A stretch of DNA of 34,165 nucleotides, from assembly GCA_027487895.1 (NCBI GenBank), contig JAIYCS010000125.1, positions 1 through 34,165 on the forward strand. The letters are read 5' to 3'. The stretch's first letter is position 1; each line of letters opens with the position of its first letter. The position numbers and the translations under genes are program-made. The DNA comes from Sediminibacterium sp. Lineage in GTDB: Bacteria; Bacteroidota; Bacteroidia; Chitinophagales; Chitinophagaceae. Below the pieces are notes generated by a model. That model saw only the letters and a list, made by a program, of their open reading frames with translations. It ran no database searches and had not been told where the DNA came from. Positions 1 to 34,165 of this stretch are shown here, one piece after another.

Positions 1-569
1 AGTAACGCCCCCTCATCTACTAGACTTCCTTTTTTAAATGGAATTCTATTGATCACGCCATTAAAGGGCGCTTTAATTTTTGTGAATTGGAAATGAAGTG
101 TTGCCTGCTCTTTTTCAACTCTGGCTGCGTTTAATTTTGCTTTGTTTAAAGCTACTTTTGTTGCCCATAAGTCAAGTTCAGATTTAGCAACTACATTTTT
201 TTCAAATAGTTTCTTTGTGTTATCGTATTCAATTTCAACACCCTTTAGTTCTGCTTGGGCACTTTGAATAGAAGCTTCTGCTTTAAGTATTTGTTGTTCA
301 AGTTCTTTACTATTTAATGTAAATAGCGTTTGACCGGTTTGTACCTTTTGACCTTCGTCTACATATATCTCTTCAATAAATCCCCTTACTTTATTTCTGA
401 TTTCCACGTTTTGTAAGGAGTTGATTGTTGTGGCATATTCCCTTTCATAAACGGTGTCGGTAATAATTGGATGTACCACCTGATACGATTTGATTTCGGG
501 GGCAGGGGTGTTTTCTGAGCAGGCGGTAAGTGTCAATAATAATAGAATAGACAATGCAATTTTAGTCAT
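1..569 (-). CDS. RND efflux periplasmic adaptor (HlyD/AcrA family), 3' part outside window
   Basis: The reading frame starts at the ATG at 567-569 and stays open to base 1, giving about 189 N-terminal residues with the C-terminus cut off by the window edge. The start encodes a lipoprotein signal (MTKIALSILLLLTLTAC), so the protein should be anchored in a membrane facing the periplasm. It continues with the first half of a biotinyl-lipoyl-like domain (RNKVRGFIEEIYVDEGQKV), a coiled-coil alpha-hairpin rich in Lys, Glu and Ala at about residues 80-150, and the return strand (KIKAPFNGVINRIPFKKGS). This order is diagnostic of membrane-fusion proteins bridging an RND pump and an outer-membrane channel. 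The pump and channel genes are presumably further left. The 126-residue ORF 64 bp upstream on the same strand is probably co-transcribed. The family call is firm; the substrate is not visible. Confidence 0.93.
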   Translation of the reverse strand, partial: MTKIALSILLLLTLTACSENTPAPEIKSYQVVHPIITDTVYEREYATTINSLQNVEIRNKVRGFIEEIYVDEGQKVQTGQTLFTLNSKELEQQILKAEASIQSAQAELKGVEIEYDNTKKLFEKNVVAKSELDLWATKVALNKAKLNAARVEKEQATLHFQFTKIKAPFNGVINRIPFKKGSLVDEGAL

Positions 570-633
570 TGATTAAAATTTACTTGAAGCAATAAAATAG
601 TGTTGAAACGAGTTAGCAAGCAGCTAACAAAGG

Positions 634-1014
634 CTACGCGGTTTTGGGTGGAGGCGTATTTAATTCGGGCTGATACAATGAGGCAGCGCTATTATCTAGG
701 GGGATAACATGTAGTCCTCTAATAGTTGTATACAGTATTTCTCTTTTAGTAAGTTCTACTGCATCAACAGACATCTTTTTTTCAATTTCGCCATCTTCCG
801 ATTCAAGAGGGGCGTCTTCTTGATCTTGATTGGATGCATCACCAATGTGCAACATATTTTGTAAAGTATGTGCCGTGAGATTGTTTTTTTGAGTGGCATT
901 TACTGTAGGAGCAACAGCGAAAAGGTATGGCAGTACAATACTGTTACTTAACATTTGCATGCAAAGTATAATCAGTATCATTTTAATCCAATTGCTTGGG
1001 TTTGTTTTGGCCAT
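634..1014 (-). CDS. Small exported protein of unknown function, upstream of the efflux adaptor
   Basis: This is a 126-residue protein I do not recognise. Residues 11-38 form a hydrophobic segment that is either a signal peptide or a single membrane anchor. A polar, acidic stretch follows (about 60-85, with DQEDAPLESEDGEIEKK), then a mixed segment and a proline-rich end (NTPPPKTA). There are no metal-binding cysteine or histidine clusters. The gene lies 64 bp ahead of the adaptor gene on the same strand, so it probably belongs to the same efflux operon and may be a regulator or accessory of it (inference). On the minus strand, bases 1023-1030 read TATTTTCG, one mismatch from the Bacteroidota -7 box, just upstream of the ATG. 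That would give a very short leader, but no clear -33 element supports it. Confidence 0.7.
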   Translation of the reverse strand: MAKTNPSNWIKMILIILCMQMLSNSIVLPYLFAVAPTVNATQKNNLTAHTLQNMLHIGDASNQDQEDAPLESEDGEIEKKMSVDAVELTKREILYTTIRGLHVIPLDNSAASLYQPELNTPPPKTA

Positions 1015-1154
1015 AGATGCCGCGAAAATAGCAATTTATGGGTCACTGAAAAGAAACCTGCAGCCGCTAACATTATTTTAAGAAAACCTTGGGAAATACT
1101 GCTCCTTTTGTTTAATAATTGCAGCCGTATTTAATTATTTAGTTAAAAATTAAG

Positions 1155-2099
1155 TTAGTCTTTAATGCACCTGATGCTGCCTCCGTATGATCTATTGTGT
1201 GTTAAAGTATAGGAGCCAGCATTGCCAAAGTATAGATACCTAGCACCTTCACCACTAATGGTACTACTCCAGTAGCTGCCATTCACGCCTGTGTTTGTAA
1301 TTGTTGCTTCTCTGCTGCCAGCCATGGTTAATTTTAGAGGAGAAGCAAATGCGCCATCAGTGTTTTTTGTTGTCCAACTTGCTATTTCTGCATTCCATTC
1401 TGCTTCTGTTGGAATACGGTATCCAGTAGGACATGGATTATTGGTTCCATTAACCCCCTGCCATAAATTTACATTTTGCGGAGCTCTCCAATCATTAGGT
1501 GCACTTGTTGTTAAAATAAAATTTGCGTTACCTGGAACATCTGTGGCAGATAAAGTGGTGCTTGTTACAGATTTACGTAATTGGTGTAAATCATTTCCTC
1601 TTCCCCATTGGTACAAATCGCCGTATGCACTCGTATCAGTGCTAGTCGTAGCAACCCTCGAAGCGCCTAGATTACGATCCATCCAAACTTTTCCAGTGGC
1701 ACTTGTAACATTTCCAAAATCTAGGGCGCGTGTGGTAAATGAAATTTCATTACCATAATTAATACCCTTTGTATTAATAGCGTATGCTCTAATATAATAT
1801 TTAGTGTTAGCAGTAAGGCCTGTTATGGTACTCGTAAACATAGCTAACCCCGGACCTTCATTTGTTTTTGTTGTTAGCATGATAGTAGGGTTATTGATGG
1901 TGCTCCATACGACCCCTTTTGCAGTAATGTCAAGACCGCCATTAGAAATAATATTTCCTCCCGTTGTTACGGTATACGATGTAATGGACGAAACATCGGC
2001 GGTTGACAAAATTGGCGTTGATGTATTATTATCAAGTTTGGCACATCCTATTAAAATTAAGATGGCGCAGGTTCTTACAATATTTTGCATGTTGTTCAT
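1155..2099 (-). CDS. FISUMP-domain lipoprotein with an FN3-like domain
   Basis: The 314-residue product begins with a lipoprotein signal (lipobox LIGC, Cys near residue 19), so it is probably an outer-membrane or surface lipoprotein. Residues about 30-125 match the fibronectin-III-like repeat common in Bacteroidota lipoproteins (KGVVWSTINNPTI, then LTANTKYYIRAYAIN). Residues about 130-314 are a Fibrobacter succinogenes major paralogous (FISUMP) domain: VWMDRNLGASR near its start, CPTGYRIPTEAEW in the middle, and the closing SYWSST and GGSIRCIKD motifs. No enzymatic activity is established for FISUMP proteins; they are usually described as surface or adhesion-like. The gene follows the SRAP gene by 48 bp on the same strand. 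It may have its own promoter: on the minus strand bases 2116-2123 read TATATTTA, with a TTG 21 bp upstream. Confidence 0.88.
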   Translation of the reverse strand: MNNMQNIVRTCAILILIGCAKLDNNTSTPILSTADVSSITSYTVTTGGNIISNGGLDITAKGVVWSTINNPTIMLTTKTNEGPGLAMFTSTITGLTANTKYYIRAYAINTKGINYGNEISFTTRALDFGNVTSATGKVWMDRNLGASRVATTSTDTSAYGDLYQWGRGNDLHQLRKSVTSTTLSATDVPGNANFILTTSAPNDWRAPQNVNLWQGVNGTNNPCPTGYRIPTEAEWNAEIASWTTKNTDGAFASPLKLTMAGSREATITNTGVNGSYWSSTISGEGARYLYFGNAGSYTLTHNRSYGGSIRCIKD

Positions 2100-2147
2100 A
2101 TTTTGTCAGTTGTTCTAAATATAAATATTTTTTTGCAGTTTGAACAA

Positions 2148-2885
2148 TCAAATGGAGTTAAGTTGAGGTAGTTCTTCGTATTCAAATGATTGTAATGGAT
2201 TTGTATCTGTTCTAAAATTTTTGTGAATGGTATAGGCACTCAATTGATTAGAGTCAATAGCGCTAGTGGCTAGTTCCATTATTTTATGTTCAGATAAATT
2301 GGGCGCCAGCCATTCAGCTGCTTGTGTTTCAGTTAAAATAGTTGGCATTCTTTTTTTCTTGTTGTGAATTTGTTCCATAAACGCGTTTGCCTTTGTGGTG
2401 ACAATCGAAAATGTATCCATGGTTTCACCTGTTTCTTTGTCGGTCCATGGTTGATAAATGCCTGCCATAAAAAAAAGGGGCTGCTCTTTTAATGTAATAA
2501 AGTAGGGGTAGGCAATTTCTTTTTTAGCACCTGCTGGTTTGAAATGTCGCCACTCAAAAAAGCCGCTAGAAAGTACGAGGCATCTATAGTTAAGTGTGGC
2601 AGGTTTAAATAGTTTACTTTCTAATAATCTTTCGGCGGTGGCGTTGAGGGTGTTAAATTTTTCTCGACCTTTTTTTGCTTCTTCTAATGTTTTTACCCAG
2701 GGTGCAATCAGTTCCCAATGGGCATTTTCGATGGTATAATCTTGAGCACTGCCTTTAATGATGGGCCAATGGCTGTATTGGAATCCACTTTGGAGGGGTT
2801 TATTTACAGGATCTAATGATTTTTTTGTACCAGCAAGGGTAACGGAGGCTCCTTTAGGGGCTACAAGGCTGTTAAAATAGCACAT
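2148..2885 (-). CDS. SOS response-associated peptidase / abasic-site processing protein (SRAP, HMCES/YedK family)
   Basis: SRAP proteins crosslink to abasic sites in single-stranded DNA through the amino group and thiol of Cys2, shielding the lesion, and can remove themselves from DNA-protein crosslinks. All expected active-site positions are visible: Cys2 directly after the initiator Met, Asn81 in an N-A-T-A-E variant of the NARSE motif, Glu111 in GFFEW, and His174 in the IHNKKKRMP segment. The 245-residue length is usual. Because Cys2 must be exposed by removal of Met1, the start codon is fixed at 2883-2885. The protein is cytoplasmic with no signal peptide. Nothing links it to the neighbouring PUL. 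Upstream lie a candidate small ORF (2911-3000) and two possible promoters, one of which would make this transcript nearly leaderless. Confidence 0.95.
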   Translation of the reverse strand: MCYFNSLVAPKGASVTLAGTKKSLDPVNKPLQSGFQYSHWPIIKGSAQDYTIENAHWELIAPWVKTLEEAKKGREKFNTLNATAERLLESKLFKPATLNYRCLVLSSGFFEWRHFKPAGAKKEIAYPYFITLKEQPLFFMAGIYQPWTDKETGETMDTFSIVTTKANAFMEQIHNKKKRMPTILTETQAAEWLAPNLSEHKIMELATSAIDSNQLSAYTIHKNFRTDTNPLQSFEYEELPQLNSI

Positions 2886-2888
2886 ACC

Positions 2889-2919
2889 TAAAGTTAGTTA
2901 TAAGGTAGGGTTATTCAAA
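2889..2919 (-). promoter_or_regulatory. Candidate promoter of the SRAP gene
   Basis: Read on the minus strand, TTTG (plus 2916-2919) is followed after exactly 19 bases by TAACTTTA (plus 2889-2896), one base short of the Bacteroidota -7 consensus TAnnTTTG. The element and spacing fit known sigma-ABfr promoters. Its -7 box ends 3 bp before the fixed ATG, so transcription would start at or next to the start codon. The -33 box lies in the stop-codon region of the small ORF at 2911-3000. Confidence 0.35.
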
Positions 2920-3000
2920 CTCTAAATCGGAAAGGAATGATTCCCAGGTGATTAGGCTGTAAGTGTTGGGTTTGTTAGGCATAAATGGCAATTGTATCAT
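2911..3000 (-). CDS. Possible 29-residue small protein upstream of SRAP
   Basis: The frame from the ATG at 2998-3000 to the TAA at 2911-2913 encodes 29 residues, including MPNKPNTYSL and ITWESFLSDLEFE. An in-frame ATG at 3031-3033 would give 40 residues, and one at 2980-2982 would give 23. This stretch is visibly less AT-rich than the surrounding intergenic DNA, and its codons look ordinary. It ends 25 bp before the SRAP gene on the same strand. A TTTG-N20-CATATTTG promoter-like pair sits directly upstream, and its predicted start site favours the 3000 start. I do not recognise the peptide, and a chance ORF or a gene remnant remains possible. Confidence 0.33.
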   Translation of the reverse strand: MIQLPFMPNKPNTYSLITWESFLSDLEFE

Positions 3001-3013
3001 ATAAATAACATGC

Positions 3014-3045
3014 CAAATATGAAATTGTTGCATTTGTTAAACAAA
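3014..3045 (-). promoter_or_regulatory. Candidate promoter for the small ORF / SRAP unit
   Basis: On the minus strand, TTTG (plus 3042-3045) and CATATTTG (plus 3014-3021) are separated by 20 bases. This is close to the Bacteroidota consensus of TTTG, about 19 bases, TAnnTTTG, with one mismatch in the -7 box. The expected start site would lie about 6 bp before the ATG at 3000. The -33 element falls inside the left copy of the 14-bp direct repeat. Confidence 0.38.
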
Positions 3046-3134
3046 ACTTACCAGATTTCCCTATATATTAAATAAAATAATAATAAATAAGCTATTAATT
3101 ATCTATAAACATAAAAAATATTAAACAAAACTTA
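3037..3134. repeat. 14-bp direct repeat and TTAAG cluster upstream of susC
   Basis: TTAAACAAAACTTA occurs exactly at 3037-3050 and again at 3121-3134, 84 bp apart centre to centre, between the SRAP unit and susC. Immediately after the second copy there is a run of TTAAG half-sites: 3132-3136, 3143-3147, 3151-3155 and 3162-3166, two of them inside CTTAAG palindromes. The DNA is very AT-rich, so part of this could be chance. An exact 14-mer duplicated in the leader of an inducible operon could however be a regulator binding site. Confidence 0.4.
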
Positions 3135-3234
3135 AGTCAGGCTTAAGTAGTTAAGCTAATTTTAAGTATTTTCACAATAGCTTAACATATTTGATGAACT
3201 CAAGTATGATGTGTTTAAACCCAAAATTAACCAA

Positions 3235-6200
3235 ATGAAGAAAAATTTGTACCTGATGCTGGTGATGTTCTTTTCGCTGAACATTGCACTAGCTCAAACT
3301 ACAACTGTTACTGGAAAAATCACAGACGCAAAAGGTGCGGCTGTTGAATCTGCAACAGTGAAGGAAAAAGGAACAAGCAATGCAACAACTGCAGATGCAA
3401 ATGGCCTTTTCAAGATTACAGTAAAGCAAAATGCCGTTTTGCAGATTTCTGCAACAGGTTTTGCAAGTTTTGAAGTTGCTGCTGCTAAAGCAAGCAAAAT
3501 TACACTTCAAGAATCAGTAGATAATTTATCTGAAGTTGTTGTTACGGCTTTAGGTGTGAAAAGAGAAAAGAAAGCCCTTGGTTATTCTGTACAAGAAGTT
3601 AAAGGAGAAAACTTAACGATTGCAAAATCAACAGATGTAAGTACTTCTTTAGCTGGTAAAGTTGCAGGTATTCAAGTTGTGGGTTCTCCAAGTTCTGCAT
3701 TCGATAATGGTAGTATCTTAATTCGTGGTGTTACAGGTTTAGGACCACAAGAGCCCATTTTTGTTGTGGACGGAACCATTACCAACCAATCTGCTGTTTT
3801 AATGGATAACGTAGAAAATTTGTCTGTGTTAAAAGGACCTGCAGCAACTGCATTATATGGTCAAAGAGCAGCAAATGGTGCGGTAGTAATTACAACCAAA
3901 AGAGGTTCACGTAAAAAATTCAGTGGTGTTGAAGTAAACTTAGGTGCAACTTTCGAGAAAATTGCATTGTTACCTCCATACCAAAATGAATATGCAGGTG
4001 GTTATTCATCTTCATACACAAACAAAAACTCTTTAGGCGCAGGTTATTTAGATGATCAAGGTTATTATATTTTCAACTACGATCCTACTATTCACCCAGC
4101 ATCTTGGGCATCTTTCCAAGGTCAAAAAATGTTGGAGTATGGTGCGGATGAAAGTTGGGGACCAAAAATCAATGGTTCTATGTACCGTGCTTATTGGAGC
4201 TGGTATCCTGGTAAAGAATTTGGTCAGTTAACGCCAATGGTTGCTCAACCAAATAACGTTAAAGACTTTTTCCAAACAGGATTAAACCTAAACAACTCTG
4301 TTGCATTTACATCAGGTGGTGAAGGACATAATTTTAGATTAACTTATGGTAACCAACAAAGAACACTCGTTGTTCCTAATGCAAATAGAGATCAACATCA
4401 GATTGCTTTGAACGGTTCATTTGATGTAGGTAAAAAAATGACTATCTCTACAGATGTTACATATACCACTTTTTATACAAAAGGTGCTCCTGCCGAAGGG
4501 TATGATTTATCTGGTTTGAATATTACACAAAACTTCAACCAGTGGTTCCAAAGACAATTGGATATGAATCGCATGAAGCAGTACCGTGAAGCTGATGGTA
4601 GTTTAAATTCTTGGAACATTGGTGATCCAAATGCTACATCTGATTTTGCTTCTTATGGTGTTCCTCAATATTGGGATAACCCTTATTTTGTTGTTGCAGA
4701 AAACTATACAACACAAAAGCAAAATAGACTTGTTGGAAATATTGGTTTCAATTACAAATTCAACAATCATTTGAGTCTTCAGTCAAATGCTAGAATGAAC
4801 TCTTATTATAATGAGAATGATGGTAGAATGGCTACAGGTTCTTTAACCTTACCATATTACAGACAAGCTCAAAACCAATACAAGGAAATGAACTATGAAG
4901 CCAATTTAATTTACAAAAATAAATTTGGTGCATTTTCTGTGGATGGTTTAGCGGGTGGTAACATCAGAAGAAATAGTTACAGCCAAATGTCATTGGCAAC
5001 AGAGGGTGGCTTAAGCTCTCCAAACTATTTTGATATTGCTGCTTCAGTTTCTCGTCCTTCTTATTCTAGAGGTTATGAGAAAAAAATTGTTAACTCATTT
5101 TACGGTAAAGCTTCAGTTGGATACAAAGATTTCATCTTTGTGGATGCAACCCTTCGTAACGACTGGTCATCTGCACTTCCAGCAGCAAACAACTCTTACC
5201 TATATCCTTCTGTAAGTACAAGTTTTATCTTTACAGAATTTTTGAAAACTAGCTGGTTAACTTATGGTAAGTTACGTGCGTCTTATGCGAGCGTAGGTTC
5301 TGATTTAGGTGCACACTCACTTGATTTAGCAATCAACAACGGATCTTTCTACGGTAGCAATGCTTCTGTATCAATTGGTAACCAATTTAAAGGTGGTGGT
5401 ATCCGTCCTGCTTTAACAAAGGCTTACGAATTAGGTATCGAATTAAAGTTGTTTAAGAAAATTGGATTTGATGCAACAGTGTATCAAAACAACAATACCG
5501 ATCAAATTTTAGGTGTTGATGTATCTCCTTCAAGTGGATTCTCAACTGCACAAATTAACGCTGGTAACATCGTTAGCCAAGGTATTGAGCTTTCATTAAA
5601 TGGTAAGCCTATCGAAACCAAAAATTTCGTTTGGGAAACTAGCATCAACTGGGCTAAAAACCGTAATGAAATTAAAGAGTTAGCACCTGGTATCAATACA
5701 TACTTATATGCAACCAACCGTTACGATACGCGTTTAGAGCATAGAGTAGGTGGTCAGTGGGGTACTTACTATGGTAGAAAGTGGAGAACAGATCCAACTT
5801 CTGGCAAAACTTTAATTGATGCAACGGGTCAACCATTGTATGATATCAATAAAGAAATTGGTACCGTATTACCTAAGTTTACGGGTGGTTTATTTAACAC
5901 ATTCCGTTATAAGAATTTTGATTTAGCATTTTCTATCGATTTCCAAAGCGGTGGATTGTTTTACTCTGAAACAAGAAACTTTAATTCAGGAACTGGTTTA
6001 TCACAAGAAACTGTGGGTGTAAACGATAAAGGTTATGACTGGAGAGATTATCCAGGTACATACACTACTGCTACAGGTAATGCTGGTAATGGTGGTATTC
6101 GTATCCCGGGTGTTTTTGCAAACGGTGCTTTAGTTGGTAAAGAAAACAACAGATATATTTCTGCTCGTGCATACTGGTACACTGCTCGTCAACGTGACGC

Positions 6201-6459
6201 TAGCAATGTATTATTAGATGCATCTTTTATCAAATTACGTGAAGTAAGATTTGGTTACAGCATTCCTGCTTCTGTTTTAAAGAAAATGCCATTTGCTAAA
6301 TCAGCAAACTTTGGAGTTATTTTACAAAACGCATGGTTAATTTGGGCTACAACGAAGCAATGGGGTATCGACCCATCTGAGTTAGAAGTGTTTTACAGAG
6401 AAGGTGGACAGCTTTCTTCTACACGTCAACTTGGTGTTAACTTACGTGTAACCTTCTAA
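3235..6459 (+). CDS. SusC/RagA-family TonB-linked outer membrane transporter
   Basis: This 1,074-residue protein imports oligosaccharides across the outer membrane with its SusD partner, powered by TonB-ExbBD. A Sec signal (MKKNLYLMLVMFF...IALAQ, residues 1-21) leads into a carboxypeptidase-regulatory-like beta domain (about 23-100, VTGKITDAKGAAV), then the plug domain with EVVVTALGVKREKKALGYSV. Next come the SusC hallmark VVDGT around residue 177-181 and the plug end GAVVITTKRG. A 22-stranded barrel runs to the terminal LGVNLRVTF. A GTG at 3211 could add eight residues (MFKPKINQ), but the ATG at 3235 gives a standard signal peptide and I prefer it. susD follows 34 bp downstream. Being the only SusC in the window, it probably serves the neighbouring fucosidase genes, and its ligand is inferred from them. 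Confidence 0.97.
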   Translation: MKKNLYLMLVMFFSLNIALAQTTTVTGKITDAKGAAVESATVKEKGTSNATTADANGLFKITVKQNAVLQISATGFASFEVAAAKASKITLQESVDNLSEVVVTALGVKREKKALGYSVQEVKGENLTIAKSTDVSTSLAGKVAGIQVVGSPSSAFDNGSILIRGVTGLGPQEPIFVVDGTITNQSAVLMDNVENLSVLKGPAATALYGQRAANGAVVITTKRGSRKKFSGVEVNLGATFEKIALLPPYQNEYAGGYSSSYTNKNSLGAGYLDDQGYYIFNYDPTIHPASWASFQGQKMLEYGADESWGPKINGSMYRAYWSWYPGKEFGQLTPMVAQPNNVKDFFQTGLNLNNSVAFTSGGEGHNFRLTYGNQQRTLVVPNANRDQHQIALNGSFDVGKKMTISTDVTYTTFYTKGAPAEGYDLSGLNITQNFNQWFQRQLDMNRMKQYREADGSLNSWNIGDPNATSDFASYGVPQYWDNPYFVVAENYTTQKQNRLVGNIGFNYKFNNHLSLQSNARMNSYYNENDGRMATGSLTLPYYRQAQNQYKEMNYEANLIYKNKFGAFSVDGLAGGNIRRNSYSQMSLATEGGLSSPNYFDIAASVSRPSYSRGYEKKIVNSFYGKASVGYKDFIFVDATLRNDWSSALPAANNSYLYPSVSTSFIFTEFLKTSWLTYGKLRASYASVGSDLGAHSLDLAINNGSFYGSNASVSIGNQFKGGGIRPALTKAYELGIELKLFKKIGFDATVYQNNNTDQILGVDVSPSSGFSTAQINAGNIVSQGIELSLNGKPIETKNFVWETSINWAKNRNEIKELAPGINTYLYATNRYDTRLEHRVGGQWGTYYGRKWRTDPTSGKTLIDATGQPLYDINKEIGTVLPKFTGGLFNTFRYKNFDLAFSIDFQSGGLFYSETRNFNSGTGLSQETVGVNDKGYDWRDYPGTYTTATGNAGNGGIRIPGVFANGALVGKENNRYISARAYWYTARQRDASNVLLDASFIKLREVRFGYSIPASVLKKMPFAKSANFGVILQNAWLIWATTKQWGIDPSELEVFYREGGQLSSTRQLGVNLRVTF

Positions 6460-6493
6460 TACATCTTCGTAAAAAAACTTAAAAACAACAACG

Positions 6494-7918
6494 ATGAAAA
6501 AAATATTAATTCTTATAGTTGTACTTGCAACGTTGCAGAGTTGTAATAAGTTTGGCGATACCAACGTGTCTCCAACACTTCTTACAAAAGCATCTACAAG
6601 TGCCTTATTAACCAACTCGCAACAAGCGATGAAATCTGTTATGTTTAATAACAGATTGGCAAACCTATATGTACAGCACTTATCGGAAGGTCCTTATCCT
6701 GGTTCTTCTTTATACAGTGACCGTAATGCTAGTTTTTCTGGATGGTATGTTGGACCATTGTATGATTTACAAACCATCATTAATTACAACAATACAGGAT
6801 CACCTTCTACCATTGGTAATGGTTCAAAAGCCAACCAAATTGGTGCAGCAAGAATCCTTAAAGCATTTTACTTTTTACGTATGACAGATATTTGGGGTGA
6901 TATCCCTTATTCTGATGCATTAAAAGGTAGCACTGCTTATTCTCCAAAATATGATACACAAGAATCTATCTACACCGATTTATTTAAAGAGTTAACTGAA
7001 GCAGTTGCTCAAATCAAAGAAAATGAAGCGGGTGTAACAGGTGATGTATTATTTAATGGTGATATGGCTGCTTGGAAGCGTTTTGCAAATACCATTCGTT
7101 TAGCAATGTCTGTACGTTTGTCAAAAGTAAACGCTGCAAAAGGTAAAACTGAATATGCTGCTGCTTTAGCTGCTGGTGTAATTGGTAGCAATGCGCAAAA
7201 CATCATGTATAAGTTTATCGCTGGAGATCCTAACAACTATAACCCTTGGTATGATAACTACAGTGTTAGTAATCGTAACGACTATGCAATCAGTAAAACA
7301 ATGACTGATTACATGGAGCCAAAAGCGGATCCACGTTTACCAGTATTTGGTGAAGTGTTAGCGAGTGGTTTAGTTAAAGGTTTACCTTATGGTAGAAACG
7401 CTGCTGTAAATATCCCTGCTGCTTATAGCCGTATTGGTGCTGCATTTAGAGGTCAAGGTTCTCCACTTTCTATTTATAACTATGCCGAAGTTTTATTCTT
7501 GCAAGCAGAAGCTGCTAAGCTTGGTTATACAACTGGTGGTGATACTGATGCCGAAGCAAAGTACAAAGCTGCTATCAAAGCATCTTGGGAAATGTATGGT
7601 GTTTATGATGCAACTAAGTACAATGCATACATCGCTAATGCTGATGTAGCGTACTCAAGTGCTAATGCGCACAAGCAAATTTTAACTGAAAAATGGGTTC
7701 ATAACTACCTAAGCTCTTGGGAAACTTGGTGCGATTGGAGAAGAACTGGGTTCCCTGTATTAACTGCTGCAGTTGATAGAGTTGATTCTAGAGGTATTCC
7801 TTTCCGTTTAGGTTACCCTCCAACAGAGGCATCTTTAAACCCAACAAATTATAAAGCTGCTGTTGCTGCCCTAGGCGGAACAGATGACAACTACGGTAAA
7901 ATGTGGTGGTCTAAGTAA
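6494..7918 (+). CDS. SusD-like surface glycan-binding lipoprotein (SusD-like_2 / RagB type)
   Basis: SusD-like lipoproteins cap the SusC barrel and capture oligosaccharides. The lipoprotein signal is clear (MKKILILIVVLATLQSC, Cys17). The mature start (KFGDTNVSPTLLTKA) and the 474-residue length fit the SusD-like_2 branch (PF12771) rather than classical SusD. Characteristic segments are ARILKAFYFLRMTDIWGDIPYSDA (about 118-141), the tetratricopeptide-like helical region, YNYAEVLFLQAEAAKLG (about 328-344) and ILTEKWVHNYLSSWETWCDWRRTGFP near the end. It is co-transcribed with susC (34-bp gap), and a strong hairpin terminator follows 32 bp after the stop. The fold and partner are secure; the glycan is not readable from sequence. 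Confidence 0.96.
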   Translation: MKKILILIVVLATLQSCNKFGDTNVSPTLLTKASTSALLTNSQQAMKSVMFNNRLANLYVQHLSEGPYPGSSLYSDRNASFSGWYVGPLYDLQTIINYNNTGSPSTIGNGSKANQIGAARILKAFYFLRMTDIWGDIPYSDALKGSTAYSPKYDTQESIYTDLFKELTEAVAQIKENEAGVTGDVLFNGDMAAWKRFANTIRLAMSVRLSKVNAAKGKTEYAAALAAGVIGSNAQNIMYKFIAGDPNNYNPWYDNYSVSNRNDYAISKTMTDYMEPKADPRLPVFGEVLASGLVKGLPYGRNAAVNIPAAYSRIGAAFRGQGSPLSIYNYAEVLFLQAEAAKLGYTTGGDTDAEAKYKAAIKASWEMYGVYDATKYNAYIANADVAYSSANAHKQILTEKWVHNYLSSWETWCDWRRTGFPVLTAAVDRVDSRGIPFRLGYPPTEASLNPTNYKAAVAALGGTDDNYGKMWWSK

Positions 7919-7950
7919 ATCGTTCTCGTATTTATCTTGGTTTTTTAAGA

Positions 7951-7981
7951 AGGAGGTCGTTTTTACGATCTCCTTTTTTTT
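7951..7981 (+). terminator. Rho-independent terminator of susCD, overlapping the convergent gene
   Basis: A 10-bp stem (7951-7960 with 7965-7974, one G-U pair) closes a TTTT loop and is followed by an unbroken T tract at 7975-7981. It is oriented for susCD. The loop and right arm also encode the last residues (KKRRS) and the stop codon of the convergent FAD oxidoreductase. On the minus strand the hairpin is not followed by a T run, so it should work in one direction only. Confidence 0.88.
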
Positions 7982-9900
7982 GTACCTGGTTCTTTTAACA
8001 AGGCAATTAGTTTTGAAAGATGTTTTTTGTAAACTGCCCTTGGTGAAGATGCTGTATGTACACAAATAGAAGCCGCTTTCCCAACTACTTCGCCCATCAT
8101 ACCGCAAGTTCGCATTACTCTTACTGGTCCAAGACCTGTTTTGGTGACACTAATATTTCTGCCAGCCATAAATAAATTTGAAATATTTCTGCTGTATAGC
8201 GTTCGATATGGTGCCCAATAAAGATTGCCGTATTGGTATGCTTCCCCTCTAGTATAATCGGCAATAAATTCGTTTCCTTCAAACCCGTCTTTAAATTCTT
8301 TTTTTGGTGTGTGAAGGTCTACATGCCAAGAACATGGGAATGCAGCATCTTCAAATTTTGTGTGATTTTTAAAATCTTCGGCATCTAATACAACATCTCC
8401 CATTAAACGTCTTGACTCACGTTTGCCAGCAATATACGCCGACCAGCCTAAACGGTGATTGGGATACATTTTGTCTACATTTTTTAAAGTATCCCATGCT
8501 CCATACATAGCTCTGAAGTTATGGTCTCTAATAAGTTCAATTTGATTGACTTGATCTTTATTAAAACCACTTTCCCAATACCACATGTTCGCAAAGGAAT
8601 CTAATCCAACAAGACCATCTGTTTTTACGCCTTTTCTCCCTGGGAAAGGTTTGTCTGAAAGATCTAATGCCCATGGGCACCTTGGAAACGGTTGGGCATA
8701 ATCGCCTATTTCGCATTTTAGTGCAAGTGCACTTTTATCTTTACAGTCGCAATTGAGTACTTCTTCTTTATTTGTTGCATCAAGTACATTAAATAAATTT
8801 GAACTTCCCATTAAGTTTTCGACTTTGTATTCATGGTCAGCTCCTGCTTTGAACCCAATAACAGCATCGCCTGTGCAATCTGCAAATAAATTTGATTGTA
8901 GTTTTAATTGTTTTCCAGAGCGAATGTGCTGAATTACTATAGCTTCAATTTTATTTCCTTTCACAAGTACATCTATAGCCCTGTTTTCTATGAATAATTC
9001 AATATTTGGTTCGGCTTTTATTTTTTCTAATTTGAGTTGATCATCATAATGCCTTGCATCTACTCCATTTAAAACCTGACCTGGGGCTTTTACGATTTTT
9101 GGTAAAATTTCATTTACAATATCGCCCACATGTGCGTATGGTTCTTTATTAGTATGTCCTTCTGGCCAAACCCTTACTTCTGAGCTTCCATTTCCACCTA
9201 ATACGGGCCTGTCCTGAATAAGCGCTACTTTTACACCCTGACGGGCAGCTGCAATTGCGGCGCAAGTGCCTGCTAAGCCGCCTCCAACAACAATAAAATC
9301 AAATGTGCCACCATTTGCAGGTTTATCAGGATGTCCATTAATTTTTCTTCTAAATTTAGTTAGAGATTGAACATCATTTGTAGGTTCAAAGTTTACATCT
9401 TTACAAAATAAGATTGCTTCGCACCTGCCTTCAAAACCTGTTAAATCATGTAATGCAATTTTAGCGTTTTTTCCAACGGTTACAGTTTTACCATCATGCC
9501 AGTGCCAGTCTGCTCCTTTGGTTCCAAAGGTTTCTTCTAAAGGGTTGTCATTGATTAATAATTGAAATTTTCCAGGAGCTCCTGGTGCATTCCAAGGTGC
9601 TACCCAATCTTTGGTACGTACCCATACGCGGTAGGTTCCTTCAGAAGGGAAGGTAATTTGAGTGGTTGCGTCGTTCACAGGAATGCCTAATCCATGTGCT
9701 AATAGATAGGGGCTTCCCATTTTTTCCATAGACTGCTGGTCTATATTCCATCCACCAAAATTTTCAAATTGTTCAGCTTCAAGAAATACGAATTCATTTG
9801 AATTGTTATGCCAATCAAAAGCCTTTGCCCCTGTTAAGCTGCTGGCAAGTAAAACAAGGCTAGTATTGCCAAGGGTGCCTATAAAATTGCGACGATTCAT
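7963..9900 (-). CDS. Exported FAD-dependent oxidoreductase with N-terminal carbohydrate-binding-like domain
   Basis: The 645-residue protein has a twin-arginine-type signal (MNRRNFIGTLG followed by a hydrophobic run), consistent with export of a folded flavoprotein. Residues about 35-170 form a beta-rich module (FVFLEAEQFENFGGW, TYRVWVRTKDWV) like the golvesin/CBM-like domains found beside PUL oxidoreductases. From about 200 a Rossmann FAD site begins with FIVVGGGLAGTCAAIAAARQG. It continues with LGGNGSSEVRVWPEGH, and FADCTGDAVIGFKAGA and the FMAGRNISVTKTGLGPVRVMRTC segment near the end, all typical of the FAD_oxidored family (PF12831). Substrates of this PUL-associated family are poorly known; sugar oxidation is inferred. 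The gene is monocistronic, convergent with susD and divergent from the GH95-like pair. Its C-terminal codons lie in the susCD terminator. Confidence 0.9.
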   Translation of the reverse strand: MNRRNFIGTLGNTSLVLLASSLTGAKAFDWHNNSNEFVFLEAEQFENFGGWNIDQQSMEKMGSPYLLAHGLGIPVNDATTQITFPSEGTYRVWVRTKDWVAPWNAPGAPGKFQLLINDNPLEETFGTKGADWHWHDGKTVTVGKNAKIALHDLTGFEGRCEAILFCKDVNFEPTNDVQSLTKFRRKINGHPDKPANGGTFDFIVVGGGLAGTCAAIAAARQGVKVALIQDRPVLGGNGSSEVRVWPEGHTNKEPYAHVGDIVNEILPKIVKAPGQVLNGVDARHYDDQLKLEKIKAEPNIELFIENRAIDVLVKGNKIEAIVIQHIRSGKQLKLQSNLFADCTGDAVIGFKAGADHEYKVENLMGSSNLFNVLDATNKEEVLNCDCKDKSALALKCEIGDYAQPFPRCPWALDLSDKPFPGRKGVKTDGLVGLDSFANMWYWESGFNKDQVNQIELIRDHNFRAMYGAWDTLKNVDKMYPNHRLGWSAYIAGKRESRRLMGDVVLDAEDFKNHTKFEDAAFPCSWHVDLHTPKKEFKDGFEGNEFIADYTRGEAYQYGNLYWAPYRTLYSRNISNLFMAGRNISVTKTGLGPVRVMRTCGMMGEVVGKAASICVHTASSPRAVYKKHLSKLIALLKEPGTKKRRS

Positions 9901-10076
9901 ACGATTTAAATTATCAAATTAAAAATAGGGCATTTTGATTATTACATTTCGAGCTTTCAATGATTCGATTTTAACTACTTCTTGCTGTGAATGATTAAAT
10001 TCAATCTTTTAATAAGTTGGGTTTGAAATGTAAGTATATTTTAGTTTAGAATTCATGTAAGTCAAACTTAATAATT
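9901..10076. promoter_or_regulatory. Divergent promoter region
   Basis: This 176-bp gap separates the FAD oxidoreductase (minus) from the GH95-like pair (plus), so it must hold promoters for both unless one is leaderless. Toward the plus gene, TATATTTT (10035-10042) and TAGTTTAG (10042-10049) each differ by one base from the -7 consensus. Neither has a TTTG at the right spacing. No convincing inverted-repeat operator was seen. Confidence 0.4.
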
Positions 10077-12404
10077 ATGCAAATACGCCGGACAATATGT
10101 TTTGTTTTGATTTTCCAGTTATCCTGTTTTATCGGAATTTGCCAAAATCATATGCTGGATGCATATAATGTAAAATGGACAACCCAAAGTAATAACGCAT
10201 CTGAGTCCATGCCTTGTGGTGGCGGTGATATTGGCCTTAATGTTTGGGTAGAAAAAGGAGATGTTTTATTTTATATGTCTCGCAGTGGTGCTTTTGATGA
10301 AAATAATGTATTTCCTAAATTTGGAAGAACACGGATAAAGATACTGCCTAATCCTTTTGAAGGAGGTGAATTTTTACAAGAGTTAAAATTAAGAGATGGG
10401 TATGTATTAATTACAGGAAAGAAAAATAAGTTACATGTTACTGTTAAAATATGGGTAGATGTATTTAATCCAGCAATTCACGTTACTGTAGAGAGTAATC
10501 AGTTGATACAGGTTGAGTCTATATATGAAAGTTGGCGCACAGAAAATTTACAATGGACAAATCCTTCTCAAACATGGGCAAGCCTTGGTTTTAGAGATGC
10601 GCCATTTAAAGCAACTATTTTTGCAGACTCCATTCAGTTTCAAAAAAATGATATTTTATTTTATCATCAAAATAGGGATAGTACGCTTTTTGATGCAACT
10701 GTAAAACAGCAAGGATTAGAAGCTATTAAAAATGAACTTTGGAATCCGCTCAAGGCTTTAACATTTGGCGGAAAAATGACAGGTAATAATTTTGTAGCTG
10801 CAGGGACAGTTTCAGGAATTTATGCTAATACTACGTATAAAGGCTGGAAAATAAGAAGCAAGAGTTCCTCCAAAAAACATGATGTAAATATTTTATTGCA
10901 TATAGATCAGGCAGCCTATTTAGAAACTTGGAAAACCGGTTTGTATCAAATTGAAGAGCGTGCTTTTAAAGAATATGATAATGGGTCTATAGCGTCAAAA
11001 AAATGGTGGAATGCTTTTTGGGATAGGAGTTATATCATTATAGATTCTAGTCAAAGAGATACATCTAACACGCAATGGAAAATAGGTCAAAATTATCAAT
11101 TGTTCAGATATCAACTTGGATGCAATGCGTATGGTAAATATCCTACAAAATTTAATGGAGGATTGTTTACGTTTGATCCAGTTTATATCGATAAAAACCT
11201 CCCCTTTACGCCAGATCACAGAAATTGGGGCGGGGGTACATTTACGGCTCAAAATCAACGTCTTGTTTATTACCCAATGTTTAAGTCTGGGGATTTTGAT
11301 ATGCTGCCTTCGCAATTAGACTTTTATACACGCGCGTTAAAAAATGCAGCATTGAGAACTCGATTTTATTGGGGCCATGAAGGAGCGTCATTTACTGAAC
11401 AACTAGAACAGTTTGGTTTACCATTAGCCACTTCTTATGGTTGGAATAGACCTTTGAAATTTGATAAAGGTGTTGAGTATAATTATTGGTTAGAATATTT
11501 ATGGGACACCCAGCTTGAATTTTGTTTTATGATGCTAGATTTACAAAAGTATGCAGCAAAAGACATTTCGAATTATATCCCATTTATTGAAAGCTGCCTT
11601 ACCTTTTTTGAATCCCATTATGAGTATGAAGCGCTTTCAAGAGGCCGGCAAGCATTGGATGGTGATGGTAAGCTAATCCTGTATCCTAGTTCAGGTGCAG
11701 AAACGTACAAAATGGCATACAATTCAACTTCTACCATTGCTGGACTTACAGCAGTGCTAACAAAACTAATTGAATTGCCGGCACCATATCTTTCTGCAGA
11801 GAAAAAAGCGCACTGGGCAAAAATGTTGACTAAAATACCTGCTATTGCGTTTCGAGAAAAAGAGGGCTACAAAACTATTGCGCCAGCATGGACTTGGGCA
11901 AGAATCAACAATCAAGAAATCCCGCAACTGTATCCTGTTTTTCCATTTAGCTTATATGGTATTGGTTTGCCAAATTTAGATATAGCTATTAATACCTGGA
12001 AGTATGGTACTGATGTTCCAATTCAAAAAAATTATATTAGTTGGCATCAAGATGCAATTTTTTGTGCAAGATTAGGATTGACAGCAGAAGCTATGGATTT
12101 GACAATAAAGAAATTCAAAGATGCCGAGCGTAGATTTCCTACATTTTGGGGACCCGGTCACGACTGGGTGCCAGACCATAACTGGGGCGGAAGTGCTATG
12201 GTGGGTTTGCAAGAGATGCTTATGCAAACTGTAGATAAAACTATATACCTAATGCCTGCTTGGCCTAAACACTGGGATGTCAAATTTAAATTACATGCCC
12301 CACATAATACCATTATTGAAGGACAACTTAAAAATGGCAAATTAGAAAATTTATTGGTAACACCTAAGTCTCGATTTAATGATGTTGTTATCATGCTAAA
12401 ATAA
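10077..12404 (+). CDS. DUF5703-type putative glycoside hydrolase, GH95-related architecture
   Basis: The 775-residue secreted protein (signal about 1-22, ending GICQ) starts its mature part with YNVKWTTQSNNASESMPCGGGDIGLNVWVE, the signature of DUF5703 proteins. An N-terminal beta-sandwich (about 25-300) and a C-terminal helical barrel (about 320-760) are laid out as in GH95. Hand alignment to the GH95 enzyme at 19561-22065 places Glu542 (in YPSSGAETYK) at the general-acid position. It places Asp700 (in PDHNWGG, matching DGNFGG) at the second catalytic position. That suggests an active hydrolase on an unknown sugar; no family member's activity is known to me. The next gene starts 6 bp after its stop, so the two are co-transcribed. 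Confidence 0.82.
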   Translation: MQIRRTICFVLIFQLSCFIGICQNHMLDAYNVKWTTQSNNASESMPCGGGDIGLNVWVEKGDVLFYMSRSGAFDENNVFPKFGRTRIKILPNPFEGGEFLQELKLRDGYVLITGKKNKLHVTVKIWVDVFNPAIHVTVESNQLIQVESIYESWRTENLQWTNPSQTWASLGFRDAPFKATIFADSIQFQKNDILFYHQNRDSTLFDATVKQQGLEAIKNELWNPLKALTFGGKMTGNNFVAAGTVSGIYANTTYKGWKIRSKSSSKKHDVNILLHIDQAAYLETWKTGLYQIEERAFKEYDNGSIASKKWWNAFWDRSYIIIDSSQRDTSNTQWKIGQNYQLFRYQLGCNAYGKYPTKFNGGLFTFDPVYIDKNLPFTPDHRNWGGGTFTAQNQRLVYYPMFKSGDFDMLPSQLDFYTRALKNAALRTRFYWGHEGASFTEQLEQFGLPLATSYGWNRPLKFDKGVEYNYWLEYLWDTQLEFCFMMLDLQKYAAKDISNYIPFIESCLTFFESHYEYEALSRGRQALDGDGKLILYPSSGAETYKMAYNSTSTIAGLTAVLTKLIELPAPYLSAEKKAHWAKMLTKIPAIAFREKEGYKTIAPAWTWARINNQEIPQLYPVFPFSLYGIGLPNLDIAINTWKYGTDVPIQKNYISWHQDAIFCARLGLTAEAMDLTIKKFKDAERRFPTFWGPGHDWVPDHNWGGSAMVGLQEMLMQTVDKTIYLMPAWPKHWDVKFKLHAPHNTIIEGQLKNGKLENLLVTPKSRFNDVVIMLK

Positions 12405-12410
12405 ATACTT

Positions 12411-14951
12411 ATGAATATTGATAAAATGAAGTACTTCAGATTTTGTTTTTTATTTTTTCAATTGATTGTGTGTAGTCAAACAATTGCACAAACACGAATT
12501 TTTACTATTGATTCAAACTACTTAGATCGCCATGATATAGTCTATAATACACCTGCCTATGAAGGGTTTGAGGGTTTTCCTCTTGGAAATGGTGATTTGG
12601 GTGGTATGATTTGGAATACAAATAGTGGGTATGAAATTCAAATAAATAAAAATGATTTGTTTGAAGCTAATAATGAAGAATCAAATGCTACATTACGTAA
12701 TGGCGTCCGATTAAATATTGACCTTGGTGCCCCTGCAAATGATTGGTTGTATTTAAATGATTTTAAAGGTAAGCTGTCATTAAAAAATGCACAGGCTACT
12801 TTTGACTCGAAAACTCCGTTCATGCACAATCAGTTAAATACTTGGGTGTCTTCAGAAAAAAATTTGTGGTTTTTTGAGTTAAAAAGTGACGCAAAAGAAT
12901 GGTTAAAGGCAGGCACAAAAATGCGCATATCTCTTGATCGATGGGGTAGTAGAACATTTCCAGGTTGGTACGGTCATTTTTCAAAAGATACAAAAAGTGG
13001 ATTGAGCAACTCAAAAACTTATATTAAGGGTAGCGATATTATTCTTGAAGTAACATATAAAAATTTAAAATTTGCTGTTGCTTGTAGGGTTTTAGGTGAA
13101 GAATCGGTTGCATCTATTGTTAGTGACAATAAACTAGAGATAGCGTCTAAGCGATTGGCATCCAATCGAAACATATCTGTTATTGTTTCATTTGTGACTT
13201 CATATGAATCTCAAAATCCTGTAGTAGATGCGCTAGCACTTTTGCAAAAGATAGAACAAAAAAATATTACACAACAAAAATTGGCGCATCAAAAAGTTTG
13301 GCATAATTTCTGGAAACAATCTTTTGTTCACTTGTCAAATGATTATATAGAAAACACATATTATCTCAGGCGTTACTTGATGGCTAGTTCTTCTAGAGGA
13401 AAGTTTCCTGTAGTATTTAATGGTGGATTATGGAATTGGAATCATGACGTTCGTAATTGGGTGACACCGCATCATTGGAATACCCAACAACAATATTGGG
13501 GACTTGCCGCTCAAAATGATTGTGAGTTGATGTTACCTTATTTAAATACTTATTTTGATTTGATGCCTTACGCAAAAAAGTTTGCAGCGCAACGAGGCGC
13601 TCAAGATGCACTATTGTGGGCTGAGCCTCATGATTTTTTTGGGAGTATGACATTTTGGGAACGCGGGGACATGATCAATAACTTTACACCAGCTAGTCAA
13701 ATCGCTAGTTTATTTTGGGAATATTATCAATTTACTGCCGATACCTCATTTTTACGCCAAAAAGGCTACCCATTTATGAAAGGTTCGGCAGCATTTTATT
13801 TGCAAAAACTTAAGTGGGATAGTGTAAAGCAACAATATTATATTTTCCCTTCTCAAGCTTATGAAAGTCCAAGAACCAATCAATTGCTGAATCCTATCAC
13901 AGATAGGAATATGATTATTTCAAATTTTAGTAATTGTATACGAGCGGCTCAAATACTTGATATTGATTCAAAAAAAGTAATACAATGGCAACATGTTTTG
14001 GACCACATGTGGGATATACCATATCGAAACTTGCCTGTTATTGGTGAAGTAATTGATTTGGCTTGGTATCCCGACAGTAGTTTATTTCCAAAGATAAATG
14101 ACCATGGAAAATGGCTGAATGCAATGAGTCAAAACACATCTATCGTTTTTCCTGCTGGCATTTTGGGAATCGATCAAAAAAATACGCGGGCATTTAATGC
14201 TGTTTCTAACATTATTTACAATCATTCACCATCTGTAAATGCTATTACACCAGATCCAATTGTTGCTGCAAGAATTGGACTTGGATCAGAGGTTTTGAAA
14301 ATGATGGAAAATGGTATACGTCGTTTACAGCATTTTCCACAAGGATTGTTTTATAATATAGATCATTGGTATAATTTATCCAGATATAAAGACTCACTTT
14401 CTGCGCCAGATATTAATGCGCAAAGAGACTACATTTATGACGAAAGATCTCAATATCCCAATAAGCTACCTGCAAAACCATTTATTCAGTCTGGTTTAGA
14501 GCCGCAAAGTATTTATGGCGCTGCTGTTAATGAAATGCTGATGCAAAGTAATGAGGGGAAGATTAGAATTTTCCCAGCAATACCTTCAAATTGGCCAGCA
14601 GCTTTTACCTTACTAGCTAGGGGCGCTTTTTTAGTTTCTGCCGAAATAAAAAAAGATGGAACAGTTCCAGCTGTATTTATTGAAAGTAAAAAAGGGGGTG
14701 AGTGTAAGTTGGTTAATCCATGGTTAGGTCAAGATGTATCGGTTGTAGAATATGGAAATATTGGTATGCCTGTAGTATTCAAGGTTTCTACTGATCAAAT
14801 TATTTCTTTTGTCACAAGGCCAAATAAATCTTATTTAATAGCACCAAAGAATAGTGTAGATAAAATCAATGTAACCCATTATTTTTCAACCCCCAATCAA
14901 GCTCCAAAAATATTTTTTGAAGCTACTTTGGGCAAAGAGAGAAATTTTTAA
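12411..14951 (+). CDS. Divergent GH95-like glycoside hydrolase
   Basis: The 846-residue secreted protein has a signal MKYFRFCFLFFQLIVCSQTIAQ if started at the ATG at 12426; the ATG at 12411 adds MNIDK and sits 6 bp after the previous stop. The N-terminal segment GFPLGNGDLGGMIW parallels the LPLGNGRLGAMVFG motif of GH95, with a beta-sandwich to about residue 300 and a helical barrel thereafter. By hand alignment, Glu485 (AYESPRTNQ) takes the general-acid position. The catalytic Asp position holds Glu697 (SGLEPQS), and the paired-Asn site of GH95 (NIN) is reduced to HWN. It is therefore a relative with an altered catalytic centre and probably a different specificity. Co-expression with the DUF5703 protein suggests they attack neighbouring linkages of one glycan (inference). 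Confidence 0.8.
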   Translation: MNIDKMKYFRFCFLFFQLIVCSQTIAQTRIFTIDSNYLDRHDIVYNTPAYEGFEGFPLGNGDLGGMIWNTNSGYEIQINKNDLFEANNEESNATLRNGVRLNIDLGAPANDWLYLNDFKGKLSLKNAQATFDSKTPFMHNQLNTWVSSEKNLWFFELKSDAKEWLKAGTKMRISLDRWGSRTFPGWYGHFSKDTKSGLSNSKTYIKGSDIILEVTYKNLKFAVACRVLGEESVASIVSDNKLEIASKRLASNRNISVIVSFVTSYESQNPVVDALALLQKIEQKNITQQKLAHQKVWHNFWKQSFVHLSNDYIENTYYLRRYLMASSSRGKFPVVFNGGLWNWNHDVRNWVTPHHWNTQQQYWGLAAQNDCELMLPYLNTYFDLMPYAKKFAAQRGAQDALLWAEPHDFFGSMTFWERGDMINNFTPASQIASLFWEYYQFTADTSFLRQKGYPFMKGSAAFYLQKLKWDSVKQQYYIFPSQAYESPRTNQLLNPITDRNMIISNFSNCIRAAQILDIDSKKVIQWQHVLDHMWDIPYRNLPVIGEVIDLAWYPDSSLFPKINDHGKWLNAMSQNTSIVFPAGILGIDQKNTRAFNAVSNIIYNHSPSVNAITPDPIVAARIGLGSEVLKMMENGIRRLQHFPQGLFYNIDHWYNLSRYKDSLSAPDINAQRDYIYDERSQYPNKLPAKPFIQSGLEPQSIYGAAVNEMLMQSNEGKIRIFPAIPSNWPAAFTLLARGAFLVSAEIKKDGTVPAVFIESKKGGECKLVNPWLGQDVSVVEYGNIGMPVVFKVSTDQIISFVTRPNKSYLIAPKNSVDKINVTHYFSTPNQAPKIFFEATLGKERNF

Positions 14952-14958
14952 GGATTTA

Positions 14959-16098
14959 TTATCTTTTTAACAAAAGTGGGATAGCGATATTCATGGAATG
15001 CGCTCTGTTATCAATACCCATTGCCCCGAAAAGATAAATTGGTATTCCATTTTCGATAAGTAAGCATGGTCTTTCTAGTTTGTCATCCAATTTCGTACCA
15101 GTTTCATCAAATATTTCTTTTCCAATTACCATTGGATATGTTGTAGGCTTCCAGTTAATACCATCAGATGAAGATAGAAGTGCTAACGCCCCAGAAACGC
15201 CTGTAAATTTCCCAATAACATCTCGCACGATGGCATAATTGATACCTTTATAGTTCCAAATAAACGGGTCTTCTGCAATCATCCAAGCGTCTTTATAAGA
15301 ACTATTTTTTTCTTCAAATATGGGAGAATCATTTTTGATAAATGGACCAGTTGCAGCCGAGGAAAAAGCTACGCCAAAACGAACTTTACCGCCCTGGTAT
15401 TTACCATTTTTCTCTACTTGCTTATACACCATTATAAATCTTCCGTTTTGATCAATTGTAACGGCGGGATTTGAAACTAGCATTGCATCAGGAGCAGTTG
15501 AATCTGGGCTTGCCTCTAATATTGGTTTATCATAACGCGTCCATTGGTCTAACGGATTATCTGCTATTGCTACACCAATGCGCTGATTGTTTCTGTAATT
15601 ATACCAAGCAGGGGAGTATGCAAAATTTGGTGTTATAGGGGCAGATCCTGTTGTGCCCATGTAGTATAAGTAATATTTTCCTTGATGTATGATAACTGTA
15701 GGGTTATGGGTGCAAACGCCATCCCAATATTTTTTATCTCTCTTATTAAAAATTACTTTTACGTGGCTATACGGTCCTTCTGGTTTTTCAGAAAATGCCA
15801 ATGCTATTTCAGAATCTGTAATCCAAGCTTCATGCCCTTTGGCTTTAGGCCACCTGCTATAAAACATATAATACCCAATTTTAGGTGCTTTAACCACCGA
15901 GCCGCACCAAATATTGTAAGCACTATCTAAAAACTTATTTTTTAATGGGAGTGGTTGAATCATCGAACTGATATTAAGCCGCTCTATGTTCCTCAGATTT
16001 TCTGTCTTATCTTGTCTAGTTAATTGGGCAGTAGTTTTATAGCTAAAAATGGCCATTAAAAAACAAATTATAGCCACTCTCTGTATTTTTAACCCCAT
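14959..16098 (-). CDS. Secreted five-bladed beta-propeller glycoside hydrolase-like protein (GH43/GH117 clan-like)
   Basis: The 379-residue product has a Sec signal (MGLKIQRVAIICFLMAIFSYKTTAQ). Its repeating beta-propeller pattern includes WCGSVVKAPKIGYYMFYSRWP (about 64-84), HEAWITDSEIALAFSEKPEGPYS, DGVCTHNPTVIIHQGKYYLYYMG, and later DAMLVSNPAVTIDQNGRFIMVYK and EDPFIWNYKGINYAIVRDV. This is the layout of the GH43/GH32/GH117-type five-bladed propellers. WDG..THNP, DAMLVSNPAV and AEDPFIW hold plausible acidic active-site residues. The exact family and substrate are uncertain. It is transcribed alone, convergent with the divergent GH95-like gene (7 bp between stops) and divergent from the small secreted protein. 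A debranching role for a non-fucose side chain is inference. Confidence 0.78.
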   Translation of the reverse strand: MGLKIQRVAIICFLMAIFSYKTTAQLTRQDKTENLRNIERLNISSMIQPLPLKNKFLDSAYNIWCGSVVKAPKIGYYMFYSRWPKAKGHEAWITDSEIALAFSEKPEGPYSHVKVIFNKRDKKYWDGVCTHNPTVIIHQGKYYLYYMGTTGSAPITPNFAYSPAWYNYRNNQRIGVAIADNPLDQWTRYDKPILEASPDSTAPDAMLVSNPAVTIDQNGRFIMVYKQVEKNGKYQGGKVRFGVAFSSAATGPFIKNDSPIFEEKNSSYKDAWMIAEDPFIWNYKGINYAIVRDVIGKFTGVSGALALLSSSDGINWKPTTYPMVIGKEIFDETGTKLDDKLERPCLLIENGIPIYLFGAMGIDNRAHSMNIAIPLLLKR

Positions 16099-16154
16099 TT
16101 GTTTAAATTTTTAGTTCGAAAGTATGGTTTTATTTATTTAAAAATACAGCTTTG

Positions 16155-16162
16155 TATATTTG
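16155..16162 (+). promoter_or_regulatory. -7 box of the small secreted protein gene
   Basis: TATATTTG is a perfect match to the Bacteroidota -7 consensus TAnnTTTG and lies 19 bp before the ATG at 16182. The implied leader is about 10-15 nt. It overlaps the alternative TTG start at 16152, which it argues against. No clear TTTG is present at the -33 position. Confidence 0.5.
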
Positions 16163-16181
16163 TACAGGCACGATTGATTTT

Positions 16182-16463
16182 ATGAAAAAGAAAGCTTTAT
16201 TCATTATACAACTATGTTTAACATTTGGCAGCATTGCCCAAGCACAAAAACATTTCGTGTATAAACCAATTCTTAAATTTACGCCTCAAAAATTGGACAG
16301 TTTAAAATACAGTCCTGTCAATATTTTAGCGCCCAACCATTATGTTAAAGGCCTTGCGTTTTTTTGCAAGCAAGAATGGCAATTTGAAAAGCGCACAAAA
16401 ATACCTTTCCGTTTTAGGTTAGGTAGTTTAGATTACGTTAATAAATTAGAAGGAAAGAAGTAG
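16182..16463 (+). CDS. Small secreted protein, conserved-hypothetical type
   Basis: From the ATG at 16182 the product has 93 residues with a clear signal peptide ([22 protein letters not shown]). The mature part is about 70 residues, basic and aromatic. A longer frame from a TTG at 16152 exists but runs through the perfect -7 box, so I reject that start. The end of the protein ([34 protein letters not shown]) resembles a short motif I recall from other Bacteroidota small secreted proteins. Its function is unknown to me. There is one cysteine, in FFCKQEW. The gene sits between the propeller protein and the GH29 genes. Its stop is separated from the convergent GH29 stop by a single base, so the two mRNAs would overlap at their 3' ends. 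Confidence 0.75.
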
Positions 16464-16464
16464 T

Positions 16465-17850
16465 TTAATACAGTGCAAATGTTTTAATCATTGGTGCGCT
16501 TGTTGCTTCTTTAATGATAAGCCTTACAGCTGTTGCCTTTAAGGGCGTATCCAATAGTCCAATGTATTTGTGCCCAATACAAGAGCCCTCTTTAATTATT
16601 TTCCACTCGCCATTTATGTTCGCTTCAATTACAAAAGACCTAACACGTTCGCCTTCTTGAATGTTTTCTTGGATGACTATTTTGCTAAAAAATTTTTGAG
16701 ACGAAATGTTAATGGTATAATCTTTTTGTTGAGGCTTTAAGGAAGCTACAGGTGTTTTAAATACTTTTTTAATGCTATCGCCCCAGGCTGTAAGCATTGC
16801 AACATCTGCATTTGGAATAAGACCTCTATTGTCTGGTGTAATGCCAAGTATTAGTGTAGAATTGTGCCCCACCGACCCGTAATACATCTTCATCATTTTA
16901 TCGAGTGGGTTTACATGATGGTCTTCGTTAGGATTCCAGAACCAATCATGTCCACCTTTGTGGCCACGTAATGGCGCATCACTCATGGCAGGCATCCAAA
17001 ATTTGCCAGCAGGGTCGCCAGTTTTAAGCAGTGCAAAATTGTTTGCAAAAATGGTTTCTTGTTTTACCGCATGCGAAAACACAAAAGGGAATGTAGACCA
17101 TGAAGGGTAGGGTACTGTTCCAGACTCGGAGCCACCCCATCTAAAGTCGGCCTTTTGTGCGTTATGGTAAAAAAGACAATTGGGTTGATACTTTGTAACA
17201 ATGGGTAAAATGTTGGGTCCATTTTTTGAAGGATCATCGGCGCCGCCATCAAACCAAATCATAAATAATTTGCCATAACGTGTGCAAAGTTCAGTTACCA
17301 TTTGTTCACACATATTTTTATAAGCCGCTTGTCTGCGTTTTACAAATTCACTAGTTCCTTCAATTTTAAAATCATGCACACCTAAATATGAATTCCATCG
17401 GATGCCTACATAAATGCCCGGCTCAACGCCATATTTACGACAAGAGTTTACAAAATCACGAACAATATCACCTTTACCATTTTGAAATTTGATCGCTTTC
17501 ATGCAGTAAGGGTTTGCATCACTTTGGTAAAGGGCAAATCCTGTTTCATGCGTAACAGTGAGTACTGCAAATTTGGCACCACCTGCTTTAGCAGCTTGTA
17601 TCCACTGGTCTGTATTTAACTGTGTTGGGTTAAAAATATTAGCGTTATTAAAAGGTGTGATTCTATTTTGCGCCTGGTTGTAGGGCGTACCCTGAAACAC
17701 CGGCAAATCATAAGAAATGAGGACACCTACTTCTGCTCTTTGCCAAGCTAGTTGAGGAGCAGTGGGTTTTGGCATTTCGCTCTGTGCAACTTGTGCGCTA
17801 GTAGCAGAGCTAATGAATAAGGCAATTAAAATCCAATATTTTTTAAACAT
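16465..17850 (-). CDS. GH29 alpha-L-fucosidase-like protein with a non-canonical -1 subsite
   Basis: The 461-residue secreted protein (signal MFKKYWILIALFISSATSAQ) has a GH29 (beta/alpha)8 barrel to about residue 365 and a C-terminal beta-sandwich resembling the end of GH29-B enzymes. The nucleophile is Asp201 in MIWFDGG, and a candidate acid/base is Glu242 in RWGGSESG, so catalysis looks feasible. The strand that normally reads FIHWG or FIHFG and supplies a substrate-binding His is here VLISYDLP, with Ser46 at the His position. The usual AKHHDGF loop is VTHETGF. This points to an altered substrate pocket rather than a dead enzyme. It is the last gene of the GH95-GH29-GH29 operon (9-bp gap upstream). 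The GH29 fold is firm; strict fucosidase activity is uncertain. Confidence 0.88.
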   Translation of the reverse strand: MFKKYWILIALFISSATSAQVAQSEMPKPTAPQLAWQRAEVGVLISYDLPVFQGTPYNQAQNRITPFNNANIFNPTQLNTDQWIQAAKAGGAKFAVLTVTHETGFALYQSDANPYCMKAIKFQNGKGDIVRDFVNSCRKYGVEPGIYVGIRWNSYLGVHDFKIEGTSEFVKRRQAAYKNMCEQMVTELCTRYGKLFMIWFDGGADDPSKNGPNILPIVTKYQPNCLFYHNAQKADFRWGGSESGTVPYPSWSTFPFVFSHAVKQETIFANNFALLKTGDPAGKFWMPAMSDAPLRGHKGGHDWFWNPNEDHHVNPLDKMMKMYYGSVGHNSTLILGITPDNRGLIPNADVAMLTAWGDSIKKVFKTPVASLKPQQKDYTINISSQKFFSKIVIQENIQEGERVRSFVIEANINGEWKIIKEGSCIGHKYIGLLDTPLKATAVRLIIKEATSAPMIKTFALY

Positions 17851-17859
17851 AGGTTTTGT

Positions 17860-19539
17860 TTAAGGTCTTTGTCTGATTTTAAATATACCTCTATTTTGAA
17901 AAACCTGGTTATCGGAGCGCATATATAAAGTAAGGGTAGAAGAACTGTTGTTGCTTACTTGCGATGTTCTATTAATATAAAACGTTCGGTTATCTTTTGA
18001 AGACAAATACGATTGCATGGTATTTTGATTTTCAAAATTAATAATTGCACTATCAACAGAAGTGCCTGTTACGGCAACATCTGCTAAAAATACAACCTCG
18101 TATTGCCCTGGTTTAGTAATAAAATTATTGAGGTTGAGCGTGATGGTGTCTTTGTTGTTTTTAAATGTTTTGGTATCCCATGTACCACAAATAGCCCAGT
18201 CGTTGGTTTCGGTGGGAGCTGGCGAATAGGTGTAGTTTGTTACGTGATAGGCTTTAAGGGAACGTAGTAATGGTGTGTCTGCAAAACTGGGGATTGTAAG
18301 TTTTATGGTAGTTACATTCGTTGTAGCAAAAGCATCAATTTTTTTTCGACCCACCGATGAACCTTGTGCGAGTGTTATCCAACCATTGTTTGTTTTGCCT
18401 TCTATTTTGTAATGTCGTATGCGGTGCCCCATGCGGTAATCTTCTTCAATAACTATATGGTTAATGGGTGTAGAGGTTGTAAAGTCAATTGTAAAAACAG
18501 CGCCTTTTTTGTTTGTTATTTGCTGTACGGGTTTAGCAAACCGGCGTTCAATTTCATCACCCAATGCTTTGTAGGCTGCTTGATCTCCTACTGTTATTTT
18601 ACCCGTGGTATCTGGTGATGCGTTTAACAGCATAACGCCTCCATACCCCGCCGATTTGTAGTACATGTCTAGTAGATTTTGCTGCGACTTTCTCTTTTTT
18701 TCGTTGGTCGGGTTCCAAAACCAATTATGGTTGTAAAGGGGCGCATCAGCCTCAAGCGGCGCCCATACATCTCCGTTAGGATCATCGTCGTACTGTGTGG
18801 CTACACCGCTTTGTAGGGCCTTTTTTGTAACAGTGTTCCATGCTGGATAGGCAAGCATGCCAGATTCGGTACCTGGCCATCTAATAGATGCTTTTTTACT
18901 CTGAAAAATAACCGACTTGCTAGCGTGTTTGGTTAAAATATCATCAATGTCTATAATGCAGTTGCCATCAAACCAAACTTCTAACATGGGGCCATATTTG
19001 GTAAGTACTTCTGTGAGTTGTTGTCTAAAAACTTTATTGTAAGCGTCTTGTAAAGAAGGGTCGGTTGTTTTTCCGCCACTTCCAATGCCGGCTCCATATT
19101 TTACATCTCCCGGATAAATATAAATGCCCAAGTTGAGTCCATATTTTTTGCAAGAGGCTGCAACATCTGCGAGCAAATCGCCTTTGCCATTTTTCCACGG
19201 AATATTTTTTACACTATAATCGGTGGTATTTGTTTGCCACCAACAAAATCCACCTACGTGTTTGGCAACAAAAATAATTTGTTTAGCTCCCCAAGACTTT
19301 GCTACCCTGCACCATTCGTCAGTGTCTAAGTTTGTAGGATTGATTCTTGACATATCAAACTTGCCTGTTTCGTCGTACTCACTTCCAAGCCAAGTAGCTA
19401 CGCCAAAATGAATAAACATAATTCTTTCTTGTTCCTGCCACTTGTATTGGACAGCAGATGGTTTAGCGAGCGGTGTTTTTTGCGCAAAACCAAAACTGGT
19501 ACTGCAAAGTGTAATAAGAATGAGCAGATAATATTTCAT
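17860..19539 (-). CDS. GH29 alpha-L-fucosidase (subfamily B-like) with C-terminal beta domains
   Basis: This 559-residue exo-enzyme should release terminal alpha-L-fucose by a retaining mechanism. After a signal peptide (MKYYLLILITLCSTSFGFAQ) the barrel shows FIHFGVATW with the expected substrate His, AKHVGGFCWW, nucleophile Asp191 in LEVWFDGN, and candidate acid/base Glu225 in RWPGTESG. The last of these resembles the GH29-B motif of 1,3/1,4-fucosidases. Residues about 340-440 form a discoidin-like sandwich, and a further beta-rich segment (about 450-559) extends it. The mature protein should be periplasmic or surface-exposed. It is the middle gene of the operon, 21 bp after the GH95 gene. 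Fucosidase assignment is secure by motif; linkage preference is inferred. Confidence 0.94.
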   Translation of the reverse strand: MKYYLLILITLCSTSFGFAQKTPLAKPSAVQYKWQEQERIMFIHFGVATWLGSEYDETGKFDMSRINPTNLDTDEWCRVAKSWGAKQIIFVAKHVGGFCWWQTNTTDYSVKNIPWKNGKGDLLADVAASCKKYGLNLGIYIYPGDVKYGAGIGSGGKTTDPSLQDAYNKVFRQQLTEVLTKYGPMLEVWFDGNCIIDIDDILTKHASKSVIFQSKKASIRWPGTESGMLAYPAWNTVTKKALQSGVATQYDDDPNGDVWAPLEADAPLYNHNWFWNPTNEKKRKSQQNLLDMYYKSAGYGGVMLLNASPDTTGKITVGDQAAYKALGDEIERRFAKPVQQITNKKGAVFTIDFTTSTPINHIVIEEDYRMGHRIRHYKIEGKTNNGWITLAQGSSVGRKKIDAFATTNVTTIKLTIPSFADTPLLRSLKAYHVTNYTYSPAPTETNDWAICGTWDTKTFKNNKDTITLNLNNFITKPGQYEVVFLADVAVTGTSVDSAIINFENQNTMQSYLSSKDNRTFYINRTSQVSNNSSSTLTLYMRSDNQVFQNRGIFKIRQRP

Positions 19540-19560
19540 TTAAATAATTTTTGACCTACG

Positions 19561-22065
19561 TTAAAATGATAGTGGTGTATTGGTATTTACCGTTTCAAGT
19601 TTTCCGTTACAATAAATACTTGCTTGCTTTTGTGTGCTAGACTTAATGTACAAGCTGGTTACCCGTCCTTTATTCCATTTCATGTCAATTTCATAATTGC
19701 CTCTTGCTTTAAGGCCATTAACAGCTCCTGCGTTCCAAGCCTTTGAAATAGCGGGTAAAAGTTCTATATAACCTGAATGAGATTGAACGAGCATTTCAGC
19801 TACTGCTGCAGCACCTCCAAAGTTTCCATCTATTTGAAAAGGAGGATGTGCATCTAATAGATTTGGATACGTGCCACCCATATTGTTGTAATTTTCCTTG
19901 GTTTCATCGGGTGGAACAAACTTTAAAAGTTCACGGTACATTTTGTAGGCGTGTTCTCCGTCTTTTAGTCTTGCCCATAAATTAATACGCCAACCTTTAG
20001 ACCAGCCAGTGGTTTCATCACCTTTAATCTCTAGTGTTTTTTTAGCAGCCATCGCAATATCGGGTGTTTGCGTAAGCGTCACATGTGTGCCCGGATATAA
20101 GCCATATAAATGACTTTGGTGCCTATGCGTAGGCTCCACATCCTGCCAATCGTAATACCATTCTTGTAAATTTCCGGCTTTGCCTACTTGGTAGGGATGT
20201 AATTTATCGAGCGCTGCTTTTATATTTTTTGAAAAGTCAAGATCATTTTTAAGCACATCCTGCGCTGCAATAATTCCTAAAAATAATTCACGAATCATGG
20301 CAAGGTCTGCAGTACCACCATATAAAGTGCTACCCTTAAAACCTGTTGGGGTAATAAAATAATTTTCTGGAGAAGTAGAAGGAGAAGTAATGAGTTTTCC
20401 GTTCTTGTCAGGGATCAGCCATGCCAAACAAAATTCCGCAGCACCCTTCATAACCGGATATTCTTTTTGTAGATAGCCGGTGTCTTGTGTAAATAAAAAA
20501 TGTTCCCAAATATGTGCCGAAGCCCAAGTGCCACCCATTGGCCAATTGGCCCAACTAGGATCTCCGTCTCCAAAATTCCCTACCGGATTAGACATGGCCC
20601 ATATATCTGAATTGTGGTGCGATACCCAGCCTGGCATATTGTAAAATGTTTTAGCAGTTGTTTTGCCGGTGACAGATAGATTTTTTAAAAACTGCAAAAA
20701 CGGCATATGCATTTCTGATAAATTGGTGTTTTCTGCTAACCAATAATTTTCTTCGGCATTGATGTTCATGGTATAATTGCTAGACCATGGTGGTTGTAAA
20801 TATGAATTCCAAATACCTTGTAAGTTGGCAGGAACACCGGGGGTTCTGGAACTACTAATTAAAAGGTAACGACCAAATTGAAAATATAAAGTTTCAAGGT
20901 AGGGGTCTGCTTCTCCTTTGGCGTAGCGTTGTAATCTTTCATTGGTAGGGAGTTGTGGAGCAGCAGCGCCATCTAATTGTAAAGCAACCCTGTCAAAATA
21001 ATTTTGATAATCTTTGGTGTGTCTTTTTTTAATAGCGTCCCATCCTGTTTTAACTGCACTAGCAAGTTGGGTTTTTGCAATCGCCACCTGATCACGACCA
21101 TTTGTGGCCGGATTTTTATCAAATCCATTAAAACTTGTTGCCATCGATACATAAATAGTTGTAGCTGTTGCATTTGAAATTTGAATACTGGAATCGGTAT
21201 AGGTTATTTTACCATCATTAGATACTACTTGAATTTGTGTCGAAAAACGGGTTCCTTTTTTACTATCAAATACCACCGAATTAGGTTTTTTTCCTAAATA
21301 GTTAGGGTCGGCTTTAATGGGTGCGGTACCACTCACTTCTAAAACATTGTTTGCCGTTTTTGTTGTGTATTTAAGTAAAGATTCAAATGCGATACTATAG
21401 TTTAGTCCACCCTTTTGTTTTGACGTTAGTTTAATGGCAAAAATTTTATCGGGATGTGAAACCAGGTATTCTCTTTCGATGGTGTTGTTGCTCGATTCAA
21501 TTTTAACAGCGGCTACAGCATCATGTATATTTAACTCACGGTAATAATTACTAATGAATGGATCATTGTTAAAGGTTAATAAAAGTGTACCGAGTGGTGC
21601 GTACGACTCCGAAAATTTACCTTGTAATTTTTTAATAAGCGTTTGCGCTTTTTTATAATTGTTGTCCGCTAAAGCTTCTCTAACGTCTGGCAAATGTTTG
21701 TATGCATTTGGATTCATATTGGCATTTACTGGTTCGCCAGACCATAGTGTTGCATCATTTAAATATATTTTATCGATAGAAATACCCCCAAATACGGTGG
21801 CTCCGTGCTGGCCGTTACCAAGTACTAAGGCTTCTTCAAAATATTTGGCAGGGCTTTCATACCATAATTTTAATGGCGCATTAATGGCTGCGTTAATGGC
21901 AGCGCTTGATGTTATGTTGGAAGCTCCTTTAGTTGTAGTAGTCGCTTTGTTGATTCCAGATTTCGCACCCGCTTTTGCTGGCTTTACAGTTGTTGGTTTT
22001 TTTTGAGCCAACCCTAAAAAAGTAGATGTTGTAAATAGGGTAAAGAGTATCGCTTTGCGTATCAT
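19561..22065 (-). CDS. GH95 alpha-L-fucosidase (or alpha-L-galactosidase)
   Basis: GH95 enzymes invert alpha-L-fucosides, classically alpha-1,2-fucose, and some act on L-galactose. The 834-residue protein has a signal (1-20) and then an unusual Lys/Ala/Thr-rich low-complexity linker (about 21-63). The canonical domain order follows: N-terminal sandwich with EALVLGNGQHGATVFGG, an (alpha/alpha)6 barrel from about 360, and a C-terminal sandwich. Catalytic features match Bifidobacterium AfcA: Asn434 and Asn436 in TMNINAEENYW, general acid Glu567 in SPSTSPENYF, and Asp746 in FQIDGNFGG. It is the first gene of a three-gene operon (GH95, GH29, GH29), and its upstream region is shared with the divergent CBM9-like gene. 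The family call is very secure. Confidence 0.95.
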   Translation of the reverse strand: MIRKAILFTLFTTSTFLGLAQKKPTTVKPAKAGAKSGINKATTTTKGASNITSSAAINAAINAPLKLWYESPAKYFEEALVLGNGQHGATVFGGISIDKIYLNDATLWSGEPVNANMNPNAYKHLPDVREALADNNYKKAQTLIKKLQGKFSESYAPLGTLLLTFNNDPFISNYYRELNIHDAVAAVKIESSNNTIEREYLVSHPDKIFAIKLTSKQKGGLNYSIAFESLLKYTTKTANNVLEVSGTAPIKADPNYLGKKPNSVVFDSKKGTRFSTQIQVVSNDGKITYTDSSIQISNATATTIYVSMATSFNGFDKNPATNGRDQVAIAKTQLASAVKTGWDAIKKRHTKDYQNYFDRVALQLDGAAAPQLPTNERLQRYAKGEADPYLETLYFQFGRYLLISSSRTPGVPANLQGIWNSYLQPPWSSNYTMNINAEENYWLAENTNLSEMHMPFLQFLKNLSVTGKTTAKTFYNMPGWVSHHNSDIWAMSNPVGNFGDGDPSWANWPMGGTWASAHIWEHFLFTQDTGYLQKEYPVMKGAAEFCLAWLIPDKNGKLITSPSTSPENYFITPTGFKGSTLYGGTADLAMIRELFLGIIAAQDVLKNDLDFSKNIKAALDKLHPYQVGKAGNLQEWYYDWQDVEPTHRHQSHLYGLYPGTHVTLTQTPDIAMAAKKTLEIKGDETTGWSKGWRINLWARLKDGEHAYKMYRELLKFVPPDETKENYNNMGGTYPNLLDAHPPFQIDGNFGGAAAVAEMLVQSHSGYIELLPAISKAWNAGAVNGLKARGNYEIDMKWNKGRVTSLYIKSSTQKQASIYCNGKLETVNTNTPLSF

Positions 22066-22187
22066 ATTCAGTGTTAAGTGATTAGAACTTGACTTAAAAG
22101 TAAAAATAAGTTCGCATAATTAATGAAATAAAACGAAGCTATGTTTTGTTATTTTCTTACATTTAATAAACCATCAAAAGCTTGTAC
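22066..22187. promoter_or_regulatory. Divergent promoter region between the GH95 operon and the CBM9-like gene
   Basis: This 122-bp AT-rich gap must serve the GH operon on the minus strand and the CBM9-like gene on the plus strand. On the minus strand, plus 22095-22102 reads TACTTTTA, one base from the -7 consensus, without a good -33. ACTTGACTTAA at 22087-22097 is loosely like the CTTAAGT motifs upstream of susC, but too degenerate to claim as a shared operator. Confidence 0.35.
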
Positions 22188-22910
22188 ATGAAGTACCTGA
22201 CAAAGCTATCGGCGATCATTTTTACTCTTTTGCTCGTAAATACAACACGGGTGTTGGCGAGCTCGGTAGCATTTCAGGATACGCTTAAGGTAAATAAAGT
22301 ATTACCCTTTGAAATGGATGGGGCTGGTAGCCATCCAAACTGGAATAATACGAGTTGGATAAACCTCATTCAACTCGATTCTAGTAGTTTGGATTATCCT
22401 TCAAAATTTAAAATATTGTATGCCGATAGTGGAGTGTATGTTTTGTTTTCTGGGCTTGATAAAAAAATAACCTCGCCGTATAAAAATGATTTTGAGGATT
22501 TATTTAGAGCCGATGTTTTTGAAGTTTTTTTTCATCCCGAACCTAGCACGCCCATTTATTTAGAGTATGAAATAAATGCCTACAACGCCGAGCTCGTGCT
22601 TCTTGTGCCACATTTAAACAAAAAAACATTTGGCTGGGCTCCCTGGAAATATACTGGCACCAAAAAAGTAATTAAAAAAGTACAGGTACACCAGCAAAAC
22701 AACGAAATGCACAAGTGGACTGCCGAACTATACTTTCCATTTAAATTATTTATACCCTTACAAAATTTGGACGTAAAAAAAGGCACTTGTTGGAATGCCA
22801 ATTTTTATAGACTTGATTACGACGACACAAAAATGATTAAATGGGCCTGGTCACCCATTGTAAAAAGCTTTCATGAATTTGAAAAGTACGGTGTTATCCA
22901 GTTCAACTAA
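22188..22910 (+). CDS. Secreted carbohydrate-binding family 9-like protein
   Basis: The 240-residue product (ATG at 22188; a TTG at 22182 would add only two residues) carries a signal MKYLTKLSAIIFTLLLVNTTRVLA. It is then a single CBM9-like beta-sandwich spanning the rest. Recognisable strands are LPFEMDGAGSHPNWNNTSW near the start, FKILYADSGVYVLFSG, ADVFEVFFHPEPSTPIYLEYEIN, WTAELYFPFKLF, and CWNANFYRLDY with the closing WAWSPIVKSFHEFEKYGVIQF. Such stand-alone CBM9-like proteins are frequent in Bacteroidota PULs, where they probably bind sugar ends, although none of the aromatic binding residues can be assigned with confidence here. It is transcribed away from the GH operon, and its stop is 7 bp from the convergent transporter stop. 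Confidence 0.88.
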   Translation: MKYLTKLSAIIFTLLLVNTTRVLASSVAFQDTLKVNKVLPFEMDGAGSHPNWNNTSWINLIQLDSSSLDYPSKFKILYADSGVYVLFSGLDKKITSPYKNDFEDLFRADVFEVFFHPEPSTPIYLEYEINAYNAELVLLVPHLNKKTFGWAPWKYTGTKKVIKKVQVHQQNNEMHKWTAELYFPFKLFIPLQNLDVKKGTCWNANFYRLDYDDTKMIKWAWSPIVKSFHEFEKYGVIQFN

Positions 22911-22917
22911 ATAAGAT

Positions 22918-23991
22918 TTAGTTTTTTGGTTCCCGTTTATGCCAGTAGGATGCTAAAATAGATCCCGTGATATTCATAAACGGCCCAAACACAGCAGGCG
23001 CGAGTCCCATAGTGGCAGCTTTGCCTAATTTTTCGGCAAGGCCAGAAGCGAGTCCGCCATTTTGCATACCTACTTCGATTGCAATGGTCCTACAATCTTT
23101 TTCGCCCAGTTTAAATACGCGTCCAAACCAATAACCAAAAAGGTATCCCGAAGTGTTGTGTATAAACGATACTAAAATTAATAAAGGTCCAATGGTAAGT
23201 AAGCTTTTACTTCCAGCCGCTGTGATAACAATAATAATAGTGGCAATACCAAACATAGAAACAGAAGGCATGAGCTTGTCTAGCCAAGTTGTTTTTCCTT
23301 TGATATATTTATTAAATAAAAGTCCTAAAACAATAGGAACAATTACTATTTGCAAAATATGCACAAACATATCGCTGGCTTTAATTTCTATGAATTGTCC
23401 ACCAAGTACTTTCATTAAAAAAGGCGTTAAAAAAGTAGCTAAAATGGTGCTTACACTTGTGAGGGTTACAGAAAGTGCAAGATTTGCCTTTGCTAAATAA
23501 GACATCACATTAGAAGCTAAACCACAGGGCATAGAGCCAATGAGTACAATACCAGCCGCAATTTCTGGTTCAAAATTAAATAAGGTAGCAAGTGCAAAAC
23601 CCATCAATGGCATAAATGTAAAATGCCCAATGAGTCCAATGAATACTGCTTTTGGTTGTTCGGCTACGCGTTTAAAATCTTGTAAGCCTATTTCGGTACC
23701 CATACCAAACATGATAATTTGAATGAGTGGCGTAATGAGTCCTTTTAATTTAAATCCACCTATTTCAATAAAATATTGCGGATAGTTTAGGGTAATACAA
23801 ACGCATGCTAAAATAACCATGGTAAAACTAAGACCTTGATAGGTTTTGGTATGTTTTACGCCCAAGCTTAATGATAAAAAACCAAGTGATATACATAAAC
23901 CTAAAAAACTTGTTTGCTGCAAGGCATATAAAATACCCGTGAGTGCAAATAAGGCTAAGGAAATATAAAAGTATAGTTTGTAGTTTTTCAT
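22918..23991 (-). CDS. Bile acid:sodium symporter (BASS) family transporter
   Basis: The 357-residue integral membrane protein shows about ten hydrophobic helices and the BASS/SBF (PF01758) signatures. These are the crossover segment GSMPCGLASNVMSYLAKANLALSVTLTSVSTILATFLTP and the C-terminal ECRT-like helix region DCRTIAIEVGMQNGGLASGLAEKLG. Members import organic anions with sodium, including bile acids, pyruvate, pantothenate and 2-keto acids. Two extra N-terminal helices (about 1-70) precede the core. It is the last gene of the five-gene minus operon, 21 bp after the RraA-like gene. That placement suggests import of the small carboxylate made by the exported enzymes encoded upstream (inference). 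The family assignment is firm; the substrate is open. Confidence 0.92.
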   Translation of the reverse strand: MKNYKLYFYISLALFALTGILYALQQTSFLGLCISLGFLSLSLGVKHTKTYQGLSFTMVILACVCITLNYPQYFIEIGGFKLKGLITPLIQIIMFGMGTEIGLQDFKRVAEQPKAVFIGLIGHFTFMPLMGFALATLFNFEPEIAAGIVLIGSMPCGLASNVMSYLAKANLALSVTLTSVSTILATFLTPFLMKVLGGQFIEIKASDMFVHILQIVIVPIVLGLLFNKYIKGKTTWLDKLMPSVSMFGIATIIIVITAAGSKSLLTIGPLLILVSFIHNTSGYLFGYWFGRVFKLGEKDCRTIAIEVGMQNGGLASGLAEKLGKAATMGLAPAVFGPFMNITGSILASYWHKREPKN

Positions 23992-24012
23992 CTGTTTATT
24001 TTTTAAAGAAGC

Positions 24013-24930
24013 TTACCAGGTTCTTTTTTCTAAAAATTTTTCGAGTGAAGCTTTTGTGATTTGAGGTTCGTTGGGGTGCGCTACTATCCAGTTTAAAAAA
24101 GCGGTTTTAATGGTTTCATTCCACTGACTATCTATTTGTCCAGCAGTAAATGTTCCAGCCTTTAATACATCTTTTGAAAACCTGTCTCTCACCGCAATAA
24201 ATTCGGCGGTAGCTACTACTTTTTCTGCCATGTGCGCAGGTATAAATAAAACGCCTTCTCTTTCTGAGAGTACGAGGTCGCCAGGTAGTACAACGGCTGC
24301 GCCAATTCTGATGGGGCTGTTAAGTCCAATGAGTACTACTTCTTCTAAAAAGGAAGGATGAAAATCCCTAACGTACGCGTTAAAGCCTTTGATTTGTGCA
24401 AGCCCCGATAAATCTCTTGCGGCGCCATCAAAAATAACACCATTGCCTGTTTTATTAAATATGGATGCGCCTAAGTTATCGCCAATGAGTGTGCCTTGCG
24501 CAATTTTTCCAAATGCTTCGGCAACATATACGTCTCCTTTTTGAAGTACTTGAATAGGCCATGCGTTGGTATTGCCAGTGCGACCTTCATTTTTTCCACG
24601 CTCTTTAATAAGGGCTTCTATATCGGGTCTAGTAGGGCTATAGCGCGCGGTAACAACCCTGCCTACAACAGGAACATTGTCATGCACCATTTTCCAATTA
24701 CCTTCGAATTGATTTTTATAACCTTCGTTATAAAGTACTTGCCATGCTTCTTCGATACCAATTTTTTTGGCTCTTTCTATAATGGCATCAGGTATTTTAG
24801 GTCTACCATCTTCAAATCTTTCACCCTTCCACTGTGATGTCAGGTATATAAGTTCCGAAGCAGGAAACTGTTGCGCATTTGATATATAAAAGCAAGCAAT
24901 AAGTAATAATAAGAGACCCGTTTTTTTCAT
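24013..24930 (-). CDS. Exported RraA-family protein (HMG/CHA-aldolase-like)
   Basis: RraA-fold proteins include class II 4-hydroxy-4-methyl-2-oxoglutarate / 4-carboxy-4-hydroxy-2-oxoadipate aldolases, which release pyruvate, and the RNase E regulator RraA. The 305-residue product has a Sec signal (MKKTGLLLLLIACFYISNAQ), so a role on cytoplasmic RNase E is excluded. The core (about 85-250) contains GDNLGASIF, and the divalent-metal and substrate motif DGAARD (Asp168, Arg172, Asp173), followed by the usual RIGAAVVLPGDLVLSEREGVLFIP. The metal-binding motif is intact, so it may act as an aldolase or related lyase/decarboxylase. Its start lies 5 bp from the PLP enzyme's stop, indicating coupled expression and a shared pathway. 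The fold is certain; the reaction is inferred. Confidence 0.88.
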   Translation of the reverse strand: MKKTGLLLLLIACFYISNAQQFPASELIYLTSQWKGERFEDGRPKIPDAIIERAKKIGIEEAWQVLYNEGYKNQFEGNWKMVHDNVPVVGRVVTARYSPTRPDIEALIKERGKNEGRTGNTNAWPIQVLQKGDVYVAEAFGKIAQGTLIGDNLGASIFNKTGNGVIFDGAARDLSGLAQIKGFNAYVRDFHPSFLEEVVLIGLNSPIRIGAAVVLPGDLVLSEREGVLFIPAHMAEKVVATAEFIAVRDRFSKDVLKAGTFTAGQIDSQWNETIKTAFLNWIVAHPNEPQITKASLEKFLEKRTW

Positions 24931-24935
24931 ACAAT

Positions 24936-26159
24936 TTATTTTACAGCAGCTTCTAAAACTTCTTTTAAACGTTTAGCAACAATTACATCTTCACCTTCTT
25001 GCAATGACCATGCAGTCATGCCAATATTATCTTTTCCACCCACCGATTCGATAGATGGTGATCCGTTGCGAAGGTCTAGACGAAGTTGCTCGCCAGTTTT
25101 AGCAATTTTACTGTAGTCGAAACTGATGTTTAAAGTAGGGGTAACATTGCCAAGTACTGGAGTAGAAATTTTTGTTGTAACACCAGGAACCGAATCGGCA
25201 GCTGCTTGTATTTTTTTTATTCTTTCTAAAAAAACAAGGGCTTCTGCATCATGGTCAATTTTTACAAATTCTTCTACAGCAACCATCATGCCTAAAATTT
25301 CTTCTTTGTTTACTTTCATTCCTCTACCAATGGTTTCACCACGTGGAGGCATGGATAATCTTGCTGCTTTAATAAGGTCTTTTTTACCCATTAATAAACC
25401 CGCACTTTGTGGGCCACGGAGGGCTTTACCGCCAGAAATAGCAACAAAATCAAAACCCATTTCATTGAAGCGCCATAAGTTACTTACAGGTGGAACGTCT
25501 GCGGCGATATCAATAGTGGTAGGGATACCATATTTTTTTCCAATAGCTACCCACTCTTCGTGCTGAATTTGTCCTTTATCCGATTGCACATGCAAAAAGT
25601 GCATCGCTGCCGTGTTTGGATTGATGGCTTTAATTAATTCGTCGAGGGTTTCTACCATTACAATTTTAACACCCGTGTTGGTTAATGCCTGATTGTATCC
25701 AATGGCGTGTGATTTTTGACAAATCACTTCTGTTTTCATGCCCGTGCCTTCGAGTTTTGGAAGCTGCTTTACTTTTACAGGATCCATACCTGTTAATATG
25801 CCGGCCATACCAAGAGTTAATGCAGCAAATGCACCACTTGTTACAACAACTGCTTCGGCTCTTGTGATTTGAGCAAGTCTTTCACCTACTTTATCTTGTA
25901 AGTCGTCAAGCATGCAAAATTTATGCGAGGCTTGTCTGATAGCTTCTACTGTTGCAGGGCGCATGAGTGTTGCAGTCATAGCGGTATAAGTACCAGCTGC
26001 ATTAATAAATGTGCGCACACCTAGTTCACTAAACAAGTCGCGTTTTTTAGCCACTTCGAGTGGTGTTGATTTTGGTGCCGCATTGGCAAGTCCACTGGCA
26101 ATAGCACCACCAGCAAGCGGTGAAATTGAAATATATTTGATGAGGTCTCTGCGTTTCAT
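24936..26159 (-). CDS. Exported PLP-dependent enzyme of the SelA / D-glucosaminate ammonia-lyase-like family
   Basis: The 407-residue protein belongs to the SelA-like fold-type I PLP group that includes D-glucosaminate-6-phosphate ammonia-lyase (DgaE). That enzyme eliminates water and ammonia via an enamine. Visible motifs are FINAAGTYTAMTATLM (about 51-66), VVVTSGAFAALTLGMAG, DIAADVPPVSNLWRF and the PLP-lysine segment ISGGKALRGPQSAGLL with Lys245. The N-terminus MKRRDLIKYISISPLAGG is a good twin-arginine signal (RRDLIK), matching export of a folded cofactor enzyme. A true selenocysteine synthase is unlikely because export would separate it from tRNA. It sits 16 bp after a RidA gene and 5 bp before the RraA-like gene, an arrangement that suits an enamine-forming lyase. 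The fold is secure; the substrate is unknown. Confidence 0.88.
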   Translation of the reverse strand: MKRRDLIKYISISPLAGGAIASGLANAAPKSTPLEVAKKRDLFSELGVRTFINAAGTYTAMTATLMRPATVEAIRQASHKFCMLDDLQDKVGERLAQITRAEAVVVTSGAFAALTLGMAGILTGMDPVKVKQLPKLEGTGMKTEVICQKSHAIGYNQALTNTGVKIVMVETLDELIKAINPNTAAMHFLHVQSDKGQIQHEEWVAIGKKYGIPTTIDIAADVPPVSNLWRFNEMGFDFVAISGGKALRGPQSAGLLMGKKDLIKAARLSMPPRGETIGRGMKVNKEEILGMMVAVEEFVKIDHDAEALVFLERIKKIQAAADSVPGVTTKISTPVLGNVTPTLNISFDYSKIAKTGEQLRLDLRNGSPSIESVGGKDNIGMTAWSLQEGEDVIVAKRLKEVLEAAVK

Positions 26160-26175
26160 AGTTTTTTTGTTTTAA

Positions 26176-26649
26176 TTAGTTTGCAATTGCAATACAATCC
26201 ATTTCTACAAGTGAATTACCCGGTACGCCACCATAAGTAGCTACTGTTGTTCTTACAGGCGGGTTGGCCCCAAAGCGACCTTTGTATACTTCGTTCATTT
26301 GCTTGTAATCATTTAAATCGGCGAGGTATACATTTACTTTTAAAACTTTTTCCATAGAGGATCCAGCTTTAATCAGTTCTTTTTCCAATTCTTTTAATAC
26401 ATGATCGGTGTGTGCTTTGATGTCACCTTCAAAGTGCGCACCTTTTCCAGCTACAAAAACCATTCCTCCAAATTTTGTAGAACCTGAAAAAAGTGGAACG
26501 TCCTGATCGTACTGTACATTAAATACTTCTTTTTGTGGAGCTGCATCACTGTTATTACTAGCAGCATTTGCAGCTATTGTTGTGCCTGTAACACCCAGTA
26601 GGCCTGCAAACATTTTTCTGAAAATGGAGCGGCGGTTGTTTGTTTTCAT
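26176..26649 (-). CDS. Exported RidA-family enamine/imine deaminase
   Basis: RidA proteins hydrolyse reactive 2-aminoacrylate-type enamines/imines released by PLP enzymes, giving keto acids and ammonia. The 157-residue product starts with MKTNNRRSIFRKMFAGLLG and a hydrophobic run ending TTIAANAA, a twin-arginine-like export signal. The RidA domain occupies about 45-157 with FGGMVFVAGKGAHFEGDIKAHT, KVNVYLADLNDY and the conserved Arg133 in PPVRTTVATYGGVPGNSLVEMD. That Arg is the catalytic residue for imine hydrolysis in E. coli RidA (Arg105), so activity is likely. It lies between a lactonase-RidA fusion (38 bp upstream) and the PLP enzyme (16 bp downstream) in one operon. Confidence 0.93.
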   Translation of the reverse strand: MKTNNRRSIFRKMFAGLLGVTGTTIAANAASNNSDAAPQKEVFNVQYDQDVPLFSGSTKFGGMVFVAGKGAHFEGDIKAHTDHVLKELEKELIKAGSSMEKVLKVNVYLADLNDYKQMNEVYKGRFGANPPVRTTVATYGGVPGNSLVEMDCIAIAN

Positions 26650-26687
26650 AGCGGTTTATTTTGTTTTTTAAAAATTTATTTTACTTT

Positions 26688-28253
26688 TTATTTGAGTTCA
26701 ACAATCATTTCTATTTCTACCGAAATATTATTAGGTAATGCAGCTACACCAAGGGCAGATCTTGCATGCTTTCCTCTCTCTCCAAAAATTTCTACCATTA
26801 AATTAGAAAATCCATTCATCACTTGTGGTTGCTGCGTAAAATTGGGCTCCGAGTTTACAAGTCCTAATACTTTTACAATGCGTTTTACTTTATTTAAATC
26901 ACCGATATAGGCTTTTAAAGTAGAGATCATTGAAATGCCCGTGAGTCTTGCCGCTAGTTGGCCTTCTTCGATGGTTACATCTTTACCTAAATGACCAAAC
27001 ATTTGACCCCCACCTGGTTTATCTGGTCCATGACCCGATAAATATACCAGGTTGCCTACCTGCACTTGTTTTACATAATTGGCAATAGGAGGTACCACAG
27101 GAATTAATTGAATGTTTAATTGTTTGATGCGTTCTTCGGGATTAACCTCCATGGGCTCGTTACTAAATACCAAACAAACTGGGCCGCTTACCGCCATGTC
27201 CTGATTGGTGTTGGTTAGTTTTCCGGTGTTGTCATCAAAAGAAAATATTTGCACTTTATCTTCGCTTTGACTCGCTACAAAAACAAAGTTTCCATTGGGT
27301 GAAAAGCTAAAATTCCGAGGCCTTTGCGCTACTGGCTGATGGTACATTTTGGTAAGCTTGCCATCTGCTTCAATTTTAAAAACCGTTAACTGCTCGCTCG
27401 TAACACGGTTGGTGGTAATAAGCCATTTACCACTAGGTGAAATATGAATATCGCCACTTCCTTTTGTAGCAGTTGTTTTTGCAGTATCGGCTGTAATGGT
27501 TTGTATTTTTTCTAGCGTATTAGCACGAATAGAAAACACATCAACAGTACCCGATAATTCATTGATTAAATAACCGTGTGTGCCACTATTATTAAAGGTA
27601 AAATGCCTTGGGCCGTTGCCGGGTGTGATGGATACACTGGTGTACTTTTCATCGAGTAAACCATCTGCATAAATTTTATGCATGTAAATTTTATCGGCAC
27701 CTAAATCTGTAACCAATAACTGGGTATGGTCAGGTGTTAAAACAACATTGTGTGCATGCGAAGCTTCTTGTCTTGCTTTATGAATGCTAGATCCACTGTA
27801 ATTTATTTCTTGTGCAATGGGTAGCAGTGCTCCATTATCTAGCGTTTTAAAAACACTGACACTACCAGAGGTATAATTAGCCGTGTAAACGGTTTTACTT
27901 TCGGGCCTAGATACAATAAAGCAAGGGGCTGCACCTTTGATAGGCTCTTGATTTAGTTTTTGAAATTGATTGCTTGCATCTAATTGATACGCACTTACAA
28001 AAGAAGCGTCTTTGCCGCCTTCCGTTACAGTATACATTGATTTTCCATTATTTGCTAATGTCAAATAAGAAGCATTTGCATTTTCTTTTGTATACAACAA
28101 CTTAGGCTTCCCGGTAACTGCATTAACGGCATATACTTCAATACCGGGGTTTCCTTTTTTAGTATAGGAGCCCACAATGAGCTGGTGCTGGGCAGTATCA
28201 GGCGCAAAAAAATGTAGGATATTACTAACAAGTAGTGTAGCAATCATGTTCAT
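26688..28253 (-). CDS. Lactonase (YbhE/Pgl propeller) fused to a RidA-family domain
   Basis: The 521-residue protein joins two families. After a short signal (about 1-21) residues 22-360 are a seven-bladed propeller of the 6-phosphogluconolactonase YbhE/COG2706 type (LIVGSYTKKGNPGIEVYAV, SHAHNVVLTPDHTQLLVTDLG, GNGPRHFTFNNSGTHGYLINE, SGDIHISPSGKWLITTNR). After a linker, residues about 385-521 are a RidA-family domain (KQVQVGNLVYLSGHGPDK, TLKAYIGDLNKVKRIVKVLG, HARSALGVAALPNNISVEIEMIVEL) with Arg498 in the expected catalytic area. The frame is continuous, so this is a genuine fusion in the sequence given. It is the first gene of the five-gene operon and suggests that lactone hydrolysis and enamine/imine clean-up are consecutive or co-localised steps in the periplasm. 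Both domain calls are strong; the combined function is inferred. Confidence 0.92.
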   Translation of the reverse strand: MNMIATLLVSNILHFFAPDTAQHQLIVGSYTKKGNPGIEVYAVNAVTGKPKLLYTKENANASYLTLANNGKSMYTVTEGGKDASFVSAYQLDASNQFQKLNQEPIKGAAPCFIVSRPESKTVYTANYTSGSVSVFKTLDNGALLPIAQEINYSGSSIHKARQEASHAHNVVLTPDHTQLLVTDLGADKIYMHKIYADGLLDEKYTSVSITPGNGPRHFTFNNSGTHGYLINELSGTVDVFSIRANTLEKIQTITADTAKTTATKGSGDIHISPSGKWLITTNRVTSEQLTVFKIEADGKLTKMYHQPVAQRPRNFSFSPNGNFVFVASQSEDKVQIFSFDDNTGKLTNTNQDMAVSGPVCLVFSNEPMEVNPEERIKQLNIQLIPVVPPIANYVKQVQVGNLVYLSGHGPDKPGGGQMFGHLGKDVTIEEGQLAARLTGISMISTLKAYIGDLNKVKRIVKVLGLVNSEPNFTQQPQVMNGFSNLMVEIFGERGKHARSALGVAALPNNISVEIEMIVELK

Positions 28254-28384
28254 GGCAATCGGTTATAATTTGAATGAGAAATTAATCAAATAATGTCAAA
28301 AAAGGATTTCTATTCACCTATAATTTATGCACTTTCCTCGTTTTTTTATAAATTACATACAATCCTCAATTAAACTTTCAATGT
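28254..28384. promoter_or_regulatory. Divergent promoter region between the RidA/PLP operon and the amidohydrolase gene
   Basis: This 131-bp AT-rich gap separates two divergent units and probably holds both promoters, which suggests co-regulation. TATAATTTG at 28264-28272 (plus strand) is a -7-like element with one extra spacer base. I found no perfect TAnnTTTG in either direction and no clear inverted repeat. Confidence 0.35.
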
Positions 28385-29635
28385 ATGAATAAGAACCTAC
28401 TCATTATTACCTTGTTTGTGGCCCTATCGCTTCAGTTGAAAGCTCAGGCTCCTGCTAGTTTTGATGTACTTGTCAAGGGTGGTCATGTAATTGATCCTAA
28501 AAATGGTATTGATGCTGTAATGGACATTGCCATTAAGGCGGGTAAAATATTTAAAGTTGGAAGAAACTTACCTGTTTCAGAAGCCAAGCAAGTAGTAGAT
28601 GCTACCGGATTAAAAGTAGTACCTGGTATTATTGATATGCATGCACACGTTTTTGCAGGCACGCAGCCAGATCATTATTTAAGTGATGGATTAAGTGCGC
28701 TCATGCCCGATGGTTATACATTTAGAGTAGGTGTTACCACCGTGGTAGATTGTGGTGGTGCTGGATGGAAAAATTTTGCAACCTTCAAAAAAAATGTAAT
28801 TGATATTTCTCAAACAAGGGTACTCTCTTTTTTAAATATTGTAGGAGAAGGGATGCGCGGTGGAAATTATGAGCAGGACATTGCAGACATGAATCCAAAA
28901 CTTTCAGCAAATACCGCTAAGCAGTACAAAGATTATATAGTTGGTTTTAAACTGGCGCATTTTAACGGCGCCGATTGGACGCCTACAACGCGCGCAGTAG
29001 AAGCGGGCAAACTCGCTGAACTACCTGTTATTATTGACTTTGGTGGCTCTCAACCCAATTTATCAATTCAAGAATTATTTTTCAAACACCTTCGTCCAGG
29101 TGATATTTATACCCATACCTATGCTGCATTAAATGGCGCTAGAGAAGAAATTGTTGACGCCAATAATACCTTAAAACCTTTTGTGTTAGAAGCACAAAAA
29201 AGAGGTATCATTTTTGATGTTGGTTATGGTGGTGCGAGTTTTAATTATACACAAGCGATACCTGCAATAAAAGCAGGATTGTTTCCTAACACCATTAGTA
29301 CCGATTTGCATACCGGTAGCATGAACAGTTCAATGAAAGATCAATTAAGTGTGATGTCTAAATTTATGAATTTAGGTATGCCTCTTTTTGAAGTAATAAA
29401 AGCAAGTACATGGAAGCCCGCACAAGTAATTAATAGAACCAACCTAGGTCATTTAACAGAAGGTGCAGAAGCAGACATTGCCATTTTAAATATCAGAAAA
29501 GGAAACTTTGGTTTCTACGATAAAACAGGATACAAAGTAAATGGCACCGAAAAATTTGAATGCGAACTCACTATCAAAGGCGGTAAAGTGGTATACGATT
29601 TAAATGGTTTGGCAAATCCTATTTACGTAAAGTAG
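28385..29635 (+). CDS. Exported amidohydrolase/deacetylase-family metallohydrolase
   Basis: The 416-residue protein has a Sec signal (MNKNLLIITLFVALSLQLKAQ) and an amidohydrolase-superfamily barrel with a binuclear metal site. The site shows His86 and His88 in MHAHVF, Lys189 in GFKLAHF (probably carboxylated), His244 in YTHTYAAL, and Asp307 in STDLHTG. The fragments VKGGHVIDPKNGID and GHLTEGAEADIAIL form the small beta-sandwich. It resembles the Atu3266/EF_0837 group, which hydrolyse N-acyl or acyl groups from D-amino-acid-like or hydroxy-acid substrates. That group is typically encoded next to SelA-like PLP enzymes, as here. The gene diverges from the lactonase-RidA operon. Its tail overlaps the convergent dehydrogenase gene by 17 bp. 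Deacylation preceding the PLP step is inference. Confidence 0.9.
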   Translation: MNKNLLIITLFVALSLQLKAQAPASFDVLVKGGHVIDPKNGIDAVMDIAIKAGKIFKVGRNLPVSEAKQVVDATGLKVVPGIIDMHAHVFAGTQPDHYLSDGLSALMPDGYTFRVGVTTVVDCGGAGWKNFATFKKNVIDISQTRVLSFLNIVGEGMRGGNYEQDIADMNPKLSANTAKQYKDYIVGFKLAHFNGADWTPTTRAVEAGKLAELPVIIDFGGSQPNLSIQELFFKHLRPGDIYTHTYAALNGAREEIVDANNTLKPFVLEAQKRGIIFDVGYGGASFNYTQAIPAIKAGLFPNTISTDLHTGSMNSSMKDQLSVMSKFMNLGMPLFEVIKASTWKPAQVINRTNLGHLTEGAEADIAILNIRKGNFGFYDKTGYKVNGTEKFECELTIKGGKVVYDLNGLANPIYVK

Positions 29636-31406
29636 CCGCTGCATTTAATTTGGCTTCGGCCTCTTTTTGTAACTGCATTTCTTTTCGTTTTAAGAGCCTA
29701 AGTCGTTGGCGTACAATGGTTACAGAGGTTTTAGAAATTGAGTCTGCGTTGTTCCCGAAATTTTGCCTGATATAGGTAAGGATACTTGCTATATCTCTAT
29801 CTGGTAGTTGCGAAAATTTAGGCATCGCTCCATGAAATGGTTGCCCGTTAATTTTTATAGGTCCTTCAAGTCCTTTTAATAATACGCCAATAAGGGTATC
29901 CTTATTACCATTTACCCAATCGGTTTTTGCAATGGATGGAAATCTAATACCATCGCCTTGCCCGTTTTGTTGATGACAAACACGGCAGTTTATTTGGTAT
30001 AGTTTTTCGCCACCTAATACTACTTTATCTTTTTCTAAATTATCTTTTACGATGTCCGGATTTTTTACATAGGTTCTGTTTTCTCTAGCTTTCATTGGCG
30101 CTAGATTTTTTTCAGAAAAATTTTCTTTATTTCCTTTGTATTGAATTTTCCAAATCTTCCCTTTTTTAGAATCCGAAATATACAGTGAACCGTCAGGTCC
30201 TTGTGCAAGTCCCATGGGGCGGTGCTTACTATCACTGGTATTTACAAGTGTATCTTTTCCAGTGAAACCATCGGCAAATACTTCCCATTTTTGAGGCTTG
30301 CCATTTATAAACGGAACAAACGCTACAATATAACCTGCCTGCGGATATGGGGCACGAATGGTAGATCCGTGAAAGGCAATAAATGCGCCATTTTTATAGC
30401 GCGCAGGAAACTGATCGCCAGTATAAAAAAGTAGATCGTTGGGTGCGTAATGGCCCGGAAAGCCTACAATGGGTGTTTCAATATTTTTATCTGTGTTTTC
30501 GAGTATGCCATCGCCACCATACTCAGGGTTCACCATTACCTTACCCTTCATTTGATCAAAATAATAATAAGGCCAACCTGCATTGGCACCCGGCTTTAAT
30601 TTATAAAAAGCTTCGGAAGGTAAAACAGCACTCTGCCATTCGTTGTAAAATTGTGGCCAGCTACTAGAAAGTCCATCTCTGCCGTGCCCTACACAATACA
30701 AAGTGTTATCCTGAGTATTCCATGTCATGGCAACAAGGCTTCGTAAACCTGTTGCAACTTTAATACCATCGGTGGTTCTAAATTGATTGAGTTTATTTTC
30801 ATCAAACATCCAAACACCTGCATTAGAATCTAAAATAGGGCAGGGCTTCATGCCCGGTGATCCTGGCAATCTATTTTCTACTTGGCAAGCATCGGAAGGA
30901 GCGCCAAAAGGAACAAAAATATGTCCCTTGCCATCAAAGGCTAGTGGTTTACCATCATGCTCGCGTGGTTGTCCGCTATCAATTACTATAAACTCTGCCT
31001 TGCTAGAAGGCACCATTTCACCCTTCTTTAATTTATAACGGTACACCAGCATTTCTGAACTGGTATATAAGTATCCGTTATGAATGCGCATGCCAGTGGC
31101 GTATGCACCTTCACTAGCGATGGGTCCAAAATTTTTAATGATATCGGCGCGGCCATCATTGTTTTCGTCTCTTAAAACATAGTTCATGCCTCCCTCAATG
31201 GGCTTATTGGCTTTCACATAAATATCTCCATTGTCATTTACTGCCAAATGCCTAGCCCTGCCCGGTAAACTATCTACCACCACAGTGGCTTCAAAACCAT
31301 CTGGTAAAAATAGGCCACCATTTTTTTCACGCAAGCAACTGGTGCAAACCATTGCAATCAGGCATAGTGCCATGAAATAGCGGGGTTGTAACCTTGTAAA
31401 TGGCAT
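29619..31406 (-). CDS. Sorbosone/glucose dehydrogenase-like propeller fused to cytochrome c, lipoprotein
   Basis: The 595-residue protein has a lipoprotein signal (ALCLIAMVCTSC). Next comes a six-bladed propeller (about 35-425) of the L-sorbosone dehydrogenase / soluble PQQ-glucose dehydrogenase type: LPDGFEATVVVDSLPGRARHLAV, VATGLRSLVAMTWN, NAGWPYYYFDQMKGK, and HRPMGLAQGPDGSLYISDSKKGKIWKI. A c-type cytochrome follows (about 460-550) with haem site Cys474-Cys477-His478 (CRVCH) and probable axial ligand Met528 in GAMPKFSQLPDRDIASILTYIR. A charged helical tail (KRKEMQLQKEAEAKL) ends it. Such proteins oxidise sugars or sugar aldehydes outside the cytoplasm and pass electrons to respiration. Whether PQQ binds is not provable here. 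Its C-terminal codons overlap the convergent amidohydrolase gene. Confidence 0.92.
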   Translation of the reverse strand: MPFTRLQPRYFMALCLIAMVCTSCLREKNGGLFLPDGFEATVVVDSLPGRARHLAVNDNGDIYVKANKPIEGGMNYVLRDENNDGRADIIKNFGPIASEGAYATGMRIHNGYLYTSSEMLVYRYKLKKGEMVPSSKAEFIVIDSGQPREHDGKPLAFDGKGHIFVPFGAPSDACQVENRLPGSPGMKPCPILDSNAGVWMFDENKLNQFRTTDGIKVATGLRSLVAMTWNTQDNTLYCVGHGRDGLSSSWPQFYNEWQSAVLPSEAFYKLKPGANAGWPYYYFDQMKGKVMVNPEYGGDGILENTDKNIETPIVGFPGHYAPNDLLFYTGDQFPARYKNGAFIAFHGSTIRAPYPQAGYIVAFVPFINGKPQKWEVFADGFTGKDTLVNTSDSKHRPMGLAQGPDGSLYISDSKKGKIWKIQYKGNKENFSEKNLAPMKARENRTYVKNPDIVKDNLEKDKVVLGGEKLYQINCRVCHQQNGQGDGIRFPSIAKTDWVNGNKDTLIGVLLKGLEGPIKINGQPFHGAMPKFSQLPDRDIASILTYIRQNFGNNADSISKTSVTIVRQRLRLLKRKEMQLQKEAEAKLNAAATLRK

Positions 31407-31448
31407 ACTTTTGTTTTCTTAAATATACTATTTTTCAATAAAAAAGTT

Positions 31449-31685
31449 ATGACCATGATTAAAATATATATCCTTGGTGTCGTGATACTCGTATTGGCCG
31501 TTTTATTTAACGGTTTGGCCGCCAAACTCAGTTTAGTGAGCTGGTACGACTTTTTAAACCGGGCTATTGCATCAGGATCTAAAGTGTGGCAAACGCTGCG
31601 CCTGGTAGATATGTTATGGCTATTTTTTTTTTTTTTTTTGTTACTGGGCCTCGCCTGTAAGCTAGCTATGTTAATTGCGAAATAA
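31449..31685 (+). CDS. Small two-helix membrane protein, conserved-hypothetical type
   Basis: The 78-residue protein has two hydrophobic segments (about 5-26 and 55-75) flanking a short amphipathic loop (LVSWYDFLNRAIASGSKVWQTLRLVD). This topology and the motif LAAKLSLVSWYDFLN resemble a small Bacteroidota inner-membrane protein family whose function I do not know. The gene is divergent from the dehydrogenase with only 42 bp between the starts and is followed by the strong terminator at 31716-31740. A 17-T homopolymer inside the second helix encodes five Phe plus the first two bases of a Leu codon, so one slipped base would destroy the C-terminal 20 or so residues. Confidence 0.72.
   Translation: MTMIKIYILGVVILVLAVLFNGLAAKLSLVSWYDFLNRAIASGSKVWQTLRLVDMLWLFFFFFLLLGLACKLAMLIAK
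31623..31639 (+). repeat. 17-base poly-T tract inside the small membrane-protein gene
   Basis: Seventeen consecutive T residues lie within the second transmembrane segment of the 78-residue protein. It is the longest homopolymer I saw in the window and a strong candidate for replication or transcription slippage. Confidence 0.95.
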
Positions 31686-31715
31686 TATTAGCAGGAGTTA
31701 GATTTTTATAAAAAT

Positions 31716-31740
31716 AAAGGCCGCCCCTCGGGCGGCCTTT
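31716..31740. terminator. Strong hairpin terminator between convergent genes
   Basis: An uninterrupted 11-bp stem (AAAGGCCGCCC at 31716-31726 with 31730-31740) closes a three-base loop. It is by far the most GC-rich hairpin seen. On the minus strand it is followed by a T-rich stretch, and on the plus strand a T run begins about 12 bases later. It probably ends both the small membrane-protein gene (plus) and the TonB receptor operon (minus), with better geometry for the minus direction. Confidence 0.9.
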
Positions 31741-31767
31741 GTGCGGCAAAATTTTTTTCGAACCTCT

Positions 31768-32373
31768 CTATTTTTTAGAAGACTTCAAAGTATATCCAAT
31801 AGATAAACTAATCACGTTGTTTTTCCAGCTAGTGGCACTAGGTGCGATATCTGTTAAGCTCACTAAACTGTTAGCGCTTACAAAAATGCCAGACTTAGTT
31901 TGGTAGCCTACTAAAAAATTTAAGCCAAGATCCGCTCTTGTAAAATTCTTATCACTCCCAAATTCAAAATCATAATTTTCGGTAGGATCGTCGTGTGCAT
32001 CTAATTTTCCTGACAGGTTATAGCCAAGGTTTAAACCAGTTCCAGCAAACAATCCTTTTTTACTGGTAACCACAACATTTAAAGGAATATCAATGGCTGT
32101 AAATTTATATTTATCGCCATGTCCATCATGCGCCACACTTACACCTTTGGTTCCAAGGTTCAAACCTGTTTGAAATGCAAACTTTTTATTCATGGGAACA
32201 TTCAGTACAGTTCCAATATGAAAGCCAGATAAGGTTTTACCATCAGCAGTAATATCAGCGTCATTTGACTTTACACTAGCAGCATTGTAACCTGCTTTTA
32301 CTCCAAAACTAACTTGCGCAAATGTTGCACTAGAAATTAAAATGCTCAATAAAAAAATAATACTCTTTTTCAT
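31768..32373 (-). CDS. Small outer-membrane beta-barrel protein (PorT/OMP_b-brl type)
   Basis: The 201-residue protein has a signal peptide (MKKSIIFLLSILISSATFAQ) and alternating beta-strand sequence typical of eight-stranded outer-membrane barrels in Bacteroidota. It opens with VSFGVKAGYNAASVK and ends with VISLSIGYTLKSSKK. Predicted loops are rich in His and Asp, for example VAHDGHGDKYKF (about 86-97) and LDAHDDPTENYDFEFGSDK (about 124-142), compatible with metal binding but not proof. It follows the lipoprotein gene by 10 bp as the last gene of a three-gene operon headed by the TonB-dependent receptor. It is probably an accessory or porin-like component of that uptake system. Confidence 0.85.
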   Translation of the reverse strand: MKKSIIFLLSILISSATFAQVSFGVKAGYNAASVKSNDADITADGKTLSGFHIGTVLNVPMNKKFAFQTGLNLGTKGVSVAHDGHGDKYKFTAIDIPLNVVVTSKKGLFAGTGLNLGYNLSGKLDAHDDPTENYDFEFGSDKNFTRADLGLNFLVGYQTKSGIFVSANSLVSLTDIAPSATSWKNNVISLSIGYTLKSSKK

Positions 32374-32383
32374 GGTTTTGTTT

Positions 32384-32932
32384 TTACTTAATAATGATTG
32401 GTAAGTTTAATTGAATGTCACTATGACCTACGTTAGGGCCGTCGTTAGGGCCTTTTAAAGCCGTTTTGTGCATGAGTTTAAATAATAAACTGCCGTTACC
32501 TGCACTTGCTGTTTGCCAAGTACTTAAAAATCCAATAGGGTATCCGTTTTTATCCTTGTCTGTTTTTTGAATTGTTACAGATACACCTGAAGGAATAAAA
32601 TAAAACTCGTGTGAAGTGGCTTGCATTAAAACGGTGGCACTTACATCTTTAATAACGCCATTTGCAATATTGTAAATTTTTACAGTTACATTATATTGTT
32701 TGTTGCTATTGATTTTAATAGTGTCTATTCGGGAAGGAGGATTTCCGCCATCGCCATCTGGATCTTCGATCACAAAATTTGTTGTAGCGCCACCCGTTTC
32801 TGCAAATATGAGTTCTATTTTATTAATCGCTTCGTGCTCATTTTCGTCATTGGGGTTGCTTACTTCTTTAGAGCAGCTACCCAATAGGATCATGAAAACA
32901 GCGCATATAGCACCTAGTTTTATTTGTTTCAT
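32384..32932 (-). CDS. Lipoprotein partner of a TonB-dependent receptor
   Basis: The 182-residue product carries a clear lipobox (MKQIKLGAICAVFMILLGSC, Cys20) and a beta-rich mature domain. An acidic loop, EDPDGDGGNPPS (about 55-66), looks like a calcium-type binding loop. His residues occur in NEHEAINK, TSHEFYF and KLMHKTAL. I recognise the layout as the Bacteroidota lipoprotein often encoded right after metal- or cofactor-type TonB receptors, but I know of no established function. Its ATG overlaps the receptor's TGA by four bases (ATGA), so translation is coupled. A co-receptor that hands ligand to the barrel is inference. Confidence 0.8.
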   Translation of the reverse strand: MKQIKLGAICAVFMILLGSCSKEVSNPNDENEHEAINKIELIFAETGGATTNFVIEDPDGDGGNPPSRIDTIKINSNKQYNVTVKIYNIANGVIKDVSATVLMQATSHEFYFIPSGVSVTIQKTDKDKNGYPIGFLSTWQTASAGNGSLLFKLMHKTALKGPNDGPNVGHSDIQLNLPIIIK

Positions 32933-34165
32933 AATTTTAATTTAATTCTGAGGTTAATAGATCTACCTGGTTCGTCATTAAAATACCTAAACCTGTTCAT
33001 ATAGTCTCTGTAGGTTTGGTTGAGTAAATTAACAACCGTTAATCCTACACTGATTTGCCTTTTCCCAACTGCTACATCGCTACTAAAATCGAGGTTTAGA
33101 AGGCTGTATGCATTTGGTGGTGGAATATAATCGAGTATACTAACAGGAATTCTAGTTTGTTGCATGATGTGCAAGTAGCGTAATTCAATAGCAGCGTTTT
33201 GTAGTAATTTATTGGCAAAAGAATAGGTAATATCTCCTTCAATTCTGTTGGAAGGCATTTGAATGATCCATTCTTTGGTATCACTATTTTTTGCCCACAA
33301 AAGTGCCGTTTTAGCACCTGCCATAAAAGAGCGGTTTATTGTTTTGTGTACACTAAAATCGATCCCTCTTAAAACAGCGTTGCTCTGAACATACCTAAAA
33401 GTTGGATAAGCACCTCTTAGTGTTAAAGTGGCCGGAACAGATGGTATTAGGTTAATAAAATCAGTAATGAAATTATTATAAACACTAAAATCAAACTGCC
33501 AGCTACTATCAGATTGATATTTTAACTGCGTAGAAAAGTTTAAGGCTTTTTCACTTCTAAGATTTCCATTACCAATTTCAAAACTTGATGTTCCGTGGTG
33601 TAAACCATTTACATAGAGTTCATTTACTTGCGGTGCCCTCCAGGCGTATGCGCCATTAATAAGCCATTTAAAATTTGGCGTTATTTTATAGGTGGCGCCG
33701 AGGGTTCCAGAAGCATTGCCCCATGTACGGTTGGCAGCTGTAATACTATCTGATTTATTACGGTAGGTTCTTAAGTGTCTATAATCAAATCTAGCACCAG
33801 CGTCAAACATCCAATTGTTTACGTTGTAGTTATGAATGCTATACACAGCAATGTTTTTTGTGCGAAAATTTGGAATAAAAAAACGACTACCTGCCCAAAT
33901 GTTTTCTTGCAGCATACCCACTAACCCAATATTGCTACTTATTTTTTTAGAAGGCGCAGTTTCAAAATTAACATCAGTCATGGTGGTTGAAATGTCTAAA
34001 TCCAATTCTGGTCGATTGGAGAGCATTGCCCGGTCAAATTCTTTTCTTAGATTCTTTTGATACGATACCAAGAGATTGACTTTATTGTTGTTGGGTAAGT
34101 AAAACTGTGATTTAGATTTTACCGTGTAGTGCTGTACATTTTGTTTTGGCCTTCCAATAGCATAA
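32929..34165 (-). CDS. TonB-dependent receptor, C-terminal part (N-terminus outside window)
   Basis: The frame is open from the right window edge to the TGA at 32929-32931, so about 412 C-terminal residues are visible. The ATG-less, TTG-like start near 34071 is not a real start, because coding continues through KSKSQFYLPNNNKVNLLVSYQ up to the edge. The visible portion is transmembrane barrel: WMFDAGARFDYRHLRTYR, KITPNFKWLINGAYAWRAPQVNELYVNGLHHG, NLRSEKALNFSTQLKYQ. The end is the receptor signature LLNQTYRDYMNRFRYFNDEPGRSINLRIKLKL. The APQVNELY and YMNRFRY motifs fit siderophore-, cobalamin- or metal-type receptors rather than SusC. It heads the operon with the lipoprotein and small barrel. 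The ligand is not readable; metal uptake is the best guess. Confidence 0.93.
   Translation of the reverse strand, partial: YAIGRPKQNVQHYTVKSKSQFYLPNNNKVNLLVSYQKNLRKEFDRAMLSNRPELDLDISTTMTDVNFETAPSKKISSNIGLVGMLQENIWAGSRFFIPNFRTKNIAVYSIHNYNVNNWMFDAGARFDYRHLRTYRNKSDSITAANRTWGNASGTLGATYKITPNFKWLINGAYAWRAPQVNELYVNGLHHGTSSFEIGNGNLRSEKALNFSTQLKYQSDSSWQFDFSVYNNFITDFINLIPSVPATLTLRGAYPTFRYVQSNAVLRGIDFSVHKTINRSFMAGAKTALLWAKNSDTKEWIIQMPSNRIEGDITYSFANKLLQNAAIELRYLHIMQQTRIPVSILDYIPPPNAYSLLNLDFSSDVAVGKRQISVGLTVVNLLNQTYRDYMNRFRYFNDEPGRSINLRIKLKL

Follow-up and report, generated by a model that had tools for sequence, protein, structure and literature searches.

How could enzymes of sugar breakdown that appear to carry export signals work outside the cytoplasm, where such chemistry is not expected? 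This question is raised by a locus of Sediminibacterium sp. (assembly GCA_027487895.1, contig JAIYCS010000125.1), of which a stretch of 34,165 nt, referred to here as the window, was analysed as a whole. A first-pass annotation had described in it five minus-strand genes with gaps of 5-38 bp and a divergent amidohydrolase gene, and both the coordinates of these six ORFs and the gaps have been confirmed (Table 1): 38 bp separate the lactonase-RidA fusion from RidA, 16 bp RidA from the PLP enzyme, 5 bp the PLP enzyme from RraA, and 21 bp RraA from the BASS transporter. The family names given to the six products agree with their profile matches. The six genes are thus real, but the set was incomplete, as it missed the next gene, which encodes a PQQ-type dehydrogenase with a cytochrome c domain, itself possibly a lipoprotein. 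The region between the divergent genes is presumed to hold the promoters of both.

Table 1. Features of the module in the window, with predicted export signals and profile matches.
Feature	Coordinates	Strand	Signal	Basis
CBM9-like protein	22182..22910	+	Sec-type	PF16011, 30.8 bits (cut-off 25)
BASS-family membrane transporter	22918..23991	-		PF01758, 143.1 bits (cut-off 24.3)
RraA-like protein	24013..24930	-	Sec-type	PF03737, 56.8 bits (cut-off 24.5)
DgaE/SelA-like PLP enzyme	24936..26159	-	Twin-arginine	TIGR01437, 166 bits (below cut-off 385)
RidA	26176..26649	-	Twin-arginine	PF01042, 70.5 bits
7-bladed lactonase fused to YjgF/RidA domain	26688..28253	-		PF10282, 312 bits; PF14588, 64.5 bits; PF01042
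Intergenic region, 131 bp, between divergent fusion gene and amidohydrolase gene	28254..28384	.		Read directly
Amidohydrolase	28385..29635	+	Sec-type	NF006689, 437 bits (above cut-off 371)
PQQ-type sugar dehydrogenase (AA12/soluble glucose dehydrogenase-like) with C-terminal cytochrome c (CxxCH)	29619..31406	-	Sec-type	

Gene content was compared across 54 loci spanning 17 kb or more, the window included; these are the best matches to the PLP enzyme and not a random sample. The amidohydrolase is encoded in all 54, RidA in 49, the dehydrogenase (as a cytochrome fusion or as a split GSDH gene) in 46, and a lactonase in 30, where two unrelated families, PF10282 or PF08450, occur in one role. The CBM9-like gene is a recurrent partner (23 loci). 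Within the flanks covered, the dehydrogenase is absent from 8 loci, the lactonase from 24, and RraA from 38. Counted over 21 named groups, the amidohydrolase and Rid appear in 21 each, the dehydrogenase in 17, the lactonase and RraA in 9 each, and BASS in 8, and the median gap between 386 same-strand neighbours is 35 bp. This co-occurrence, together with the signals described below, bears out the linked exported module of the first-pass annotation, the relatives being signalled and clustered rather than cytoplasmic and dispersed.

On balance, we favour reading the module as an oxidative route for the breakdown of an N-acetylated amino sugar outside the cytoplasm, the sugar being most likely N-acetylglucosamine, N-acetylgalactosamine, or a 6-deoxy relative. 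In this pathway, the PQQ-type dehydrogenase would oxidise C1 and pass the electrons to its own cytochrome c, the lactonase would open the aldonolactone, and the amidohydrolase would take off the acetyl group. The Tat-exported PLP enzyme would then eliminate water from the 2-amino-3-hydroxy acid and release a free enamine, which, as enamine or imine, the two exported Rid domains would turn into a 2-keto-3-deoxy acid and ammonia. Finally, RraA would cleave the keto acid to pyruvate and an aldehyde, with BASS importing the pyruvate, or BASS would import the keto acid itself; in second gene sets of relatives, the last step would fall to an MFS permease, a 2-keto-3-deoxygalactonate-kinase-like protein, and a KDPG-type aldolase in the cytoplasm.

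It is the presence of the dehydrogenase in the module that gives the lactonase a role and the substrate its class. This protein meets the Pfam cut-off (PF07995) and shows the fold of PQQ-dependent sugar dehydrogenases (AA12, sGDH); its residues His123, Arg195, and Arg369 are invariant among the 15 sequences compared with one another. No PqqE over the cut-off was found in the genome, and the same test gave none in its 14 controls either. Solved relatives of the lactonase part of the fusion include the gluconolactonase PpgL (PDB 6igb, E 5.8e-49), a PF10282-type lactonase named periplasmic; the solved chain covers the lactonase part only, the Rid domain being a feature of the window fusion. In the amidohydrolase, proposed from its family to act as a deacetylase of an aldonic acid, the presumed metal residues H86, H88, K189, H244, and D307 are kept in 90-91 of 91 sequences, while Asp218 aligns with His in 3 of the 4 solved relatives shown. 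The open-licence literature searched yielded nothing on cog3964/Atu3266.

The order of reactions in the first-pass annotation is supported for deacylation, elimination, and enamine hydrolysis; the cleavage of the keto acid by RraA and the import through BASS are uncertain, as RraA is found in 16 of the 54 loci, BASS in 20, and 5 carry DgoK and Eda. The RraA-like protein is proposed to be a class II keto-acid aldolase, although every NCBIfam aldolase model matching it scores below its cut-off. Its Arg-Asp pair is conserved in 24/24 homologues, and D-x20-R-D, the motif of RraA-fold class II aldolases, is complete in the window protein and in 19 of the 24 in all, the first Asp being lost in five. 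BASS, proposed as an importer of pyruvate or a keto acid, has as its best NCBIfam model the ketopantoate/pantoate carrier PanS (241.9 bits, below the equivalog cut-off of 400).

It is rather unlikely, though more probable than the other alternatives, that the exported chemistry ends at the 2-keto-3-deoxy acid, with BASS importing the keto acid or its product and with RraA being no aldolase but possibly a dehydratase/decarboxylase. Such an activity, on 2-keto-3-deoxyglucarate, is described for FlDet, an RraA-family protein of Flavobacterium (PMC8563752), so that cleavage to pyruvate by RraA is inferred. The missing first Asp, the best match of BASS to a ketopantoate/pantoate carrier model, below its cut-off, and the 7 of 20 BASS loci without RraA in the flank point in the same direction. 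Against it, the invariant Arg-Asp pair corresponds to residues that in HMG/CHA aldolase are reported to stabilise the pyruvate enolate and bind the metal (PMC5065237), and RraA and BASS are associated: they occur together in 13 loci, BASS being present in 13 of the 16 loci with RraA vs 7 of the 38 without it (Fisher p 2.3e-5 when loci are counted and 0.03 when groups are). In the DgoK-type ending, genes for an exported PLP enzyme and amidohydrolase are followed by those for DgoK (PF05035, 177 bits) and Eda (TIGR01182, over cut-off), both unsignalled, and for an MFS protein, whose relative in L022 is nearest to a galactonate-transporter model, below that model's cut-off; no RidA of their own was found near these sets. 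A strict mutual exclusion of the two endings was rejected, since one of the five loci (L038) carries both, in neighbouring sets.

With respect to the substrate, it is improbable that the same exported module acts on an N-acyl amino acid (e.g., of the N-acyl-D-serine/threonine type), in which case the amidohydrolase would be an N-acyl-amino-acid deacylase and the PLP enzyme a dehydratase, with RidA clearing 2-aminoacrylate-like products. RidA proteins are indeed described as acting on enamines from threonine deaminase and the like (PMC9529869), the deacetylase OngB of the ong pathway is likened to D-aminoacylases (PMC9537276), and the dehydrogenase and the lactonase are missing from the loci counted above. 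However, their presence in 46 and 30 of the 54 loci, the KDGal-kinase-like and KDPG-aldolase partners, and the action of one of the PLP enzyme's two closest solved relatives on D-glucosaminate-6-phosphate all argue for an amino sugar. A point against the favoured reading is that the genome encodes a NagB over the cut-off, which means that amino sugars have another route.

The window neighbours include alpha-fucosidases (GH95, GH29). An L-fucose pathway was considered and rejected, because fucose requires neither a deacetylase nor a PLP lyase, and fucosidase relatives lie near the module in few of 76 loci, many with short flanks (GH95 in 2, GH29 in 2 and 3), L031 and L032 being the only ones apart from weak matches (one for GH29 in L051, 24% identity). 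A 2-amino-6-deoxy sugar may still be the substrate. A glycoside hydrolase partner was likewise considered and rejected: of 143 flank representatives, 99 were scanned, and each Pfam family matched at most 3 of them (the other 44 consist chiefly of long or truncated ORFs). The representatives are one per sequence cluster, and the scan is therefore silent on how often a cluster recurs, which was read separately.

The PLP enzyme, proposed to be an amino-sugar-acid ammonia-lyase, has a Lys at the position of K245 in 95/95 sequences. Its nearest solved relatives are DGL (PDB 7lc0), which converts a beta-hydroxy-alpha-amino acid to a 2-keto-3-deoxy acid, and Cap15. DGL, whose phosphorylated substrate is supplied by a PTS, retains His163 and Arg301/332/346, whereas none of the 95 exported enzymes has Arg in those three columns (T342, V373, and W384 in the window) or His in the column of His163 (S193); the column of the carboxylate Arg226 holds K in 76/95 and R in 18/95. 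The alignment is gapped and uncertain in the shortened loop around His162/163, where a His stands at column 162 in 5/95 and somewhere in columns 160-168 in 47/95, the window's included, so that another proton donor is possible. An equivalence of the KSHAIGY of the PLP enzyme with the KSHH of DGL was rejected by the alignment. As the H163A mutant of Salmonella DGL is reported to release the enamine (PMC9529869), the lack of His163 suggests that the exported enzymes may do the same.

The fold of the PLP enzyme is as close to the O2-dependent Cap15 as to DGL, and a Cap15-like oxidation whose imine would be hydrolysed by the exported RidA is a distinctly improbable alternative: the Arg residues 301, 332, and 346, found in none of the exported enzymes, are all present in Cap15, and the linkage to DgoK and a KDPG-type aldolase fits a loss of water leading to 3-deoxy acids. 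In the preferred pathway of water loss, RidA is proposed to be an enamine/imine hydrolase. Both Rid domains exceed the PF01042 cut-off of 27.3 (70.5 and 52.7 bits), and an Arg, presumably the catalytic one, is kept in 70/70 RidAs and 21/21 YjgF-type domains.

The location of these reactions was addressed with a home-made signal rule, which requires a K/R close to the N-terminus and, behind it, a hydrophobic stretch 11 residues long that contains no charge. It was applied to members from 77 loci, with internal protein blocks as control, leaving out those whose N-terminus was not covered (PLP enzyme 1, amidohydrolase 4, PQQ-cytochrome 1, gluconolactonase-like 4, CBM9 3, fusion 1). The rule was passed by 95/95 PLP enzymes (internal blocks 18/486), 70/70 RidAs (0/73), 24/25 RraAs (1/96), 84/96 amidohydrolases (24/508), 48/54 PQQ-cytochromes (5/443), 13/14 stand-alone PF10282 lactonases (3/71), 11/17 gluconolactonase-like proteins (2/69), and 25/26 CBM9 proteins (6/76); most of the 12 amidohydrolase failures resemble Sec signals interrupted by N, Q, or H. 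Proteins expected to be cytoplasmic fail it (DgoK 0/7, Eda 0/6, and the other RidA of the genome), its one false positive being the core of the cytosolic 7lc0. Another hydrophobicity test proved badly suited to Tat signals, the internal control passing in 94/95 PLP proteins. The claim that every enzyme carries a signal holds for the PLP enzyme and RidA (Tat) and for the amidohydrolase and RraA (Sec), that is, for most members; the exception is the lactonase-RidA fusion (0/11), whose hydrophobic start without a preceding K/R represents a weak uncharged signal only.

The PLP enzyme and RidA are predicted Tat substrates, with RR ahead of the hydrophobic run and within the first 14 residues (95/95 and 69/70, respectively) and TatC encoded in the genome. 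The match of the PLP enzyme to 7lc0 starts at window residue 41, leaving an N-terminal extension, and its AF2 model shows a low-confidence stretch (15-36) ahead of the domain. That the proteins are cytoplasmic and their extensions serve something else is very improbable, since, against a home-made rule with one false positive and a fusion that fails it, there stand the RR pairs, an extension that precedes the 7lc0 match, the only other PF01042 match of the genome outside the window (contig C17), which starts at the fold without an extension, and a cytochrome c, a protein that matures outside the cytoplasm.

The closest known systems are the cytoplasmic ong pathway and the Tat-exported PvdN and PtaA. 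The ong pathway of strain ACAM 620 (OngB, OngC, OngD, KdgK) is described as degrading oxidised chitin, N-acetylglucosaminate being deacetylated and then deaminated to KDG (PMC9537276). In that account, oxidation begins on the polymer by an LPMO and the predicted cytoplasmic OngB and OngC act downstream of an SSS importer, whereas in the window module the proposed deacetylase and the PLP enzyme have export signals and are accompanied by a sugar dehydrogenase and by a lactonase; the likeness is drawn from the description, where OngC is compared to D-amino acid deaminases. PvdN and PtaA of Pseudomonas are PLP enzymes exported folded via Tat, but, as presented in PMC6206403, they tailor a siderophore and do not belong to a catabolic set with RidA. 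No paper describing the module was found in the open-licence literature, among the titles and abstract starts listed. An adjoining amidohydrolase, SelA-like lyase, and keto-acid aldolase set is also known from the cytoplasmic EF_0837/EF_0838/EF_0839-type cluster of Enterococcus, whose TIGR03583 model was matched below its cut-off (P0006, 210 bits, cut-off 432).

More tentatively, and with less than even confidence, it can be postulated that the whole degradation of amino sugars, C-C cleavage included, takes place outside the cytoplasm by an oxidative and non-phosphorylative route. In it, a lyase that has discarded the proton donor of its cytoplasmic relative would hand its enamine to dedicated exported RidAs, and nothing but pyruvate or a keto acid would enter the cell. 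Electrons would then go straight to cytochrome c, ammonia and acetate would be shed outside, and reactive enamine chemistry would be kept from cytoplasmic PLP enzymes. If true, a range of Bacteroidota genera would run amino-sugar catabolism outside the cytoplasm, and the place of carbon and nitrogen release would change, the ammonia and acetate being usable by neighbours. RidA would also gain a defined partner in catabolism, namely a lyase that lacks the histidine whose loss makes DGL release enamine, and this would bear on OngD, the RidA-family gene of the ong pathway, described as essential and of unexplained role (PMC9537276).

The reading that best fits the module of the window is an exported, oxidative pathway for amino sugars. 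The window is an entire contig (G000:C57; 34165 bases) within a 2.21-Mb assembly, and the six ORFs that the first-pass annotation described in it, a closely spaced minus-strand run (gaps of 5 to 38 bp) with a divergent amidohydrolase, are all present, with family names matched by Pfam and NCBIfam. That annotation overlooked the adjoining dehydrogenase gene; the module is not only real, but bigger than claimed.

Coordinates of the module, its surroundings and two aberrant genes in relatives
Position	Strand	Product	Remark
3211-22065		Fucosidase-rich polysaccharide utilisation genes	SusC/SusD, DUF5703 protein, two GH95-type, two GH29-type
7963-9900		FAD-dependent oxidoreductase	Start MNRRNFIGTLG, Tat-like
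22182-22910	+	CBM9-like exported protein	
22918-23991	-	BASS transporter	
24013-24930	-	RraA	
24936-26159	-	PLP enzyme (DgaE/SelA-like)	
26176-26649	-	RidA	
26688-28253	-	Lactonase-RidA fusion	
28385-29635	+	Amidohydrolase	
29619-31406	-	Sugar dehydrogenase domain (PF07995) and cytochrome c domain	Convergent with amidohydrolase, 17-bp overlap
32929-34071		TonB-dependent receptor beta-barrel fragment	By contig end; relative in L032
L021:9058-9738		PLP enzyme	Shortened gene
L096:11227-12371		Amidohydrolase	Gene split in two pieces

The PLP enzyme was found (E <= 1e-20) in 8 of 395 genomes sampled from the phylum, the window's own among them. Fourteen stretches from the other seven were compared for neighbours, revealing an amidohydrolase and RidA in 7/7, a PQQ-cytochrome dehydrogenase and a gluconolactonase-like protein in 6 each, BASS in 5 and RraA in 4. 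A contig scan seeded with 12 aligned PLP enzymes (A1) yielded 478 relatives, the best 80 of which gave 76 loci (the best-80 loci, with handles such as L031); the nearest to the window's enzyme are titled Sediminibacterium sp. (99% identity) and Chitinophagaceae (98%), and all record titles of the loci listed name Bacteroidota groups except L044, "uncultured bacterium". Counting the window, 54 loci are 17 kb or longer. The genes found in these are PLP (54), amidohydrolase (54), RidA (49), PQQ-cytochrome (44; either dehydrogenase form, 46), lactonases (PF10282 19, gluconolactonase-like 18, either 30), the recurrent CBM9-like neighbour (23), BASS (20), RraA (16), YjgF-type Rid (13), MFS (6), DgoK (5) and Eda (5); these shares do not represent a random sample, since the loci are the best PLP matches. 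With the window and 10 others excluded, the remaining 43 of these 54 loci fall into 21 groups that bear a name: 19 genera, a Prolixibacteraceae MAG and a Chitinophagaceae strain. Amidohydrolase and Rid appeared in all 21 groups, dehydrogenase in 17, lactonase and RraA in 9 each, and BASS in 8. Dyadobacter and Spirosoma are among the carriers in culture. Same-strand neighbours in the best-80 loci lie within 100 bp in 290 of 386 pairs.

Other clusters recurring by eye in the best-80 set were SusC-like (25/77 loci), sigma factor (25), SusD-like (22) and anti-sigma factor (20); GSDH (22/77) and cytochrome c (19/77) genes were already counted as dehydrogenase or adjoin it. By BLAST, SusC and SusD relatives occur in 28/76 and 21/76 best-80 loci. 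Among these 76, fucosidase-rich genes lie close to the module only in L031/L032, the nearest relatives, and the FAD-dependent oxidoreductase has no relative.

Export was scored with a home-made rule (an uncharged hydrophobic run of 11 residues after K/R near the protein start), using internal blocks as control. In the best-80 loci it was passed by 95/95 PLP enzymes (internal blocks 18/486), 70/70 RidAs (0/73), 24/25 RraAs, 84/96 amidohydrolases and 48/54 dehydrogenases, with a twin arginine in 95/95 PLP enzymes and 69/70 RidAs; the presumed cytoplasmic DgoK (0/7) and Eda (0/6) did not pass. One false positive was the core of 7lc0, the solved DGL. The proposal that every enzyme is exported holds by this rule for PLP, RidA, RraA and amidohydrolase, but not for the lactonase-RidA fusion (0/11 in the best-80 loci), which fails because no positive charge precedes its hydrophobic start and which, judged from gene context, is likely exported. 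The window's genome encodes TatC, and its other RidA (contig C17) starts directly at its fold. PvdN and PtaA are precedents for Tat export of PLP enzymes (PMC6206403).

Two possible pathway endings can be distinguished. Among the 54 longer loci, BASS accompanies RraA in 13/16, versus 7/38 without RraA (Fisher p 2.3e-5 when loci are counted and 0.03 when groups are), a pairing that fits cleavage outside followed by pyruvate import. RraA relatives can perform other keto-acid chemistry, as in the case of FlDet (PMC8563752). Six loci (L038, L078, L085, L091, L093 and L096; the fragment L084 was left out) have, behind a second exported PLP-amidohydrolase pair, a DgoK (PF05035) that lacks a signal, a KDPG/KHG aldolase and, in five cases, an MFS permease. 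This DgoK/KDPG-type ending points to a 2-keto-3-deoxy hexonate as branch compound. No own RidA was found in the flanks of these six sets and L084; since RidA-bearing sets lie elsewhere on the same contig (L038, L096) or in the same assembly (L078, L084, L091), RidA could serve them in trans. A longer exported PLP paralogue (PLPb; 517-573 aa where complete, twin-arginine signal in 8/8 tested) occurs in L046, L050, L053, L085, L093, L094, L096 and L105. The split amidohydrolase of L096 and the short PLP gene of L021 are either decaying copies or assembly errors.

Candidate sugars are GlcNAc, GalNAc, their 6-deoxy relatives and muramic acid; PF05035 alone is insufficient to fix which, and a genome-wide search found no DgoK in the window's genome. 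No PqqE over cut-off was found there, nor in 14 controls in that search, which would mean either uptake of PQQ or a different cofactor. Residue 218 of the amidohydrolase is Asp, as in 88/91 relatives. Three of four solved relatives have a His at the aligned position, so that a metal ligand may have changed.

Among the titles and abstract openings listed by searches of open-licence papers, none describes such a module; the closest published pathway found, the ong route, is cytoplasmic (PMC9537276), whereas the window's module is read as exported. The window's genome carries a single PLP gene of the exported kind and also NagB, so that the module need not be its sole amino-sugar route.
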